Assembly: GCF_014274465.1 (NCBI RefSeq)
Contig: NZ_CP060394.1
Span: 4,216,001 to 4,280,000 of the forward strand
Direction of reading: 5' to 3'
From: Alloacidobacterium dinghuense
GTDB lineage: Bacteria; Acidobacteriota; Terriglobia; Terriglobales; Acidobacteriaceae
Length of the DNA: 64,000 nt
Below are positions 1 through 64,000 of the stretch, one piece after another (the first letter of the stretch is position 1; each line of letters starts with the position of its first letter). The notes under the pieces were generated by a model. The model saw only the letters and a program-made list of their open reading frames with translations. It searched no databases and was not told the DNA's origin. The translations under genes and the position numbers were made by a program.

Positions 1-1
1 G

Positions 2-313
2 GTCACGCGCACCCGACAGAGGGATAACGCCGGACCTCTCTGCCGGTTAAGTGGAGACACATTCAAATGCTTTGGTAAGACCGAAGGAATTGACTGTACT
101 TACGGGGAGTCTCTGGCGCTAAGCGACTCGGGCTCTCTATGGATAGGGTCGAATCCAGAAGTCTGCGTCTGGAATGGGCAAAAGGGCTTCGGATATCTTC
201 CTGAAGGCTTAGCTCCGGAGACGAATGGGGATGATGTTCTCGATATCCTCACACCTCAATCCTCAATCCCGTATTCACGGACCAACACTCAAAGGAGAAT
301 CCCATGGACATGA
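2..313 (+). pseudogene. Remnant of a sensor-type beta-propeller protein, cut at the left edge
   Basis: One reading frame is open from the left edge to a TGA at 311-313. Its first 75 or so codons look like blades of a two-component regulator propeller, with the phrase SLALSDSGSLWIGS followed by a tryptophan-containing repeat turn (VCVWNGQKGFG). Such propellers normally form the periplasmic part of large hybrid sensor kinases, which are abundant in Acidobacteriota. After about position 235 the resemblance stops, and the frame runs into the ribosome-binding site and first codons of the next gene. No membrane segment or kinase follows, so I read it as a truncated gene. The 5' part lies outside the window, so the whole protein cannot be judged. 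Confidence 0.5.
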
Positions 314-1128
314 TTACTGTGAAAGATGGTACACAAATTTTTTTCAAAGACTGGGGCAGGGGGCAGCCGATCGTGTTCAGCCACGGCTGGCCACTCTCGG
401 GCGATGACTGGGACGCGCAGATGATGTTCTTCCTCAACCACGGCTATCGCGTCATTGCCCATGATCGCCGGGGCCATGGACGGTCGACGCAGGTGGCCGA
501 GGGGCATGACATGGATCATTATGCGGACGATCTTGCGGCATTGACGGCACATCTCGACCTGAAGGATGCCATTCATGTTGGTCATTCAACCGGTGGCGGC
601 GAGGTCGCGCACTATCTTGGACGGCATGGAGAGAGCCGCGTGGCGAAGGCTGTGCTGATCAGTGCGGTGCCGCCGTTGATGGTGAAGACCGCGGCCAATC
701 CGGGGGGCCTTCCCAAGGAGGTTTTCGACGGATTCCAGGCGCAGCTCGCAGCAAACCGCTCGCAATTCTATCGCGACGTCGCGTCGGGCCCCTTCTATGG
801 CTACAATCGGCCGGGCGCTAAACCCTCCGAGGCGGTCATCGAGAATTGGTGGCGCCAAGGAATGATGGGCGGCGCGAAGGCGCATTATGACGGCATCGTC
901 GCCTTCTCTCAGACCGATTTCACTGATGATCTCAAGAGGATCACCGTGCCCGTGCTGGTGATGCACGGCGAAGACGATCAAATTGTGCCATTCGCCGACG
1001 CCGGTCCACTGTCAGCGAAGTTGCTGAAGAATGCCGAGACGAAGTTCTATCCTGGCTTCCCACATGGTATGCCAACAACAAATGCAGAGCAGATCAATGC
1101 AGACCTGCTGGCTTTCATCAAGAAGTAG
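304..1128 (+). CDS. Alpha/beta hydrolase of the non-heme chloroperoxidase/esterase type
   Basis: The 274-residue protein covers a full alpha/beta-hydrolase fold. The nucleophile elbow GHSTGG places the catalytic serine at about residue 95, the acid is Asp225 in HGEDDQIVP, and the histidine is His254 in FPHGMP. The oxyanion-hole region [12 protein letters not shown] at residues 25-36 is typical of cofactor-free haloperoxidases, which act mainly as esterases or perhydrolases in the cytoplasm. The start is supported by AAAGGAG at 291-297, six bases before the ATG; an internal ATG two codons later is also possible. The physiological substrate cannot be predicted. A decayed relative lies directly downstream, so this is the surviving member of a pair. 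Confidence 0.9.
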
Positions 1129-1220
1129 GGGACAAGCTGTGGAGATGCTCCTCGAAGCCCTCCACAGCCTTTCTTCCGCATATCGGTTGTGCAAAATGGT
1201 TTGACCGTGGCAATACTTAA

Positions 1221-1618
1221 ATGAGTTTCCTCATGCCGACAATCACGACCAAGGATGGGACCCAGATTTATTAGGACTGGGTGGTCCTGGGCAGACAATC
1301 GCATTTTGTCATGGCTGGCCACTCAGCGCCGACGATTGTGACGCGCAATTGTTGTTCTTCAGACAACGCGGATATCGTGTGATTGCTCACGACCGCCGCG
1401 GTCATGGATGTTCAAGCCAGCCGTGGGACGGCCATGAGATGGATACATATGCCGACGATCTCGCGGCACTCTTCGAAACGTTGGACCTGAAAAATGCAAC
1501 TCTCGTCGGACACTCAGCGGGAGGAATATCTCCGGCGTGCCGACGCCGCCACGGAAAAGGACGGATTTCATCGTTGATCGCTGTTCCATCGCGCACGAGA
1601 ATGTCGTACCGTCCGTAA
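1221..1618 (+). pseudogene. Decayed second chloroperoxidase-type hydrolase
   Basis: From the ATG at 1221 the translation begins like the preceding hydrolase (TITTKDGTQIY) but meets a TAG where the intact gene encodes FKDWG. Past a small indel the similarity resumes with [24 protein letters not shown] and the nucleophile elbow GHSAGG at about 1508-1525. It is then lost in another frame change and ends at a stop near 1616. The C-terminal half, with the acid and the histidine, is missing. This is a degraded paralogue rather than a working gene, and it probably arose by duplication or by transfer of a related gene. Confidence 0.8.
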
Positions 1619-1639
1619 ACTCAATAACCACCTCGTAGT

Positions 1640-1807
1640 AATGCAGCGCACGATATGGGCGCCTTGCCGGCTCTGATAGGAACGGCAGACCACCCCAATG
1701 AAGTCGCCGGACTGCTTTATATCGAAGCTCCGGTTACGCTCGGTGACATCCTGCGAATTTGCGGTTGTTGTCTTAGAAAACGAGCTTTCAACAGCCACAG
1801 GCCTTAG
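1640..1807 (+). pseudogene. Fragment of an epoxide-hydrolase/dehalogenase-like hydrolase
   Basis: A short open frame ending at TAG 1805-1807 reads AAHDMGALPALIG followed by HPNEVAGLLYIEAPVTLGD. The HDMGA elbow and the following strand are characteristic of epoxide hydrolases and haloalkane dehalogenases, in which Asp replaces the nucleophilic Ser. Nothing upstream or downstream continues the fold; after TLGDIL the frame runs into unrelated residues. I read it as a remnant of a hydrolase from a different subfamily, left between the decayed chloroperoxidase and the Nramp gene. The assignment rests on about 35 residues. Confidence 0.5.
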
Positions 1808-1827
1808 CACTCATTGAGCTCTGATTC

Positions 1828-3210
1828 GTGAGGCTCGCGGCGTTCGGTCGTCCTCGTTCCATGCAATTGCCCCAGGCTTTGTCTAAGGTACGATGGCCTG
1901 TGCACCAACCACCGCCTGATACGCCGTTGCAATCCAAATTGCCAGTTAAGCTACCTCATGGCCTGCAACGATTTTTGGGAGAACTCGGTCCGGGGTTAAT
2001 CACCGGCGCTGCGGATGATGACCCGTCCGGCATCTCGACCTACTCTGTCGCGGGCGCGTCCTACGGATATGCAACACTGTGGACAGCTCTCTTGTCTTTT
2101 CCCCTGATGGCTGCCGTCCAGCTGATGTGTGCTCGACTGGGCATGGTGACAGGATGCGGACTCGCGAGCGTGATACGCACTCATTATCCGCGCTGGATTT
2201 TGTGGTTTGCCTGCACCCTCGTTGTTGTCGCGAATGTCTTCAACATCGGTGCCGACCTCGGCGGTATGGCCGATGCAATGCAGATGGTTACCGGCATCCG
2301 TTCATATTTCTGGACTCCGTTTTTAGCAGTAGTCATTACTGGTCTTTTATTTTGGACTTCTTACCGGCGAATGGCCCAGATCTTCAAGTGGCTCACTCTT
2401 GTGCTGTTTGCTTATGTGATTACTGCATTCCTGGCTCGCCCTGATTGGGCCGCTGTGGCCCGAGCGACTTTTATTCCACATATGGAGTGGAACAAGAATT
2501 ACATCGCTATTTTAGTGGGCATCCTGGGAACAACGATTTCGCCATACCTATTTTTCTGGCAGGCAGCGCAGGAGGTTGAGGAGGATCGCGACCATGGCAA
2601 AATGACCGTTGCCCAGAGGCGCGGTTCGACGAATAAAGAACTTCGGATTGCAAGAAGAGACGTGATCACGGGAATGTCGCTTTCCAACCTGATCATGTAT
2701 TTTTTAATCCTGACGACCGCCGCAACCCTGCACGCAAATGGCACAAAGAATATCGAGACGGCAAAGCAAGCGGCCGAGGCGCTCCGTCCACTCGCGGGCA
2801 AAGGAGCCTATTGGCTGTTCACCTTGGGCATCATTGGCACCGGCATGCTAGCCGTGCCAGTTCTGGCGGGCTCCTCGGCGTATGCGATCGCGGAAGGATC
2901 AAAGTGGAGATCAGCCTCCCTCAATTTAAAGCCTCCGTTGGCTCGCAAATTCTATGCCGTGATTGCGATCGCTATATTTCTTGGGCTCACATTTAATTTT
3001 GCCAAACTCAATGCCGTGAAAATGCTGTTCTGGTCCGCCGTATTAAATGGCTTGCTCGCTCCACCTCTAGTGATCATGGTCGTGTTGCTGACCAGCGATC
3101 GAAGGGTGATGGGAAATCGTGTCAATTCCTTTGGCACGCGAGCATTGGGGTGGATGTGCGCGCTGATTATGAGCGTTGCGGCCCTCGCCCTGTTGATATC
3201 CCTTGGCTGA
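1828..3210 (+). CDS. Nramp-family divalent metal transporter (atypical TM1 and TM6 motifs)
   Basis: The 460-residue, highly hydrophobic protein has the Nramp fold, with about eleven predicted membrane helices beginning after residue 50. It is expected to move divalent metals into the cytoplasm, coupled to protons. The first helix carries DDDPSGIS (residues 63-70) where classical Mn/Fe transporters have DPGN, and the sixth helix carries ISPY (237-240) where they have a metal-binding methionine before Pro-His. Such changes are found in Nramp relatives with altered metal choice, so the substrate may not be manganese. The GTG at 1828 gives the longest form; ATG 1861 is an alternative, and neither has a strong ribosome-binding site. 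There is no regulator next to it. Confidence 0.85.
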   Translation: MRLAAFGRPRSMQLPQALSKVRWPVHQPPPDTPLQSKLPVKLPHGLQRFLGELGPGLITGAADDDPSGISTYSVAGASYGYATLWTALLSFPLMAAVQLMCARLGMVTGCGLASVIRTHYPRWILWFACTLVVVANVFNIGADLGGMADAMQMVTGIRSYFWTPFLAVVITGLLFWTSYRRMAQIFKWLTLVLFAYVITAFLARPDWAAVARATFIPHMEWNKNYIAILVGILGTTISPYLFFWQAAQEVEEDRDHGKMTVAQRRGSTNKELRIARRDVITGMSLSNLIMYFLILTTAATLHANGTKNIETAKQAAEALRPLAGKGAYWLFTLGIIGTGMLAVPVLAGSSAYAIAEGSKWRSASLNLKPPLARKFYAVIAIAIFLGLTFNFAKLNAVKMLFWSAVLNGLLAPPLVIMVVLLTSDRRVMGNRVNSFGTRALGWMCALIMSVAALALLISLG

Positions 3211-3330
3211 ACTCATCTTCGACTTCTCCAATGGGTTCCATGATGCGCCCCGGTATTGGCAATCACAACTTTTTCTGGAACTGGCTGTAAACGGCGGTGA
3301 GAACGGATTCACTTGCTATGCTGTCAACTG

Positions 3331-3672
3331 ATGGGTCGCGAGCAAAGCGAACTCGCAGTTTGGCGTCAAATGGCGCTTGTTCAGCGCCGTGAATCTGCGA
3401 AGAATCCAAGCATGATCTTTAGATTCATGAGCGGGGACGAACGTTTCGCACAGACCCAATTTGCCTACCGCCTGAACGAGGATGGCACGATCGATTCAAT
3501 CTGCCCGCTCTGCTATCGCACCATTTGTTCAGCGAGGTCTAAAGACGATCTCGCAGATGAGGAGCGGATGCACAGGTGCAGCCCCGAAGATGTTTTGCGA
3601 TTGAGAAGCAAGCCGACGACTGAGAGAACAACAGCTGGTCGACGAGAAACGCAAGGGCAAGCCTCTGCCTAA
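3331..3672 (+). CDS. Small cysteine-containing protein, probable zinc-binding
   Basis: I do not recognise a named family. The centre of the protein reads DGTIDSICPLCYRTICSA followed by a charged stretch and MHRC, giving a CxxC...C...HxC arrangement that could bind zinc. Similar small proteins with 'DGTIDSxCxxC' and a closing H-x-C are common in Acidobacteriota genomes, from memory. The start is uncertain: ATG at 3331, 3370 or 3412 are all possible and none has a clear ribosome-binding site. The last 20 or so residues lie over the Ku gene remnant in another frame, so the original C-terminus has probably been replaced by a deletion junction. Confidence 0.55.
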   Translation: MGREQSELAVWRQMALVQRRESAKNPSMIFRFMSGDERFAQTQFAYRLNEDGTIDSICPLCYRTICSARSKDDLADEERMHRCSPEDVLRLRSKPTTERTTAGRRETQGQASA

Positions 3673-3773
3673 AGAAGAGCCGGGAGGCTCCCCGCCAAGA
3701 AGTTGTCAACATCATGGATGCGCTTCGGAGCAGCCTCGCTGAGACCAAACCGAAACGTAACGCCTACTCCTAA
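3614..3773 (+). pseudogene. C-terminal remnant of a Ku (NHEJ) gene, frameshifted
   Basis: In the frame beginning near 3614 the DNA reads LREQQLVDEKRKGKPLPKEE, and after a shift of one base near 3680-3690 it continues as QEVVNIMDALRSSLAETKPK before TAA at 3771-3773. A Lys-rich 'L-D-x-K-x-x-G-K' helix, an acidic/proline linker and a closing 'V-x-x-M-x-A-L-x-x-S-L' helix form the usual C-terminal tail of bacterial Ku. Ku binds DNA ends and recruits LigD for non-homologous end joining. The core DNA-binding barrel is absent, so this is a broken end. No LigD is in the window. Confidence 0.6.
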
Positions 3774-3858
3774 GAGAGCGAGAACGCATACAAATGGCGA
3801 ATGGTTGTCGAACGGCCTTCATCTGACTCCAAAAGCAGCGTTTATTTCGCTAAGAATC

Positions 3859-6582
3859 TTAAGTACTTTTCTTTGGTTTGCGTACACGGGAGGTTTTGTT
3901 TGTTGGCGACTGCCTCACGGTTTTTGATGGATCAGCATGAGGGAGATCATTGAAAGCGGTTTTGTCGACGACGCTCAAAACGACACCATCGACGCGGTTG
4001 TCCAGGGTTCTGTATGGCGTAATGCGCAGACTGCACCAACGGCCCTCTTGATCTTGCACCTCATATTGCCGAGGTTGAACTTCCTGAATAACATCGAGCA
4101 TCATCTGCTCCAGGTTGGCAACGTCAATTTTCAGCTTAAGGCGAGGTATGGGTCTGCCCACGTCGCTCGTCATCAATCCGAGGGTTGCTGTCGCCTGAGG
4201 TGTAAACCGGCGAACGCTTAGGTCGGCTCCCACCATGACCATCGGTAAGTTGACACTATTTAGGAGGTTAGTCAGATCGTTATTGAGTTGGGCGAGCAGT
4301 TCATTCCGGTGCTGCATCTCCTCGTTGACCGTGTGCAATTCTTCGTTAGCAGACTCCAATTCCTCCTTCGAGGTCTGCAATTCTTCATTGGTGCTTTGCA
4401 GCTCTTCATTTCCTGATTGAACCTCTTCGTTTGCCGACTGCAGTTCCTCGTTCGTTGCTTCCTGCGTCTCGATTATGGATTGCAAATATTCCTTGGTCGC
4501 GGCCAGCTCCTGTTTCAGCTGCGCGGTTTGCTTGTCTCTTTCTGACTGCTCAGTTTCCGTTAGCGTTCTCGTTTCCGTAGCTGTCAATTGTTGCGTTTCG
4601 GGAGATGCATGTTCGAAAACCACCAGGAAGCTTTGGCGGTCCTGAATCGGAGCCTTGAAGGGTATAACCCGCACCGTGATCTGCTTCGCACTTCCATTGG
4701 ACTCGGTAGTTACATTCTGACGTTTTGCCTCGACTCCACTTTTTCGTGCTTCTTCAACAGCGTTTTGCAGTTCAAATAGAAGTCCCGGTCGGGCCATCTT
4801 CAGCAGGTTTAGACTCGCTTTTCCGGTAGGCAATTCCAGGAAAGATCCGGTCCGTCCGCGGCTCTGCAAAATTTCAAGCTGATCGTTGATCACAACAGCG
4901 GGAGGGGTATATCTGGCCAGCAGTAAACGATCCGCTTCCCGCTGCAATTCAATCGGAGCTTTGGAAGTGTCAGGCACTTTTGCAGGCGGCGGTTGGTTCT
5001 CGGCTCCTCCAATCTTACTTTCTGATTGGCCAATCGAGAAACCAAACGTGACTGGGGTAGATACCATTTTCTTACGATAGATTTTCTGCTTTTTGTCAGC
5101 CATTTCGAACAGCTCGGAACCTGCGCCCAAAAGACCTTCTGTACTGCCGATCATAAGAAATCCAGTCGGATTTAGAGCGTAATGGAAGATCGGAATCACC
5201 CTTTTTTGTAGTGTCTGACTCAGATAGATCATCACATTGCGACAACTTACCAGATCCATTCTTGAGAACGGAGGATCGCTGAATACATTCTGCGTGGAGA
5301 ATATGCAAAGATCGCGGATTGTCTTACTAATCTGGTATCCGCCGTCAGATTTATGGAAGAAGCGCCGAAGCCGCATGGGATTTACGTCGGCTTCAATGCT
5401 TTCTTTATAAACTCCTGCCCGTGCGCGTTGAATCGCGCTCTCACTGAGATCCGTACCAAATATTTGTATTGGAACTTCTGTCCGCTCTTCGCCCAGAAAT
5501 TCGACAAGCGACATGGCGTGAGAATATGTTTCTTCACCAGTCGAGCATCCAGGCACCCAGATCCGAATAGGGGCAGGAGTAGAGTTTCGGGCCTGGAGCA
5601 CTGCCGGATAGACAACTTGCTTGAGAATGTCAAATGCTTCAGGGTTACGGAAGAAGCTGGTGACGTTAATCAGAAGATCCTGATAGAGGGCAGTTAACTC
5701 AATGCGATCACGATGCAATAAAGTCAGATATTCGCTTATCTTTTCGATCTTGTGCAAGGCCATCCGACGCTGAATGCGGCGGCCGATCGTCGGCGGCTTG
5801 TATTCGGAGAAATCGACCTTAGTGGCTCTACGCAACAGCCGAAATACTTGTGACAAATAGGTATCCAGCCCTTTGTCGCCGGCATCCACGTGCTCCATGT
5901 GCGCGCCTGCGACATACGGATGTTGACGTATGCGGGCTAACTCCATGGCGATACCTTCAGGCGGCAACACAAAATCCACACATTCCGCAGCAATGGCGCT
6001 TGCCGGCATCCCGTCGTACTTTGCTGTGCCGGCGTCCTGGGCGAAGGTAATGCCGCCTTCTCCCTTGATGGCAGTCAAGCCCAATGTTCCATCTGAGGCC
6101 GTTCCCGACAGAATTACCCCAATCGCGTTGCTGCCCTGATCGGCTGCAAGAGAGCGAAAAAATATATCGATCGTCGTGTTAAAGGATCGTGGTTCTCCGC
6201 GGCTATCAACGTGCAATGTTGCGTCGGAGATTCTGAGATCACGATTAGGAGGAATCACATAGATATGATTCGCCTCCACTGCCAGACCATCGCTTGCAGT
6301 AAGGACCGGCATTGACGTGGCGCGGGCCAGGATCTGGGTAAAGGCGCTCTCGCGGGAGGGGTCGAGATGCGGCACAAAAATAAAGGCCATCCCCAGGTCG
6401 GGCGAGAGCGCCTTCAGCAGGCTGGTAAAAGCCTCAAGGCCGCCGGCGGATGCGCCTATGCCTACAATGGGAAAGGTGCTCTTGCGATACGGTTCTTCCG
6501 GCGCCTCAGCTTCCCGGGCTCGCTTCGGGCGCAAGGGCGCACCGCGCTTACTCGCCGTGTTGTTTCTCTTCGATGGAGTCAT
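3859..6582 (-). CDS. CheB-CheR-PAS fusion signalling protein
   Basis: The 907-residue protein joins a CheB methylesterase domain (about residues 36-220; Ser45 in GIGASAGG, His72 in VPHLD, Asp164 in SGTASDG), a CheR methyltransferase (about 230-500, with the SAM loop GCSTGEET at 345-352), a long heptad-rich coiled coil made of repeated N/S-E-E-L-Q units (about 660-760) and a PAS domain (about 765-870). It ends in a basic tail (RKPKKST). Related proteins often continue into a histidine kinase; here there is none, so output must pass to a partner. No chemoreceptor, CheA or CheW is nearby, which argues for a sensory role outside chemotaxis. It is divergent from the receiver gene at 6814. Confidence 0.93.
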   Translation of the reverse strand: MTPSKRNNTASKRGAPLRPKRAREAEAPEEPYRKSTFPIVGIGASAGGLEAFTSLLKALSPDLGMAFIFVPHLDPSRESAFTQILARATSMPVLTASDGLAVEANHIYVIPPNRDLRISDATLHVDSRGEPRSFNTTIDIFFRSLAADQGSNAIGVILSGTASDGTLGLTAIKGEGGITFAQDAGTAKYDGMPASAIAAECVDFVLPPEGIAMELARIRQHPYVAGAHMEHVDAGDKGLDTYLSQVFRLLRRATKVDFSEYKPPTIGRRIQRRMALHKIEKISEYLTLLHRDRIELTALYQDLLINVTSFFRNPEAFDILKQVVYPAVLQARNSTPAPIRIWVPGCSTGEETYSHAMSLVEFLGEERTEVPIQIFGTDLSESAIQRARAGVYKESIEADVNPMRLRRFFHKSDGGYQISKTIRDLCIFSTQNVFSDPPFSRMDLVSCRNVMIYLSQTLQKRVIPIFHYALNPTGFLMIGSTEGLLGAGSELFEMADKKQKIYRKKMVSTPVTFGFSIGQSESKIGGAENQPPPAKVPDTSKAPIELQREADRLLLARYTPPAVVINDQLEILQSRGRTGSFLELPTGKASLNLLKMARPGLLFELQNAVEEARKSGVEAKRQNVTTESNGSAKQITVRVIPFKAPIQDRQSFLVVFEHASPETQQLTATETRTLTETEQSERDKQTAQLKQELAATKEYLQSIIETQEATNEELQSANEEVQSGNEELQSTNEELQTSKEELESANEELHTVNEEMQHRNELLAQLNNDLTNLLNSVNLPMVMVGADLSVRRFTPQATATLGLMTSDVGRPIPRLKLKIDVANLEQMMLDVIQEVQPRQYEVQDQEGRWCSLRITPYRTLDNRVDGVVLSVVDKTAFNDLPHADPSKTVRQSPTNKTSRVRKPKKST

Positions 6583-6813
6583 AAGAATCGGGGCATCATG
6601 CAGTTGTTTTAAAAACTCTTAGCGTTTTCGGCCAGGAAATATTTGCGTCCCGCTCTCTGACTAGATGCAAGAAATGAGATTATAGACCTCATTCGAAAGA
6701 AGAACGGAACGATTGAACATCACGGCAAATTGAAGGGTCAGGTCGCCTGGAGAACAGCGGCGGCCTATTTCGAGCCCATCGTTCCGCATCTCATAACAGT
6801 GGAGAGGAACCGC

Positions 6814-7248
6814 ATGGCCGGAAGGCAGCCTCGGATACTTTGCCTCGACGACCAACCGGCAAATCTTCTCGTTCGCAAGATGCTGCTGGAGCAGTTCGGC
6901 TGCGAGGTCGTCACAGTGCTCGACGCGCAATCCTGCCTTGCTGCCGCAACGCATGAACCATTCGATCTCGCCCTGATCGACTGTCATCTTGGTGAAACAG
7001 TTACAGGTGAAGATGTGGCGCGGGATCTTCGAGTATGTGTGCCAGGCCTCGTGCTTGTGATGCTCACAGGTGACCCGCAAATTCCAGAAAGCGCGAAAAA
7101 AAGCGTCGACGCGGTGCTGATAAAGGGCTCAACCAACCCTGAGGATTTGCTGAGAACGATGCAAGAGCTTCTGCCGGACTGTGCTATCAGACAGCCTCGT
7201 CAAACATTGGTTCGAGAACTATTTCCCACAGCGAACCCGGAATTCTAA
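6814..7248 (+). CDS. Single-domain response regulator (receiver only)
   Basis: The protein of about 144 residues is one receiver domain: acidic pocket LDDQ at residues 11-14, phosphoacceptor Asp56 in LALIDCHLG, and the conserved Thr/Lys region MLTGD...VLIKG. There is no output domain, so it probably acts through protein-protein contact or as a phosphate shuttle. The start is placed at ATG 6814 because of GGAGAGGA at 6801-6808; the same frame stays open upstream to 6730 without a better site. It lies between the CheB-CheR-PAS gene (divergent) and a CheB gene (convergent), so a common pathway is plausible but not shown. Confidence 0.85.
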   Translation: MAGRQPRILCLDDQPANLLVRKMLLEQFGCEVVTVLDAQSCLAAATHEPFDLALIDCHLGETVTGEDVARDLRVCVPGLVLVMLTGDPQIPESAKKSVDAVLIKGSTNPEDLLRTMQELLPDCAIRQPRQTLVRELFPTANPEF

Positions 7249-7328
7249 CCTCGGATCCCACCCTACCCTCTTCCTTCAATAACTGTCGAAGGATTGCGAC
7301 TCGGTTTTGACGGGATTTCCACGGAGAG

Positions 7329-8357
7329 TCAGGACTCCTCCATGGCAAACCTCTCTTCGTTGGCCTCATTGACGCGAATCAGGAAGTCTCTCAAGACTCT
7401 TGCATTTTCCGTGATATCGGAGGCGCGTTCCTCGAACTGTTCGGCTGTTTCGTCATGGTTATCACCCGTGGCGCGATCCGCCATGCGGCGATACAGCGAA
7501 GCACTCTCCTCCAATGCTCGAAGAGCGGACCAAAGGGCTGTCTCTACGGCGTGACGCTGTTCCGCTCCCAGATGGCGGGCCGTGAAGGCATGACCGACCC
7601 GGCAACGAAAGCGCAAAAAGCCGCTGTTTTCGATTTCCCAAAGCACGCCCCCGCAATCGGGGCACGCAAAGGCGGAGGGATGGCCGGGACGACCGTCATT
7701 CTCGATTTCAGACATATCGAACTCCGCAATTTTAGTCTCCTGGATTGGTTGAATATCCTGCACACGATCAGCGGCTGTCTCTTCCGGTATGATTTCGCGC
7801 GTAAGGCGCAGCAGCTCAACCGGAATTTCGGGAAGTGACAATACCTGAGCGTCGGGAACCTGCTCCAACGCACATCGCGGCATCGATGAAAACATGGCAC
7901 TCTCCGGATCCTGCACAATGGCTTCGCCGCCACGAGCGCGGATGACCATCAATCCCGCAGTTCCATCGTCCAGGGAACCAGTCAGGACGACGCCGATAAC
8001 CCTCCGTCCAAAGGACGATGCGGCGGAGCGGAATAGAGGATCGATAGCCGGCCGATGAAGGTTCTCACGCGGCCCCTGAATGACCCTCAGCAGACTGCCT
8101 TCAACAATCATGTGGCGGTCTGGAGGAGCAATATAAATCATCCCTTTTTCAATGCGAGTCCGGTCTTCCGGATGAATGACCGGCAGTTTGCTGGCGTGCT
8201 GCATGATTTGTGGAAGCAGGCTGCCGGCGTGGTTTGAGGTGTGCAACACAATTAAAACAGCTGCATCTAAATCAGCCGGGAGGGTGCCGAGAAGTTGCTG
8301 CAAAGCCTCAATTCCGCCTGCCGACGCGCCGATCACTACCAAGTCGCGGTTCGCCAT
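7329..8357 (-). CDS. CheB-type methylesterase with C-terminal zinc-ribbon-like extension
   Basis: The 342-residue protein starts directly with a CheB catalytic domain: Ser12 in IGASAGG, His39 in LHTSNH and Asp131 in GSLDDG. It lacks the N-terminal receiver of chemotaxis CheB, so activity is not controlled by its own phosphorylation. After residue 225 comes a CPDCGG...FRCRVGH region that looks like a small metal-binding knuckle, followed by a helical tail rich in Glu and Ala. Proteins of this layout are widespread outside chemotaxis operons. GGAG seven bases upstream supports the ATG at 8357. It diverges from the HTH gene at 8426. Confidence 0.9.
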   Translation of the reverse strand: MANRDLVVIGASAGGIEALQQLLGTLPADLDAAVLIVLHTSNHAGSLLPQIMQHASKLPVIHPEDRTRIEKGMIYIAPPDRHMIVEGSLLRVIQGPRENLHRPAIDPLFRSAASSFGRRVIGVVLTGSLDDGTAGLMVIRARGGEAIVQDPESAMFSSMPRCALEQVPDAQVLSLPEIPVELLRLTREIIPEETAADRVQDIQPIQETKIAEFDMSEIENDGRPGHPSAFACPDCGGVLWEIENSGFLRFRCRVGHAFTARHLGAEQRHAVETALWSALRALEESASLYRRMADRATGDNHDETAEQFEERASDITENARVLRDFLIRVNEANEERFAMEES

Positions 8358-8425
8358 GACTTTCTCCTGCCCAGTGAGTCAGATGAGCGGAAAAGATTTT
8401 ATGTGGCGCCGGGAGTTGAAATATA

Positions 8426-8905
8426 ATGAAATACAAATCAGCGAGTACGGCGAGGTCAACAGTTCGCCCAGTGAAAAGAGTTCGCCCAGTGAAAAGCGAG
8501 CTAAATCCGGAGGATTTGTCACCCCTCACCTGTTGGAAAGAAATTGCCCAATACCTGGGCAAGGGGGTGCGTACCGTACAGCGTTGGGAGCAGGACTTGG
8601 GTCTACCCGTCCGTAGGCCCACTGGTGTCGATCACAAAAGTGCGGTCATTGCTCATCGCCGCGACCTGGATGCGTGGCTGGAATCTCGCTGGTCGAAAAG
8701 AAATGGCACAGGAAAAACTCCTGAACCAGACCTTGTTCCATCACGTCCTCCCTTGAATCAGCTCATAGCAGCATCCCAGCGTCTCCGCTCTACTCATTCC
8801 TTACTGCTGGAAGAAACCACAATCGCTTTGGAGACTCTTGTGGAGAGCTGCAACGAACTCATTCTTGCGAGACAGTGTCATGCAACCGAATCGAAGACGG
8901 AGTAA
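8426..8905 (+). CDS. Small HTH DNA-binding protein
   Basis: The 159-residue protein carries a MerR/excisionase-like winged helix at about residues 34-78 (TCWKEIAQYLGKGVRTVQRW, then a wing region PVRRP and LDAWLESRW). This domain is common in Acidobacteriota, alone or fused to sensors, and probably binds DNA. The N-terminus is basic and includes a six-residue duplication, VRPVKR/VRPVKS, caused by an 18-bp tandem repeat. The C-terminal half is helical and has no recognised domain. The gene is divergent from cheB, sharing a 68-bp promoter region, and its 3' end overlaps that of the opposite-strand gene at 8878 by 28 bases. Confidence 0.75.
   Translation: MKYKSASTARSTVRPVKRVRPVKSELNPEDLSPLTCWKEIAQYLGKGVRTVQRWEQDLGLPVRRPTGVDHKSAVIAHRRDLDAWLESRWSKRNGTGKTPEPDLVPSRPPLNQLIAASQRLRSTHSLLLEETTIALETLVESCNELILARQCHATESKTE
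8461..8496 (+). repeat. Perfect 18-bp tandem duplication inside the HTH gene
   Basis: The unit AGTTCGCCCAGTGAAAAG occurs twice in direct succession (8461-8478 and 8479-8496). It keeps the reading frame and adds six residues to the basic N-terminal arm of the HTH protein. Such exact repeats usually arise by replication slippage and can vary in number between strains. Confidence 0.9.
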
Positions 8906-9219
8906 TCTCTAAGTTTGTCTTGATCGGCTGATAGCTGTTTATGCATCAGAGGATCCCCCAAGTTTATGAGGGCTAGTTTCAACCGCCCAATCCTAGCGGA
9001 GAAGACTTTTGCTTCTGGTTCGGTCAATCGTATCCTCTCTATCAACCGGCTGGCGCTGTCATATGCTTGGCGTGACAATCGCCGATAATGGAGGCACTCT
9101 CCCGTGCTTTGCGCTTGAATCGCTGCCCCGGCGAAGGTCATACCGACGTCCGCCTCAATGAACGCTAGCCTGCTTATCGCCGCATCGGCCTCATGCCAGA
9201 CAGCAAGGACGTTCTTCAC
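8878..9219 (-). CDS. Small helical protein of unknown function
   Basis: The 113-residue protein is predicted to be almost entirely helical. It reads EADVGMTFAGAAIQAQ followed by YRRLSRQAYDSASRLIER and a Leu/Arg-rich helix ending LKLALINLGD. This pattern resembles short tetratricopeptide-like or four-helix proteins that recur in Acidobacteriota near signalling genes; I cannot name the family. The likely start is GTG at 9219, without a good ribosome-binding site. The last 28 bases overlap the convergent HTH gene. Confidence 0.45.
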   Translation of the reverse strand: MKNVLAVWHEADAAISRLAFIEADVGMTFAGAAIQAQSTGECLHYRRLSRQAYDSASRLIERIRLTEPEAKVFSARIGRLKLALINLGDPLMHKQLSADQDKLRDYSVFDSVA

Positions 9220-9443
9220 GAGCAGGCCATTGTGTCTCGAATACTCGGTCGATGCATAAGCGGAGACCAGGAGATGATGTGAGACGAGATATCAGTTCCA
9301 GATACCCAGCTTCGTGCGGGCGGAAGTCGATAGCATCGCGGGTGGGACTTCGGATTTGTAGGTCTGTGAGATGCGGCAAGTGAGCCAAATGTGGCTTCAG
9401 AAGGTTTTTAGACGTGCTGGAAAGCTGTAACGACAGCTCTCTC

Positions 9444-10208
9444 TTAGCCCAATTGGAGAATGATTGGCGTGTGATCAGACGGCTTCGCTTGTGCGCGCGG
9501 ACCTTTATCTATTTCGCAGCTCCGCAACTTTGAGGAAAGTTGCGGCGATAACAGGAAATGATCAATGCGGATTCCGCGATTGTGCTCGAAGGCTTGCCGG
9601 AAATAGTCCCAGAATGTGAACTGGCCACCTTGCCCAGGATGCAAGGTGCGGAAAGCATCGATGTAGCCAAGACCGAGGTAAGCGCGATACCACTCCCGAG
9701 GCTCTGGTTGAAATAGCGCATCGTGAATCCACGAAGCGGGTTTGTGGCAGTCAATGTCTTCCGGGATGACGTTGAAATCACCACCCACCAGAGTGGGAGT
9801 ATCGCTTTGTAGCCAGAGCGCCAATTGCCTGCCCAGACGGTCCATCCACGCCAGCTTGTAAGCGAACTTTTCACTTCCTACTGGATTGCCATTCGGCAGG
9901 TAGATGTTCGCGATACGAATGTCCTTCACGATCACTGCAAGAAAACGCGCATGGCTATCCGCTTCATCGCCCATCAGCGTCGTGCTGATGATCTGAAGGG
10001 GGTGTCGCGACAGGACGGCAACGCCGTTGTAGGTCTTTTGAGTCACCGTAGCGCTTTCATACCCGAGCGCTCTAAATTGGTCTGCCGGGAATTCCGTACC
10101 CTTGAGTTCCTGCAGCAATAAGACATCGGGATTGTTAGTCTGAAGCCATGCGGTGACCTGTTCGACGCGAGCACGAATGGAATTGACATTCCAACTGGCA
10201 ATAATCAT
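9444..10208 (-). CDS. xth: Exodeoxyribonuclease III / AP endonuclease
   Basis: The roughly 254-residue protein has the full endonuclease/exonuclease/phosphatase fold: IIASWNVNSIRAR at the N-terminus, LLLQELKG with the metal-binding Glu, the NIYLPNGNP strand, GGDFNVIPEDID with the catalytic Asp-Asn pair, and the closing RIDHFLLS and SDHTPIILQL motifs. It cuts DNA at abasic sites and removes nucleotides from 3' ends during base-excision repair. GGAG seven bases before ATG 10208 decides the start; the frame stays open for ten further codons upstream. A 14-bp palindrome lies just upstream. The MFS remnant upstream on the same strand is unrelated. Confidence 0.92.
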   Translation of the reverse strand: MIIASWNVNSIRARVEQVTAWLQTNNPDVLLLQELKGTEFPADQFRALGYESATVTQKTYNGVAVLSRHPLQIISTTLMGDEADSHARFLAVIVKDIRIANIYLPNGNPVGSEKFAYKLAWMDRLGRQLALWLQSDTPTLVGGDFNVIPEDIDCHKPASWIHDALFQPEPREWYRAYLGLGYIDAFRTLHPGQGGQFTFWDYFRQAFEHNRGIRIDHFLLSPQLSSKLRSCEIDKGPRAQAKPSDHTPIILQLG

Positions 10209-10222
10209 GAAACTCCGTTGGC

Positions 10223-10236
10223 GCGCATATATGCGC
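10223..10236. promoter_or_regulatory. Perfect 14-bp palindrome upstream of xth
   Basis: GCGCATATATGCGC reads the same on both strands and lies 15 bases before the xth start. Its position fits an operator or a transcript-end hairpin; no regulator is identified. Confidence 0.4.
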
Positions 10237-10360
10237 ACTCCGTTAACCCTGTTTTGATTTCCCGCTTTGATTATCCAAACATCCCAACCTGCCCGCTGTC
10301 ACCGGACTTGTTTTGCGCTTTGGCTTATCACCTTGCGTCAGTTGATCAGCCTGTCACAGC

Positions 10361-10390
10361 AATAAGAAGCTACTAGAAATAAGAAGCTAC
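10361..10390 (+). repeat. Two direct copies of AATAAGAAGCTAC
   Basis: The 13-bp word occurs at 10361-10373 and 10378-10390, separated by TAGA. A third copy lies in inverted orientation at 13093-13105. The second copy supplies the stop codon of the truncated MFS gene, so the repeat sits exactly at a gene break. Confidence 0.85.
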
Positions 10391-10674
10391 GTATGAAGGC
10401 AACGCCGGGCGCCGACCATAAGAATTGACCCGATGACGAGCATTCGGCGTCGGCCAATTCGGTCTGCCTGCGTAGTAAGAATCAGGGAGATGACGATGTC
10501 CACAAGAAGAGTCAGGGTGAGGAGCGCTCCTATCCGTGATTCGCTGAGCCCGATGCCCGTCAAGTAGAAGATGAGAACAACGGATAATGCTCTATGGGCG
10601 AAGAAGCGACTGAATCGCGTTATGAAGAATAGTCGCGCGTCATTGCTGGGGCTGCCTCGCAGATCACTCGGCAT
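10387..10674 (-). pseudogene. N-terminal fragment of an MFS transporter
   Basis: The 95-codon frame encodes the first two and a half membrane helices of a major facilitator transporter, including the cytoplasmic loop signature ADRIGRRRMLVIGS between helices 2 and 3. Functional MFS proteins have about 400 residues and 12 helices. Here homology ends after SILMVGA, and a few codons later the frame stops inside the AATAAGAAGCTAC repeat. The break therefore coincides with the repeat, which suggests deletion or recombination there. It is not expected to work as a transporter. Confidence 0.8.
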
Positions 10675-10703
10675 ATCCGGCGCTTGCGTCCCGTGAGGTT
10701 TCC

Positions 10704-11147
10704 CTAGGGGGTCATGAAGTGCTTCACCGAGCTCTTCACCCCATCGCTCTCGCCGGTGGCTTGCATCGAGTCAACCGTGTAGTAATACTTTGTTCCAGGT
10801 TTCAAGCCTTCCACTCGAACGCGGAACACTGTATCGGGATGGTTCTGGTTCAGCCGGATGTGAGATTTTGCCATCTCGGTCAGGTGCTCAGGATCGGTAC
10901 CGTAGTGCACGACACCGAAGTGCTCGTCAGTGCCGCCAGGATTGGTGCTGGTCCACCGGATGATGGCCTCATCATTCCTGAACGATTCGAGGGCTGGTCC
11001 TTCCTTAATCTGCACCTTCACTGCTCTTTTTGCCGGTGGCAGAATGTCTTTGGGTGTGTAAGACGACGTCTGGGCGGCAGCCGGCCACGATAAGGGCAGG
11101 CCAGCTGCGAGTATGAGAAGCACTCTATTTCCGAAGAGACGTTTCAT
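10704..11147 (-). CDS. Exported protein with purple-acid-phosphatase N-domain / FnIII-like fold
   Basis: The 147-residue protein starts with a signal peptide (about residues 1-25, ending PAAAQ). The rest resembles the fibronectin-III-like N-terminal domain of purple acid phosphatases: AIIRWTSTNPGGTDEH, GVVHYGTDP and GLKPGTKYYYTVDS. The catalytic phosphatase domain is absent, so the mature protein is a lone beta-sandwich in the periplasm or outside the cell, probably a binding module. It follows the cytochrome c peroxidase-like gene on the same strand after 127 bp and could be co-transcribed with it. Confidence 0.7.
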   Translation of the reverse strand: MKRLFGNRVLLILAAGLPLSWPAAAQTSSYTPKDILPPAKRAVKVQIKEGPALESFRNDEAIIRWTSTNPGGTDEHFGVVHYGTDPEHLTEMAKSHIRLNQNHPDTVFRVRVEGLKPGTKYYYTVDSMQATGESDGVKSSVKHFMTP

Positions 11148-11274
11148 AGGTCAGACACAGGAACTGCTCCCTGGATTTTTGTCGAAGCGTATTCGGGGCG
11201 CATAGACAACCTGTCGGTTGCCTATGCGCCCTCGTCTTACGTGTTGCACTCTGCCGTGTTGCGCTCTGCCTTAC

Positions 11275-13017
11275 CTATTGCTGTTTAGCCAACTGTCGTA
11301 GCACAGACGCTGGAATCAGCGTCGAGTTACCCTGAGTGGCGGCAGTACCACCAGTCATGCAAGCACCCGTGTAAGTCCCAACGAAGGGATAGGGTTTTGT
11401 GAAGCCATCGCTGAGTGTTTGGAGGAAGGCGACGATCTGGTTTTCCTCCGTATCCGTCAAACCTAGATCACCGATGGTCATATCCTGGTTTTGCGGAACC
11501 TCGGCCGCCGGCCAGCAAGTCACCCTTTCGACCGTTCCTGCCGGGCACTCGCCGCTTTCAACCGCCATCCGATACTTATCCCGGGTGTTGTAGAAATGGA
11601 CGAGTTGCTTCAGGCTCTTGATATAGCCGTTGTGGAAAAACTCCTTTTGGAAGTAGGGCCCTGGAGCTTCGGTGGTGGGGCACTGGGGTGGCGCCAAGGC
11701 TACGTCGCGTGCCGTTGACGTCTGCATCTGGCCGTCGGAACTTGCAGCAAATTGTCGCCAGGCCGAGTTCGGGTTAGGAGCGGCTCCGAAACCGCTTCTC
11801 AAAAAAGTTCCCAATCCAAAATCTGTGTAGGTGAAGCCTGCCGGATTCGCGGTGAAGCCAAAACTATCCGGTGTTGTCTGGTAATAGAAGGCATCCCTCG
11901 GATTCTTAGGGAGGCCGAGATTGGCGTAGCCAAAGCATGTGAACACGGGCGCGGTACTCGCCGCCGTGCCGGTGTCCCTGGCGCTTGGGGCCGTCGGACT
12001 GGGAGCAGTTGACCTGCCGTCCAGATGGCATGAGTTGCAATTCGCTTTACCCCGGAACAGGTTGTAACCTGCCTTTTCGTCAGCAGTGAGCGTGTACTTG
12101 CCGGCCAGATAGGCATCGAATTTCGATGTGAAAGGACTGACATCGTCTGAGCTTTCGAGGAAGGAGATGGATTGCCCCCAGTGATCGTAGATATTGTTGG
12201 CCTTGGTGCGGTCGCCTGCAGACAACTGGATTGGCGTGGCGCTTCCTCCGAACGTCGCCGCTCCCCCAGGGGTCGCGCAGATCGTCGCAGTGTCGGACGG
12301 CCAGGCGATATCAAAAGAGTCTCCCCATACCGTCTCAAACAGCGGCAGGTATTCCGCCGTGGAGAGCCGGAACGCTATGCATGCTGTATCAGGGAAGCCC
12401 ATTTCCTGCGTATCGACCGGAGGATGCTGTGCCTGCTCGGCGTCAGCACTCTGCAGCTTGTATCCAGTCGAGCGTGCATCCCAGAAGTTTCCGCCGAAAA
12501 AGGCAGCCTGGGTGGAGTTGTACTCGAGCACTGGGAACCTGGATGAATATGTATATCGCTGCGCCGTCCGCTTGCCGGCCCGGAAATGAACTGTTCCCGG
12601 ATACGCGATCATCGTCAGATTGACCGACGGTATCGGGCCGCTGAAACCGGCGTACGGCATGTGGCAGGACGAGCAGGCAATATTCTTGAATGGAGAGATA
12701 TTCAAGTCGTAATTCAGCAGGCCGCCGAGTATGCGCACTGCCGCATAACCGCTGTCCTGAAGTGTCGGCGGGTTTCCTTGAAGATTCGGAGGCGGTAATG
12801 CATGCCACGCTGCGAGATAGTGACTTTCAATGCCTTTAATCTCCCGTTGAACTCGAGCTATCTCGGAATTCAAATCGGCCGGGAGGATCCCAGGCGGGTA
12901 CGGGTTGTAGACCGTTGGGGCACTTTGTCCGTGGACAATGTGACTGGAGATGAACATGGCGACCGCGATCGTTACACAGGCCGCGGCCAGTGCCATCAAT
13001 CTTCTTAATTGCCTCAT
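11275..13017 (-). CDS. Exported di-heme cytochrome c peroxidase-like protein
   Basis: The 580-residue protein has a signal peptide (about 1-31) and two c-type heme-binding sites, ACSSCH (Cys115, Cys118, His119) and NCNSCH (Cys327, Cys330, His331). The spacing and the FRGKANCNSCH context match the CcpA/MauG superfamily, whose members reduce peroxide or carry out other two-heme oxidations in the periplasm. It is longer than classical CcpA (about 330 residues), with extra segments before and after the second heme. GGAGG six bases upstream supports the ATG at 13017. The true substrate is unknown. The FnIII-like gene follows downstream. Confidence 0.85.
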   Translation of the reverse strand: MRQLRRLMALAAACVTIAVAMFISSHIVHGQSAPTVYNPYPPGILPADLNSEIARVQREIKGIESHYLAAWHALPPPNLQGNPPTLQDSGYAAVRILGGLLNYDLNISPFKNIACSSCHMPYAGFSGPIPSVNLTMIAYPGTVHFRAGKRTAQRYTYSSRFPVLEYNSTQAAFFGGNFWDARSTGYKLQSADAEQAQHPPVDTQEMGFPDTACIAFRLSTAEYLPLFETVWGDSFDIAWPSDTATICATPGGAATFGGSATPIQLSAGDRTKANNIYDHWGQSISFLESSDDVSPFTSKFDAYLAGKYTLTADEKAGYNLFRGKANCNSCHLDGRSTAPSPTAPSARDTGTAASTAPVFTCFGYANLGLPKNPRDAFYYQTTPDSFGFTANPAGFTYTDFGLGTFLRSGFGAAPNPNSAWRQFAASSDGQMQTSTARDVALAPPQCPTTEAPGPYFQKEFFHNGYIKSLKQLVHFYNTRDKYRMAVESGECPAGTVERVTCWPAAEVPQNQDMTIGDLGLTDTEENQIVAFLQTLSDGFTKPYPFVGTYTGACMTGGTAATQGNSTLIPASVLRQLAKQQ

Positions 13018-13092
13018 GAATAACCTCCGTGGGATGAGGTTCGGGCAGGGCGATGAATCACCCGGGGGCGAGATCGTAATGTTGGACGTTCT

Positions 13093-13105
13093 GTAGCTTC
13101 TTATT
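13093..13105 (-). repeat. Inverted copy of the AATAAGAAGCTAC repeat
   Basis: GTAGCTTCTTATT on the plus strand is the exact reverse complement of the two copies near 10.37 kb. With them it brackets 2.7 kb containing the MFS fragment, the FnIII-like gene and the cytochrome gene. Confidence 0.85.
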
Positions 13106-13240
13106 TACCCGAACAGGTTAGAGCAAAACGGGGCCGCTTTCCGGGGAAATGTGAGCCTTGCAAAGTCGAACGCCGATTATGATGGCCCTGCCCGAGAAGA
13201 ACTGTCAACGTGCTGCTCGTCAAATCTTTTTCATTTCACA

Positions 13241-13431
13241 AAAGTTCCTGGCCCGATTGACACGGACCTCAATCCTGCCTCAGGCGATTGGGCAGCACCA
13301 CAGTTTGCCAATACGGCGCTGAATCGCTACGGGCCATGTGGACGAAGTGGCAGCCCTGGTCGCATTCGTGGCCAGTCCGGAGGCAGCATATATCACCGGT
13401 GCCAACTTGACGGCGGAACAAACGCCTGACG
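13241..13431 (+). pseudogene. C-terminal fragment of a short-chain dehydrogenase (SDR)
   Basis: The translation VPGPIDTDLNPASGDWAAPQ continues as NTALNRYG and then, after a one- to two-base frame change near 13336, as HVDEVAALVAFVASPEAAYI and TGANLTA. This is the classical SDR ending: the PGxxxT loop, the 'GxxxEVAxxVAFLAS' helix and the 'YITGAxLxxDGG' strand. The Rossmann fold and the YxxxK catalytic pair are missing. The fragment begins about 140 bp after the inverted repeat at 13093. It is a clear remnant. Confidence 0.75.
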
Positions 13432-13605
13432 GCGCCCCGAGATGGCCGCTCCTTAGGACCTATGAATCAAGACGCGGTCAGCTACGTAGACAAGATTGCC
13501 GCAGACACCCTGCGCGTTGAAAACGGCAGCCGTCTTCACACGTCTCCACGCAACCCCAACCGCACGCTTTCGTTGCCACCTGATCAGTGAGAGAGGAATT
13601 GAAAC

Positions 13606-13617
13606 GAAAGCGCTTTC
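13606..13617. promoter_or_regulatory. LacI/CcpA-type palindrome GAAAGCGCTTTC
   Basis: This perfect 12-bp palindrome with a central CG dinucleotide matches the shape of LacI-family operators. It lies about 340 bp before the TonB receptor start. Confidence 0.45.
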
Positions 13618-13736
13618 CTGACTCTGCCTGGACCTGATCTTTGCGGTTGGTGTGGCTGTTTTTGCAGCCGGATGAATTTTAAGATAATTTTTTTCTTCCA
13701 CTGCTATTGGCGACTGTGCTATCAACAACCATCCGT

Positions 13737-13752
13737 ATTGAATCGATTCAAT
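13737..13752. promoter_or_regulatory. LacI-type palindrome ATTGAATCGATTCAAT
   Basis: This perfect 16-bp palindrome is centred on CG, the hallmark of LacI-family operators, where the hinge helix inserts. It lies about 200 bp before the receptor start, a good place to control the glycan locus. No lacI-type gene is in the window. Confidence 0.55.
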
Positions 13753-13754
13753 GT

Positions 13755-13769
13755 GAGTGAAATTCACTC
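13755..13769. promoter_or_regulatory. Inverted repeat GAGTGAA-A-TTCACTC
   Basis: Seven-base arms around a single A lie three bases after the 16-bp palindrome. It may be a second operator half-turn or an extension of the same binding region. Confidence 0.4.
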
Positions 13770-13774
13770 CTTGA

Positions 13775-13810
13775 GCAGATAACGGGCGCAGATAACGGAG
13801 CAGATAACGG
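13775..13810 (+). repeat. Three direct copies of GCAGATAACGG
   Basis: Copies lie at 13775-13785, 13788-13798 and 13800-13810, with periods of 13 and 12 bases, close to one helical turn. This phasing suits either slippage or a cooperative binding site. Confidence 0.8.
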
Positions 13811-13952
13811 CGTACCAGTTCCTTACCGCAACTTCCACGTTCGACCGTTGAGCGGGTGTCACAATTGCTGGATTTTTTTTAGTCCGGGAGCAACGAGAGG
13901 CGTCTACCGAAAACTACCGCCTCCGGCGTACTACCTATTTGGGAGGTCATCA

Positions 13953-16900
13953 ATGAGCAAAGCGAGTCTCTTCAGGCTATCTTGTTTCGTCGTGTGCATA
14001 GCGGCAGGTATTAGCTATGCACAGAGCACCAACTCCGGTGACATTCGTGGGTCTGTAACCGACCAGACCGGCGCATTGGTTCCCGGCGTCACGGTGAACG
14101 TACTGAACGTTGATACCGGAGTATCGAAAGACTATGTCACGAACCGCGACGGCCTCTATGACACCTCTTCGGTTGTGACCGGACGCTACCAAATCACCTT
14201 TACGAAACAGGGATTCGAGCAGCTTGTTCGTGGCCCCGTCACGGTCGAGGTTGGGTTTACTGGGGTGAATGCCCAGCTGAGGATTGGTTCTACAACACAG
14301 CAAATTGTGGTCACCACCAACGTTCCCCTCCTCAACACCGAATCCGGGACACAGCAGACCACGTTGGAAGCGAAGTCCATGGCACAGTTGCCGAATGTAG
14401 GAACAGATTGGGAGAACTTCACCATTTTGCTTCCCGGCACTTCGGGCTCTCCTTCCGGTGTGTTCGGTTCCGCTAACCCAGGCCAATTTGTGGCGGTAAA
14501 TGGCAACCTCCCATATAACGCCATGCTCGCTGACGGATCAGTCACCACGCTGCCATCGAGCAGCAACTCGGATGTATCCACCTTTGAGACGGTAGCCGAA
14601 GTTCAGGTCAGCACGTCCAGCTTTTCCGCGCAATACGGTATTGGCGGCTATGTCTTCAACCAGATCAGCAAGGGCGGCACAGATCGCTTTCACGGCGCAG
14701 TGTACGAGTATTTCCAAAACGACGCTTTGAATGCCAAGAGTTATGGCTTTGGCAATCCGGTAACCGTTCCGTTTCTTCGCTATAACAACTTTGGCGGATC
14801 GATCGGCGGACCGATTATCAAGAAAAAGATGTTCTTCTACTTCAACTTTGAGAAGTTGCACACCTCGGGTTCAAGCAATGGATTTCTTACGGTCCCAACA
14901 GACGCCGAACTGGCCGGCGATTTTACCGGACAGCCGACAATCTATGACCCGACCACGCAGGTTGTAACGCAGACCCCGAATGGCCCTGTGGTAACGCGGC
15001 AATCCTTCGCCGATGAGTATGGTAACGGGAACAAGATACCAGCGAACTTGATCGATCCGGTTGCCAAGGCAATACAAGGCTACTACCCGAAGGCCAATGT
15101 TCCCGGCAACGTCGCTCAAGGCGCAGTCATAAACAACTATTACTACAACGCAAAGAATTCAACCCCGTTTACGAAATACTTTGGCCGGCTGGATTGGGAT
15201 ATTACGCCCACCAACAGACTCACCATCTCCGATACTCAGCGAGACAGTCCAGCCGTTCAGAATAACCAAGACACCTGCCCTATTGGCTGCGACAACGTCG
15301 ACACGGACAGCAATAACTCGCAAATCACCGATGTGTGGAACATCAGCCCGAAGACGGTGAACGAGGCCAGAGTAGGCTTCACGGATCAGCTCAACTACTA
15401 TGTCGATTCCACCTTGAACCAGGGCTTCCCCGCAAAGCTGGGATGGCAATTTGCCAAAGCTGATCAGTTCCCAAGTAGCAGCATAACGGGAAACTGCTGC
15501 TTTACCCTTGCTCCCGCTGTCAATGCCGTACAAAAGGAGATGGTCTTCGATTTCTCCGATGTCGTCACCATGATCCGTGGCCGCCACATCCTTCACTTTG
15601 GAGGTGAGGTACTGGTTTACAGAACCGACACAACGACTTGGGGCAACATCAATGCGGGAACCTTTACCTATAACGGCTCTTACACGCAATCCACTGTAGG
15701 GGATAACACCACCGGCATTGGATATGCTGATTTTCTTTTAGGCCAGGCGCAGAGTTGGAGTGCGTTCGTAGCGCCGGAATATGGACCACGATCGAAGAAC
15801 CCGCAGTTCTTCATTCAGGACGACTTCAAGATACGCCCCAATTTAACTCTGAACCTTGGCTTGCGTTATCAGATTCAAACGGGATGGAAGGAAGTCAAGA
15901 ACAACATAAGCGCGTTTGACCCCACGGTCACCAACCCTGAAACCGACACCAACGGTGCGATATGGTACGCTTCGACCCATGCAAATGGCCGCGACCGCCT
16001 GCAAGCCAGCTCATATGGAACTGTCTTGCCTCGCCTGGGGTTTTCCTGGCTACCCAAACCGGACACGACGATTCGAGGTGGATTCGGTATGTTCGCTTAT
16101 CGCTGGGGTCTGGATGTCTATGGCACAGGCATGGGAACGGCCATCCAGTTCCAGGGGAACGCCACCGATCAGACCAATGGAATTTCACCGGTCGTAACTC
16201 TTTCTTCAGATGGATCGGGCCTTCCTTACATCGGACCTACGACCGATCCCGCAGCCCTCAATGGGCAGAGCGTGGTTTATAACAAGTACCACACGCCCGT
16301 TCCCACCATTTACCAGTGGAACCTGGCGATTCAGCATGAGTTGGGCACGAATATGGTGGCCGAGGCGGCATACGTTGCCAGCCACGCCCACAACCTCAGC
16401 TTCCCGGTCGATATCAACCAGGTGCCTGAGAGCCAGCTGGGACCAAATGACAGCCCCTCCGCATTACCGTACCCGATCTATCAAAGCATCACCGGCGACA
16501 CGTACAACGCCATTTCCAACTACAACTCGTTGCAGCTCTCTATCGAGAAGCGCTTCACTTCAGGACTAAGCTTCGAGTTCAACTACGTGTGGTCTCATTT
16601 CCTCGACGATCAGGACTCTTCGGGATATGGCGGTGCTGCGGGAACGCAGACTGTACAGCGATCCTACAATCCGTCGGCCAGCTACGGCTCTTCCAATTTC
16701 GATGCTCGCAATGCTTTCAAGGGAAGAATCGTGTATGAACTTCCCTTCGGCAGGGGAAAGATGTTCCTGAATAAGAGCCGCCTGCTTGATGCGGTGATCG
16801 GTGGCTGGCAGACTTCGGGCACAATGGTTTTTCAATCCGGCTTACCATTCACGCCGACAATAAGCGGCAGCAACAATTCGTTCTCCCAGGCGGGAGACTG

Positions 16901-17276
16901 GTATCCGAATCAAATTGGAAATCCCATTCCCCGTCATCAAACCATCGATCAGTGGTTCGATCCATCCGCATTCACTCTCCCGGCGCCTGGCACCTTCGGC
17001 AACATGAGAAGGAACAGCCTCTATGGTCCTGGAATCAATGTGGTCAATCTCTCAGCCGGCAAGAAGTTCATCCTTCACGAAGGAGTTGAGCTCTCAATCC
17101 GCGCCGATACCGTCAATGCCTTCAACCATCCGAGCTTTGGCCAACCGAATTTAGGCCTCGTTTCAGGAGGAGATGGTTCTACTAACGCGAACCCATTCTT
17201 TGGCTCGCCCACCAACATCACGTCGCTTACTGTGAACGGACGAACGATGCAACTCAATGCGCGCATATCTTTCTAA
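13953..17276 (+). CDS. TonB-dependent receptor, Oar-like, with carboxypeptidase-regulatory-like N-domain
   Basis: The roughly 1107-residue outer-membrane protein has a signal peptide (ending SYAQ), a carboxypeptidase-regulatory-like beta-sandwich (DIRGSVTDQTGALVPGVTV, then VVTGRYQITFTKQGF), a plug domain with the segment FSAQYGIGGYVFNQISKGGT, and a long beta-barrel ending in a C-terminal aromatic residue (NARISF). This is the large Oar/SusC-like receptor type expanded in Acidobacteriota, taken to import oligosaccharides with TonB energy. GGGAGG at 13941-13946 fixes the start at ATG 13953; the frame is open further upstream. It is followed closely by hydrolases and preceded by LacI-type palindromes, so a glycan ligand is likely. 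The ligand cannot be named. Confidence 0.9.
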   Translation: MSKASLFRLSCFVVCIAAGISYAQSTNSGDIRGSVTDQTGALVPGVTVNVLNVDTGVSKDYVTNRDGLYDTSSVVTGRYQITFTKQGFEQLVRGPVTVEVGFTGVNAQLRIGSTTQQIVVTTNVPLLNTESGTQQTTLEAKSMAQLPNVGTDWENFTILLPGTSGSPSGVFGSANPGQFVAVNGNLPYNAMLADGSVTTLPSSSNSDVSTFETVAEVQVSTSSFSAQYGIGGYVFNQISKGGTDRFHGAVYEYFQNDALNAKSYGFGNPVTVPFLRYNNFGGSIGGPIIKKKMFFYFNFEKLHTSGSSNGFLTVPTDAELAGDFTGQPTIYDPTTQVVTQTPNGPVVTRQSFADEYGNGNKIPANLIDPVAKAIQGYYPKANVPGNVAQGAVINNYYYNAKNSTPFTKYFGRLDWDITPTNRLTISDTQRDSPAVQNNQDTCPIGCDNVDTDSNNSQITDVWNISPKTVNEARVGFTDQLNYYVDSTLNQGFPAKLGWQFAKADQFPSSSITGNCCFTLAPAVNAVQKEMVFDFSDVVTMIRGRHILHFGGEVLVYRTDTTTWGNINAGTFTYNGSYTQSTVGDNTTGIGYADFLLGQAQSWSAFVAPEYGPRSKNPQFFIQDDFKIRPNLTLNLGLRYQIQTGWKEVKNNISAFDPTVTNPETDTNGAIWYASTHANGRDRLQASSYGTVLPRLGFSWLPKPDTTIRGGFGMFAYRWGLDVYGTGMGTAIQFQGNATDQTNGISPVVTLSSDGSGLPYIGPTTDPAALNGQSVVYNKYHTPVPTIYQWNLAIQHELGTNMVAEAAYVASHAHNLSFPVDINQVPESQLGPNDSPSALPYPIYQSITGDTYNAISNYNSLQLSIEKRFTSGLSFEFNYVWSHFLDDQDSSGYGGAAGTQTVQRSYNPSASYGSSNFDARNAFKGRIVYELPFGRGKMFLNKSRLLDAVIGGWQTSGTMVFQSGLPFTPTISGSNNSFSQAGDWYPNQIGNPIPRHQTIDQWFDPSAFTLPAPGTFGNMRRNSLYGPGINVVNLSAGKKFILHEGVELSIRADTVNAFNHPSFGQPNLGLVSGGDGSTNANPFFGSPTNITSLTVNGRTMQLNARISF

Positions 17277-17330
17277 TGCATGATCCGCAGCTGTCAATAA
17301 AGCCGAGCACTGCATCGTTGAGGAGATGGC

Positions 17331-19508
17331 GTGGACCATAGGACAAACTTTCACCTCACTGGAATGTATGCTGCGATGTTTGTCCTATGCGCCTCCGCTT
17401 GTATGGCGGAGGCGCAGGAAATCGTAGTTGACGCCTCGCCATCGCATGTCGCCAATTCATTCAGCCCTGTACGCGCACTGGGTGCGGGGGTGGACAGACT
17501 ACGAGCAGGCGAAGGTGCTCCAGAGATGAATCGCCGCGACATCACGAAAGAAGAAGTGGAGAGAAACACCGACCAGTTACTGTCTGGCCCGGTGCTCGCT
17601 GCGATTCTCTCAGCAGGATGGCAACCCGTCACCTATCGGCAGAACACTGAACTGCAGATGGAAGCCTGGCACTGGAATCCTGATGGTGCCTGGAGTAACC
17701 CCTCTCAGCAAGATGGCTACTTCACCGGCAGTGCTGAGCCAACCGAAACGATTCATCATTCATGGTCTTATCCGCTTCCTCGTCGAGGTGACACAGTGGG
17801 CGATGGCGATGGATGGTCTCGGCTTACAGATGGCGATCCGAAAAGTTTCTGGAAAAGTAATCCATATCTGACGAGCTCTTTCACCGGGGAAGACGATGCA
17901 CTGCACCCGCAATGGGTGCTGATCGATCTGGGCAAGAAGACAGACATCGACGCCATTCAGATTGCCTGGGCTGCCCCCTTTGCGCTGGATTACAAGGTCC
18001 AGTTCTGGACGGGGGAGCTGGAGCCGTTCTATCACGGAACCACCAAGGGCACATGGCAAACCTTTCCCAAGGGATCTGTTACCAACGCAACGGGCGGAAC
18101 GACAACGTTGAAGCTTGTTGATTGGAAGATTCCTGTTCAATATCTCCGCATCTGGATGACCAGATCATCCAATACATGCAACGCGCATGATTCCAATGAC
18201 AAGCGAAACTGCGTCGGGTACGCAATCAATGAGCTCTATGCCGGCACTCTCTCACCGGATGGAAAGTTTACCGATGCAATCAATCATCTACCCAGCCGGA
18301 AACAAACAATCACCTGGGTTTCCTCGGTTGATCCTTGGCATTCCACCTCCGATCTCGACGTGACGAAGGGTGATCAGGTCGGATTCGATTTCTTCTTCAA
18401 GAGTGGAATCACTCGTGGCCTGCCAACGATTGTTCCGATCGCAATGCTGTATGGAACTCCCGAGGATGCTGCGAATGAAATCGCCTATCTCGACAAACGG
18501 CACTATCCGATATCGCGAATCGAGATGGGAGAAGAGCCGGATGGACAGCGCATGCTCCCCGAAGATTACGGGGCGCTCTATATACAATTCGCGACTGCGA
18601 TTCACCGCCTGGTCCCGACCGCTAAGCTGGGAGGACCATCATTCGAAGGAACACTTGGCGATGTAGAGGTATGGCCGGACGCGAATGGCAACGCTTCTTT
18701 TCTTGGCCGTTTCCTGGACTACCTGAAGGCTCACGACCGTTTGAGCGACTTCACATTCTTTTCCTTCGAGCACTATCCGCCAAACCATTCGTGGGACGAC
18801 CTGTATCGAGAGCCGGGATTTGTGAGTCACATTGTTCAGGTCTGGAAAAACGATGGTTTGCCGCCTGACATCCCGTTCTTCATGACCGAAGGCAATATGG
18901 AGAACTACGAAAAAGGTGCGGACATCAAGCAGGCTCTCTGGCTTGCAGACTACGTCGGCTCAATGATGACGGCGGGAGCCAGCGGCACTTACTATTTTCA
19001 CTACATCCCAACGCCCGGCCATCCCGGCCCTATTCTCACAGTGAACGATAGCTATCAAGTTGTGGGATATCCGGCGCAATATTTCGCGACACAAATGATT
19101 ACGCAGGAGTGGGCACAACCCGTAGATACAGTGCACCAACTGTTCAAGGCATCGAGTGATATAACAGATGACTCCGGAAACACACTTGTCACTGCCTACC
19201 CAATCAAGCGACCGGATGGAAGCTGGTCCGTCATGCTTGTGAACAGAGATCGCGATCACGATCACGCCGTGAAGTTGAAATTTGCAAATGCAGAAGCCGG
19301 GCAAGATAGCTTCTTTTCTGGCGCAGTCAACCAGACCACTCTCGGAGAGTCCCAATATCAGTGGCGCCCAGGTGGCCCGATGGGGCATGAAGATCCTGAT
19401 GGTCCTCCCCTGAAGTCTGCTTTGAATGGTGGCGCGGATACACTTTACCAGCTGCCTAAGTCCTCACTCACAATTCTCCGCGGCAACATCAGTGCCGGTG
19501 TGAAATAG
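17331..19508 (+). CDS. Secreted clan GH-A-like glycosidase with F5/8-type C domain (copy 1)
   Basis: The 725-residue protein has a signal peptide (to about residue 28), an N-terminal segment shared with the next gene (HVANSFSPVRALG), a discoidin/F5-8C-like carbohydrate-binding region (about 160-305; LTDGDPKSFWKSNPYL, PQWVLIDLGKKTDIDAIQIA) and a TIM-barrel-like catalytic region (about 345-600). MGEEPDG places a probable acid/base at Glu402, and FFMTEGN a probable nucleophile at Glu520, as in GH39 and other clan GH-A families; a GEEP motif in place of NEP is unusual. The GTG at 17331 is preceded by AGGAG (17320-17324). It follows the TonB receptor by 54 bp, suggesting one operon. The exact GH family and substrate are uncertain. 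Confidence 0.75.
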   Translation: MDHRTNFHLTGMYAAMFVLCASACMAEAQEIVVDASPSHVANSFSPVRALGAGVDRLRAGEGAPEMNRRDITKEEVERNTDQLLSGPVLAAILSAGWQPVTYRQNTELQMEAWHWNPDGAWSNPSQQDGYFTGSAEPTETIHHSWSYPLPRRGDTVGDGDGWSRLTDGDPKSFWKSNPYLTSSFTGEDDALHPQWVLIDLGKKTDIDAIQIAWAAPFALDYKVQFWTGELEPFYHGTTKGTWQTFPKGSVTNATGGTTTLKLVDWKIPVQYLRIWMTRSSNTCNAHDSNDKRNCVGYAINELYAGTLSPDGKFTDAINHLPSRKQTITWVSSVDPWHSTSDLDVTKGDQVGFDFFFKSGITRGLPTIVPIAMLYGTPEDAANEIAYLDKRHYPISRIEMGEEPDGQRMLPEDYGALYIQFATAIHRLVPTAKLGGPSFEGTLGDVEVWPDANGNASFLGRFLDYLKAHDRLSDFTFFSFEHYPPNHSWDDLYREPGFVSHIVQVWKNDGLPPDIPFFMTEGNMENYEKGADIKQALWLADYVGSMMTAGASGTYYFHYIPTPGHPGPILTVNDSYQVVGYPAQYFATQMITQEWAQPVDTVHQLFKASSDITDDSGNTLVTAYPIKRPDGSWSVMLVNRDRDHDHAVKLKFANAEAGQDSFFSGAVNQTTLGESQYQWRPGGPMGHEDPDGPPLKSALNGGADTLYQLPKSSLTILRGNISAGVK

Positions 19509-19568
19509 ATGCACGTTGCCCCAAAAACCTGCCTTTCAAAGAAATTATTGGCCAGGAAATATTCAACG

Positions 19569-21737
19569 ATGTCGCAAAAGCTACTGATCACATCCTTTCT
19601 TATTTTGCTGTCTGCAATGTCAGGGGCTGGAGCCGAGGGACAAACTATCACCGTCGACGCTACTCCCAGTCACGTGGCAAACACATTCAGTCCGCTCCGC
19701 GCGCTGGGTACAACCGTAGATCGTATCCCCAGCAATACGACAGACATCTTTTTCCGGCCCGACCAGATAAAACAAATTCTTGAAGCGGGCTGGGGACCAG
19801 TCACCTATCGTCAGAACACCGAACTATTTGTTCAGGCTTGGCATTGGAATCCGAAAGGGACCTGGAGCGACTCGTCGGGTCAAGGTTATTTTGTTGGAGA
19901 TGCGAAGCCGACAAATGAATCAATTCGTCACTCTTACGGTTACAATCTTCCGCATCGCGGGGTGACGCGCAACAACGGATCGGAGTTCGACGGCTATTCG
20001 CGGCTGGATGATGGCGATCTCAACACCTACTGGAAGAGCAATCCATATCTTACAAAGGCATTCACCGGAGAGGATGACAGCCTTCATCCGCAGTGGGTGG
20101 TCGTCCGGCTACAGGCGGAAGAGATCGTTACGAATATACGCATCGCCTGGGCAGAACCGTACGCACGCAACTATCGGGTGCAATACTGGCTCGGAAAAGG
20201 CGATGCTATGGACGATCCGGAAGACGGCGAGTGGAAAGACTTTCCGTCCGGAGTCGTCTCGGATGGAAAGGGTGGGACGGTTACACTTCAGGTTTCTCCA
20301 ACTCCGTTAGCAACTAGATATGTGCGCGTGCTGATGACGGAATCTTCCAACACCTGTGATACTCACGGAAAGTCTGATCCACGAAACTGTGTTGGATACG
20401 CAATCAAAGAGATCTATCTCGGAACGCAGACGAACGGTGAATTTCACGACATCCTGCATCACACTCCGGGTCAGGACCAGACCTTTACCTTTAGTTCATC
20501 GATTGATCCCTGGCACCAGCCTTCTGACCTGTATGTAATTCCCGACCGCATGGAATCCGGCGATCAGGTGGGCTTCGATCTCTTCTTCACAAGCGGTATT
20601 ACGCGCGGGCAGCCTGCGATGGTTCCGGTGGCCTTGCTCTATGGCACTCCCGAGGACGCTGCGGCACAAATTACTTACCTTGAGAAACGCGGCTATCCCA
20701 TCTCATACATAGAAATGGGAGAAGAGCCGGACGGTCAGTATATGGCGCCTGAGGACTACGCAACCTTGTATCTGCAATGGGCCACGGCTTTGCACAAGAT
20801 CGATCCGGATCTCAAGTTAGGAGGCCCGGTTTTTGAAGGCGTCAGCGAAGACATCAAATTCTGGCCTGATGCGCAAGGCAAAACCTCGTGGTTCACGCGT
20901 TTCCTCGATTATCTGAAGGCTCACAACCGCCTTTCTGATCTGTCGTTCATGTCGTATGAGCATTACCCTTACTACGATGGAACTTGCCAGGGTCCATGGA
21001 GCAATCTCTTTAAGGAGCCCGAAGTCCTCACACATATCGTTCAGGTCTGGCGGGATGACGGATTACCCGCAAACGTTCCCATGTTTAATACCGAGACAAA
21101 TGCTCCAGGCGGCGATGCGGCAGTCGACGTGTTTGGAGCGCTGTGGCTTGGCGAAACCTTCCCTGCCTTTCTCACTGCAGGTGGAAAAGCATCGTACTAC
21201 CATCACGCGCTGCCTTACTCTACGCCTCATCCGGCATGCTGGAATAGCTGGGGCACGTATCACATGTTTACAACCGACCATAACTACCTGATCAAGCAAC
21301 GCACCTCGCAGTTTTTTGCGACGCAGATGCTGACACAGGAATGGGCTGAACCGGGAGATGGCGAGCATCGTCTCTTTCACGCCGCAAGCGATATCAAGGA
21401 TTCCATGGGACGGACTCTGGTCACGGCGTATGCAGTGCAGCGTCCCGACGGGCAATGGTCGCTTATGGTAATCAACAAAGACTACGACAACCCCCACTCG
21501 GTAAAAATCGCCTTTCACGATGCAGACACCAGCACAGACAATTCCTATGTGGGACCAGTTACCAGAATCACATTTGGCAAGGAACAGTACCGCTGGCATT
21601 CAGCGATGAGAGATGGTTACGCAGATCCTGACGGACCGGCGGATAAGTCTACTCTGCCGGACGGCGCCCGTAGCTTTGTACTTCCGCCAGCATCCATGAC
21701 CGTTCTACGCGGCCGGATAAGCAGTTCCGCAAAGTGA
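19569..21737 (+). CDS. Secreted clan GH-A-like glycosidase with F5/8-type C domain (copy 2)
   Basis: This is a tandem paralogue of the preceding gene, with the same order of parts: signal peptide, HVANTFSPLRALG, GWGPVTYRQNTEL, the F5/8-like region (LDDGDLNTYWKSNPYL), MGEEPDG and a closing TETN in MFNTETNAP that supplies the probable nucleophile. The two are similar over nearly their whole length, but copy 2 has an insertion of Cys-containing residues around the nucleophile region (YDGTCQGPW). I place the start at ATG 19569, preceded by AGGAAA, because the signal peptide follows at once; ATG 19509 adjoins the previous stop codon but has no ribosome-binding site. The pair has probably diverged in substrate. 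Confidence 0.75.
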   Translation: MSQKLLITSFLILLSAMSGAGAEGQTITVDATPSHVANTFSPLRALGTTVDRIPSNTTDIFFRPDQIKQILEAGWGPVTYRQNTELFVQAWHWNPKGTWSDSSGQGYFVGDAKPTNESIRHSYGYNLPHRGVTRNNGSEFDGYSRLDDGDLNTYWKSNPYLTKAFTGEDDSLHPQWVVVRLQAEEIVTNIRIAWAEPYARNYRVQYWLGKGDAMDDPEDGEWKDFPSGVVSDGKGGTVTLQVSPTPLATRYVRVLMTESSNTCDTHGKSDPRNCVGYAIKEIYLGTQTNGEFHDILHHTPGQDQTFTFSSSIDPWHQPSDLYVIPDRMESGDQVGFDLFFTSGITRGQPAMVPVALLYGTPEDAAAQITYLEKRGYPISYIEMGEEPDGQYMAPEDYATLYLQWATALHKIDPDLKLGGPVFEGVSEDIKFWPDAQGKTSWFTRFLDYLKAHNRLSDLSFMSYEHYPYYDGTCQGPWSNLFKEPEVLTHIVQVWRDDGLPANVPMFNTETNAPGGDAAVDVFGALWLGETFPAFLTAGGKASYYHHALPYSTPHPACWNSWGTYHMFTTDHNYLIKQRTSQFFATQMLTQEWAEPGDGEHRLFHAASDIKDSMGRTLVTAYAVQRPDGQWSLMVINKDYDNPHSVKIAFHDADTSTDNSYVGPVTRITFGKEQYRWHSAMRDGYADPDGPADKSTLPDGARSFVLPPASMTVLRGRISSSAK

Positions 21738-21866
21738 ATCAACCAGGATCCTGAGCGTGTCGCATCAGTTTCTGCTGGAATCGCAAAGAATTGTCTGTTG
21801 CCAAAGCCGCTCTATAGGTTAATATTCCTGCGCCAGTCTCACATCCTCTACGTCCAGGTGATTCCT

Positions 21867-23144
21867 ATGTCGACCCGTGTTTCTGTGTGTCTTCCGAACC
21901 GCGCCTTCACCTTCGTCCTCGCCAGTCTGCTTGTTCCCTTCTTTCTTGCGCGCCCCAGTCTCGCCAATGAGCCGCGCCACGATAATCAATCCAAAGTGGT
22001 CGGCGGCTACTTCGAAGAGTGGAGCATTTATTTCGCCGGTTACAACATTGCCAATTTACAGGCCAATGGCGTTGCAGATAGGCTCACGCATTTGACGTAC
22101 GCTTTCGGCGACGCCACGCCCACCGGCTGCGCCATTGCGGATAGCTGGGCTGATTATCAGGACCCGTCTCTTCCAAGCGTCAGCGGCGCGACCTACACCG
22201 GGCCGCTGTACGGGAATTTCGCCGCGCTGCAGCAGCTCAAGCAACTGCATCCGAATCTGAAAGTGCTGATCTCGCTCGCCGGAGCCGACGGTTTTTCGGC
22301 CGCTGCGAGTACCGCGGCAGGCCGTCAGGCCATGGTCTCCAACTGCATCGACCTCTTCGTCAAGGGCAATCTCGCGACCGGAATTTCTGCAGCAGGAGTT
22401 TTCGACGGCATCGATATTGATTGGGAATTTCCCAGTGCCGCTGACACGGTAAACGCAACGCTGCTGCTCCAGGAATTTCGCAAGCAGCTCGACGCCTTGG
22501 GAAAGGCCAACCACAAGCATTATCTGCTGACCATGTTCGGACCCGCCGGCCAGCAGAATTTCTCTAACATCCAACTGGCCGAAGTCGCCCGCCAGCTGGA
22601 CTTTTTCAATGTGCAGGGCTATGACTTCCACGGCACATGGGAGACTTCGACCAATCACGCGTCTCCCCTCTTCGACGACAAGCAGGATCCCGACTCCTCC
22701 GAGAATTTTTACATCGACTACACGATTCGCTCCTATCTTCAGGCTGGCGTCCCCGGAGAAAAGCTCGTCCTCGGCATTCCCACCTATGCGCGCGGTTGGA
22801 CTGGAGTTCCGAGCACCGGCCATGGCCTGTATCAAACCTCCACCGGTCCAGCTCCGTTTCCTTCGTCCGATTACCTGCAAACGCCCGGCGTGATCACCTA
22901 TCTCACGCTCACCGGCCTGACCGGCTACACGCGCCACTACGATTACCGCCGAATCGCCGTGTGGCTCTATGATCCCGGCACGCAAACCTTCTGGTCCTAC
23001 GATGACCCTGTCACCGTGTGGCTCAAAACTGCGTACGTCCGCACGCGCGTTCGTGGGGGCCTCGGCGGCGCATTTGTCTGGGCTCTCAAGGACGACGACG
23101 CCAACGGCACCATCGTGAAAACTATGGCCGCCGGCCTCAATTAA
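21867..23144 (+). CDS. Secreted GH18 chitinase
   Basis: The protein of about 425 residues has a signal peptide (to about residue 34) and a GH18 barrel: KVVGGYFEEWSIY at the start, LKVLISLAGADGFS in strand 3 and the catalytic FDGIDIDWEFP (acid Glu187), with later VQGYDFHGTWE, KLVLGIPTYARGW and GAFVWALKDDD strands. GH18 enzymes cut beta-1,4 links in chitin with substrate-assisted catalysis. No carbohydrate-binding module is attached. AGGTGA seven bases before ATG 21867 supports this start rather than the longer frame from 21798. The gene belongs to the receptor-hydrolase series, which suggests fungal or arthropod cell-wall material as food. Confidence 0.93.
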   Translation: MSTRVSVCLPNRAFTFVLASLLVPFFLARPSLANEPRHDNQSKVVGGYFEEWSIYFAGYNIANLQANGVADRLTHLTYAFGDATPTGCAIADSWADYQDPSLPSVSGATYTGPLYGNFAALQQLKQLHPNLKVLISLAGADGFSAAASTAAGRQAMVSNCIDLFVKGNLATGISAAGVFDGIDIDWEFPSAADTVNATLLLQEFRKQLDALGKANHKHYLLTMFGPAGQQNFSNIQLAEVARQLDFFNVQGYDFHGTWETSTNHASPLFDDKQDPDSSENFYIDYTIRSYLQAGVPGEKLVLGIPTYARGWTGVPSTGHGLYQTSTGPAPFPSSDYLQTPGVITYLTLTGLTGYTRHYDYRRIAVWLYDPGTQTFWSYDDPVTVWLKTAYVRTRVRGGLGGAFVWALKDDDANGTIVKTMAAGLN

Positions 23145-23456
23145 TCCCGCGCCACTGCCTCAAATCGCTGTACAGCGCTTTGAGGCAGATCGTCGGATGA
23201 CTTGATCCGGGTGCTCCAGCATGAGCGCGCGGAAGGAATGTTCTTGAGTGTCCAGGTGATCTCCTGCCTTCACTCATCTATACGACCGTGGCAACGTACG
23301 AGGATGCAGAAAGATTGGCTCATCGAGATCAGGTGTTTGCCGTGAGAGGCTGCTCATTGGACGATCTCGAAAACAAAGGGTTTCGGACTCCTGGAAGGCT
23401 GACAATGAAATCAGGCAATGCGGTAGAGCACGGCGCGCAAGATACAATTCCCGGTA
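23145..23456. other. Intergenic region between chitinase and mannosidase genes
   Basis: A long hairpin starts eleven bases after the chitinase stop (see 23155-23188). I see no convincing gene or palindromic operator in the remaining 268 bases. The GH92 gene may have its own promoter here. Confidence 0.5.
23155..23188 (+). terminator. Hairpin after the chitinase gene
   Basis: Arms CTGCCTCAAA and TTTGAGGCAG enclose an inner CGCTG/CAGCG stem with a two-base loop, an almost perfect 34-base inverted repeat. No T-run follows, so it may stabilise the mRNA end or act with Rho rather than end transcription by itself. Confidence 0.6.
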
Positions 23457-25691
23457 ATGACCCGCTTTGCAATCGCCCTTGCCATGCTCACATTCGGATC
23501 GCTCTCAAGCCTGGCCGCCTCAAAGGATGCGGTGTCGTACGTGAATCCGTTAATCGGCACGCAGCGCAGCGCCATCGGATACGGCGGCACCATGCCTTTT
23601 GTGACGACGCCGTTCGGCATGACGGATTGGACGCCGCAGACGCGACAGAACAAGATCAGCGTCGTGTCATACAACTACGATGACACGACGATCTCGGGAT
23701 TCATCGGCACCCACCAGCCCGCAATCTGGATGGGCGATTACGGCTATGTAACGGTGATTCCGCAAGTCGGCGAACTACGCACCACGCCGGAATCGCACAA
23801 GCTTCCTTACAACCACGCATCTGAGACGGCGCGGCCGGACTACTATCGTGTCTCGCTCGATGCTGGCGCAGACGGCAAGATCGATGCGGAGATGACCGCT
23901 ACCGAGCGCTGCTCAATTTTCCGCTTCACGTTTCCTACGAGCGCAGAAGCCCGCGTCATCATCGAAGCGTCGCGACCCGGAATTGCGGGAATGGCATCGG
24001 CAAATCCTGAAGCGCGCGAGATTACAGGCTATAACCCGCATCGCATGGATGCGCACCTGGGACCCTTCGCGCTGCCGAACTTCAAGGGCTACTTCGTGGT
24101 CCAGTTCCAGCAGGCTCCAGTAGACATGAAGACGTATGGCATGGACGATGCCAAAGCTGAATCAAGCCGCGGGGCGTACGCGGAGTTCAAACCCGGGCAG
24201 ACCATTCAGGTGCGCGTAGGTACGTCATTCATCAGCATCGAGCAGGCACGCGCAAATCTACAGCGCGAAATACCTGAATGGAATTTTCAATCCGTGCAGC
24301 AAAATCTTCGCGCTGCGTGGAACGACAAGTTATCGCGGCTTCAGCTCAGCGGAGCGACTGATGAGAACAGGACGTTGCTTTACACGGCCATATATCACGC
24401 GCTGTTGTATCCGCGCGCCTTCTCTGAATACGGCCACTACTACAGCGCCTTTGACGACACCATCCACGCCGGAGAGAGCTATACCGCGTACTCCATCTGG
24501 GACACCTTCCGCGCCGAGAACAGCATGCTGACACTCCTGGCTCCAGAGCGCATCGACGGCATGATCACCGCCCTTCTCCAGAATTTCAAGGAAGGCGGCT
24601 GGATGCCGAAGTGGCCCAATCCGAGCTACACCAACATCATGATTGCAACGCATGCTGACTCGCTCGTTGCCGAAGCCTTCAGAAAAGGCTTCCACGGTTT
24701 CGATCAGCAGGTCGCATGGCAGGCAGTCTATAAGGACGCGATGACACCGCCGGACGGAGACACCACGCGCCGATGGCTGGACCGCGAAGAGCATACTCCC
24801 TACGAAGCTCGTGCCGGACTCACCTACTACACGCAGCTTGGCTATATTCCAACGGACAAGACTGACGAAGCCTCCTCGCGAACACTGGAGGACAGCTACG
24901 ACGATTGGTGCGTCGCGCAGATTGCGAAAGCCCTCGGACGAACGAAGGATTACCGTTTCTTCCTCAAGCGATCTTTGAACGACCGCAACCTCTACAACCC
25001 CGCACTTGGACTTATGAACGGCAAGACGTCGGACGGCAAGTGGGCGCCCATCGGTGGCGGCAGGGACGACAACGAGAATCGGTCTGTTTCCGGATGGACC
25101 GAAGGCGACGCCTGGGTCTATACGTGGTCGCCACTGCACGACCAGGCAGGATTGATCCAGTTAATGGGCGGAGCGGAAAACTATGACGCAAAGCTGGATC
25201 AGCACTTCAGTGGTGGTCATAACGTGCACAACAACGAGCCGAGCCACCACTACGGCTATCTGTACGACTTTGGCGGGCAGCCGTGGAAGACGCAGGCGAT
25301 GGTGCGCAAGATTGCCGCAAAAGAATATGACGCAAGCCCAGGCGGTCTCGATGGAGATGACGATTGCGGCCAGATGTCGGCGTGGCTTCTCTTTACCGCG
25401 ATGGGCTTTTATCCGGTGAATCCCGCGAGCGGAGAATACATGATCGGAAGCCCGATGTACGCGCAGCTCTCACTCACACTGGCGAATGGAAATACCTTCC
25501 GCGTGGAGGCAAGCAACAACTCAGCGGAGAATGTCTATATTCAATCAGCGAGCCTGAACGGAAACCCACTCGACATTCCGGTCATCACGTGGGAGCAGAT
25601 CCAGGCTGGAAGTACCCTGCACTTCGTCATGGGGCCGAAGCCGTCGGAATGGGGGAGTAAGTGGAGGCCTTCCCTCATTTCTGTTAATTAG
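23457..25691 (+). CDS. Secreted GH92 alpha-mannosidase
   Basis: The 744-residue protein has a signal peptide (to about residue 20) and both GH92 domains: an N-terminal beta-sandwich (YVNPLIGT, GGTMPFVTTPFGMTDW) and a C-terminal (alpha/alpha)6 barrel. The calcium and catalytic motifs are present: SIWDTFRAENSM, GGWMPKWPNPSYTNIM, NNEPSHHYGYLYDF near residue 595 and GDDDCGQMSAW near residue 632. GH92 enzymes are calcium-dependent exo-alpha-mannosidases, mostly alpha-1,2 or alpha-1,3, that trim mannan and N-glycans of fungi and yeasts. Together with the chitinase this points to fungal wall or necromass use. The ATG at 23457 has no strong ribosome-binding site. Confidence 0.92.
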   Translation: MTRFAIALAMLTFGSLSSLAASKDAVSYVNPLIGTQRSAIGYGGTMPFVTTPFGMTDWTPQTRQNKISVVSYNYDDTTISGFIGTHQPAIWMGDYGYVTVIPQVGELRTTPESHKLPYNHASETARPDYYRVSLDAGADGKIDAEMTATERCSIFRFTFPTSAEARVIIEASRPGIAGMASANPEAREITGYNPHRMDAHLGPFALPNFKGYFVVQFQQAPVDMKTYGMDDAKAESSRGAYAEFKPGQTIQVRVGTSFISIEQARANLQREIPEWNFQSVQQNLRAAWNDKLSRLQLSGATDENRTLLYTAIYHALLYPRAFSEYGHYYSAFDDTIHAGESYTAYSIWDTFRAENSMLTLLAPERIDGMITALLQNFKEGGWMPKWPNPSYTNIMIATHADSLVAEAFRKGFHGFDQQVAWQAVYKDAMTPPDGDTTRRWLDREEHTPYEARAGLTYYTQLGYIPTDKTDEASSRTLEDSYDDWCVAQIAKALGRTKDYRFFLKRSLNDRNLYNPALGLMNGKTSDGKWAPIGGGRDDNENRSVSGWTEGDAWVYTWSPLHDQAGLIQLMGGAENYDAKLDQHFSGGHNVHNNEPSHHYGYLYDFGGQPWKTQAMVRKIAAKEYDASPGGLDGDDDCGQMSAWLLFTAMGFYPVNPASGEYMIGSPMYAQLSLTLANGNTFRVEASNNSAENVYIQSASLNGNPLDIPVITWEQIQAGSTLHFVMGPKPSEWGSKWRPSLISVN

Positions 25692-25705
25692 TGCGCGCTT
25701 GCAAC

Positions 25706-26641
25706 TCAATCCACAATTACCCAGCTTTTATCGGGGCTGAACTCCGTCATTGCGGTTGCGGTTGCCGTCGTTGTGTTCCCCAGATCCTTTTGCAACAGCA
25801 CGCCATCCTGGTTGATCATGAAGGTCATCACGCCCGAGTTACCGTATTCTGCCGGATAGGCAACGAATGCAAATCCATTAGTCATTTGCCCGTTGATCAC
25901 ATACTCTTTCGCACCCCCCGGAGTATCGCCGGTTTGCCCCTTCAGCATGCGGAAGTAGTAACCATGGAAAGGTGTGTGCGCATTGGACTTGACACTATAT
26001 CCTTCGGCGCTTGCAAACGCTGCCAGCGGTCCGAGCGGGCTCTTGGGCTGACCTTCCGGAGATTCCCAGTACAAGCCGTTATGCTTGCCAGGATCGCTGA
26101 TGAACTTCTCAGCGTATTGTTTCCTTGTCGCGCCATCATGAAGTTGTGAGAAGTACTCAGCCTGAGCATTCGCCGCCGCTTCACAAACGTCGATGACCGC
26201 CAACTCATTCCGGCCAACACGGCGATTGAGAATCTCTTCTTTTCCAGCCGCTGTATCGAAGAACCACTGGCCGCTGGCGTTTTTCTTCAGCGGGATTGGG
26301 AACGGGAAATTATCGTAGCCGACTAGAAGAATCTGCGAGCCATCCGGCATCTTGCGCCAGCGGTGCATCACATCATATTCCCTCACAAAAGCTGCGGCGG
26401 TGTTCTTGTCCTGCACTGCATCGCCAGAGGAGACGACCTCTTTCGAGTCCGGACCTAAAATCGCCGGCAGCGCGCTTTGGTCGCCCGACTTTGCCGCTGC
26501 CACGAGCGCATTGCCCGCGTCGTCGGGCGTGGCAAAGGTGCTGATCGATGGTTTGTTCGATTTGCAAGCGGTCAGCGGAAGGACAAGCGTCAGGAGCAGT
26601 AACCATGCCTTGAGCGAGACCCTGCAGTGTTTAAGCGACAT
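25706..26641 (-). CDS. DUF2950 family lipoprotein
   Basis: The roughly 311-residue protein has a lipoprotein signal (LPLTAC, lipidated Cys26) and matches the DUF2950 pattern: FATPDDAGNALVAAAKSGD, FPFPIPLKKNASGQWFFDT, EEILNRRVGRNELAVIDVC and PFHGYYFRMLKGQ. Its function is not known. In many bacteria DUF2950 genes are next to DUF3300 genes, as here (77 bp downstream of one), so the two exported proteins may work together at the envelope. GGAGG just before ATG 26641 sets the start. The gene converges with the GH92 gene, with 14 bp between them. Confidence 0.88.
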   Translation of the reverse strand: MSLKHCRVSLKAWLLLLTLVLPLTACKSNKPSISTFATPDDAGNALVAAAKSGDQSALPAILGPDSKEVVSSGDAVQDKNTAAAFVREYDVMHRWRKMPDGSQILLVGYDNFPFPIPLKKNASGQWFFDTAAGKEEILNRRVGRNELAVIDVCEAAANAQAEYFSQLHDGATRKQYAEKFISDPGKHNGLYWESPEGQPKSPLGPLAAFASAEGYSVKSNAHTPFHGYYFRMLKGQTGDTPGGAKEYVINGQMTNGFAFVAYPAEYGNSGVMTFMINQDGVLLQKDLGNTTTATATAMTEFSPDKSWVIVD

Positions 26642-26718
26642 CGCATCCTCCGGAAGTACAGCGGCAAGGCTCCTCATCAACGCCGCTTACAGAAGTTACC
26701 CATTCATCCCGCAGTGAA

Positions 26719-28152
26719 CTACCTGCGACCGCCCCATCCCCCACCGCCGCCACGGCTTTCCGCGCCGCGAGCACTCTCAGACCGGGCTTGCCATCCACCT
26801 CCGCCTCCACCCCAGGCCGACGATCCGCCGCCTTCTCGCTGTCCCCAGCCATTCGCTGAACTCGAACTAGGCTTCTCGACGTTGTTCCAGCTTCCGTTCG
26901 AGTCTTTCTGCCAGCCGCTTCCCGTGTTCCTGTAAGCGTTGCCGTTCGCAGTCGCATACTTGTTGCCGTTTGCAGTTTGGCCCGCAGCATAGTTGCCGTT
27001 CGCGTTCGACCCTGCTATTCCCTTGCCACCGTTGGAAGTTTGTACTGTTCCCACCGAGCCTTGAGCAGTGGTCTGATGCTGGGTGTACGCGGTATTGCCG
27101 TTCTTTGAGTAAACCGAGCTCCCATAGTTCCCGTAGGCGTTGGAAGTTTGGTGGGTTGCGGCGTAGGCGCCGGTGTTTGGGTTGTACGCCTGGCCGGCTG
27201 CCGTCTTTCCGTAGGGCGTTGAAACGGATCCGCCTCGCGCATACGTTCCGGTGGATGGATTGTAGGCATTGCCTGCTCGCGCGACGCCGTTCGGGCCATA
27301 AGCAGTCGCGCTTGAGCCGTAATAGCCGCCGTGCCATGCATTGTTGCCGTAGTACGCGCCGCCCCCGTAAACCACGGCGCCACCGTGCCAGTTACAGTTC
27401 CAGGAGCTATAGCCCCACCCGCAGCAACTGTTATTCATCGCCGCACCCAGCGCGATGCCCGCCCCAAAGGCAAGCAGTCCGGTCGTCACCACGGCCGCCG
27501 TGCTGTAACCCGGTGTCGCATAGGGAGTGCCGTAGACGACCGTGGGATTATATTGCGGAACGTATACCACCTGCGGATTGGTCGGCTGAATCACGATCGT
27601 TTGCGGCGACTGCTGCACAACCGTAATCTGTGAGCCCGAATTCAGATTGCCCGCAGCCTTTGCCTGGGCACGCAGAGTCTGAACCGCCGTCATCACATCC
27701 GCCGCCTGATTGTGATATGCCTCACCCAGTGAGGAAGTCCAGCTGAGGTTCTTCGCCAGGTTGTCCATCACCGAGGGAAACTGCGTAAGTGCCTTCACAC
27801 TGGGATCCCACGGCTGGCCATCCACGGCCTGCATGAGAGCCGAGCCGGTGAGATTCTTATTTTGCTGAAGCCAGTCGTCAGCGTATGCAACCTGATCCGG
27901 AAAAGTCGCGGCGCCAAGAATCTGCGCAACCAGAGCGTCCGGATACAGCGCAATCGGCGCAACTAATTGCTGCAGGTCATTCGCCGATAGAGGCGCGCCT
28001 TGCCCCGAGTACGATGAAGAACCCCCGTTTTGCGCTGGCGGCGGTGGGGGTTCCTGCGACCACGCATCGTCCTTCGGAATAGTCGCGAAGACCAGAAGGC
28101 AAGCCAGCAGATAGACCAAAGTCTTTTTCAACTTAACCAGGATCATCTTCAT
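26719..28152 (-). CDS. DUF3300 family exported protein with repetitive tail
   Basis: The protein of about 477 residues has a signal peptide, then the DUF3300 core (LQQLVAPIALYPDALVAQIL, VAYADDWLQQNKNL, VKALTQFPSVMDNLAKNLSW and TNPQVVYVPQYNPTVVYG). A short hydrophobic Gly/Ala stretch follows, then a long tail of NTGxYA/G-type repeats rich in Gly, Asn, Tyr and Ser. The end is almost pure Gly/Arg/Trp (SRGGGGGWGGRR). The tail looks disordered or adhesive. GAGGG five bases before ATG 28152 is the reason for the start. It is the likely operon partner of the DUF2950 gene. Confidence 0.87.
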   Translation of the reverse strand: MKMILVKLKKTLVYLLACLLVFATIPKDDAWSQEPPPPPAQNGGSSSYSGQGAPLSANDLQQLVAPIALYPDALVAQILGAATFPDQVAYADDWLQQNKNLTGSALMQAVDGQPWDPSVKALTQFPSVMDNLAKNLSWTSSLGEAYHNQAADVMTAVQTLRAQAKAAGNLNSGSQITVVQQSPQTIVIQPTNPQVVYVPQYNPTVVYGTPYATPGYSTAAVVTTGLLAFGAGIALGAAMNNSCCGWGYSSWNCNWHGGAVVYGGGAYYGNNAWHGGYYGSSATAYGPNGVARAGNAYNPSTGTYARGGSVSTPYGKTAAGQAYNPNTGAYAATHQTSNAYGNYGSSVYSKNGNTAYTQHQTTAQGSVGTVQTSNGGKGIAGSNANGNYAAGQTANGNKYATANGNAYRNTGSGWQKDSNGSWNNVEKPSSSSANGWGQREGGGSSAWGGGGGGWQARSESARGAESRGGGGGWGGRR

Positions 28153-28365
28153 CTTGCCCTCGATGTACGCACTGAAGGATGGAGCATCGGCATCGCTCCT
28201 TCGCATCCTCTGTTGCAACAAGGAAGTACCCATCGCTCGACTTCTCGATTCAGCAGCAAAGCAATCGCAGCTTTGCGAGGCGTCATTTAAGCTATCGAAC
28301 TGAGGTATGCGTTTCTACTGGCAGATGTGACAGTACCGAACAGCTTTCGTGGGATAGGTTGGAAA

Positions 28366-28761
28366 CTATGAAGATATCGACTGCGAAATATATTTGTGTC
28401 CGTCCAGGACGTCACGAATGGCCGGAACTAGATCAGTGGTAACGTCTGATTTAACAACGTAAGCGGAAGCGCCGGCGGAGAATGCGGCGGCAACGAAATC
28501 CGGGTCTTCATGAACAGTTAGAAACACGACTTTAGTTCGGTTCTGGGCCAATTTCAGTTCGTTGGCGGTTTGTAGTCCGTTGAGACCGGGCATGGATATG
28601 TCCAGAACGAGTACATCGGGATCGAGACGTCGCACTTCCCCCAGAGCGTCTCGGCCGTTGTTCACTGTGCCTACGATGTCAAATTCCTCGCCGAGCACCG
28701 CGCGAACCCGATCCAGAATCGCCTCATGATCATCCGCAAGCAACACTCGAATCTTACCCAT
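28366..28761 (-). CDS. Receiver-only response regulator of NarL type
   Basis: The 131-residue protein is a receiver domain (ADDHE acidic pocket at residues 9-13, phosphoacceptor Asp54 in LVLDISMPG, Thr in FLTVHED, Lys in AYVVKSD). The sequence is closest to NarL/FixJ regulators, but it stops at GHKYISQSISS, where the LuxR-type helix-turn-helix would begin. It therefore cannot bind DNA by itself in the usual way. ATG 28761 gives the canonical start MGKIRVLLADD. A perfect CTACTGTC/GACAGTAG palindrome lies 44 bases upstream. Confidence 0.85.
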   Translation of the reverse strand: MGKIRVLLADDHEAILDRVRAVLGEEFDIVGTVNNGRDALGEVRRLDPDVLVLDISMPGLNGLQTANELKLAQNRTKVVFLTVHEDPDFVAAAFSAGASAYVVKSDVTTDLVPAIRDVLDGHKYISQSISS

Positions 28762-28804
28762 AACACCACACAATGAGCATTCTTGTCGTGAGCAGCGGGC
28801 CCCG

Positions 28805-28826
28805 CTACTGTCAGTGTGGACAGTAG
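28805..28826. promoter_or_regulatory. Palindrome CTACTGTC-N6-GACAGTAG
   Basis: Perfect 8-base arms lie in the promoter region of the receiver gene. The CTGTC/GACAG core recurs at 30030, 30120 and 34001. Confidence 0.5.
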
Positions 28827-28928
28827 TAAGAGCCTTCAGGCGTCAATGTGGCGCAAAGCCATCCCGAACCGGAGCTGCGAACGGAGCCACTCAACCAACG
28901 ACGAAGATCAGTGCGAAGCATCCGGTCA

Positions 28929-29777
28929 CTAAAACGAAGCTTCAATTCCGACAATTGCGCCACTCTGAGTTAAACGGAGACCGACCCGGTTACTACTGGG
29001 ACTGTTTTTCACCACCAGTCGCGATCCCAGCTGATATCCCGCGTCGAGGCTTAAGTGCTTTGAGATCGTGAAGCCAATACCATCAGCAGTAGATACGAAG
29101 TTTCCGTAGCCGAAGAAATACATGCCATTCACCTGTCCCTCCACGAAGAGACGAGGTGAATCCGTCAGATAGAAGCGAAAGTCAGGACCTGCGACCGGAA
29201 TCGGAGCCAACAGCGACGCCTTGGCCGTAACCGCGGCCTGTTGTACACCCTCACCTGTTACATGGGCTGCCGCGCTGATGCTCGACGAGACATTGAATAG
29301 ATCAATCTGAACGCCAATTCCGAGATGTCCGCGCTTGCGCCGAATGATGTCGTATTGATAGCCCGGCGCAATCTCAGGAGCATTGAGCTCCGCGTCTACG
29401 GTTGCACCCGCGTTGAAGGTCTGGCCCTGAAATTCGATGGTTCTCGCGAGAACCTTCTCCTTCGAGTGATTGTAGTTGGCTCCTACAAGGTAGAAATGAT
29501 TCTTGTGGGTAAACTTCCAGTCCACTTTTCCGCTAAAGGTTGAGTAGCTGTTGAACCCCAAATCCTTGTTAAGGTCGACGGCATTAGCATCACTGCTTCC
29601 CTGAATATTCCCCGAAGGGTTTGAGTAGAACAAGAAGGCGCTGATGCGAGCTTTATAGGAATCGAACTCTTCGTCGCTTTGAGCATGTAAGAAAGCTGAA
29701 CCTGTTGTAACGAGCAGCAGAAGAGTCAACACCCTCAAGCCTGATTTCACTCGTCCTTCCCGACTGGCTCGTGTCAT
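28929..29777 (-). CDS. Exported outer-membrane beta-barrel-like protein
   Basis: The protein of about 282 residues has a signal peptide (ending FLHAQ) followed by alternating hydrophobic/polar segments typical of a beta-barrel (FSGKVDWKFTHKNHFYLVGA, PRLFVEGQVNGMYFFGYGN, HLSLDAGYQLGSRL). It ends with phenylalanine (GIEASF), as barrel proteins recognised by BAM do. No family name can be given; the function may be structural or channel-forming. The start at ATG 29777 is chosen because the signal peptide follows; the frame is open 51 codons upstream, but that part has no export features. Confidence 0.65.
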   Translation of the reverse strand: MTRASREGRVKSGLRVLTLLLLVTTGSAFLHAQSDEEFDSYKARISAFLFYSNPSGNIQGSSDANAVDLNKDLGFNSYSTFSGKVDWKFTHKNHFYLVGANYNHSKEKVLARTIEFQGQTFNAGATVDAELNAPEIAPGYQYDIIRRKRGHLGIGVQIDLFNVSSSISAAAHVTGEGVQQAAVTAKASLLAPIPVAGPDFRFYLTDSPRLFVEGQVNGMYFFGYGNFVSTADGIGFTISKHLSLDAGYQLGSRLVVKNSPSSNRVGLRLTQSGAIVGIEASF

Positions 29778-30029
29778 TTCGCGCCTCGCAGGGAGTTGGA
29801 TCTCAGCACAAGAGACTCCTTGTCCGCACAGAAGGAGGAGCGCGCAAATTTGGTACGCTCCTCTTCTGCGCGTTCGGCCAATCGTTCTGCGGTGGTCTGC
29901 TTTTCCGGTCCGGCACTTGAGGGAGGTCATTAGCTCCGGTAGCAGATCAACCGCGCGTTCCGTGCGGGTGCACGTCGCATCGATCGGCGAACAGTTAGCT
30001 ACTTCACTACGGAATTGGGCCGGCGATAA

Positions 30030-30045
30030 CTGTCACTTCAGACAG
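30030..30045. promoter_or_regulatory. Inverted repeat CTGTC-N6-GACAG
   Basis: The sequence CTGTCACTTCAGACAG departs from CTGTCA-N4-TGACAG at one position. It is about 200 bp upstream of the sortase start. Confidence 0.4.
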
Positions 30046-30119
30046 GTGCGATCGAGAAATTCTCATTTAAGTCCTGTCTCATCTGCCACGCCATAGCTGG
30101 AACCATAGATTTGGGAAGG

Positions 30120-30137
30120 ACTGTCAGTAGTGACAGT
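30120..30137. promoter_or_regulatory. Palindrome ACTGTCA-N4-TGACAGT
   Basis: Perfect 7-base arms around GTAG lie 110 bp before the sortase start, in a place typical for an activator or repressor of the sortase-substrate pair. Confidence 0.5.
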
Positions 30138-30247
30138 TTCGCCAGTGCCTTCGCGAACATACAGTTTTCACATCCGAAGAGCTTCAGGCTTCATGCCCAC
30201 AGCACTTCGGGGTCCACGCTGATCCCGCGGATGTAGGTAAAACGACG

Positions 30248-30919
30248 ATGAAGAAGAAGACGCTTGAACGCCTGTTGATTACGTTCGGTGCACTGATCCT
30301 CTTCATCTATGCCTTAGCCCGTATTCACGGATTCGTTCTTTCGCGAATGGAGATCGAGAAATTCAAGAGTCAGCAATTGCTGGCGCAGGAATTGAATGGT
30401 GGAGCTTCCGCAAATAAATCGCCCGATTTCAGTCTTTGGTCAGAAAAACGCATTCGTGCGTATCAGGAAAGTTTGGCTTCTCATTTTCAACCTGCCGTCG
30501 CGCTTCTCCGTATTCCCAGGATTCATCTGGAGGTCCCGGTTCTGGAGGGAACCGATGATCTCACCCTGAACCGGGCAGTGGGACACATCGCGGGCACGAC
30601 GGCGCCAGGAGAGAACGGCAATATCGGGATCGCTGGGCATCGAGATGGTTTCTTTCGAGAACTAAAGGATGTCGTAACCGGAGACAAGATCGAGATCCTG
30701 ACACAGAAGGAGACCACCACCTATGTGATTGATCAGATCACCATCGTCAATCCCACCGATGTCTCAGTGCTGGCTCCGCGCTCGCGTTCTTCTGTGACCC
30801 TCGTTACTTGCTATCCCTTTTACTTCATCGGCAGCGCTCCTCAACGATACATCGTTCAGGCATCGCTTCTAGGGCCAGATGCAGAGGCACAGCCCAGGAG
30901 TGAAGATGCAGAGTTTTGA
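30248..30919 (+). CDS. Class D-like sortase
   Basis: The 223-residue protein has an N-terminal membrane anchor (about 10-27) and a sortase domain with the catalytic His131 (GIAGHRDGFF), Cys188 (SVTLVTCYPF) and Arg200 (APQRYIV). The pattern LLRIPRIHLEVPVLEGTDD and the TLVTCYPF motif fit class D sortases. Sortases cut LPxTG-type signals and join the protein to a nucleophile, in Gram-positives the cell-wall peptide. The next gene encodes an LPKTG protein, its obvious substrate. Sortases are less usual in diderm bacteria, where the acceptor is unknown. ATG 30248 is the only start before the anchor. Two CTGTC palindromes lie upstream. Confidence 0.9.
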   Translation: MKKKTLERLLITFGALILFIYALARIHGFVLSRMEIEKFKSQQLLAQELNGGASANKSPDFSLWSEKRIRAYQESLASHFQPAVALLRIPRIHLEVPVLEGTDDLTLNRAVGHIAGTTAPGENGNIGIAGHRDGFFRELKDVVTGDKIEILTQKETTTYVIDQITIVNPTDVSVLAPRSRSSVTLVTCYPFYFIGSAPQRYIVQASLLGPDAEAQPRSEDAEF

Positions 30920-31019
30920 AGGACAAACAAATACGGATGCAACACAAACAGATGTTTAAACATGCGGCGCTACGGGCTCCGGCTCCATAGTTCCGAAAGC
31001 CAAAAAAGGAGAGTACACA

Positions 31020-31808
31020 ATGAACCGAAAAAATACATGGACGTCGCGGTGCTTTGTGCTCACGGTGGGGGCCGTTTGCCTGACCTTTGCCGCAAGCGCA
31101 AACGCACAAGTGCAAACCGAAACCAATACCACAGCTGGAACAGCCTCCAAGGCAGTGAAGGTTGAAAGTGCGCAGGTCGTCTACGTCAGCGGGAACGACC
31201 TGGTGGTAAAGATGGCGGACGGCACGCTCCGGCATTTCAACAACGTGCCGGAGAGCGCCCGTGTCGAGGTGGATGGGAAGGAGCTTGGCATCCACGACCT
31301 GAAAGTGGGCATGACCCTCCATAAAACGATCACTACAACCACAACACCCAAGGTTGTTACCACGACGAAGAGCGTGACGGGCACGGTGTTCTACGTGCAG
31401 CCCCCGAACTCAGTGATCCTGACCATGGCAGACGGAAAGAACCAACAATTCAAAATTCCCAAAGGTCAGAAATTCGATGTAAACGGGCAACAGACGGATG
31501 CATGGGGGTTGAAGAAGGGAATGACCGTCTCCGCAACTCAGGTTGTCGAAGAGCCGCAGACCGTAGTGACGCAACAAGCGAAGCTGACGGGCACAATGCC
31601 ACCGCCTCCTCCGCCACCACCGGCAGATGTTCCCATCCTCATAGTTGTAGCTGAGCCGGTCACGCCAGCCGCGCCGGCTCCTGCCGTCGCGGAGGCTGCG
31701 CCGGCAACGTTGCCCAAGACGGGAACTGAATTGCCTCTCTTCGGTCTCCTCGGAGTCTTGACCCTATTGTCGGGGCTTGGACTGAGACTGTTTCGTAAAG
31801 ACGTTTAG
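31020..31808 (+). CDS. LPxTG-anchored exported protein (probable sortase substrate)
   Basis: The 262-residue protein has a signal peptide (ending SANAQ at about residue 30) and two copies of a small beta-domain (AQVVYVSGNDLVVKMADGTL and GTVFYVQPPNSVILTMADGK), each followed by a VDGKELG/VNGQQTD-type turn. A Pro-rich linker (eight prolines at about 194-201) and a Pro/Ala stretch follow, and then the sorting signal: LPKTG at 231-235, a hydrophobic helix and RLFRKDV. It lies 100 bp after the sortase and ends at a strong terminator. AAGGAG supports the start. The mature protein would be displayed on the envelope; the role of the repeat domain is unknown. Confidence 0.9.
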   Translation: MNRKNTWTSRCFVLTVGAVCLTFAASANAQVQTETNTTAGTASKAVKVESAQVVYVSGNDLVVKMADGTLRHFNNVPESARVEVDGKELGIHDLKVGMTLHKTITTTTTPKVVTTTKSVTGTVFYVQPPNSVILTMADGKNQQFKIPKGQKFDVNGQQTDAWGLKKGMTVSATQVVEEPQTVVTQQAKLTGTMPPPPPPPPADVPILIVVAEPVTPAAPAPAVAEAAPATLPKTGTELPLFGLLGVLTLLSGLGLRLFRKDV

Positions 31809-31824
31809 TTTTTGCATGGCGACC

Positions 31825-31876
31825 GGGCCTGCTTTCACGTCTTTGAACAGAGGCAAAGTAAGGCAGGCCCTTTTTT
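31825..31876 (+). terminator. Rho-independent terminator after the LPxTG gene
   Basis: GGGCCTGC (31825-31832) pairs with GCAGGCCC (31863-31870), directly followed by six Ts. A smaller CTTTG/CAAAG stem lies inside the loop. It ends the sortase-substrate unit. Confidence 0.85.
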
Positions 31877-32041
31877 CCCACCGGCGTTATCTGTGGCAAA
31901 GCGACCGAGCATATCAGCCCGTGACCCACCCCTTTGCCAGTCGTTGATCACTCAGCCGGGCCCGTTAACAGGGACCTCTATCGAAGACCATGACGCTTCA
32001 GAAGAATTACACCTCTGAGCTTTGCGATTGCGGGGAGCGAA

Positions 32042-33310
32042 ATGAAAGCCTCAGGAGATTTTCGGACACTTCGGGCCGTCATTCTCCTTCTCTGCATGGG
32101 AACATGCCTTTGCTTTGTGAACTTGGCCTCCGCCGGGGCCAATCTGCCGACCAATCAACCCTCCAGCAAGGAATCGCAGGCTCCGCAAGATTCCACCCGA
32201 CAATCCTCATCCACCCCCTCAACTGAAACAAAAGCAGAAGAGAAATCTGAAACGAACGAAGAAACGAAAAAGGAGAAAAAGAAAAAGGAAAAAAAGTCCG
32301 ATCATGCCGGATCATTCGTCATCGCTCCGCTGCCGCTTGTGAGCCCTGCGCTGGGAGCTGGAATCATACCCATTCTCGGCTACATTACCCCCATTCCGGC
32401 AAAGGACCGGGGAATAGAACCATCGGTTATTGGCGCAGGTGGCTTGATCACCAACGATGGCAGCCGTGGCTTCGGCATAGGTGCGGATCTCTATCTCGAC
32501 AAAGCGCGCTATGAGCTTGAGTCCGTCTACGCGCACGGAAACCTCGAGTACAACCTATACGGCGAGGGATTCGTGAATGGAAATGCGGGTCTCAAATTGC
32601 CCTTGGAGCAATCTGGCCAGATATTCTTCATCAAGCTCCTCCGCAGAATCCCTTGGGATTTTTATGTCGGTGGGCGCTTCACCACCGGAAGCTCGTTTAT
32701 CACGCTCAAGCCAACCTCCGAAAAAATTCCACCGATCCCGCCAGACATCGGCTTGCATACAGATCTCCGCGCGTTGGGCATGGAAGTGTGGCGTGATTCG
32801 CGTCCAAATCGCTTTTATCCCTTAAAGGGCAGTGTGATCGACTTCACTGGCGACTTCTTCGCGCAGGATCTCGGCAGCAAATATTCCTTTCAGTCCTACA
32901 AGTTCACCTTCAACAAATATCTGAGCCTCCCCGACAAGCAGGTCCTCGCCTACAACCTCTATTGGTGCGGCACAGGCGGCACGCCGCCGTTCTATGGCAA
33001 CTGCATCTATGGTGCGAGCAATGAGCTTCGCGGCTACACCGCCGGTCGGTATCTGGATCACTATATGTTTGCCACCCAGCTCGAATATCGGCTGGTTCTG
33101 CCATGGAAGTTCGGCCTGGTTGGCTTTGGCGGTGTTGGCGCAGTCGCTCCGGGCTCAGATCAGTTCTTTCGAGCGAACCATCTGCTCCCCGCAGGCGGAA
33201 CAGGTATTCGCTACATGTTGAGCAAGAAGTATCACGTCAATCTGCGAACAGATTTCGCCTGGGGTAAAGACAATTTCACATGGGGCGTGGGCGTGGGCGA
33301 AGCTTTCTAG
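32042..33310 (+). CDS. BamA/TamA-like (Omp85 superfamily) outer-membrane protein
   Basis: The 422-residue protein has a signal peptide (to about residue 32), a long linker that is first Ser/Thr/Gln-rich and then a dense Lys/Glu run (residues 62-86), and a barrel of the surface-antigen type. Typical barrel phrases are EVWRDSRPNRFYPLKGS, ASNELRGYTAGRYLD (the Omp85 'RGY' element) and GVGAVAPG. It ends in phenylalanine. POTRA domains are not visible, so it is a shortened member, perhaps a porin or lipase-associated transporter. GGGGAG four bases before the ATG supports the start. It may be independent of the sortase unit because a terminator lies between them. Confidence 0.82.
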   Translation: MKASGDFRTLRAVILLLCMGTCLCFVNLASAGANLPTNQPSSKESQAPQDSTRQSSSTPSTETKAEEKSETNEETKKEKKKKEKKSDHAGSFVIAPLPLVSPALGAGIIPILGYITPIPAKDRGIEPSVIGAGGLITNDGSRGFGIGADLYLDKARYELESVYAHGNLEYNLYGEGFVNGNAGLKLPLEQSGQIFFIKLLRRIPWDFYVGGRFTTGSSFITLKPTSEKIPPIPPDIGLHTDLRALGMEVWRDSRPNRFYPLKGSVIDFTGDFFAQDLGSKYSFQSYKFTFNKYLSLPDKQVLAYNLYWCGTGGTPPFYGNCIYGASNELRGYTAGRYLDHYMFATQLEYRLVLPWKFGLVGFGGVGAVAPGSDQFFRANHLLPAGGTGIRYMLSKKYHVNLRTDFAWGKDNFTWGVGVGEAF

Positions 33311-33876
33311 CTCGGTCTTGCGACCGTTGGCCCGTCTGATTCGCTGCCGTGATCCCCTCGACCAAATAGGAGAGCCCGCATCTCCCTGTGGCCCATCACT
33401 CGTGCAATCTCTCTGAATCCAAAGAACGGCAACAGCAACACGAAGCACATGATACCCACTCCAAGCAGCCCCCTGGGGTTCCACCCAAGCATCGGTGGAA
33501 TGCTGTTTCGAATGGTATCTCCATGCCAGACTCCCACCACCACACTTTCTACGATGTGAAAGGAGATGAGTAAAACCGTGAAGACGAAGCACTTATGGAG
33601 GATCGGGTAGATGAGCGGCTTGCCACTAAACCGAGTACCGAAGTGAAGATGTTCACCGGTCAAGAGGACCTTGGCGAAAACGAACGCGTTGATAATTGCA
33701 AAAGTGTGCTCTTCGTAATCCAAATGTCGCTGTGACAGGACAAGACTCTTGTGGATCGAAAGCAGCCCAAACACGACCCACAGGTAAAGGAAGATTACGA
33801 TGAAGCGCTTGAATTCTTCAGAGGCTCTCTCTTTCAAGTCGCGCTGACGCGGAATTTGAAGGCTTACATCCACCAT
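33307..33876 (-). CDS. Integral membrane protein of unknown function
   Basis: The 189-residue protein has four predicted membrane helices (about residues 24-40, 60-72, 92-112 and 136-152) and a charged, His-containing C-terminus. The segment HKCFVFTVLLISFHIVE between helices carries His residues in the membrane, which might bind metal or heme, but no family is recognised. GAGGAA supports ATG 33876. The 3' end overlaps the stop codon of the convergent barrel gene by four bases. Confidence 0.7.
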   Translation of the reverse strand: MVDVSLQIPRQRDLKERASEEFKRFIVIFLYLWVVFGLLSIHKSLVLSQRHLDYEEHTFAIINAFVFAKVLLTGEHLHFGTRFSGKPLIYPILHKCFVFTVLLISFHIVESVVVGVWHGDTIRNSIPPMLGWNPRGLLGVGIMCFVLLLPFFGFREIARVMGHREMRALLFGRGDHGSESDGPTVARPS

Positions 33877-34000
33877 GTCAGAATTCCTCGACTAAGTTCA
33901 GAGTGTATCCAAGGAAGATTGCAAGTCAATAAAAAGCGACCTCTCGCGTTGTAAAGCGATCGATCCATCACACCGCCACCTATACTCCTCTGCCGTCATG

Positions 34001-34016
34001 CTGTCACGTTTGACAG
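34001..34016. promoter_or_regulatory. Palindrome CTGTCA-N4-TGACAG
   Basis: Perfect 6-base arms around CGTT lie between the membrane-protein gene (125 bp) and the dehydrogenase gene (135 bp), matching the sites near 28.8 and 30.1 kb. Confidence 0.5.
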
Positions 34017-34150
34017 TTGCTCGTTGCGAGTACTGAGTCCAGCATCTCTGCATGAACTCTCGCCCATAAAGGCAGCAGCTCACTGGCATTCAACGTTTTG
34101 CGCGGATTCGGCTGTCCTGCGAAAACCGGGACGAATAAAAGGATGGCAAA

Positions 34151-35200
34151 ATGAAGGCGATTACCGTTAGACCGATGACTCCCGGAAGCGCCCAGCTTGA
34201 GGATATTCCCGAACCAGATGAGCGCGAGGGCGCCGTCCTCGTAGAAGCCTTAGCTGTTGGAGTGTGCGGAACCGATGTCGAGATCGTCGAAGGAAAATAT
34301 GGCTGGGCTCCTCCCGGCAAAGAAAGACTGGTGCTCGGTCATGAGTCGCTTGGTCGAGTCGTCGATCCAGGCACGTCCACCGCGCTGAAGAAGGGCGATC
34401 ATGTAGTCGGCATCGTACGCCGCCCTGATCCCGTGCCCTGTCCGAACTGCGCGGTGGGTGAGTGGGACATGTGTCGCAACGGCCAATACACGGAACGTGG
34501 CATTAAAGAGATCAACGGCTTCATGTCGGAGCGCTGGCGGATCGAGCCCCATTTTGCAATGAAGGTTGACCGCTCTCTCGGGCTGCTCGGTGTGTTACTC
34601 GAACCTACGACGGTGGTGGCGAAGGCGTGGGAACAGGTCGTCGCCGTCGGGCAGCGGTCCTTCTGGGAACCAAGGACGGTGTTGATAACAGGTGCAGGGC
34701 CAATCGGTCTCTTGGCGGCGCTGCTCGGCAAACAGCGCGGACTCGACGTCCACGTGATCGACATTGCGGATTCAGGTCCGAAGCCCCAACTGGTTCGCGC
34801 ACTCGGAGCAACCTATCACACCGGCACAATTGCGGACCTCGGCTTCGAGCCGGATGTCATCATCGAGTGCACCGGCGTCGGGAAAGTCATAAAAGACACG
34901 ATCGGAGCGGTTGCGTCGGGTGGAGTCATCTGCCTTACTGGTGTTGGTGGTGGCGGCGTCATTGGCCAGATGCACATCGCCGATGTGGCAGCTCATGTGG
35001 TACTGCGCAACAATGTCGTCGTGGGAAGCGTGAACGCCAATAAGCGGCATTGGTACAAGGCTGGCGAGGCGCTGGCGCGCGCCGACCGCTCATGGCTCGC
35101 GCAACTCGTAACACGATGCGAACGTCCGGCAGACTTTGCCAAGGCCTTGACGCGAACTTCAGAAGACATTAAAGTCATCGTTCAGTTCGCGGAGGCCTGA
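34151..35200 (+). CDS. Zinc-dependent glucose 1-dehydrogenase-like MDR dehydrogenase
   Basis: The 349-residue protein is a medium-chain dehydrogenase. It has the catalytic zinc ligands Cys39 (VGVCGTD) and His64-Glu65 (GHES), a partial structural-zinc loop (CPNCAVGEWDMC, residues 97-108) and the nucleotide site ITGAGPIGLLAA in a Rossmann fold. The overall pattern, including GFMSERWRIEPH and LLEPTTVVAKAW, is that of archaeal and bacterial glucose 1-dehydrogenases, which oxidise glucose and related sugars with NAD(P). The substrate is inferred from the family only. The CTGTCA palindrome is 135 bp upstream. It converges with the small exported protein at 35222. Confidence 0.88.
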   Translation: MKAITVRPMTPGSAQLEDIPEPDEREGAVLVEALAVGVCGTDVEIVEGKYGWAPPGKERLVLGHESLGRVVDPGTSTALKKGDHVVGIVRRPDPVPCPNCAVGEWDMCRNGQYTERGIKEINGFMSERWRIEPHFAMKVDRSLGLLGVLLEPTTVVAKAWEQVVAVGQRSFWEPRTVLITGAGPIGLLAALLGKQRGLDVHVIDIADSGPKPQLVRALGATYHTGTIADLGFEPDVIIECTGVGKVIKDTIGAVASGGVICLTGVGGGGVIGQMHIADVAAHVVLRNNVVVGSVNANKRHWYKAGEALARADRSWLAQLVTRCERPADFAKALTRTSEDIKVIVQFAEA

Positions 35201-35221
35201 ACAAATCGCAGGAAGCTTAAT

Positions 35222-35578
35222 CTAATTATTGACTGCCTTTGCAGTAGCCTTGCCGGCGTCCTTCACTCCGACGGCGGTCTTCTCGCCGGCCTTTTCGGTG
35301 TACTTCACCGAAACTTTGCTGCCTTCCTTAATGCCATCGCCGATATCCTTGCCGCCTTCCACGGTAGTCTTGTCGGTCCACTTGATCGTATGTTCTGTGC
35401 CGTCGCCGGCCTTAACCACCATCGTCTTTGTATCCTTGTCGACATGCTTGACCACGCCCTTCACAATATGAAAGACGTCATCCTGTGCGGACATTGTCTG
35501 TGTCTGCGCCCAGCCAAGAGTGAGAACAACAGCGATGGCAACCAGCAGTGCTGTGTGATAGCTCAATCGTAACTTCAT
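35222..35578 (-). CDS. Small exported beta-domain protein
   Basis: The protein of about 118 residues has a signal peptide (ending TMSAQ) and one small beta-domain: IVKGVVKHVDKDTKTMVVKA, GDGTEHTIKW, then DGIKEGSKVSVKYTEK and a Lys/Ala tail. This layout resembles the repeat units of the LPxTG protein at 31.0 kb (a 'GxVxYVxxxxLVVKxADGT' strand pair), so both may belong to one large family of DUF5666-like exported domains. AGGAG seven bases before ATG 35578 fixes the start. Function is not known. Confidence 0.75.
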   Translation of the reverse strand: MKLRLSYHTALLVAIAVVLTLGWAQTQTMSAQDDVFHIVKGVVKHVDKDTKTMVVKAGDGTEHTIKWTDKTTVEGGKDIGDGIKEGSKVSVKYTEKAGEKTAVGVKDAGKATAKAVNN

Positions 35579-35817
35579 CGGCATTCTCCTTTTCGTACTG
35601 CCCCTTACGGGAACTGTTTTCATTGTTTGCTAGTTCATCACAAATGAGGCGAGTTGAAAAGTGCCGACGCACACCTCATGGCGCCAGGGCAAGGAAGGGG
35701 AAGTCGCAGCTGATTTTTTTTGGAATGCTCTAAATCTGAAGATGGTAAGAGGTATGAAAGGATCAAGCGGCTTGCTGCTAGATCACGATCTAACTTCTTT
35801 GCTGGAGACTTACTCAT

Positions 35818-36459
35818 TTATGGCGGAGAAATGACCGAGTGCTTGATGGCGTATTGCACCAGCTCCGAATTTGTTTTGATTCCCAATTCCTCCATGATCT
35901 TGTACTTATGAAAACGCACGGTCCTGCGCGATATCTGGAGAATGTAGGCGATCTCCTTCATCGATTGGCCCTCCGCAAGCATCTGCAGCACTTCCCGCTG
36001 TCGGTCGGTCAGCGCCTTGGGGCGATTGAGCGACATCGGATCGCGAACGAACATCTCCTCCATCGCATGCCTTATTTGCGGCGTGACATAGGAAGTTCCG
36101 CGGATTACGTTATGGACGGCCTGCAGAAGTTCCTCACCCGGTGAATTCTTCAGCAGGTAACCGGAGGCTCCGATCCGAAATGCCTCGCTCGCAATTTCCG
36201 CATCGGGATTCATCGTAAGGAAGATGAGTTTTACCCGAGGCATCAGCTTCTTCAGCTCTCGCCCGGCATCGAGCCCATTCAGCAAAGGCATTCCCACGTC
36301 CACCAGCACGAGATCGGGGTTCTTCTCCACGGCTGTTTTGATCAAAGCGCGGCCATCCTGAACACAACCAATCACCTCAAATACAGGCTCAAGCAGTTTC
36401 TGCATCCCGGCACAAAACATCATGTGGTCATCCGCCAGCAAAATGGTTGTTCGCCTCAT
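35818..36459 (-). CDS. NarL/FixJ-type response regulator
   Basis: The 213-residue protein has a receiver domain (LADDH, phosphoacceptor Asp54 in LVLVDVGMP, FLTMNPD and YLLKNSPG) and a C-terminal LuxR helix-turn-helix (about 148-205; LTDRQREVLQMLAEGQSMKE, RTVRFHKYKIMEELGI). It binds DNA when phosphorylated. Its start codon overlaps the stop of the upstream kinase gene by four bases, so the two are translated together and form a two-component pair. The targets are not visible; no clear palindrome in its own promoter stands out. Confidence 0.94.
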   Translation of the reverse strand: MRRTTILLADDHMMFCAGMQKLLEPVFEVIGCVQDGRALIKTAVEKNPDLVLVDVGMPLLNGLDAGRELKKLMPRVKLIFLTMNPDAEIASEAFRIGASGYLLKNSPGEELLQAVHNVIRGTSYVTPQIRHAMEEMFVRDPMSLNRPKALTDRQREVLQMLAEGQSMKEIAYILQISRRTVRFHKYKIMEELGIKTNSELVQYAIKHSVISPP

Positions 36460-38705
36460 AGCAGCCCTGTCACTCCTGCAATCTCTTCCGATAGGTCGCC
36501 TTCTGCGGCCGATCCATTCTCAACGCCAAAGGGCACTACAACAAGAACTTTTGTACCCATCCCAATCTGCGACTCGACAGAGAGCCTGCCGTGCACCAGA
36601 TGCACCCGTTCCTGCATGCTCACAAGTCCCAATCCTCGGCTCTTCTTCGCTTCTGCCACGTCGAAGCCGGTGCCCGCATCGCGAACCTCAAGCTGCACCT
36701 CGTCGGCAGTCCCGCTGATCCTTACTGTGAACTGCTTCGTCCCGCTATATTTCACCGCATTGTGCAACGCTTCTTGAGTAACGCGGAAGAGGCATAAGGA
36801 AACATCTTTGGACAGATGCCCGGGCACATTGCTGTCCGTAAACGCAATGCTCACCTTGTGCTGTTTGGAAAACTCGCTGCAGAAGCCCCTGATCGCAGCT
36901 ACCACGCCGAGATAATCGAGTTTCGATGAGTGCAGTTCATGGGATAGCGATTGAACATCGCCTGCAATTTCAGAACAGTGTTTCCGAATCTCCTCCAGGC
37001 TCTTCGCCGGCCCGTTCGGACTGCGATTCGCCTGCTCAATCTCCATCGAGAGCAGCGCCAGCCTCTGGCAAATATCGTCATGCAGATCTCTGGCAATGCG
37101 GCTGCGCTCGTTCTCCTGCGCCTCAATCAGTTGACCGCTCACCTTTTCCAGTGCCTGCTGAGCCAGCTTCTGGTCCGTTACATCGATGGCCGAACCGATA
37201 AACCCGGCAAACGATCCATCCCCATTCATTCTTGGCGAGACAACGTCAAACATCCGCCGATGGACTCCATCGCTGCGCCGCAGCCGGTATTCCATCGAAA
37301 ACGGTTGCCGGTCTTTGAGCGCCTGCGCGAGCCTGTCGAGAATGCCCTTCACATCATCCGGATGAACATACGCAGCCCACGAGTCGCCATAGCCCGCCTT
37401 GAGATCCGGGCCGGTAAACGCCATACGCCGTTCATTCAGATATGTGATCTTGCCACGCGGGTCGCACATCCAGACCAGCGATGGCGTACTATCGGCCATC
37501 ACGCGGAAGCGTTCCTCGCTCTCCCGCAGCACCGCTTCCGCCTTCCGCTTGCGCGCTCGCTGCCACAGCAGCCCAACAATCAGAAGCGCCAGAACGGCGA
37601 TCAATACGATAACGACAATCAGAACCTGTCGATGTTGTTCCCAAAACGTAGGTTCCCGATACAGGACCACACTACCCGCCGGCAGCGCCGACTCCGGGAT
37701 ATGCCAGCGCTGAAGCGCACGCCAGTCCACCTGGATTTGAGAATTAGTCGTGTCTACGGGCGGAATGTTTTCTGCCCGCTCGCCTGCCAGCAATCTCCCT
37801 GCGATGTCTCCCGTCAACAGATCGTCCTTCTTCCAATCGCGGTAGGCGCCGCCAATGCACCCATAGTTCAAACAAAGAGTGTCCCAGGCAGAATAGGTGG
37901 GCATGCGTCGTGCCGTCGCAGACAGCACGTCATAAGCTCCGATCGTTGGCTCAGTGGAATTTGCCGGCGCGAGTTGGAAGAGGGCTACTGTATGGGGAGG
38001 AAGGGCGGCAATCTTCTCAAGCATCTCCCGGCTTGGAGGGCCGATAATATCGATCTCCTTCACCTTGTCCTGATGACGAAGAAGCTCGGAATGCGTGACG
38101 CCCACCCAGTACTTTTCATTCTTGCTCGGTATGTCCGATATGATGACCACCGCTTTTGTATCTGGATCAAGGCGAAGCGCAAGATCGATTGTCTGTCGAA
38201 TAGCAGGAGAAGCGGTCACCCCAGTCTCATCGGGCAACATCGTCTGCCCTTCCAGTTCGCTCGCACTGACTCCGAAGAAGACAATGGGCACTCCGGGGAA
38301 CATCTTGTTACGGTATTGCATAACGAAGTGAATCGCCTCAATTGAAGCCGCAATCAGAACGTCCGGTTTCACGTCCCTGAACTCACGGCGAAAGGTCTCC
38401 GCCAGGCTTTCGCGATAGAAGTTATCGTCCAAGCGCCGGTAATCCAAATATGCGACAGAAAAGTTAACCGGGCCCTGAACACGAGCCCGCGCCGAGGATT
38501 CAATCAATTGCAGCGGTAAAGGGTCGCGCTCAAAGGTGCTGAAGACGACCAGCACATTTTTGGCGTTTGTCTGCGCCGGCGCACAAGCACCCATGACCAC
38601 CCAGAACAGAATGCCAAGGGCAGCAACCCAGGCACACGTGCAGGGTGCTCGAACGCCAAACTCCCGAAAGGTATCGAACAGCGTTTTGCCTCGAATGGTC
38701 CCCAT
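36456..38705 (-). CDS. Membrane sensor histidine kinase with ABC-substrate-like sensor and PAS domain
   Basis: The 749-residue protein has an N-terminal hydrophobic signal segment (about 23-42), a periplasmic region (45-350) resembling the ABC-transporter substrate-binding proteins fused to some kinases (VLVVFSTFERDPLPLQLIE, PDVLIAASIEAIHFVMQ), one membrane helix (360-381), a PAS domain (395-512), a HisKA_3 dimerisation domain with phosphoacceptor His542 (ARDLHDDICQRL) and a HATPase domain (DAGTGFDV, GLGLVSMQERV). It phosphorylates the NarL-type regulator encoded directly downstream with a four-base overlap. The ligand of the periplasmic domain is not known. Confidence 0.93.
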   Translation of the reverse strand: MGTIRGKTLFDTFREFGVRAPCTCAWVAALGILFWVVMGACAPAQTNAKNVLVVFSTFERDPLPLQLIESSARARVQGPVNFSVAYLDYRRLDDNFYRESLAETFRREFRDVKPDVLIAASIEAIHFVMQYRNKMFPGVPIVFFGVSASELEGQTMLPDETGVTASPAIRQTIDLALRLDPDTKAVVIISDIPSKNEKYWVGVTHSELLRHQDKVKEIDIIGPPSREMLEKIAALPPHTVALFQLAPANSTEPTIGAYDVLSATARRMPTYSAWDTLCLNYGCIGGAYRDWKKDDLLTGDIAGRLLAGERAENIPPVDTTNSQIQVDWRALQRWHIPESALPAGSVVLYREPTFWEQHRQVLIVVIVLIAVLALLIVGLLWQRARKRKAEAVLRESEERFRVMADSTPSLVWMCDPRGKITYLNERRMAFTGPDLKAGYGDSWAAYVHPDDVKGILDRLAQALKDRQPFSMEYRLRRSDGVHRRMFDVVSPRMNGDGSFAGFIGSAIDVTDQKLAQQALEKVSGQLIEAQENERSRIARDLHDDICQRLALLSMEIEQANRSPNGPAKSLEEIRKHCSEIAGDVQSLSHELHSSKLDYLGVVAAIRGFCSEFSKQHKVSIAFTDSNVPGHLSKDVSLCLFRVTQEALHNAVKYSGTKQFTVRISGTADEVQLEVRDAGTGFDVAEAKKSRGLGLVSMQERVHLVHGRLSVESQIGMGTKVLVVVPFGVENGSAAEGDLSEEIAGVTGLL

Positions 38706-39147
38706 AGCCTCTTGCTCAGATCAAGTGGGGTTGCCGCAATCGCTGCGCCAGACCAGCTCTTGTTTTTTATTCGTTCGGGGCCCGGGCCAGTCTGGATTAG
38801 CCTGAATACTCTACAGAACTGCCATAGCTAAAGAACTGCCGAATGGAATGCAACAGGATTGTAGCGCTTCGCGGGTGCGGGCTGGTAGTAGTTTCCTGTC
38901 GCCCTTGTTACATTTTGTCGCTAAAAGGGTGCGCGTAACGAGTGACAAAACACCTTAGGATTGCCAGACTTCGATAACAAAGCCCTTGTTTTCTGATCAA
39001 TTTGCGTTCAATCCTGATCCCCTGAAATTCTTGTCAAGCCCCCTCCGGCACAGAAATCTTCTAACCGGCACATTCCAAAGCGAAAAAAGCGAAGCCAAAC
39101 TGGCGTACTATTACCGTCAAAATTGCTAAACTGGATATAGAGAGAAA

Positions 39148-39180
39148 AAAGCCCGCCGAGACCCGGCGGGCTTTCGTGTT
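39148..39180. terminator. Strong bidirectional terminator stem
   Basis: AAAGCCCGCCG (39148-39158) pairs perfectly with CGGCGGGCTTT (39164-39174) across a five-base loop; A-runs precede it and T-rich sequence follows. It does not directly follow any recognised gene, so it may belong to a lost gene or a small RNA. Confidence 0.75.
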
Positions 39181-39332
39181 TTTGGGGAACCTCAATCTCA
39201 CGTCTTCCCGCTGTGAAAACAGCAACTCTAATTAAGCCGTCATTCTGACGACCAACGGGAGAAAGAATCTGAACGACGTGTGCGAGACGCACATTGCTGG
39301 ATTCACCGGCCTCAATCCAGAAATCCGGGTGC

Positions 39333-39355
39333 CCCATGTCTTGAAAAGACATGGG
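39333..39355. repeat. Short hairpin repeat of REP type
   Basis: CCCATGTCT pairs with AGACATGGG around a five-base loop, flanked by GGGTGCC and ATGACACC. From memory, hairpins beginning GGGTGCCCCA are scattered between genes in Acidobacteriaceae. Only one copy was found here. Confidence 0.4.
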
Positions 39356-39475
39356 ATGACACCATCGCCCCAATAAACACGCTCTCAGGAATCGGGTAAA
39401 AAAGACCGCGCAGAACGCACCCTAACCAGCAGCAAAAAGAAGAATTTACGAAAAATATAGGGGGGACCAAACCCA

Positions 39476-40228
39476 ATGTACAACGAGTGCCGACACATCT
39501 TCACCAGCGGACGCAAATGCCAGTCACCCGCCCTCAAGGCCGAGGACTTCTGCTACTTCCACCACAAGACCCGCCGCCGCCCATCGCCCGCGAACCAGCC
39601 CTACGAGCCCTACACCGAACCCAAAGAGACCACCCTCAACCTCTCGCCACTCGAAGACGCCGACGCCATCCAGCTCGCCATCTCCGACGTCGTCCTGGCA
39701 TTAGCCGCCAACCGCATCGACTCCCGCCGCGCCCGCATCCTCATCTATGGCCTGCAGGTGGCCTCGCAAAACAACCGCCACCGCGCCGCCATGGCCGCGA
39801 AAGAAGCAGCACCGATCGAGCAGACGGTTCGCGAAGCCCACGAACACGCAGACGGCACCCTCATCGGACCGGAAAAACAGAGCCCCGAACCGGAAGAAGC
39901 CGCCGCCAGAAAACGCCCACCCAGCCTCGGCGAAATCCTTCTCCGTCAAGCCGAAGAACTGAGCGCCCGAAAAGCAGAAGAGGCCAGGCTGAATGCAGAA
40001 ACAGTAGATGCCCCCGAGTCAGCCGAGCAAACAAAGACCTTCCTGCTCCCAAAAGTCCTTGCCGTCGCAGATCCGAGTCATCAAATCGCTACTCGACCAC
40101 AACAAGCTCCGCCGTGCTGTTTCCGCACATCCCGTAAATCGCACCAGAAAGACAAGCTCCAACGGAGTACTTGTAGCAGCCCGGAGTCTTGGCCACCAGA
40201 GTCACGGACTTGTCCGAGCCACCGATAA
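39476..40228 (+). CDS. Protein of unknown function with N-terminal CxH...C...CxxH metal-site pattern
   Basis: The frame encodes 250 residues. The N-terminus (NECRHIFTSGRKCQSPAL, then DFCYFHHKTR) is the recognisable part of a family common in Acidobacteriota, with Cys and His placed as in a small zinc site. The middle (about 55-105) is helical (DADAIQLAISDVVLALAANR), and the rest is Glu/Ala/Lys-rich coil. Codon use is strikingly C-rich at third positions compared with both neighbours. The last 47 codons lie opposite the 3' end of the exported protein at 40089, so the natural C-terminus may be earlier. A GGGGG run precedes the ATG. Confidence 0.6.
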   Translation: MYNECRHIFTSGRKCQSPALKAEDFCYFHHKTRRRPSPANQPYEPYTEPKETTLNLSPLEDADAIQLAISDVVLALAANRIDSRRARILIYGLQVASQNNRHRAAMAAKEAAPIEQTVREAHEHADGTLIGPEKQSPEPEEAAARKRPPSLGEILLRQAEELSARKAEEARLNAETVDAPESAEQTKTFLLPKVLAVADPSHQIATRPQQAPPCCFRTSRKSHQKDKLQRSTCSSPESWPPESRTCPSHR

Positions 40229-40580
40229 TGTCGTCAGTCGAGAACGGTGTCTTCGGCCCCATGTCAACGATAAAGCCCTGATGCCTCGTGTCGCTCTTCC
40301 AGACCACCGCCGTACCCGCCTTCACGCAGAAGGTTGAGTTTCCCTTTGCGTCCTGGATGCTGGGAGTCGCCGAAGCGGAGTCCGCAGTGCGCTTGACATC
40401 AACAGAGCAGGGCTCTGAAGCCGATCCGCATGTATTGCTGGCAGTGCAAACCGATGCGGGATTCGGCTCCGAGCAGGCATACTCACTTTTTTTATCCTGC
40501 GCCTTGGTTGCCTCGGCGAACAGGACAAGCGCTATCGCGAGCAAAGTGCATCGGATAGCAAAATGTCGAAGGAACCTCAT
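40089..40580 (-). CDS. Exported cupredoxin-like small protein
   Basis: The protein of about 163 residues has a signal peptide (ending ATKAQ), a Cys-rich segment (YACSEPNPASVC, NTCGSASEPC) and a beta-sandwich reading GTAVVWKSDTRHQGFIVDMG, with TPGCYKYSVGAC and MCGNSTAELVVVE at the end. The order of strands and a closing Cys/Tyr/Met region resemble cupredoxins, but the classical His-Cys-His copper set is not complete, so copper binding is doubtful. GAGG six bases before ATG 40580 supports the start. Its last 140 bases are antisense to the preceding gene. Confidence 0.6.
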   Translation of the reverse strand: MRFLRHFAIRCTLLAIALVLFAEATKAQDKKSEYACSEPNPASVCTASNTCGSASEPCSVDVKRTADSASATPSIQDAKGNSTFCVKAGTAVVWKSDTRHQGFIVDMGPKTPFSTDDIIGGSDKSVTLVAKTPGCYKYSVGACLSGAIYGMCGNSTAELVVVE

Positions 40581-40682
40581 AACGTACCTCGCTTGGATAG
40601 TCAAAACTACCCCGGCTATTGAAAGCTGTTGAACCCTTGTTTCCTAAGTCCGGATGAAAGGGTAGCCGCAGGCAGGCGCGGG

Positions 40683-41285
40683 TTAGTTGACCCCAGCCGT
40701 GCCTTTCCAATCGATAATGTCCTGCAGTTTCCAGGGATTCTGATTGAGGTCCAATTGCAGCTTGCCTTCTTTGTCAAGAATCAGTTGCGCCAATGGGTAG
40801 AGAAGCCCTGTGCTCTTGCTCTTATCCTGATCGTTAAGCTCTAGTACGCCGGCAGTGAGGTCGTACGACATCGTTTGGCTATCCGTCCAGGCCTCACCAA
40901 ACCTGATCTGTCGATTGGTGGCAAAGACGATCCGTCGGCCGTTCGGTGTCGGAGTCATCGCAATGTAGGCGCAATCAAAGCCCAACGTGCCAGTGATCTC
41001 GATGTGCCCTACGGCTCGCATCTTCTGGAGCGCAGTAACCAGTCCCTGGTTTTGGCCCTTCTCGAAAGCCTGCACCAGATTTGTTCTGTCTGCAGGTGTT
41101 GAGAATTCGTAGATATTCAATGTTACGCCGATATTCTGGCCCAGTTGCGTGCCCGTGCCGAACGCCGTGGCGTCGATCGTTTCATACTTGTCTCTTGAAA
41201 ATGCCGGCCTGCTCCCAGCCAGCATGACGGTCAGCACCACTGCGCTTATCGCGACGAATTTTGTAGATATTCTTCGTATATACAT
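40683..41285 (-). CDS. Exported protein of unknown function
   Basis: The 200-residue protein has a signal peptide (about 1-30, ending PAFS) and a mixed alpha/beta body: DATAFGTGTQLGQNIGVTLN, ADRTNLVQAFEKGQNQGLV, RIVFATNRQIRFGEAW, GVLELNDQDKSKSTGLLYPL. I do not recognise the family; related exported proteins of about this size occur singly in Acidobacteriota. It is one of four consecutive minus-strand genes for small secreted proteins downstream of the sigma/anti-sigma operon, which may express them. Confidence 0.65.
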   Translation of the reverse strand: MYIRRISTKFVAISAVVLTVMLAGSRPAFSRDKYETIDATAFGTGTQLGQNIGVTLNIYEFSTPADRTNLVQAFEKGQNQGLVTALQKMRAVGHIEITGTLGFDCAYIAMTPTPNGRRIVFATNRQIRFGEAWTDSQTMSYDLTAGVLELNDQDKSKSTGLLYPLAQLILDKEGKLQLDLNQNPWKLQDIIDWKGTAGVN

Positions 41286-41447
41286 ACTTTTCGCTCCTTA
41301 GATATCCAATTCGTGGCCTTGGGTCCCGAGGAGCCAAACCGTATATCGTCACCAGACGCACATCAACTGGCACAAGTGTCAGTTAGCAAAGGGGGAATGA
41401 GCGCAACTCGAGTATCTACTGTCCGGATAAGTCGACACTGGAGTCGA

Positions 41448-42182
41448 TTAAACCTTCTGGTAGTTGCTGTTCTGGATCGCGATCGTCAACTGTTTGCTGA
41501 CGCCATCGATGGTCTCCGCCGACACATGATTCGGTCCGTCGGGGATAGCGCTGAATTGAACCGTCACGTTGACCGCATCCTTGGGGTCACTTAAGTAGCT
41601 CGCAATGGATAAGCTCACAATACTCTTCTGTGCCTTGTCCACAACCAGAGTCATGTTGTCGCCCTGCTTGAGGTAATTAGAGATCACCAGCTTGTATTGT
41701 CCCGGCGTGCCTGCCTCTGGGCTCAAAGCAATGTTGCCCTTCTGCCGGGCTTGTTCAATCGCATCCTTATCCGGTGGGACATATTGCTGGATCAACGCCT
41801 TGATTTGGTTGGCGTAGTCTTCGTATTCTTCCTTCTTTTTTGCGACTACGTGTTCTTTGAGCCGCCCTCCTCTTCCTCCACTTTGCGCGGCGGGCTGGGC
41901 TGGGGGATCAAGCGAGGTCTTTTGCGGTTTACCGTCGGGACCCAGGCGCACCTGGAAGTGTTCCTGCTTCTTCTGCTCGCCTTTCAGGCTGATAGTGACA
42001 GTCTCATTCCAGCTGTATTGCGCAAGCGCCTGCTTATTCTTTGCCATGGCCTCTTTTAGATCGGCAACCCGCTGCTGCATCTCAGGATTCTGAGCGCCCA
42101 TCGAACGAGTCAGTACTGAGCCAATGGCTAGACAACACAGGATCAGTGAGAAGCTGATCCCCTGGGATCTTTTTTTGCTCAT
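41448..42182 (-). CDS. Exported protein of unknown function
   Basis: The 244-residue protein has a signal peptide (about 1-29, ending SMGAQ), a helical segment (MQQRVADLKEAMAKNKQALA), a central WNETVTISLKGEQKKQEHFQ strand, a Gln/Gly-rich loop and a C-terminal beta-region ending VSKQLTIAIQNSNYQKV. The central part recalls exported proteins that measure or bind outer-membrane lipids (LolA-like), but no motif proves it. It is 39 bp downstream of the DUF4136 gene on the same strand and probably co-transcribed. Confidence 0.65.
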   Translation of the reverse strand: MSKKRSQGISFSLILCCLAIGSVLTRSMGAQNPEMQQRVADLKEAMAKNKQALAQYSWNETVTISLKGEQKKQEHFQVRLGPDGKPQKTSLDPPAQPAAQSGGRGGRLKEHVVAKKKEEYEDYANQIKALIQQYVPPDKDAIEQARQKGNIALSPEAGTPGQYKLVISNYLKQGDNMTLVVDKAQKSIVSLSIASYLSDPKDAVNVTVQFSAIPDGPNHVSAETIDGVSKQLTIAIQNSNYQKV

Positions 42183-42221
42183 ATCACGTTCCTTCCACGA
42201 TTTATCTCGGGCTTCGTCCTG

Positions 42222-42767
42222 CTACTGTTTAGGGGGATAATTCTTCAATAATTTCGCCATGGCATTGTTTAGATTCTTCTGGTTCTTCTCTTGGTTTGAG
42301 CTGGGATTGAGTGTCTTGGTCGCACTTCCGGTCCAAACAAGCTGTTTCGTGGTCGGATCATACATATCCAAAACGAGAGTCCCAACATCAATGGTTGAGC
42401 TTGTCGCAGTTGCCATCCCGCCTCCCCACCGCAATCCGCCGCCCATGCCGTACGCGTTCCACTGCTGTTGCTGAGCTACTGACACCTGATAGGCGACATA
42501 GAGGTCAGCCTTGTCACTATCCGTCGAGGTTAGGCCTTTGGCCGACAGCTGAGAGTTGATGGCATCCTTGATTTGTGCATCCACAATCTGGTTCGGATAC
42601 TTCGCGTTTGGGACTACCACCCACTTATAGGTGTGAAATTTCGAAAAGTCCGTTCCCGGCATGGCGTTGTATTTGACATCCTGCGCGGCAACGCTCCCTG
42701 CAGTGAGCATCAGGAGAGCAACGGCGAGCGCCGTTGAAAAAACCGTCATACCTTGTCTTAGCCGCAT
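42222..42767 (-). CDS. DUF4136 exported protein
   Basis: The 181-residue protein has a signal peptide (ending SVAAQ) and the DUF4136 pattern: VKYNAMPGTDFSKFHTYKWV near the start, IKDAINSQLSAKGLT, ADLYVAYQVSVAQQQQW and GTLVLDMYDPTTKQLVWTGS. DUF4136 proteins are periplasmic or lipoproteins of unknown role; this one lacks a lipobox cysteine. It is likely in one transcript with the gene at 41448. Confidence 0.85.
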   Translation of the reverse strand: MRLRQGMTVFSTALAVALLMLTAGSVAAQDVKYNAMPGTDFSKFHTYKWVVVPNAKYPNQIVDAQIKDAINSQLSAKGLTSTDSDKADLYVAYQVSVAQQQQWNAYGMGGGLRWGGGMATATSSTIDVGTLVLDMYDPTTKQLVWTGSATKTLNPSSNQEKNQKNLNNAMAKLLKNYPPKQ

Positions 42768-42906
42768 TTCTACCTCCTATCCGAGGTAAAAATACGAGCA
42801 TTTTGGGAAAGAGGGAACTGGCATAGATGACAGGTGGAGCCTGTCGCTTCCGCCAACGGTGGCCTAGGCAAAAGAAATTGGAGGGCGGGGCGTCCAGGAA
42901 GAGTGT

Positions 42907-43968
42907 TTATCGCTTCAGCACCTGCTCCAAATATGCCAGGGCGCGGGCATCCTGGGATTGTCCCAGCCAGAAGAAGGCCTCTTTGCGGATCACGGGATTC
43001 GGGTTTGTATCTGCTACATGAATGAGCTGTGGTACGCCTTCATCCTTTGGCAATTGGCTGAGGGCAAAGACAGCCTTCTTCTTTACATCCGTCTCAGGGT
43101 CATTCTGAATCGCATCGGTGATTGCGGCGCTTGCTTTCTTGCCGGCCTTCTGAGCCAACCAGAAGAGAGCCTGTTCTCGCACCTTAGGGTTGGCGTCGGA
43201 TTTCGCCATCCGCAACAATTCATCTTGCGCTTCGGGATCGGAGTTTTGCGAGAAGTCAAATGGCAGCTTCTCTCGAAATGCTGTTTCGGTAGTTTGCTTT
43301 TCCAGAGCTTGCAAGGCTACGAAGCCTTCGTGCCCGCGTTGCACTCCCAGCCAGAACGCTGCCTGCTCACGCACATGCATAGACGCAGTCGATAATGCGA
43401 TTTGAGAGAGAGCATGCGTGGCTTCCGGCGTCTCGTGATAGCTGATCGACAGGAGTGCGCCATCGATAATTTTGGAGTGATCCGATTGCGATGACTGCGT
43501 CGCGAGTTGAGCAAGAAATGCGACGCTCTCATCCGGATTGACTCCGGTTAACCACGTGAATGGAACACCGCCCGCATCGAGATGGCATCCGGCCATAACT
43601 GGCCTGACCCTGATAATTTGACCGTGATCCAAGCGAAAAAGAATATAGATGTTCTGTGGAACCGGCGCGCGGTCGCCACTGCTCATGCTGTGGTCATTCT
43701 CTTCCAGTCGATATTCACCGCAACATCCATCGTCCATCTGTGATGTATCTGACCAGTTTGAACACGTAGATAGATGCGATTGTGGAAGAGCCGCCACTTC
43801 ATATCCCAGCCAGAGTTGCTCACTTGATTGGCGAAATCGGTCCACCGCAACGGTGAGTTTCCCTCCTAGCGGTTCGACCGTGAACTGAGTGTTGGTGACC
43901 TTCGGTTGCTGCGCCAGAAGTGCAAGCGTGGATGCGCAGATGACGATTGCAAGTAGATGCCTCTTCAT
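42907..43968 (-). CDS. Exported HEAT-repeat protein (third gene after the sigma factor)
   Basis: The 353-residue protein has a signal peptide (about 1-20), a beta-rich middle with a Cys pair (SDTSQMDDGCCGEYRLEEND) and, from about residue 165, five or six HEAT-like helical repeats such as NPKVREQALFWLAQKAGKKA and DVKKKAVFALSQLPKD. HEAT arrays are protein-binding scaffolds. It starts 11 bases after the previous HEAT gene and is surely co-transcribed with it and with the sigma/anti-sigma genes. It probably acts in the periplasm as part of a stress or signalling complex. Confidence 0.8.
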   Translation of the reverse strand: MKRHLLAIVICASTLALLAQQPKVTNTQFTVEPLGGKLTVAVDRFRQSSEQLWLGYEVAALPQSHLSTCSNWSDTSQMDDGCCGEYRLEENDHSMSSGDRAPVPQNIYILFRLDHGQIIRVRPVMAGCHLDAGGVPFTWLTGVNPDESVAFLAQLATQSSQSDHSKIIDGALLSISYHETPEATHALSQIALSTASMHVREQAAFWLGVQRGHEGFVALQALEKQTTETAFREKLPFDFSQNSDPEAQDELLRMAKSDANPKVREQALFWLAQKAGKKASAAITDAIQNDPETDVKKKAVFALSQLPKDEGVPQLIHVADTNPNPVIRKEAFFWLGQSQDARALAYLEQVLKR

Positions 43969-43979
43969 AACCTGGCTCC

Positions 43980-45221
43980 TTATTTGTTGAGAACTTCAAT
44001 CATGTAGTCGGTCGCTTCCTTGTTGTGCATCACCGCGAGCTTTCCGACGATATCTCGCTTTGCGGAAGGATCTTTCTCAGAGCGTGCGAGCGCGACAAGA
44101 TCGTGTGCGTCCCCGGCAACGAACAACGCGTCGAGCACAGCCTTCTTCGATTCTTCATCTGTGCTTTTGGAATAGATCGACATTAATGTTGGAACCGAGG
44201 AAGAGCCGCCGACGACTCCCAGATTCCGGATCGCCTTGCGGCGAAGCTCAGGATCCTGTTCAGACGAAGCGATTGCGCTCAGTGCCTCGGCTCCTTTGGC
44301 GCCGGCGGGAACAAATGCGTTGATCACCGCCGCCTTGACGTCTTTGCTACTGGTCGCCTGATACAGGGTCGATAGCTGGGAGACAGCGCCGAGAGCGCCG
44401 AGTTCTGAAATAGCATGCCGCGCCAGTTCGGGATCGGATTCGTGCTGCGCCACCTGTACTAACTTGTCGGGCGCATTCATCACGAGGTAGGAATTCAGAA
44501 CAGCTCTCTTGACAGACTCGTTGGTTGACCGAGCGTAAATATCTGCAAGCGTGTCAGCAGCTTTATTTCCCTTGGTGACCGCGAGCAGATTAATGGCCTT
44601 GACCTGCAGGTTAGGATCCTTTTCGCCGCGAATGATCTGCCCAAGCAAATCCTGTGCCTGCTTCGACTGATCCTGTGCAAGCACAAAGAGGGCGCGCTCT
44701 TTCAGGCGCTCAGACTGTTGCCCTTCCAGGATGTGCTGAAGGATTGGCAGAGCATTCGCATCTCCACTTTGCATCAGCGAGTTCAGGGCGAGCAACTTAA
44801 GATCTTCATCCTGCTCCGCTTGCGGCTGGACAGGGCTGCCACTCTTGCCGCGGATTTCGATTTCGAGCGCATTGCATTCCTTGAGCCAATTACTCTTTGG
44901 AAACGACAGGCGAAGATCAGAGCACGTCTTCAGGGCATCAGAAGAATTGCCCTCCTTGTTCTCCGCGTAGGCCTTCCAGTAGAGAGCACCATCGGCGCGA
45001 CGGCCATGTTGATCAACTACTTGGTTGAGCAGCGACTCCGCATCCGACCAGCGGCTCTCATTGATGGCGCGGGTCGCGTCGGCGTAAAGCTGATCCTCAC
45101 GCGCGTTCGCCTGCGCTGCATCGCCTTCAGAGGGCTGAAAGATGAGCGCCGAGGCACCTGGAACCGGCAGTAACAAGGCGCCGCAAAGTGCGACAGACCA
45201 AAACCAATGGGTTGTTCTCAT
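43980..45221 (-). CDS. Exported HEAT-repeat protein (second gene after the sigma factor)
   Basis: The 413-residue protein has a signal peptide (about 1-25), a tetratricopeptide-like helical part (about 45-110; YADATRAINESRWSDAESLL, DGALYWKAYAENKEGNSSDA) and a long HEAT array from about 135 to the end (ERLKERALFVLAQDQSKQAQ, DPELRRKAIRNLGVVGGSSS and others). It overlaps the anti-sigma stop codon by one base (TAATG), indicating translational coupling. With its neighbour it forms a pair of exported scaffolds encoded with an ECF sigma factor; they may sense or relay an envelope signal. Confidence 0.83.
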   Translation of the reverse strand: MRTTHWFWSVALCGALLLPVPGASALIFQPSEGDAAQANAREDQLYADATRAINESRWSDAESLLNQVVDQHGRRADGALYWKAYAENKEGNSSDALKTCSDLRLSFPKSNWLKECNALEIEIRGKSGSPVQPQAEQDEDLKLLALNSLMQSGDANALPILQHILEGQQSERLKERALFVLAQDQSKQAQDLLGQIIRGEKDPNLQVKAINLLAVTKGNKAADTLADIYARSTNESVKRAVLNSYLVMNAPDKLVQVAQHESDPELARHAISELGALGAVSQLSTLYQATSSKDVKAAVINAFVPAGAKGAEALSAIASSEQDPELRRKAIRNLGVVGGSSSVPTLMSIYSKSTDEESKKAVLDALFVAGDAHDLVALARSEKDPSAKRDIVGKLAVMHNKEATDYMIEVLNK

Positions 45222-45979
45222 TAAATATTTGCTCCTTTCTGGGAAGCTTGAGCATTTGTTTTTTGTTCGGAAACCTTTGTGCGTAGAACACGGATCTGGA
45301 AGAGCAGGCCTTGCGTGTTCATTTCCTGTTGAATCCGCGCGATGTCTGTGTTGCTCAAATCGTCAGGTGAATTGGCGACCTCAAGAAGCACGCGCTCAAG
45401 ATGATCAAGCGCGGCAGCGAGAAGAGGATCATCGGTTTGAGCGACGCTCTGCCGATATAACCGATTGTCGGTGAGCAGCTGCCGGGCCTCAGCCTGCAAC
45501 GGTAAATCAACATTCTCCCCTTCGGCGCCAGCATGGTTCAGCTGAACAAGGAGACGCTCTGACCGGTCGAGGTGATTGTCGAGAACAAAGAGTACAACAC
45601 GCTCTTTTGCCTGTTGCGGATTGCCTGCTTGCAGTGTTTTGGTGTGAGCATGCTCCCACATTCGTCCCGCCCAAAATGCTCCAGCCAGAAACACCAGGCA
45701 GGCTGCTGCATATGCAAGTTGAGGCCAGAGTAAGAATCTGCGCTTCCGTTTAGGCTGATAAGGCCGCAGTGCTCCTTGGATGGATTGCCAGACTTGGGCT
45801 CCGTATTCTGAACTTCTCGGCGGCGGCTCCGGCACGCGAATACTTCCGAGCAGTTTTCCCAGCTCTTCATAAGCCTGGGCACATTGCTTGCAGGCCTGAA
45901 GATGTATCTCGGCATCAACCTTATGGGAATCCTCCGAGTAGTAGTGCTCGATCATCTCTTCTTCTGTCAAGTGCTTCAT
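45221..45979 (-). CDS. Anti-sigma factor with zinc-binding domain and one membrane helix
   Basis: The protein of about 252 residues begins MKHLTEEEMIEHYY and carries the ZAS-type motif His26-x3-Cys30-x2-Cys33. A basic region and a membrane helix (about 85-105, LAYAAACLVFLAGAFWAG) follow, and then a helical periplasmic part. Such proteins hold the ECF sigma factor at the membrane and release it on a signal. The ATG at 45979 overlaps the sigma gene's TGA in an ATGA arrangement, which decides the start over an upstream in-frame ATG. The partner sigma gene is directly upstream and the HEAT genes follow. Confidence 0.9.
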   Translation of the reverse strand: MKHLTEEEMIEHYYSEDSHKVDAEIHLQACKQCAQAYEELGKLLGSIRVPEPPPRSSEYGAQVWQSIQGALRPYQPKRKRRFLLWPQLAYAAACLVFLAGAFWAGRMWEHAHTKTLQAGNPQQAKERVVLFVLDNHLDRSERLLVQLNHAGAEGENVDLPLQAEARQLLTDNRLYRQSVAQTDDPLLAAALDHLERVLLEVANSPDDLSNTDIARIQQEMNTQGLLFQIRVLRTKVSEQKTNAQASQKGANI

Positions 45980-46548
45980 GACTTCACCCAAAGCGGCGCG
46001 AGCGACTGCCGCATTTTTTGTACTGCGCGAAACACGGCCTGCTTTGCTGCGTTCGGCGCGATTCCGAGTGCGATTGCAATCTCTTCTGTTGAGCGGTCTT
46101 CCATGTGGCGAAGAACGAAGGCGACGCGCTCGGTCGGCGTCAGTTTTTCCATGGCGGCTTGTCTACGCGCCTCGATCTCCTGGCTGAGCAGAAGCCGGTC
46201 GGGTCCGGCGGTGCGGTCCTGGAGTTGAATGGCTGCCTGCTCACCGTCGTATTCCTCGGTAATGGGCATCACCGCCTGGTTCCTATGTTTGTTCAAGACA
46301 TCGAGTGCGCAGTTCATAGCAATCCTGTAGAGCCAAGTACGAAAGTTGGATCGGGCATCGAAACCTTCGAGGCCGCGATAGCCTCGGAGGAATGCTTCCT
46401 GCACAACCTCTTCGGCGTCGGCCTCGTTTTCCGTAATGCGGAAGGCGACACGAAATACACTTTGACTGTGGCGTGCCACGAGCTGGCCATATGCGTCCTT
46501 GTCTCCGGCTAGAACGGTCCGGATGAGCGCGTAGTCGTCATTCCCCAT
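45976..46548 (-). CDS. ECF-type RNA polymerase sigma factor
   Basis: The 190-residue protein has sigma region 2 (FRVAFRITENEADAEEVVQE, FRTWLYRIAMNCALDVLNK) and region 4 (LTPTERVAFVLRHMEDRSTE, NAAKQAVFRAVQKMR), with no region 3, as in RpoE-like ECF factors. It directs RNA polymerase to envelope- or stress-response promoters. It is first in the sigma, anti-sigma, HEAT, HEAT operon and is divergent from tex. ECF factors usually activate their own promoter; the region upstream (46549-46664) is short, and I could not identify a convincing -35/-10 pair by eye. Confidence 0.95.
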   Translation of the reverse strand: MGNDDYALIRTVLAGDKDAYGQLVARHSQSVFRVAFRITENEADAEEVVQEAFLRGYRGLEGFDARSNFRTWLYRIAMNCALDVLNKHRNQAVMPITEEYDGEQAAIQLQDRTAGPDRLLLSQEIEARRQAAMEKLTPTERVAFVLRHMEDRSTEEIAIALGIAPNAAKQAVFRAVQKMRQSLAPLWVKS

Positions 46549-46664
46549 TCAGCGCATTAGACAGGATTGTGGGCATGCGGTTAGGAAATTTTTTCGGGAC
46601 AGCTCGTGGAAGAAGCGCAGGCCATTCTGTGGATGTCCGAATTTCCTCACCTCGGCCATTTAGC

Positions 46665-48944
46665 ATGAACTTAGACAGTCCCATGAGCAACGCAAAATCT
46701 CTTTCGCCTGAAATTCTTCTTCATATTGCTCAAACTCTTAACCTTCCCGTTCGCGGTCTTGCTTCCGTGATTGAGCTGCTCGATGAGGGCGGAACGGTTC
46801 CCTTTATTGCCCGCTATCGCAAAGAGGCTACTGGGAACCTTGACGAGGTGCAGATTCGCAACATCGAAGAAAAGCTCGCCTACTTTCGCGAGCTGGAGGA
46901 TCGACGCACAACGATTTTGTCTTCCATCTCAGAACAGGGCAAGTTGACCGATGAGTTAAAGGCGCGCATCGAAGCCATCCTCGACAAGAGTGAGCTCGAA
47001 GATCTTTACCTTCCCTACAAACCTAAACGACGGACAAAGGCGACGATAGCGCGAGAAAAAGGGCTGGAGCGATTGGCGCAATATCTGTGGGCGCAGCAAC
47101 CCGGCGCGCAGACACTTGACAGCATGGCTCCAATGTTTGTGAACGCAGAATTCGGAGTGACAACGGTTGAGGATGCACTTGAAGGGGCGCGGCATATCGT
47201 TGCCGAGTGGATCAGCGAAGTTGCAGATCTGCGCAAAGCTCTCCGGCAGCTGATGTTCGATGAGGGCGTAGTGATCAGCCGCAAGTCTCTCGACGCCAGC
47301 GACGAGCATGAAAAGTTCAAGATGTATTACGAATACAAAGAACCAGTGAAAACGATTCCCTCTCATCGGATGCTGGCTATTCGTCGCGGCGAAAGCGAGA
47401 ACGTACTTTACTTTCTTATTGAGCTTGAGACGCAGCGACCTCTTGCCGTCATACAGTCGCATGTCCTTCGTCAGGCGGGCGATTGGACCAGGCAACTGGA
47501 ACTGGCCTGCGAGGACGCATGGCAGCGATTGCTCAACTCCTCGATTCAGGCGGAGATTCGCCTTGAGCTGAAACAACGCTCTGATGTTGAGGCGATCCAG
47601 GTTTTTCGCGACAACCTTTATCACTTACTGCTGGCGCCACCTGCAGGACCGATCTCCGTTCTCGGTATTGATCCTGGCTTGCGCACGGGTTGCAAAATTG
47701 CCGTTGTCGATGAGACGGGAAAGATGCTGGCGCATGACGTGATCTATCCACATACCTCGAAGCACGGCATTGCGGAATCGAATCAAAAGCTGGAGAACCT
47801 TCTGCGTCAACACAACGTGCGCGCAATCGCTATTGGTAATGGAACAGCTTCACGGGAAACGGATTCATTCGTAAGGGATTTTCTGCGGGAAAAGCAGCTT
47901 CACGAAATCTTTTCAGTCACGGTCAGCGAGTCAGGCGCAAGCGTCTATTCTGCTTCTGACATTGCCCGGCAGGAATTTCCTGATCTCGATCTCACCGTGC
48001 GCGGAGCCATCTCCATTGCTCGGCGTCTTCAGGATCCACTTTCGGAGTTGGTTAAAGTCGATCCGAAATCGATCGGTGTCGGTCAGTATCAGCATGATGT
48101 CGACCAGCGGCGCTTGCAAGAGTCTCTTGAAAACGTAATCGAAAGCTGCGTGAATCGCGTTGGCGTGGATCTCAATACTTCATCGTGGACACTGCTGCGC
48201 TATGTTGCTGGAGTGACCGAGCGCACGGCGATCAATATCGTCAATCATCGCAATGAGAATGGACGGTTTCGCTCCCGCGCAGAAATACTTGAAGTTTCAG
48301 GCGTCGGTCCAAAGACCTTTGAGCAAGCGGCTGGATTTCTTCGCATTCGCAATGGAGACAATCCGCTCGATATGACAGCTGTGCATCCTGAGTCCTATCC
48401 CGTCGTCGAGCAGATCGCACAATCATTGCAAACGCCGATTGGCGAAATAATCCGCAGTCCTGAACTGCTTGAGAAGGTTGACCGCACGCAGCTCAAAGCA
48501 GGTGCTTTTACGCTGAACGACATTCTCGATGAACTGCGCAAGCCCGGCCGCGATCCACGCGACAAGTTCGTCGCCCCCAATTTTCATGAGGGCGTGAGGG
48601 AAATCTCAGACCTGCAAGTCGGAATGGTGCTCGAAGGCATAGTGACCAATGTGACGAAATTCGGCGCCTTCGTTGATATTGGCGTGCATCAGGATGGCCT
48701 CGTGCATATCAGCGAACTGTCGAATCGGTTCATTAAAGAACCATCGGAAGCCGTTAAGGCCGGACAGATCGTGAAAGTAAAGGTACTGAGCGTGGAGGAG
48801 AAGACGAGACGCATTTCGCTTTCGATGAAGGCGTTGATGGAACCTGGCAGGCAGCCCGCACCAAAAGCAAAGCAACCAGCAAAATCACAACCCACTCTGA
48901 ATGACAAACTCGCAGCGCTCTCCACGAAGTGGAGAGTGCATTAG
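46665..48944 (+). CDS. tex: Tex-family RNA-binding protein with S1 domain
   Basis: The protein of about 759 residues has all parts of Tex: the N-terminal helical region (IIELLDEGGTVPFIARYRKE-type motif reading VIELLDEGGTVPFIARYRKE), the YqgF-like RNase H domain (LGIDPGLRTGCKIAVVDE), the helix-hairpin-helix region (VNRVGVDLNTSSWTLLRYVA, EVSGVGPKTFEQAAGFLRI) and the C-terminal S1 domain (MVLEGIVTNVTKFGAFVDIG, VHISELSNRF). Tex binds RNA and is linked to transcription and stress tolerance. The frame is open to 46569; ATG 46665 or 46683 fits the family N-terminus better, but neither has a strong ribosome-binding site. Confidence 0.95.
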   Translation: MNLDSPMSNAKSLSPEILLHIAQTLNLPVRGLASVIELLDEGGTVPFIARYRKEATGNLDEVQIRNIEEKLAYFRELEDRRTTILSSISEQGKLTDELKARIEAILDKSELEDLYLPYKPKRRTKATIAREKGLERLAQYLWAQQPGAQTLDSMAPMFVNAEFGVTTVEDALEGARHIVAEWISEVADLRKALRQLMFDEGVVISRKSLDASDEHEKFKMYYEYKEPVKTIPSHRMLAIRRGESENVLYFLIELETQRPLAVIQSHVLRQAGDWTRQLELACEDAWQRLLNSSIQAEIRLELKQRSDVEAIQVFRDNLYHLLLAPPAGPISVLGIDPGLRTGCKIAVVDETGKMLAHDVIYPHTSKHGIAESNQKLENLLRQHNVRAIAIGNGTASRETDSFVRDFLREKQLHEIFSVTVSESGASVYSASDIARQEFPDLDLTVRGAISIARRLQDPLSELVKVDPKSIGVGQYQHDVDQRRLQESLENVIESCVNRVGVDLNTSSWTLLRYVAGVTERTAINIVNHRNENGRFRSRAEILEVSGVGPKTFEQAAGFLRIRNGDNPLDMTAVHPESYPVVEQIAQSLQTPIGEIIRSPELLEKVDRTQLKAGAFTLNDILDELRKPGRDPRDKFVAPNFHEGVREISDLQVGMVLEGIVTNVTKFGAFVDIGVHQDGLVHISELSNRFIKEPSEAVKAGQIVKVKVLSVEEKTRRISLSMKALMEPGRQPAPKAKQPAKSQPTLNDKLAALSTKWRVH

Positions 48945-48966
48945 GAACTGGGTGTGGGATGTCAGG

Positions 48967-48994
48967 AATAGCCGGAACCTACGTTCCGGCTATT
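48967..48994. terminator. Bidirectional hairpin between tex and the Sel1 gene
   Basis: AATAGCCGGAAC and GTTCCGGCTATT form a perfect 12-bp stem with a CTAC loop, placed between two convergent genes. It overlaps the last codons of the minus-strand gene. Confidence 0.75.
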
Positions 48995-49673
48995 GGTCTT
49001 CAAGGGCCTTCAGTGCATCATGCGCATCGGGATACCCAAGTTTGTCGGCCTTCTCGTACCAGGCAATCGCCTGCTGAGTGTTTTTCGTAACACCCTGGCC
49101 TTTCTCAAATAAATAGCCGACTTTGTATTCTGCCTCGGGACGGTTCTGCTTAGCCGCTTCCATGTACCAGTTCATTGCTGCAGCATAGTCCTGTTTAACG
49201 CCATCCCCCTGCTCGTACATTTCACCGAGCCTGAATTGTGCGTCGGCGCGCCCCTGCTCTCCGGCCTTGGCATACCACTTCGCGGCCTCTGCAGAATCCT
49301 TCGTCGTTCCGCGTCCGCGATCATACATCTGGGCAAGCCTGAACTCGGCGTCCTTATGGCCTTGCTTGGCAGCTAGCGTGTACCACTTCACTGCTTCGGT
49401 TGGATTCTGCGGGTTTACGGCTACGTCGAGCAATCCGCCGAGACGATATTCGCCATCGGCGTAGCCTTGGTTTGCCGCCATCTGCATCCACTTGACCGCT
49501 TCCTTGATATTTCGCGGCGTAGCAAACGCGTACGACATGCCAACCTGCACTTGAGCAGCCGGATCTCCGGCAAGCGCCTTCTGCTTGGTTGCCTCGATGT
49601 TGTCCTGACCTGCTACGCCAAACGCCAGCGGCGCACTTACAGCTAGCAATACCACTGAAATCCATTGCTTCAT
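48990..49673 (-). CDS. Exported Sel1-like repeat protein
   Basis: The protein of about 227 residues has a signal peptide (ending AFGVAGQ) and six or so Sel1-type helical repeats of 36 residues, each with the 'A-x-x-x-L-G-x-M-Y-x-x-G-x-G-V-x-x-D-x-x-x-A-x-x-W-Y' pattern, for example DAEFRLAQMYDRGRGTTKDS and EAEYKVGYLFEKGQGVTKNT. Sel1 repeats bind proteins and serve as scaffolds in the periplasm. GAGGGGAT nine bases before ATG 49673 fixes the start. It ends at a shared hairpin opposite tex and lies 56 bp after the giant Ig-like gene, possibly in the same transcript. Confidence 0.9.
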   Translation of the reverse strand: MKQWISVVLLAVSAPLAFGVAGQDNIEATKQKALAGDPAAQVQVGMSYAFATPRNIKEAVKWMQMAANQGYADGEYRLGGLLDVAVNPQNPTEAVKWYTLAAKQGHKDAEFRLAQMYDRGRGTTKDSAEAAKWYAKAGEQGRADAQFRLGEMYEQGDGVKQDYAAAMNWYMEAAKQNRPEAEYKVGYLFEKGQGVTKNTQQAIAWYEKADKLGYPDAHDALKALEDQ

Positions 49674-49728
49674 AACGCGATCCCCTCTTGTTGATAGCCT
49701 CGTTGCACAATTGACGCAGGCCGCTTGT

Positions 49729-52700
49729 TTACTGCTCAAAGTGCAGGATTGTAGGCTGCGTCACTGTTGCATCGACGTCCAGTCCAACCATTTCAGATGG
49801 ACTGATCACCCAGAGCGCGATTGTTGCCGCGCTGGGAGACGTCAACAAGATACTTCCTCTTCCGTTGTTGGAGACCGCTGAGACGGAGTAAGTTCCGGCA
49901 AGAGTTTGATTGGGGCTCAACGCCGAACTCTTGCTTATATCCTCTGCACCAGCTAGCGTGCCCTGCCCCCGGACGTTGCTGCTTCCATCAAAGCTGCTCT
50001 CGCCCGAGTACAGCGGCACTGCCTGCACAATTGGCTCTCCGGAACCGAGCAGGTATGTTCCAAGAGCGTCGGAGTTGGAGAATGGTGGCACAATCGTCAC
50101 CGGATCCATCTGGCCGACACTTGCAGCTGCCGTTGATGCATCCATGACAAAGCCCTGATTCGGACCTGTGGCGTACACGTACCAGATGATGGGTCCGGTA
50201 CTCGGACTATTCAGGTTCAATGTGCCACGGCCATTCAACTCAAGGTCATATGCCCCGGTCATTGAACCCCCCACGGTGATGTTGCCGCCATTGTTCTGAT
50301 CGAAGGTGACACCCACATTGACAGTGCCATCGAATTGGAGCCGTCCAACCATGTCTTCTGGCGCGCTTCCATTTGTGCCACTGAGATTAAAGATGGAACC
50401 ACCTTTGAACGAGGATGAAGTGAAGGGAGCGCCGTTCTGCAGCACCGCTGGTCCGCCGATGATCACTCCGTTCTGGAATATCGGATCGACAGAGACCATC
50501 AGAAATTCGTTCGCAGAGACAACGTAGAGCGCGAAGTCGACAGTTCCGCCGCCGAAACCTGGAATCAGCAGAGTGGCTGTGCCGCGACCCGTGGAATCCA
50601 CAGTGTAGATACCATTGAAGGAGGCGAAGGTTGGAGAGACGGAGCCGCCATCATTCACATCGAGCGTGCTGCCTGCGATGAAGCCGATGCCATCCGGGAA
50701 CATGAGGCCGAGAGCTCCGACGCGAGCGCCGCCCATGTCGGAACCGGACAGACCCATCACATATCCGTTCGCCAGAACAGAAGGATCGAAGGCGGTCGGA
50801 TCCTGCTTCAGGATGACACCTGAACCCCGGACACCTGACTGATCGAAGCTGACAAAACGCCCCTTATTACCTAACAGGTTGAGCGCAAATTTATAGGTGA
50901 ACGCTCCGAGCGGACTGTTGATCGTCATCGTGCCCCGGTTGTCGCTGCTTACCGTGTATGTACCTGTGATCGCAAGGTCCGTTGCTGGCGCAGCAACGTT
51001 GTTCACGTCTTCGGTGCCGGTTGTAATCCGGCCCTGACCATTTGCGGTGAATGAACCGGCAGCCTGGTAGACGCCGTTGCTATCGAAGCCGGTGAAGAAG
51101 AAGGCGTACTGGCCATCAAGCTTCGAGTTGTTGGTGGAAACCAGCGTCACCGTAGCGGATGCGGAAGCGGATGTATTTGCTTGCGACGTGGCTTTTACCG
51201 TGACCGTCGCCGGGCTTGGCAAACTCGCAGGGGCTGTGTAAAGACCCGCCGTGCTGATCGTGCCGCAAGTGCTGCCGGAGCAGCCTGTTCCGCTCACACT
51301 CCACGTAACCGCGGTGTTGGATGAGCCGGCGACACTGGAGCGGAATTGCTGCGTCGTGCTAACCGCAACAATTGCATTTGTGGGAGAAACTGTAACTATT
51401 ACAGGCACAATAACAGTTACCGTTGCTGTCCCCGTTGTTATTCCATCGGCAACCGATGTAGCCGTTACCGTAACTTGGGCCGGATTGGGAACGCTGGCGG
51501 GTGCTGTGTATAAGCCGCTGGCAGTGATGGTGCCGCAGGCTGATCCAGAGCAACCGGAGCCGTGAAGGGTCCACGTCACCGCTGTATTCGCCGCACCCGT
51601 CACTTTCGCGGTGAATTGCTGGCTCGCATTTTCCGCAACCTGCACCGGATTCGGAGTCACCGCTACCGAAATTTGCTGCATGATGATGACGGTGGCGCTG
51701 GCGGATTTTGTAGAGTCAGCGGATGATGTCGCGGTAACCGTCACAAACGAAGGATTCGGAACAGTTGAAGGAGCGGTATAGAGACCGGCTGTACTGATAG
51801 TTCCGCATGTCGAGCCGGTGCAACCAAGCCCGGTGACACTCCATGTGACTGCTGTGTTGGTCGATCCTGTAACCGTGGCCTTAAATTGCTGTTGGGCACT
51901 TACGTTCACTTGTGCCGTAGTGGGCGTGAGGCTTACGCTCACCGAGGAAGGTGCTGAAATGGTTACAGTCGTCGAGCCCTTTATGGTGGCATTCGAGAGC
52001 GATGTCGCGGTGACGACTACAGTATTGGGACTCGGTGCGGTCGTGGGAGCCGTGTAAAGGCCGGTTGAGCTGATTTGCCCGCAGGTGATGCCGAAGCATC
52101 CATTTCCTGTCACACTCCAGAGAACAACCCCACTTTGCGGACCGGTCGCGCTGAACTGTATCTGAGCGCCAGGCTTTACCTGAGGATTGCTTGGCGAGAT
52201 CGTAAGTACTGAAGCGGCGACTATGGTTACGTGTGCCGAACCTGACTGGCTAGGTGCTGCGGCCGAGGTCGCGACGACGGTGACAGTTGGTGACGCGGGT
52301 ACGGTTGCGGGTGCGGTGTATAAGCCGAAGTTCGATATCGAGCCGCATGCGGCACCGCTGCACCCTGTTAAACTCCAGGTGACCGCTGTGTTGGTGGTAC
52401 CGCTCACTGTTGCCGTGAACTGCTGCTGACCTCCGGCCGGCACTTGTGCAGTAGTGGGAGAGACGGCAACTGAAATGGAAGAAGCGGCTTCGATTACCAC
52501 GGTGGCCGAAGCGGACTTCGTAGTATCAGCAACGGACGTTGCCGTCACCGAAGCCAGAGCTGGATTCGGAATTATTGCAGGCGCCGTGTAAAGGCCGGCA
52601 GAGGTGATCGTCCCGCACGATCCGGATACGCAGCCGATGCCCGACACCGTCCAATTCACCGCAGTGTTAGAACTTCCTGTAACGGTTGCCTTGAATTGCT

Positions 52701-53088
52701 GCTGTCCCTTAACAGAAAGCGTGGCGCTAGTGGGAGAGATCGAAACGGCAACCGTAGTCGCGGACCCGATCGTAACAGTCGCGGTCCCCATAGTGCCGTC
52801 AAGAATGGAGGTCGCCGTCACCGTAACCGTTGGCGGGTTTGGTGCGGCGGCAGGAGCCGTGTAGAGACCACTTGAGTCGATTTGCCCGCAGCTGATGCCA
52901 CTGCAGCCAGCACCCGAAAGACCCCATACTACGATCGTGGCTCCAGTCGCGCTGAACTGTACCTGGGCGCCAGGCTTCACCTGGACTGAACTCGGCGAGA
53001 CAACCACTGCCGCTTTAGCCTGACCCGCCAGACTGAGGAGGGAGAGTACGAAGAGTATGATCCCAATTGGCCTATAAACCCGCTTCAT
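49729..53088 (-). CDS. Giant exported Ig-like repeat protein
   Basis: The protein of about 1119 residues has a signal peptide (to about residue 27) and seven tandem Ig-like repeats of about 85-95 residues, each with a QFxATVTG strand, a TAVTWSV strand, a conserved disulfide loop 'GC-SGS-CGTI' and a GLYTAPATVPNP-type turn. The C-terminal third (about 660-1115) holds about five copies of another beta-module (DGQYAFFFTGFDSNGVYQAA, GSFTANGQGRIT, then a GTYTVSSDNRGTMTI-like part). Such proteins are frequent in Acidobacteriota and are probably displayed or secreted adhesins. GGGGGAA before ATG 53088 supports the start. The DNA of the repeats is itself repetitive but is not a CRISPR. Confidence 0.88.
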   Translation of the reverse strand: MKRVYRPIGIILFVLSLLSLAGQAKAAVVVSPSSVQVKPGAQVQFSATGATIVVWGLSGAGCSGISCGQIDSSGLYTAPAAAPNPPTVTVTATSILDGTMGTATVTIGSATTVAVSISPTSATLSVKGQQQFKATVTGSSNTAVNWTVSGIGCVSGSCGTITSAGLYTAPAIIPNPALASVTATSVADTTKSASATVVIEAASSISVAVSPTTAQVPAGGQQQFTATVSGTTNTAVTWSLTGCSGAACGSISNFGLYTAPATVPASPTVTVVATSAAAPSQSGSAHVTIVAASVLTISPSNPQVKPGAQIQFSATGPQSGVVLWSVTGNGCFGITCGQISSTGLYTAPTTAPSPNTVVVTATSLSNATIKGSTTVTISAPSSVSVSLTPTTAQVNVSAQQQFKATVTGSTNTAVTWSVTGLGCTGSTCGTISTAGLYTAPSTVPNPSFVTVTATSSADSTKSASATVIIMQQISVAVTPNPVQVAENASQQFTAKVTGAANTAVTWTLHGSGCSGSACGTITASGLYTAPASVPNPAQVTVTATSVADGITTGTATVTVIVPVIVTVSPTNAIVAVSTTQQFRSSVAGSSNTAVTWSVSGTGCSGSTCGTISTAGLYTAPASLPSPATVTVKATSQANTSASASATVTLVSTNNSKLDGQYAFFFTGFDSNGVYQAAGSFTANGQGRITTGTEDVNNVAAPATDLAITGTYTVSSDNRGTMTINSPLGAFTYKFALNLLGNKGRFVSFDQSGVRGSGVILKQDPTAFDPSVLANGYVMGLSGSDMGGARVGALGLMFPDGIGFIAGSTLDVNDGGSVSPTFASFNGIYTVDSTGRGTATLLIPGFGGGTVDFALYVVSANEFLMVSVDPIFQNGVIIGGPAVLQNGAPFTSSSFKGGSIFNLSGTNGSAPEDMVGRLQFDGTVNVGVTFDQNNGGNITVGGSMTGAYDLELNGRGTLNLNSPSTGPIIWYVYATGPNQGFVMDASTAAASVGQMDPVTIVPPFSNSDALGTYLLGSGEPIVQAVPLYSGESSFDGSSNVRGQGTLAGAEDISKSSALSPNQTLAGTYSVSAVSNNGRGSILLTSPSAATIALWVISPSEMVGLDVDATVTQPTILHFEQ

Positions 53089-53139
53089 AAATTCCCCCAA
53101 TGGTCCCTTTCTGGCGGATACCGACAGATGGTTACGCGA

Positions 53140-54183
53140 TTATTTCTGTGAAACCTGCTGCTTTGCGTGCGTGGTCGCAGCAAGATTCAGTTGCTGGTTC
53201 ACCATGTCTTTGAGAGTGCCCAAGTCAACCACTCCGCTAAAGAAATGGCCATTCACAAAGAAGCTGGGAGTGCCCGTTAATCCCAGGCCCTTCGCTTCTT
53301 CCAGATCCTTCTTTACTGCGGCTGCTTCTGTTCCGTTGTCCAAGCACGCATCGAAGCGATCCGTATCCAGTCTAAGAACTTGTGCATGCTCTTTGAGAGC
53401 CGCTACGTCTGTCTGCTTGCTGTAAAACAGAACGTCGTGGTACTCCCAGAATTTCCCCTGCTCGCCGGCGCAACGGGCTGCTTCCGCGGCCTTTTCTGAC
53501 GTATGGTGCATGGGCAGAGGGAAGTCCTTGTACACGATGGTCAGCTTGTCGCCATATTCCTTTTTCATCTGCTGGATTTGGGGATTGACCTTCTGGCAGT
53601 AGGGGCATTCGTAGTCCGCAAACTCAACCAGAGTCACCTGTGCATCCGGCGAGCCTTTAGCATAGGCCTTCGCGATGTCCACATCGGCGACGGGAGGCGT
53701 GAGCAGGATGTTGATATTCGCCTGCTTGCGTAAATTGTCGACAAACGCAGCGCGCGCCTTGGCGCGGCGCAATTCGCGGATATGCTGCAATACTTCATCC
53801 CGAACTGAAGCGTATGGTTCCTGTGTATCAAGGCCTTCGTAGTACACCTCGAGCTGATCCTCGGTTGGATCCTTCACGTCCTTGTAAACTTCGGCGTTCA
53901 ACAGCTGATCAAGCGAAATGTTTCTCCTCTTTGCCTCATCCGCCAGCAACTGGTTATCAATCAGTTCCTCCAGTGCCTTCCGCTCATTCAGGTAATACTG
54001 GTACTTCGCCTGCAGAAGCTTGCCGCCTTCACTGCGTTGCAAATCTGCATACGTCAGGTTGTCACCGCTCACTTTGGCGACCACTCCTTTTGGATCCGGG
54101 TCACTCTGTCCCCACAGGTTCGCTACAGCGCTCAGACTCAAGCCCACAACCAGCAAGCAGGCGCAACGTAATCTACTATTCAT
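53140..54183 (-). CDS. Exported DsbA-like oxidoreductase with N-terminal chaperone-like domain
   Basis: The protein of about 347 residues has a signal peptide (to about residue 25), a SurA/parvulin-type N-terminal helical region (about 32-155; VVAKVSGDNLTYADLQRSEG, RKALEELIDNQLLADEAKRR) and a thioredoxin-fold DsbA-like domain. The redox site is CPYC (Cys193 and Cys196 in YECPYCQKV), with the cis-proline loop in GTPSFFVNGHFF. It should form or isomerise disulfides in exported proteins. It is encoded directly upstream of the giant Ig-like gene and 146 bp from the eight-cysteine proteins, all of which need disulfides. AAGGAAA supports ATG 54183. Confidence 0.9.
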   Translation of the reverse strand: MNSRLRCACLLVVGLSLSAVANLWGQSDPDPKGVVAKVSGDNLTYADLQRSEGGKLLQAKYQYYLNERKALEELIDNQLLADEAKRRNISLDQLLNAEVYKDVKDPTEDQLEVYYEGLDTQEPYASVRDEVLQHIRELRRAKARAAFVDNLRKQANINILLTPPVADVDIAKAYAKGSPDAQVTLVEFADYECPYCQKVNPQIQQMKKEYGDKLTIVYKDFPLPMHHTSEKAAEAARCAGEQGKFWEYHDVLFYSKQTDVAALKEHAQVLRLDTDRFDACLDNGTEAAAVKKDLEEAKGLGLTGTPSFFVNGHFFSGVVDLGTLKDMVNQQLNLAATTHAKQQVSQK

Positions 54184-54329
54184 CGCGGATTTCCTTTTCT
54201 GTCTCACGAGAGCAAGGTTTATAAAGTGCGCCAGGTTTGTTTCTCGACATCCCTGGCGCACAAGCAGAATATTCTGTCATTTGGGCACGTGATCGAATCG
54301 CGATACGTACCTCTGTTTCCATTGCGACA

Positions 54330-54911
54330 TTAGTCCCCAGTACCGCAGCTGCAGATACCTTGTCCGCTGCCCAGGATGTTCACGAATGCGCACTGAGCCT
54401 GCAGGTTGGCAAGTTCGGTTGCACCCAGGGTAGAGTCGGAGGACTCGGTTTCAGTAATCGGAAAGGCTGCGCCCACAGGATTCTGGATATGAGTCACCCA
54501 GGCGCGCAGGTTTGCCTTGGGGGATACGTTTGCAGTCGGATCGCACGGCGAGTTGTTCACTGCCGCAGACACAACCTTGATGACACCATTTGTTGACACC
54601 TTACCGGTCAGCGGGTTGGAAGTCAGGTCGCGGCGAACGGAAAGCGTCCGCAGACCATTGTGTGTCTCAACGCATCCGCAGCACTCTGTGAGCTGCTGGT
54701 CAGCATCAAACACGTAAATCATGGCGCAGAGGTTTCCGTACGTCAGTCCGGGGTTGTCAATACGGACAGTGGCATCGGGAGCCGGAGCCGCATTGTTCGA
54801 GAAGTAGTTGACTTTGTAGACGTCCTGAGCCGAGGCAACGCCAGCGCCGATCGAAACCAGGCCAACGACCACCAGGGCCAAGAACAGAGTCTTACAGAAC
54901 GTAAGTTTCAT
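54330..54911 (-). CDS. Secreted eight-cysteine protein (copy 1)
   Basis: The 193-residue protein has a signal peptide ending VASAQ and a single domain with eight cysteines in the mature part (62, 77, 78, 80, 123, 174, 187, 189). Landmarks are LCAMIYVFDADQQLTECCGC, NGLRTLSV, NPLTGKVSTNGVIKVVSA and the C-terminal GSGQGICSCGTGD. I know no named family. The same domain forms the C-terminus of the lipoprotein at 58784. It differs from copy 2 at only residues 94-95 (RD against SN). GGAGGAATT before ATG 54911 fixes the start, and a CTAA-N6-GGACTAA dyad lies 133 bp upstream. The Cys-rich, secreted nature suggests a compact disulfide-bonded surface or adhesion module. Confidence 0.9.
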   Translation of the reverse strand: MKLTFCKTLFLALVVVGLVSIGAGVASAQDVYKVNYFSNNAAPAPDATVRIDNPGLTYGNLCAMIYVFDADQQLTECCGCVETHNGLRTLSVRRDLTSNPLTGKVSTNGVIKVVSAAVNNSPCDPTANVSPKANLRAWVTHIQNPVGAAFPITETESSDSTLGATELANLQAQCAFVNILGSGQGICSCGTGD

Positions 54912-55043
54912 TCGTAATTCCTCCTGGGCGCCGATCGGCTGCGGGGAAAAATCAGCTCCCCAGCGCTTGGCCAAAACTCTAACCATCTTTCGACTAATTA
55001 CAATTACCTAGTGGACTTAGCCCAATGTTCTATTCCCGGCAAA

Positions 55044-55060
55044 CTAACCCTCTGGACTAA
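55044..55060. promoter_or_regulatory. Dyad CTAACCCTCTGGACTAA upstream of copy 1
   Basis: It matches CTAR-N6-GGACTAA and has the same position relative to its gene as the site before copy 2. The block between it and the gene (CTAG...TAGCCCAAT...TATTCC) is also conserved between the two copies. Confidence 0.55.
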
Positions 55061-55249
55061 TACTCTGAAGGTTATAAACATATTTTTCCTGTCATCCTGA
55101 AACAATATGTGGGGGAGTGTTGGTCTACTTGGGGGCATTGCATTGCGTGCGCCCTTTTGCTGGCACGCACGCAGATCCAGCGAAGTATTCTTCGTCCTTA
55201 GACACGTCCCCAGACCGGGAAACGTGCCTTTGCTCGTTACTACGACAAC

Positions 55250-55831
55250 TTAGTCCCCAGTACCGCAGCTGCAGATACCTTGTCCGCTGCCCAGGATGTT
55301 CACGAATGCGCACTGAGCTTGCAGGTTGGCAAGTTCGGTTGCACCCAGGGTAGAGTCGGAGGACTCGGTTTCAGTAATCGGAAAGGCTGCGCCCACAGGA
55401 TTCTGGATATGAGTCACCCAGGCGCGCAGGTTTGCCTTGGGGGATACGTTTGCAGTCGGATCGCACGGCGAGTTGTTCACTGCCGCAGACACAACCTTGA
55501 TGACACCATTTGTTGACACCTTACCGGTCAGCGGGTTGGAAGTCAGGTTGGAACGAACGGAAAGCGTCCGCAGGCCATTGTGTGTTTCAACGCATCCGCA
55601 GCACTCTGTGAGCTGCTGGTCAGCGTCAAACACGTAAATCATGGCGCAGAGGTTTCCGTATGTCAGTCCGGGGTTGTCAATGCGAACGGTGGCATCGGGA
55701 GCCGGAGCCGCATTGTTTGAGAAGTAGTTGACTTTGTAAACGTCCTGAGCCGAGGCAACGCCAGCGCCGATCGAAACCAGGCCAACGACTACCAGGGCCA
55801 GGAACAGAGTTTTACAGAACGTAAGTTTCAT
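55250..55831 (-). CDS. Secreted eight-cysteine protein (copy 2)
   Basis: This 193-residue protein is almost identical to copy 1, including the signal peptide, all eight mature cysteines and the GSGQGICSCGTGD end; only residues 94-95 differ. At DNA level there are more than a dozen differences, nearly all silent, so both genes are under selection or are kept alike by gene conversion. The similarity begins at the stop codon and reaches about 36 bases before the start, including the ribosome-binding site. A partially conserved promoter follows, with the dyad at 55962-55979. Both genes lie on the same strand, 338 bp apart. Confidence 0.9.
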   Translation of the reverse strand: MKLTFCKTLFLALVVVGLVSIGAGVASAQDVYKVNYFSNNAAPAPDATVRIDNPGLTYGNLCAMIYVFDADQQLTECCGCVETHNGLRTLSVRSNLTSNPLTGKVSTNGVIKVVSAAVNNSPCDPTANVSPKANLRAWVTHIQNPVGAAFPITETESSDSTLGATELANLQAQCAFVNILGSGQGICSCGTGD

Positions 55832-55961
55832 TCGTAATTCCTCCTGGGCGCCGATCGGCTGCGGGGAACGACAGCTGCCAGCGCTGATGCAAGACTTTAT
55901 CTATCTCTGTGGCGTTTACAACTACCTAGGGGGTCTAGCCCAATCTCTTATTCCTCGCAAA

Positions 55962-55979
55962 CTAGCCTGCTGGACTAAG
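55962..55979. promoter_or_regulatory. Dyad CTAGCCTGCTGGACTAAG upstream of copy 2
   Basis: It is aligned with the site at 55044 with respect to the start codon (131 against 133 bp) and shares the CTAR-N6-GGACTAA form. Confidence 0.55.
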
Positions 55980-56137
55980 CCTGTTCAAGCGACAACCTCA
56001 AACGCCCTGCGTTAGCTGTCAGCTTGTAGCAATCTTTGGGGGCTTATAAGTAGAAGAGCCTGTTCCTGGCCGATCGCTGATACGGGTTTGCGCGTAGGTC
56101 GCTCTTCGCCAGGAAGCTAGTTTACCTTGCGTGACAG

Positions 56138-57166
56138 TTACTGCTGTGGTTGCGACTGCTGCTGGGCTGCAGCCTGACTATCCAGCAACTGCTCCTGCTG
56201 CTTTTGGAGGTCGTTCAACACCTCTCCCACTGAACGGTGAGACTCTGCGGCCATTTGCTGCACGTTGATCCCTGTTGGAACCGAGGAAGGAATCGCGGTT
56301 GGTTGAACCGGCAGTGGCGCTTGCGGCTCAGGAGCAGTCGCCGCTTGCTGCTCGTCTTGCTGAACACCCTGCCCACCATAGAGTGATGGCTCCTCAGTTT
56401 CGCTATGAAGCTGAGCTGACGCAACTGTAGTCGTGGCCTGAGATGTTCTCAGGGTGAGGACCAGTCGCTTTGCCATCTGCGGATTTTCTGACGAGCTCTG
56501 AATCAAGTAGTTGTAATTGGAACCTTCAAGGAGTGCCACCAACGCGTCCCGCACTGGCGCCGGCCCGATGTCGAGATACATTCGCTCATTCTCGGGCTGG
56601 TTCGGCGCTTCGATCGTGATCCCCGTCGCTGCTTTCACGGCATTCATGACCGTGGAAAGGTCCTCACCCTGAGCCTTTATCGTTAGCTTTCCACCGGAAA
56701 GTATTGCGATTGGCTGCGGTGCGGGTTTCCGCACTACTTCGCCAGCCGCTTTGGGCGTCGCATTCTCGGTTGAAGCTTCTCGCGAAGAATCTTCCTTGTG
56801 TTCACGCTTGCAGAATTGTCCCTGTGCATCGACATTCTCGTCAGAAGAAGTTTTCGTCGAGAGTTTCAGGTGGTCTTTGATGGAGGGCTCGCCAGCTTCT
56901 TCAGAGGACGATTGAACACTCCGCTTCGCTGTACTCGGCTCACCATTGCAGATCGCGCCATTCGCGGATGCCTCGGCCGAGGCTGCAGTAGACTGCTGTT
57001 GCGGCGCGAAGCCACTTGCGTGGCTATATTGAGGAGCTGAAGCGAACGTACCAAGCGCTAAGAACGTAACGGCTGCCATGACACTTTTGTGGCTTAATCC
57101 GAAAGCACTAGTTATAAGTGGCGTGCAATCATGGTTGTTTATTAAAGTTGAGTTAGCGTGTTGCAC
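56138..57166 (-). CDS. Exported STN-domain protein with low-complexity flanks
   Basis: The 342-residue protein has an N-terminal hydrophobic export segment (about 28-50), a disordered Ser/Glu/Lys-rich region (55-145), one secretin/TonB short N-terminal-like domain (about 158-240; GKLTIKAQGEDLSTVMNAVK, EAPNQPENERMYLDIGPAPV, DALVALLEGSNYNYLI) and a Gln/Pro-rich tail ending in poly-Gln. STN domains normally sit at the periplasmic end of secretins or TonB receptors that receive signals; here no channel or barrel is attached. The GTG start at 57166 is supported by GAGGAGGG. The promoter is shared with the divergent LuxR gene and has a dyad 68 bp from the start. Confidence 0.75.
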   Translation of the reverse strand: MQHANSTLINNHDCTPLITSAFGLSHKSVMAAVTFLALGTFASAPQYSHASGFAPQQQSTAASAEASANGAICNGEPSTAKRSVQSSSEEAGEPSIKDHLKLSTKTSSDENVDAQGQFCKREHKEDSSREASTENATPKAAGEVVRKPAPQPIAILSGGKLTIKAQGEDLSTVMNAVKAATGITIEAPNQPENERMYLDIGPAPVRDALVALLEGSNYNYLIQSSSENPQMAKRLVLTLRTSQATTTVASAQLHSETEEPSLYGGQGVQQDEQQAATAPEPQAPLPVQPTAIPSSVPTGINVQQMAAESHRSVGEVLNDLQKQQEQLLDSQAAAQQQSQPQQ

Positions 57167-57504
57167 AGGGCCCTCCTCTACTGCGGCCTAGATTTCATCA
57201 TAGGTAGGAATCAGGCGGCAATCATTCATTTGGCTTAGTCCGGTGAACTAGGCGAAATATGGGGGAAGCTAATGCTAATGGGTATGCCCAAAGGACGCAA
57301 TACTTAACTCTTGACAATTGTCTGCTCTCAGGACAGACTTTGTGACGGTGTAATGCTCATGTCGTAGTCAAGACGCTTGAAGTCTTACAAAGAGCAAAAG
57401 TGATTGTTCTGCCATCTTGCACACCCCCCACTTCGCTCAACAAGTTGTTTATCCGCTGGACATCTCCAGTGGGCGTGCGCAAATAACTGATTTAAGGAGG
57501 GGTC
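57167..57504. other. Shared promoter region of the STN-domain and LuxR genes
   Basis: The 338-bp divergent region contains the dyad at 57234-57251 and the inverted repeat GACAATTGTC within TTGACAATTGTC (near 57312), a possible -35 region for the LuxR gene. No gene is seen. Confidence 0.6.
57234..57251. promoter_or_regulatory. Dyad CTTAGTCCGGTGAACTAG in the divergent promoter
   Basis: Read on the minus strand it is CTAG-TTCACC-GGACTAAG, the same form as the sites upstream of the two eight-cysteine genes. Confidence 0.55.
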
Positions 57505-58047
57505 GTGCGTGGCATGACGGTTTCGACTCCGGGGTTTATTCTGCTTGATGCGAAGCTCCACCCCGTCGCTTATAATTCTGAGGCAGTTCAGATTCTCTGT
57601 TTTCCGATGAAGCCGGACCGTGTTAAGCAGGTTCCGCTCTTTCTCTCCGACAAGATCCGTTCAAGCCTTCTCAATCGGCACGTTTCCGGCGAACCTGAGT
57701 TCGTTCGGGAATACAAGTCCGGTCAACGCCTTTATACCTGTCGCGCCTTTCATGTTGATAGTGGGGGCGTAGGCGAACGCAAGATGCCTTTCGATGTTGC
57801 TTTGCTGCTGGAGCGGCACCTGTCCGGTGTTGCGGCTCTGGGCGATCTGTCGCGTCAGTTTGACCTGACCGCTCGCGAATGCGAAACCGTAGCGCTTCTC
57901 CTCGAAGGCCTGACGAGTAAGGAGATCGCTGCTCGGATGAACATTAGCCCCAATACGGTCAAAGCATTTCTTCGCCTGGTGATGGTCAAGATGGATGTAT
58001 CGACACGGTCGGGAATCGTTGGCAAATTCGTAGGTCCGATGCCCTAA
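57505..58047 (+). CDS. LuxR-type transcription regulator
   Basis: The 180-residue protein has an N-terminal PAS-like region (about 8-100; GFILLDAKLHPVAYNSEAVQ, a common ligand- or redox-sensing fold) and a C-terminal LuxR helix-turn-helix (121-175; LTARECETVALLLEGLTSKE, SPNTVKAFLRLVM). There is no receiver domain, so it responds to a small molecule or partner instead of a kinase. The GTG at 57505 has AAGGAGG four bases upstream. Its place in the middle of the eight-cysteine locus, and the dyads in front of the surrounding genes, make it the best candidate for their regulator; this is inference. Confidence 0.88.
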   Translation: MRGMTVSTPGFILLDAKLHPVAYNSEAVQILCFPMKPDRVKQVPLFLSDKIRSSLLNRHVSGEPEFVREYKSGQRLYTCRAFHVDSGGVGERKMPFDVALLLERHLSGVAALGDLSRQFDLTARECETVALLLEGLTSKEIAARMNISPNTVKAFLRLVMVKMDVSTRSGIVGKFVGPMP

Positions 58048-58134
58048 ACCATAAATTTATCTATGGTAACCACCGCGAACTAATCCATATGAAGAATTTA
58101 CTGAAGGCGTCTTTCAGCGCGATCATTTGTCAAC

Positions 58135-58455
58135 GTGAAAGTGACAACGGCACAAGATCGACGCCATCAACCCCAGCCTCTTGGCTACATGGAGATGCTG
58201 GTTCGGCCGCTCCCGCAGCTCGGAACTGAGGCAACGGCAAAACCCTCCACTCTGCCAGTACGCATACGCACAATCAACGAGGACAGCGTTTGCGTAGTCA
58301 CACAGCGTCCACTGCAAAAGTCGTCCGTCGTGCGCTGCGAGATTCCTATTGGCGATTCCGCGATGAAGATCCCCACGCTTATGCACGTACGCTGGACTAG
58401 AAAGCAGAAGCTCCAGTCAGACGGCTACTTATCTGAACTCTCATTCCTACTATAA
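58135..58455 (+). CDS. Small PilZ-like protein
   Basis: The 106-residue frame from GTG 58135 ends with a strand pattern like that of a PilZ domain: LPVRIRTINEDSVCVVTQRP, a QKSSVVRCEIPIG strand and TLMHVRWTRKQKLQSDGYLS. PilZ proteins often bind cyclic di-GMP through RxxxR and DxSxxG motifs; these are not clearly present, so ligand binding is unproven. It follows the LuxR gene by 87 bp. No ribosome-binding site is convincing. It may be a real small gene in the LuxR transcript. Confidence 0.4.
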   Translation: MKVTTAQDRRHQPQPLGYMEMLVRPLPQLGTEATAKPSTLPVRIRTINEDSVCVVTQRPLQKSSVVRCEIPIGDSAMKIPTLMHVRWTRKQKLQSDGYLSELSFLL

Positions 58456-58586
58456 TTTTCTGCAATAAATTGTTTCTCAAAATTCCGCAGTAATTTCTTT
58501 TCTCAACTAAAGCCTTAGTGCTATTCTCATTCGTTCTCCCCAGTAATTACCCCCTTAAACCTATTCCCTCTTGCTAGCTGATGCGT

Positions 58587-58607
58587 ATAGGCCATTTGGA
58601 TTAAGCC
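58587..58607. promoter_or_regulatory. Dyad ATAGGCCATTTGGATTAAG (distal)
   Basis: It follows the form TAG-N7-GGAYTAA, and the continuation AAGCC matches the site at 55962. Confidence 0.45.
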
Positions 58608-58706
58608 AGCAAGGTTAACACGCAAGTAGTGCTACGTACTATGTAGACCTCAATGGGGATTGCAAAGTACAAATCGCGAGTTACATTCACTGCGTACCGT
58701 ATGCGA

Positions 58707-58725
58707 CTAGACCAATAGGACTAAC
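58707..58725. promoter_or_regulatory. Dyad CTAGACCAATAGGACTAAC (proximal)
   Basis: The CTAG-N7-GGACTAA site lies 60-80 bp before the lipoprotein start and overlaps the palindrome ACTACGCGTAGT. Confidence 0.5.
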
Positions 58726-58743
58726 TACGCGTAGTCTTCACGG

Positions 58744-58761
58744 CTAGCTATAGATAGCTAG
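58744..58761. promoter_or_regulatory. Palindrome CTAGCTAT-AG-ATAGCTAG
   Basis: Perfect 8-base arms separated by AG lie about 25 bp before the likely start codon, close to where a promoter or operator would sit. Confidence 0.4.
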
Positions 58762-58783
58762 TCAATCAGTAAGGGGGATAGGT

Positions 58784-61192
58784 TTGGTGCCTATGTCTGT
58801 TCAGAGCCATGCAACTGCTTTTCTGTCACGACTTTCTGCCTGCACAATGTTCTTTCTAACCGGACTGTTGATCTCGGCATGCGGAGGCGGGAGCGACACG
58901 CAGCAATCAGAAATCATCGCAATTATTCCTCACACTGCGTCCGTCTCCCTAGGCCAGACAGTTCAATTCCGGGCTACCGGCTATATGAATAACGGCCAAA
59001 CTCAGGACCTGACCAGTTCGGTTTCATGGCAAAGCTCGAATACCGGCATTGCAACCGTCAGTCCGAGCGGACTCGCGACCTCGGTGACTCCTGGAACCAT
59101 CAACATGACTGCAAGTTGGAACGGTCACTCATCGACCGCCTCCCTCGTTGTAGCCAAGGCCGCGCTCGAAACGCTGACGATTACCCCGCCGTCTGCTTCG
59201 GTCGTCTTAGGTCAGGCCGCCCAGCTTACCGCTATAGGAACCTTTAGTGATAAGACAACACAGGACTTAACATCAGTCGCAGACTGGAGTAGCGCTCAGC
59301 CGGCGGTGGCCACAGTGAACACTGCTGGGCTTGCCACGTCAAAGGCTGTTGGGAATACCACCGTGACTGCGTCGGTCGGCAGCATTACTGCTTCGAATCA
59401 ACTAGCTGTCTCGCCGGCAGCACTCAGCGCAATTGTTGTAGGGAGTGCGGCCGCTGCTACTCCGCTAGGCACCAAGGAGCAGTTCACCGCACAGGGTGTT
59501 TACACCGATGGAAGCAAAGTTGACATTACAAATCAGGTGACTTGGACAAGTACGCCGTCCGGAATTGTCGCCATCGGAACCAACGGACTTGCTGCTACCC
59601 ACGCCGTGGGGAACGTTACGGTTACCGCTGTATCGGCCGGAGTGACTGGCACAGGCTCATTTACGGTATCGCCCGCGGCACTTGTTTCGATCGCCGTTCA
59701 GGGTACAAGCGCTACTGTGCCTCTTGGGGTGAACGCGCAGTTTACTGCAACGGGCACCTATACAGATGGGAGTACGAGTGACATCACGAGCACAGCGAGT
59801 TGGACGGGCCTGCCTGCGGGAATCGTAAATGTTGCACCAAACGGCCTGGCCGCGTCCAAGGCCGCAGGAACTGCCACGATCACCGCTACTGCGTCGGGAA
59901 TCAGCGGGTCCAATAAGCTTACGGTCACATCAGCAACTCTTGTTTCTATCGCCGTTCATAGTCCGAGCGCAGCGCTTCCGTTAGGAACAAACGGGCAACT
60001 CGGCGCCACTGGGACCTATACAGACGGAAGTACAGCCGATCTGACGAGCACTGCTACTTGGACCAGCTCGCCCGCTGGAATCGTCGCTGTGAGTTCCGCT
60101 GGCGCCGTCTCAACGAAGGCGGTCGGAAACGCGGCGGTCACCGCTACGTCCGCTGGCAAGTCAGGTTCTGGCAAAGTCGCCGTGTCATCTGCGGCGCTTG
60201 TGTCCATTCAGGTAAGCAGCTCTCGGTCTTCGTTGCCGCTTGGGAGTACACAGCAACTCAACGCCACCGGTGTCTACACGGATAGCAGTACCCAGAATCT
60301 AACAGGCGCCGTTCAATGGGTAAGTGCATCGCCTGATGTTGTTGGAGTGAGCAATGCGGGCCTGGCGACTGCTAAAGCGCAGGGGGCAACGAATGTGCTC
60401 GCGTCCTCTGGCGCGGTGACCGGCGCAACGGGACTGAACGTAGCCGCAGCAGAACTCACGTCGATCGGTATTTCGCCGGCTGCGCCGACAGTGCCACTTG
60501 GAAGCAATTTACAGCTTTCCTCTCTTGGGTCCTTCACGGATGGTAGTTCTCAGGATGTGACCTCGCAGATCACATGGAGTGTCGACAGACCCGATATCGC
60601 GGTTATCACGCCCGGCGGCATGATAACCGGCCTGCAGGTGGGATCCGCAGTAGTAACTGCATCGCTGAACGGTGTCCAAGCATCGGCGACGATCACCGTG
60701 CAACCTCTCGCAATTGTTGGCTATTTCGACGCTACCAGCGGCGTCGACACGACCCTGCGCATCACCAATCCAGCCATAACCGGGCAGGATTTGTGCGCCA
60801 TGATTTATGTCTTCGACAACGATCAACAGCTGAGCGAGTGTTGCGGTTGCCTAGTCTCACAGAATGGACTCAGAACTCTCTCGCTCAACAATAACTTGCT
60901 GAACAATCCGCTTACCGGAGTGCAATCGAAATCTGGAACGGTTATGGTTGTCTCTGCGGACTATGCCTCGAATCTCTCATGCAACGCCAGCGCGATGACG
61001 CCTACAGGTGCGCAGATTGCATGGTCTACCCACTTGCTTAAGTCGAGTACAGGTCAAACTGTAAGCACAGAAGATACCTTCTCGGCCTCGCCATTGAATG
61101 CAACGCTCTCGTCCTCGCTGCAGGCCCAATGCTCATTCGTCCAAACGCTTGGCAGCGGGCAAGGCATATGTAGCTGCGGCACAGGTGACTAG
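58784..61192 (+). CDS. Ig-repeat (Big2) surface lipoprotein with C-terminal eight-cysteine module
   Basis: The 802-residue protein has a lipoprotein signal (LLISAC, Cys33), seven Big2-type Ig-like repeats of about 85 residues (each with 'VPLGxxxQFTATGTYTDGST', 'TSTATWTSS' and 'VGNATVTAT' strands) and the same eight-cysteine domain as the two small genes (about 640-802; DLCAMIYVFDNDQQLSECCG, then the end GSGQGICSCGTGD). All eight cysteines are kept. The repeats probably hold the Cys module away from the membrane. The start is TTG 58784, GTG 58787 or ATG 58793, with AAGGGGGA upstream. Two dyads lie in its promoter. Confidence 0.9.
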   Translation: MVPMSVQSHATAFLSRLSACTMFFLTGLLISACGGGSDTQQSEIIAIIPHTASVSLGQTVQFRATGYMNNGQTQDLTSSVSWQSSNTGIATVSPSGLATSVTPGTINMTASWNGHSSTASLVVAKAALETLTITPPSASVVLGQAAQLTAIGTFSDKTTQDLTSVADWSSAQPAVATVNTAGLATSKAVGNTTVTASVGSITASNQLAVSPAALSAIVVGSAAAATPLGTKEQFTAQGVYTDGSKVDITNQVTWTSTPSGIVAIGTNGLAATHAVGNVTVTAVSAGVTGTGSFTVSPAALVSIAVQGTSATVPLGVNAQFTATGTYTDGSTSDITSTASWTGLPAGIVNVAPNGLAASKAAGTATITATASGISGSNKLTVTSATLVSIAVHSPSAALPLGTNGQLGATGTYTDGSTADLTSTATWTSSPAGIVAVSSAGAVSTKAVGNAAVTATSAGKSGSGKVAVSSAALVSIQVSSSRSSLPLGSTQQLNATGVYTDSSTQNLTGAVQWVSASPDVVGVSNAGLATAKAQGATNVLASSGAVTGATGLNVAAAELTSIGISPAAPTVPLGSNLQLSSLGSFTDGSSQDVTSQITWSVDRPDIAVITPGGMITGLQVGSAVVTASLNGVQASATITVQPLAIVGYFDATSGVDTTLRITNPAITGQDLCAMIYVFDNDQQLSECCGCLVSQNGLRTLSLNNNLLNNPLTGVQSKSGTVMVVSADYASNLSCNASAMTPTGAQIAWSTHLLKSSTGQTVSTEDTFSASPLNATLSSSLQAQCSFVQTLGSGQGICSCGTGD

Positions 61193-61401
61193 GGTTCCTC
61201 ACCTCCGCACCTCGTAACCCGGCGCTGGTGAAATCCTCCCATCAGCGTCGGGGATCTCAGAAAGAAGCGTCCGGTATTCCATCGATCTCCTCCGACGATT
61301 CCATCCTTGTTTCTGACCGGGAAATATCTCAACGACAAAAATGAGGGAATTGACGAGAATCGATTCATCGTCACAGGAAGCTCGATCGAGGAGATGAAAC
61401 C

Positions 61402-61683
61402 ATGCCACACGTAGACCCCTGGTTGGCACTCGGCGTCTTGCTATCCACTGCCGCTACGGACGCGGTATATGTTTTGTTCAATGCGGCAGTATCATCGCAT
61501 CGGCGCGTGCCCGCTGCAACATGGAGCAGCGTATGGTATCTGCTCTCGGCGTTTGCCGTCATCAGTTACACCAAGAATTGGGTTTACGTTGTTTTTGCAG
61601 CTACCGGTTCCTGGATCGGCGCATACATATCGATGACACTTTTGCGCAGGCCGAAAGGAGTGCCCGGACCGGTGGCGAAGTGA
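61402..61683 (+). CDS. Small integral membrane protein
   Basis: The 93-residue protein has three predicted membrane helices (about 8-28, 40-58 and 60-80) and a basic C-terminus. No motif gives a function; small proteins of similar type are common in Acidobacteriota. AGGAGATGA before ATG 61402 is a good ribosome-binding site. The stop codon overlaps the start of a 28-codon frame (TGATG), which in turn overlaps dinB, so it is probably the first gene of a coupled unit. Confidence 0.75.
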   Translation: MPHVDPWLALGVLLSTAATDAVYVLFNAAVSSHRRVPAATWSSVWYLLSAFAVISYTKNWVYVVFAATGSWIGAYISMTLLRRPKGVPGPVAK

Positions 61684-61769
61684 TGCCGCGCTTTCCGGAC
61701 CCAGAGCACAAAGCTTTTTGTGCCCATCTTGGTCTCTCTGAACACCGAGCATATGATGTTGCCAGATGA
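61683..61769 (+). CDS. 28-codon overlapping ORF between the membrane protein and dinB
   Basis: The ATG at 61683 lies inside the TGA of the upstream gene, and its own TGA (61767-61769) overlaps the dinB ATG as ATGA. The peptide begins MPRFPDPEHKAFC and is neutral, with one Cys. No family is known. The double overlap suggests translational coupling, either for a real micro-protein or to control dinB translation. Confidence 0.45.
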   Translation: MPRFPDPEHKAFCAHLGLSEHRAYDVAR

Positions 61770-62833
61770 CAGTGCGCAAGATCGTCCATATCGACATGGA
61801 CGCGTTTTATGCCTCGGTGGAACAACGGGACGATCCGCTCCTGCGCGGCAAACCGGTCGTAGTCGCATGGAAGGGTAATCGGTCTGTAGTCTGCGCAGCT
61901 TCTTATGAAGCACGAAGTTTCGGCGTGCGTTCAGCCATGCCGAGTGTTCGTGCAGAGCGTTTGTGCCCCGTCGCCGTCTTCATCCCGCCTGATTTTCCTC
62001 GATATCGCGCCGTCTCGCGCAGCGTACGCGAGATTTTTGCACGCCACACCGATCTGATCGAGCCTCTGTCGCTCGACGAGGCCTATCTCGATGTGACCGA
62101 AAACAAGAGCAACCTGTCGACAGCTACCCGCGTAGCGCGAACCATCCGGGAACAGATTCGCGAAGAGTTGCATCTGACCGCTTCTGCGGGCGTTGCCCCC
62201 AACAAGTTTCTGGCAAAGATTGCGTCCGATTGGCGCAAGCCCGATGGTCTTTTCGTAATCCAGCCCGAAGATATCGACACCTTTCTGCCGCCGCTGCCTG
62301 TCGGCCGCATTCCAGGCGTGGGAAAGGTCACTGAAAGGAGGTTGGAGGAAATCGGCATTAGGACCGTGGGAGACCTGCGCAGTCTGGAGTTGGCAGTTCT
62401 TGAGAGCCGTTTTGGGCGCTATGGAATCCGGCTGCACGAGCTTGGCCGCGGCATAGACCACAGCCCGGTTGTTCCTGACAGGCCAACGAAGTCCATCTCC
62501 GCGGAGGATACTTTCGAGCATGACGTACTGTTAGAGCATACAGAGCCGATGATCCGCCGACTCGCTGAGAAGGTCTGGATGGCTACCAGCAAAGAGTCTC
62601 GCATCGCACATACAGTGGTTCTCAAGCTGAAAACAACGGAATTTAACATTCTGACCCGCAGCCATACACCGGCTTCTCCTCCGTCTTCTTGTGAAGAGTT
62701 AACAGAAATTGCGTTGTCGCTGAGAGGACGAGTGGAGCTGGGACCGGAGCGACGTTTCCGCCTTGTCGGCGTGGGCCTGAGTAATTTCTGCGACCACAGA
62801 GAAACTCCTGCGCAGCCAGTGCTCTTCGAATAA
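61766..62833 (+). CDS. dinB: DNA polymerase IV (Y-family)
   Basis: The 355-residue protein has the Y-family motifs: catalytic Asp10 in IVHIDMDAFYASVE, the VVAWKGNRSVVCAASYEAR fingers region, Asp104-Glu105 in SLDEAYLDV, the SAGVAPNKFLAKIAS motif, the helix-hairpin-helix GVGKVTERRLEEIGI and the little-finger region near 240-350. It carries out error-prone translesion synthesis. The final QPVLFE resembles a beta-clamp-binding peptide. Its ATG overlaps the 28-codon frame, so expression is coupled to the upstream gene. No obvious LexA box was noticed. Confidence 0.95.
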   Translation: MTVRKIVHIDMDAFYASVEQRDDPLLRGKPVVVAWKGNRSVVCAASYEARSFGVRSAMPSVRAERLCPVAVFIPPDFPRYRAVSRSVREIFARHTDLIEPLSLDEAYLDVTENKSNLSTATRVARTIREQIREELHLTASAGVAPNKFLAKIASDWRKPDGLFVIQPEDIDTFLPPLPVGRIPGVGKVTERRLEEIGIRTVGDLRSLELAVLESRFGRYGIRLHELGRGIDHSPVVPDRPTKSISAEDTFEHDVLLEHTEPMIRRLAEKVWMATSKESRIAHTVVLKLKTTEFNILTRSHTPASPPSSCEELTEIALSLRGRVELGPERRFRLVGVGLSNFCDHRETPAQPVLFE

Positions 62834-62880
62834 CTTCAACCGGGTTGCATAATCACGAGCCTCCGTGCAATCTGATAGCC

Positions 62881-63780
62881 ATGCCGGAGTTGCCCGACAT
62901 AGCCGCCTACATCAGCGCACTGGAATCTCGCATCGCCGGACAGCCGCTTGAGCATGTCCGAATCAACAGCGCCTTTCTACTGCGTACGGCACGGCCGCCC
63001 ATTTCCGATGTTGAAGGCCATGTCGTGGCAGAGTTACGCCGTATCGGCAAGCGCATTGCCATGAAATTCGACAATGATTTGTGGCTCGTGTTCCACCTGA
63101 TGATTGCCGGCCGACTGCACTGGAAAGCAGCAGGCGCGAAACTGGCCGGGCGGAATAGTCTGGCAGCGTTTGATTTTCCCAATGGTTCCCTGGTGCTGAC
63201 TGAAGCGGGCACAAAGCGACGAGCATCCTTGCACGTCTTTGCGAATGAAGAGGAATTGCGTTCGGTCGATCCTGGAGGTATTGAAATTTTCTCAAGCAAT
63301 CTCGATTCGTTCCGCATAGCGCTCACCGCGGAGAACCGCACCCTCAAACGCGCTCTTACTGATCCGCGTATCCTCAGCGGGATCGGCAACGCCTATTCCG
63401 ACGAGATTCTGTATGCGGCGCAGTTGTCACCCATTACTCTCACGCACAAGCTGCAACCTCAGGAATGGGAGCTGCTGTTCACAGCTACCCGCAATACTTT
63501 GCAACTCTGGATAGACCGGCTCAGCAATGAGGCGAAGTCTGGATTTCCGGAAAAGGTCACAGCATTTCGCAAGGACATGGCAGTGCACGGACGCTATGGA
63601 GAACCATGCCCGCGATGCGGCCAAAAAATTCAGCGCATTCGTTATGCCGATAACGAAACAAATTATTGCGCAAATTGCCAGACCGGCGGAAAGGTCCTCG
63701 CTGATCGTAGCTTGTCGCGTCTGCTGGGATCGGATTGGCCGCGTACACTGGACGAGTTGGAAGCGCTCAAGCGACGCTGA
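62881..63780 (+). CDS. Formamidopyrimidine-DNA glycosylase family protein
   Basis: The 299-residue protein begins MPELPD, so Pro2 becomes the N-terminal nucleophile after Met removal, which decides the start over the TTG at 62845. It has the H2TH region (LTDPRILSGIGNAYSDEILY) and a C-terminal zinc finger with four cysteines (EPCPRCGQKIQ and NYCANCQTGGK). The family removes oxidised purines and cuts at abasic sites. The region after Pro2 (IAAYISALESRI) and a C-terminal extension past the finger differ from classical MutM, so it may be a Nei-like or Fpg2 member. It follows dinB by 47 bp. Confidence 0.9.
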   Translation: MPELPDIAAYISALESRIAGQPLEHVRINSAFLLRTARPPISDVEGHVVAELRRIGKRIAMKFDNDLWLVFHLMIAGRLHWKAAGAKLAGRNSLAAFDFPNGSLVLTEAGTKRRASLHVFANEEELRSVDPGGIEIFSSNLDSFRIALTAENRTLKRALTDPRILSGIGNAYSDEILYAAQLSPITLTHKLQPQEWELLFTATRNTLQLWIDRLSNEAKSGFPEKVTAFRKDMAVHGRYGEPCPRCGQKIQRIRYADNETNYCANCQTGGKVLADRSLSRLLGSDWPRTLDELEALKRR

Positions 63781-63806
63781 TCGTTTTCGGTCTTAGATGC
63801 TGCATG

Positions 63807-64000
63807 CTACCTCGTGACGGCGGGAGGCGTACGCATTCGCTCTTTCAAACTCTTTGCGAGCTTCTCAATCGCTTCGGCCTTTTTGGTGACAGCGATGGAT
63901 AAAGTATTCTTGTTGCTCTTATCTACCTCGGCCTTTAGTTCCTGGGCAAGCTGATATAGCTTCTGCGAGTCCGCGGCAAATTGAGCCTGGCGCGCATCTT
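63807..64000 (-). CDS. C-terminal end of a small helical protein (cut by the window edge)
   Basis: The minus-strand frame is open from the right edge to a TAG at 63807-63809. It encodes DARQAQFAADSQKLYQLAQE, then LKAEVDKSNKNTLSIAVTKK and AEAIEKLAKSLKERM. The coiled-coil-like helices match a small exported-protein family often seen in Acidobacteriota. The beginning is outside the window, so export cannot be tested. Confidence 0.6.
   Translation of the reverse strand, partial: DARQAQFAADSQKLYQLAQELKAEVDKSNKNTLSIAVTKKAEAIEKLAKSLKERMRTPPAVTR

Follow-up and report, generated by a model that had tools for sequence, protein, structure and literature searches.

Analysis of a 64,000-nucleotide stretch of the Alloacidobacterium dinghuense genome (the window) confirmed that an exported cysteine-rich module of ~165 residues occurs both as a free protein and at the end of a lipoprotein with an Ig-like stalk. 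The free form is encoded by two tandem genes on the reverse strand. Free module protein 1 (55250–55831; 193 aa) consists of a signal peptide of ~28 residues, judged by eye, and a 165-residue module with eight cysteines, and its tandem copy, free module protein 2 (54330–54911; 193 aa), differs from it at 17 of 582 bases and in 2 residues. The listed open reading frame of the second copy opens upstream at 54986, and the ATG behind AGGAGGAAT is the start common to copy 1. The mounted form belongs to a stalk lipoprotein on the forward strand (58793–61192), whose open frame runs from 58784 and whose first ATG at 58793 gives 799 residues. This protein has an ISAC motif resembling a lipobox (by eye), seven Big_2 stretches in Pfam (144.4 bits against the curated cut-off of 22.8) and a C-terminal module that begins at residue 637 of 799 (60701–61192 including the stop codon). 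The free protein matched the stalk end with E = 5.4e-44, far above chance, and the two modules aligned end to end with ~50% identity. All eight cysteines (positions 34, 49, 50, 52, 95, 146, 159 and 161 of the mature protein) and all the motifs quoted in the preliminary description were found in register, supporting its claim that two exported proteins and the end of a lipoprotein share one module. The remark that no named family came to mind also held, as neither Pfam nor NCBIfam has a model that matched the module in the members scanned. The window's stalk is like known Big_2 surface proteins in being built of Big_2 repeats after a lipobox, but differs from them in that its distal module lies outside Pfam and is also made free in the same cluster.

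The free and stalk-mounted forms were found opposite each other in a divergent cluster conserved in seven genomes, the other conserved members being genes for LuxR, PilZ, DsbA-type, Ig-repeat and Sel1 proteins. The anatomy of a free form next to a lipoprotein-borne form, as described earlier, is thus a kept arrangement. The stalk arm starts with a LuxR-type regulator (57505–58047, forward strand; GerE, E 4.6e-14), followed by a PilZ-family protein (58135–58455, forward strand) assigned by orthology; the window's own gene has no Pfam match, and its orthologs at L038 and L073 match PilZ above the cut-off. The first gene of the free-module arm (56138–57166, reverse strand) encodes an exported protein whose core weakly resembles STN; the match remained under the cut-off both in the window (E 0.05) and in the L038 ortholog (E 0.037) and was absent in the orthologs of L036 and L074. 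Behind the free modules on the same strand are a DsbA-type thioredoxin protein (53140–54261, with an ATG at 54183), a large Ig-like repeat protein of 1123 residues at a conserved position (49729–53100; Big_2 and I-set matches, seven CxxxxC pairs) and an open frame for a Sel1-repeat protein (48990–49760, with an ATG at 49673; Sel1, E 1.1e-43).

The DsbA-like gene already mentioned in the preliminary description turned out to be a conserved partner of the module across genomes. The window's enzyme resembles DsbA-type oxidoreductases in its Thioredoxin_4 and DSBA domains (112 bits against a cut-off of 23.2 and 69 against 25.6, respectively) with a CPYC motif, but is distinguished from them by a SurA_N-like front (weak, under the cut-off), by its position behind the free module and by following the module from genome to genome. 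Among 18 module carriers, 16 had a full-length relative (E <= 1e-80), as against none of 37 non-carriers, all of which were rechecked and found to be without the module. The corresponding Fisher values, 5e-12 and 8e-11, take no account of shared ancestry and serve as description only. In 15 of those 16 carriers the relative follows a free module in the same orientation at a distance of 132–367 bases; in the module-rich genomes G152 and G283, a full-length relative was not found. When neighbours were counted at hand-chosen wide loci, several of which extend only a little way downstream (1.7 to 3.6 kb at five loci with mounted modules), no DsbA-type enzyme was seen within the downstream stretch covered for 19 of 42 free copies; this count includes L040, the same locus as G036, which was scored without the enzyme because two stop-to-stop frames overlap and where the actual gap is 169 bases. 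Some match to the DsbA part was obtained in all 55 genomes searched, which would allow for a general enzyme as the module's foldase as well.

The monomer structures, whose prediction had been suggested in the preliminary description, were modelled with AlphaFold at a pLDDT of 80.4 for the free and 83.3 for the mounted module. Both models are predicted to adopt a beta-sandwich fold like that of TM1070 and ASRT, whose chains occupied the top PDB structure matches in Foldseek (ranks 1–16 and 1–18, respectively). The best match, 1nc7, was modest in significance (E 1.3e-3 and 8.5e-4), with TM-scores of 0.65–0.67 by target length and of under 0.5 or 0.50 by query length. The nearest solved fold for both is therefore that of the ASRT/ASRAH group (PF07100; TM1070, PDB 1nc7; Anabaena transducer 2ii7). 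Membership of this family by sequence was rejected, as hmmscan gave no PF07100 match in the window protein at 0.1 and the hhalign comparison of 39 or 19 module rows with only 7 PF07100 rows gave no significant result (probability 0.1%; E values of 0.66 and 0.43); the claim is thus limited to likeness of fold. An almost invariant Asn closing strand 2 is a feature of the superfamily, for which cell-surface lipoprotein versions are also described, in the accessible part of PMC2739507. The module has a comparable residue, N25, in 79 of 84 copies, next to a modelled strand at 20–24. It differs from ASRT/ASRAH in its eight cysteines, its C-terminal helix with a CxC tail and the lack of a conserved Trp in the part of the alignment corresponding to strand 1. 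The predicted ligand residues His and Cys (H25 and C29 of TM1070, with N32) are absent, being replaced by Asp in 69 of 84 copies and by Arg or Asn in 47 and 22 of 84, in a register taken from the non-significant hhalign alignment. A weak PF07100 match was noted separately at L120. A PDB sequence search with the free protein returned nothing below E 0.45, and no match to the module was seen in viral structures at E <= 0.001. The single PDB match of the module profile, CXCL9 (E 0.0063), was judged a chance match of the CxC spacing. No publication on the eight-cysteine module was found in the literature search, as far as the sources are accessible.

We favour, tentatively and at a little below even likelihood, the interpretation that this is a lectin-like surface module, folded by an oxidoreductase of its own and made both free and mounted. 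The module would be an exported, disulfide-stapled beta-sandwich binding domain with an ASRT-like fold, and its ligand may most likely be a polysaccharide or matrix component; a sugar-binding role has been argued for secreted members of the ASRT/ASRAH superfamily (PMC2739507, accessible part). With one version exported on its own and another at the distal tip of an Ig-stalk lipoprotein, the cell would present the same binding surface on itself and in its surroundings. The DsbA-type protein beside the free module may act as its dedicated disulfide-forming foldase and would probably also serve the Ig-repeat protein with CxxxxC pairs, and control of the module probably lies with the cluster's LuxR and PilZ proteins.

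The distribution of the module is patchy. It was detected in 15 of 399 genomes of one class of Acidobacteriota, and in a phylum-wide sample the window's own genome was the single carrier among 396. The module profile recovered all 14 known carriers when those were searched individually. In the genome surveys up to eight candidates per genome were scored, so some copies may be missed (G371 gave at least 8 in the survey and 15 in direct search), and G024, whose match is weak and broken by two stops (27% identity, E 6.7e-4; 1 of 6 in one search), was not counted as a carrier. Copies were called free or mounted from the residues ahead of the module within the stop-to-stop frame. In a second bacterial family (f6), the module ends varied exported proteins with unlike front parts, and at the hand-chosen loci it was the last domain in 24 of 24 mounted proteins (6 of the window's family and 18 of f6). 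In carrying the same C-terminal part, many dissimilar exported proteins within a genome resemble those with C-terminal sorting domains such as the type IX tail and PEP-CTERM. The module might serve mainly in sorting or retention, a shared surface machine or anchor placing the proteins that end in it and the free proteins using this dock without a fusion partner or competing for it. In a tree of the modules, those from four f6 genomes clustered by genome, as expected for a fit to one local receptor; such clustering would also fit the relation of free and mounted forms suggested in the preliminary description (partner and receptor, or subunits of one structure), and other explanations exist. Against a sorting role, many copies are a signal peptide and a module with nothing more, the free form of L100 continues for some 55 residues past the module, and the window's stalk already carries a lipobox that would hold it. 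Unlike the known sorting domains, the module is also made alone and is cysteine-rich, and no NCBIfam model matched it in scans of the free protein, the stalk protein and eight relatives. We regard this role as rather unlikely, and lectin-like binding as the preferred reading.

A second alternative is assembly, in which free modules would pile onto the stalk-borne module to give a multimeric tip or fibre, by analogy with curli, where a nucleator receives its subunit. We rate it as improbable to about the same degree. It would fit the retention of both forms together in the seven genomes, and also the tetrameric state of TM1070 and the dyads or tetrads of exported ASRAH domains described in the accessible part of PMC2739507. 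The mounted module of L038 clusters with free ones in the tree, with weak support (87/72). Apart from it, however, mounted modules from the window's family form a clade of their own (7 rows, support 99/94) and share ~50% identity with the free modules, which makes the two not interchangeable by sequence. In many genomes, moreover, the copies detected were all free or all fused. The row L055/L100, labelled mounted in the tree, is actually the free form with a tail.

The cysteines themselves were compared in 84 distinct module sequences (domain E < 1e-10) from the collected loci. Exactly eight were present in 79 of the 84, and C49 and C52 were kept in every copy. Losses occurred in pairs, C34 with C95 in L049 and C50 with C159 in both copies of L068; such joint loss of distant cysteines behaves as that of disulfide partners would. 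That the CCxC and CxC motifs instead serve in metal binding or as a redox centre would suit their near invariance and the thiol oxidoreductase coded next door, but is very unlikely given this paired loss and the signal peptide (by eye), owing to which the module should meet an oxidising place.

The module and its co-travelling, probable folding enzyme hint at a surface system not yet described. More speculatively, and with low probability, this could be a surface-display system of Acidobacteriota in which a disulfide-stapled module with a dedicated DsbA-type foldase is made on its own and also caps the C-termini of Ig stalks and many other exported proteins as an exchangeable head, and in which free and mounted copies of one genome recognise each other or a shared dock, giving a modular coat from interchangeable parts. 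In our view, little is known about attachment and matrix building in Acidobacteriota, for which the module, with a putative oxidative foldase that travels with it, neighbours of LuxR and PilZ type and numerous fusion partners, provides a concrete handle. The phylum is among the most abundant in soil (PMC13362970, accessible part). If the fold link is true, the ASRT-type fold would extend into a cysteine-rich surface form. As a separate observation, the fusions of the module in f6 reach wider than the preliminary description had recorded.

The preliminary description had proposed that two tandem secreted proteins and the end of an Ig-stalk lipoprotein share one module, and sequence alignment bore out the common motifs and eight aligned cysteines in both free proteins (193 residues each) and at the end of the stalk protein (799 residues counted from ATG). 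The source genome, a single contig of 6.27 Mb (window at C1:4216001–4280000), contains five copies of the module, of which three are inside the window and two are solitary free copies at 3591554 (86% identical) and 2227697 (79% identical). The tandem free copies at 54330–54911 and 55250–55831 differ in 17 of 582 bases, which change 2 residues, and so few differences point to recent duplication or gene conversion. The module matched no Pfam or NCBIfam family in the window proteins and relatives scanned. Among 84 distinct modules gathered from the collected loci, the set used for cysteine counts and for the tree, 79 have exactly eight cysteines. The module of locus L049 lacks C34 and C95 together (numbering of the mature free module), and both L068 copies, which are from the same genome and perhaps reflect one event, have lost C50 along with C159; these paired losses suggest disulfides 34–95 and 50–159. 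The loss of C34 alone in L106 counts against a strict C34/C95 pair. The L055 module is cut by its match, and L047-2186 still has eight cysteines with one shifted.

In the class sample, the module was found in 15 of 399 genomes and 13 of 135 genera, in the window's family f1 and in f5, f6 and f7, and single-protein and profile searches gave the identical 15 genomes. It was present in 6 of 61 genomes in the sample of relatives (the window's own counted, one doubtful), in the window's genome only among 396 of the phylum sample, and in none of three other species of the genus, two of these genomes being incomplete. The module search placed Paracidobacterium acidisoli, an acidobacterium of the class Terriglobia, among the closest named relatives. 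The highest copy numbers per genome were 16 (G029) and 15 (G371, one a fragment). The G029 copies (L009, L013, L016, L018–L030) are all free-sized and scattered across many contigs, some in tandem, and represent a lineage-specific expansion; one of them, at L013, precedes a DsbA-type gene.

The module co-occurs with a DsbA-type enzyme. The window's enzyme (53140–54261, minus strand) was searched in 55 genomes comprising 18 module carriers and 37 chosen non-carriers, whose status was verified with a profile that found the module in 0/37 and recovered 14/14 known carriers. All 55 genomes have some DsbA-type match, mostly to the DsbA half only, and full-length matches at E ≤ 1e-80 were obtained in 16 of the 18 carriers versus none of the non-carriers; at E 1e-50, one non-carrier (G053, 35% identity) gains such a match. 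The modules of the two remaining carriers, G152 and G283, are mostly fused. The enzyme lies 132–367 bases (match to match) downstream of a free module on the same strand in 15 of the 16 genomes, and at a contig start in the other (G025). On eight contigs (L031, L032, L034, L035, L036, L038, L039 and L041), the enzyme likewise follows a free module, with the two frames 19–146 bases apart. Within the stretches examined of hand-chosen wide loci, 19 of 42 free copies have no enzyme gene downstream, which counts against exclusiveness, and none of 24 mounted copies at hand-chosen loci has one.

Gene content is conserved as two divergent arms in seven genomes (window, L031, L032, L038, L039, L040 = G036 = L073, and L074 = G362). 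One arm encodes an STN-like protein, the free module, the DsbA-type enzyme, an Ig-repeat protein and a Sel1 protein in this order, and the other LuxR, PilZ and the stalk lipoprotein with its module. The STN and SurA_N matches are below Pfam cut-offs, and the window's PilZ-like copy gave no Pfam match. Because families were assigned by single-linkage BLAST and profiles made from these very clusters, the repetitive Ig protein is linked across clusters mainly by position. In the window, the seven repeats of this protein (49729–53100) each carry a CxxxxC pair, 14 cysteines altogether, and the enzyme may count it among its clients too. Incomplete clusters occur near contig ends (L034, L035, L036, L111 and L112); in L034, an IS481-type transposase gene (L034:3-1028, contig end) follows the PilZ gene at the expected place of the stalk gene. 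Reduced clusters contain LuxR, module(s) and enzyme (L041, L096 and L098), with PilZ added in L100.

Signal peptides judged by eye suggest that the module proteins are exported. We tentatively favour, at a little under an even chance, a binding module, probably lectin-like, which its own DsbA-type partner would fold, and which would be made free, be displayed also on stalks in cooperation with the free form, and be produced under LuxR and PilZ control.

At the loci examined, 18 proteins in four f6 genomes have the module at their C-terminal end, a position at which it might instead serve as a sorting or retention domain, which we consider unlikely. Of ten fused proteins compared with Pfam, four have a front part with no match, and the other fronts match DUF7933/DUF11, FG-GAP, sortilin-like repeats or, under cut-off, VWA. 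In the tree of 84, the modules of these four genomes cluster by genome (G152 5/5, G283 8/8, G178 4/4 and G371 9/9), free and fused modules being intermixed within three of the four groups. Elsewhere such grouping is absent: G325 and G416, of one genus, interleave, two G416 rows lie in distant positions, and free copies of the window genome intermingle with those from other genera. Identity of fused modules is 55–96% inside one genome (33 pairs) versus 33–58% between genomes (120 pairs), with slight overlap. Plain recent duplication is a competing account of this grouping. Fronts are sometimes related across genomes without closer modules, and those of L076 (G283) and L086 (G152) are 40% identical with modules at 34%. 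Gene conversion or repeated fusion of the resident module would explain this pattern, and either fits a part that has to suit some common component of its cell. A single clade (support 99/94) holds seven mounted modules of f1, and that of L038 sits with free modules at weak support (87/72). Assembly of modules on a mounted nucleator is about as unlikely as the sorting or retention reading, and a metal or redox role of the module is very improbable.

AlphaFold with the free module leading (19 sequences) gave pLDDT 80.4 and pTM 0.79 (five models spanning 63.0–80.4), and with the mounted module leading (16 sequences) 83.3 and 0.81. These runs, which have most sequences in common and are not independent, concur on a predicted beta-sandwich that has a helix of 17 residues close to its end; least certain is the tail bearing the last two cysteines. 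TM1070 (1nc7) and the Anabaena transducer ranked top in the PDB for both models, with modest E-values (1.3e-3 and 8.5e-4). The ASRAH description (PMC2739507) points to a Trp in strand 1, an Asn in strand 2, and a His and a Cys predicted as ligand residues. Compared with these features, the module keeps the Asn (79/84), whereas the Trp is not conserved and, in a register taken from a non-significant profile alignment, the His place is Asp in 69/84 and the Cys place Arg in 47/84 or Asn in 22/84. Since Trp, His and Cys are not kept and the comparison of the module profile with that of the ASRT family was not significant, the claim is limited to a predicted ASRT-like build, a likeness of fold with superfamily membership unsupported by the sequence profile. 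A 307-residue frame in a class member (L120:1141-2061), with a signal peptide by eye and a weak ASRT match (E 2e-4, under cut-off), perhaps bridges ASRT and other beta-sandwiches that are exported.

Literature searches, at the level of listings, found no paper on the module. Surface proteins with Ig stalks are already known, as is the ASRT fold; an eight-cysteine module that combines a co-travelling foldase with free and mounted forms is absent from the libraries searched. Downstream of the stalk gene, at 61766–63780, a DinB-type polymerase gene (IMS) adjoins a formamidopyrimidine-DNA glycosylase gene. Elsewhere in the window, genes for an outer-membrane barrel protein with CarboxypepD_reg (13848–17276), an F5/8 type C protein (17331–19508) and a family-92 glycosidase (23457–25691) suggest a glycan-use locus at 13848–25691.
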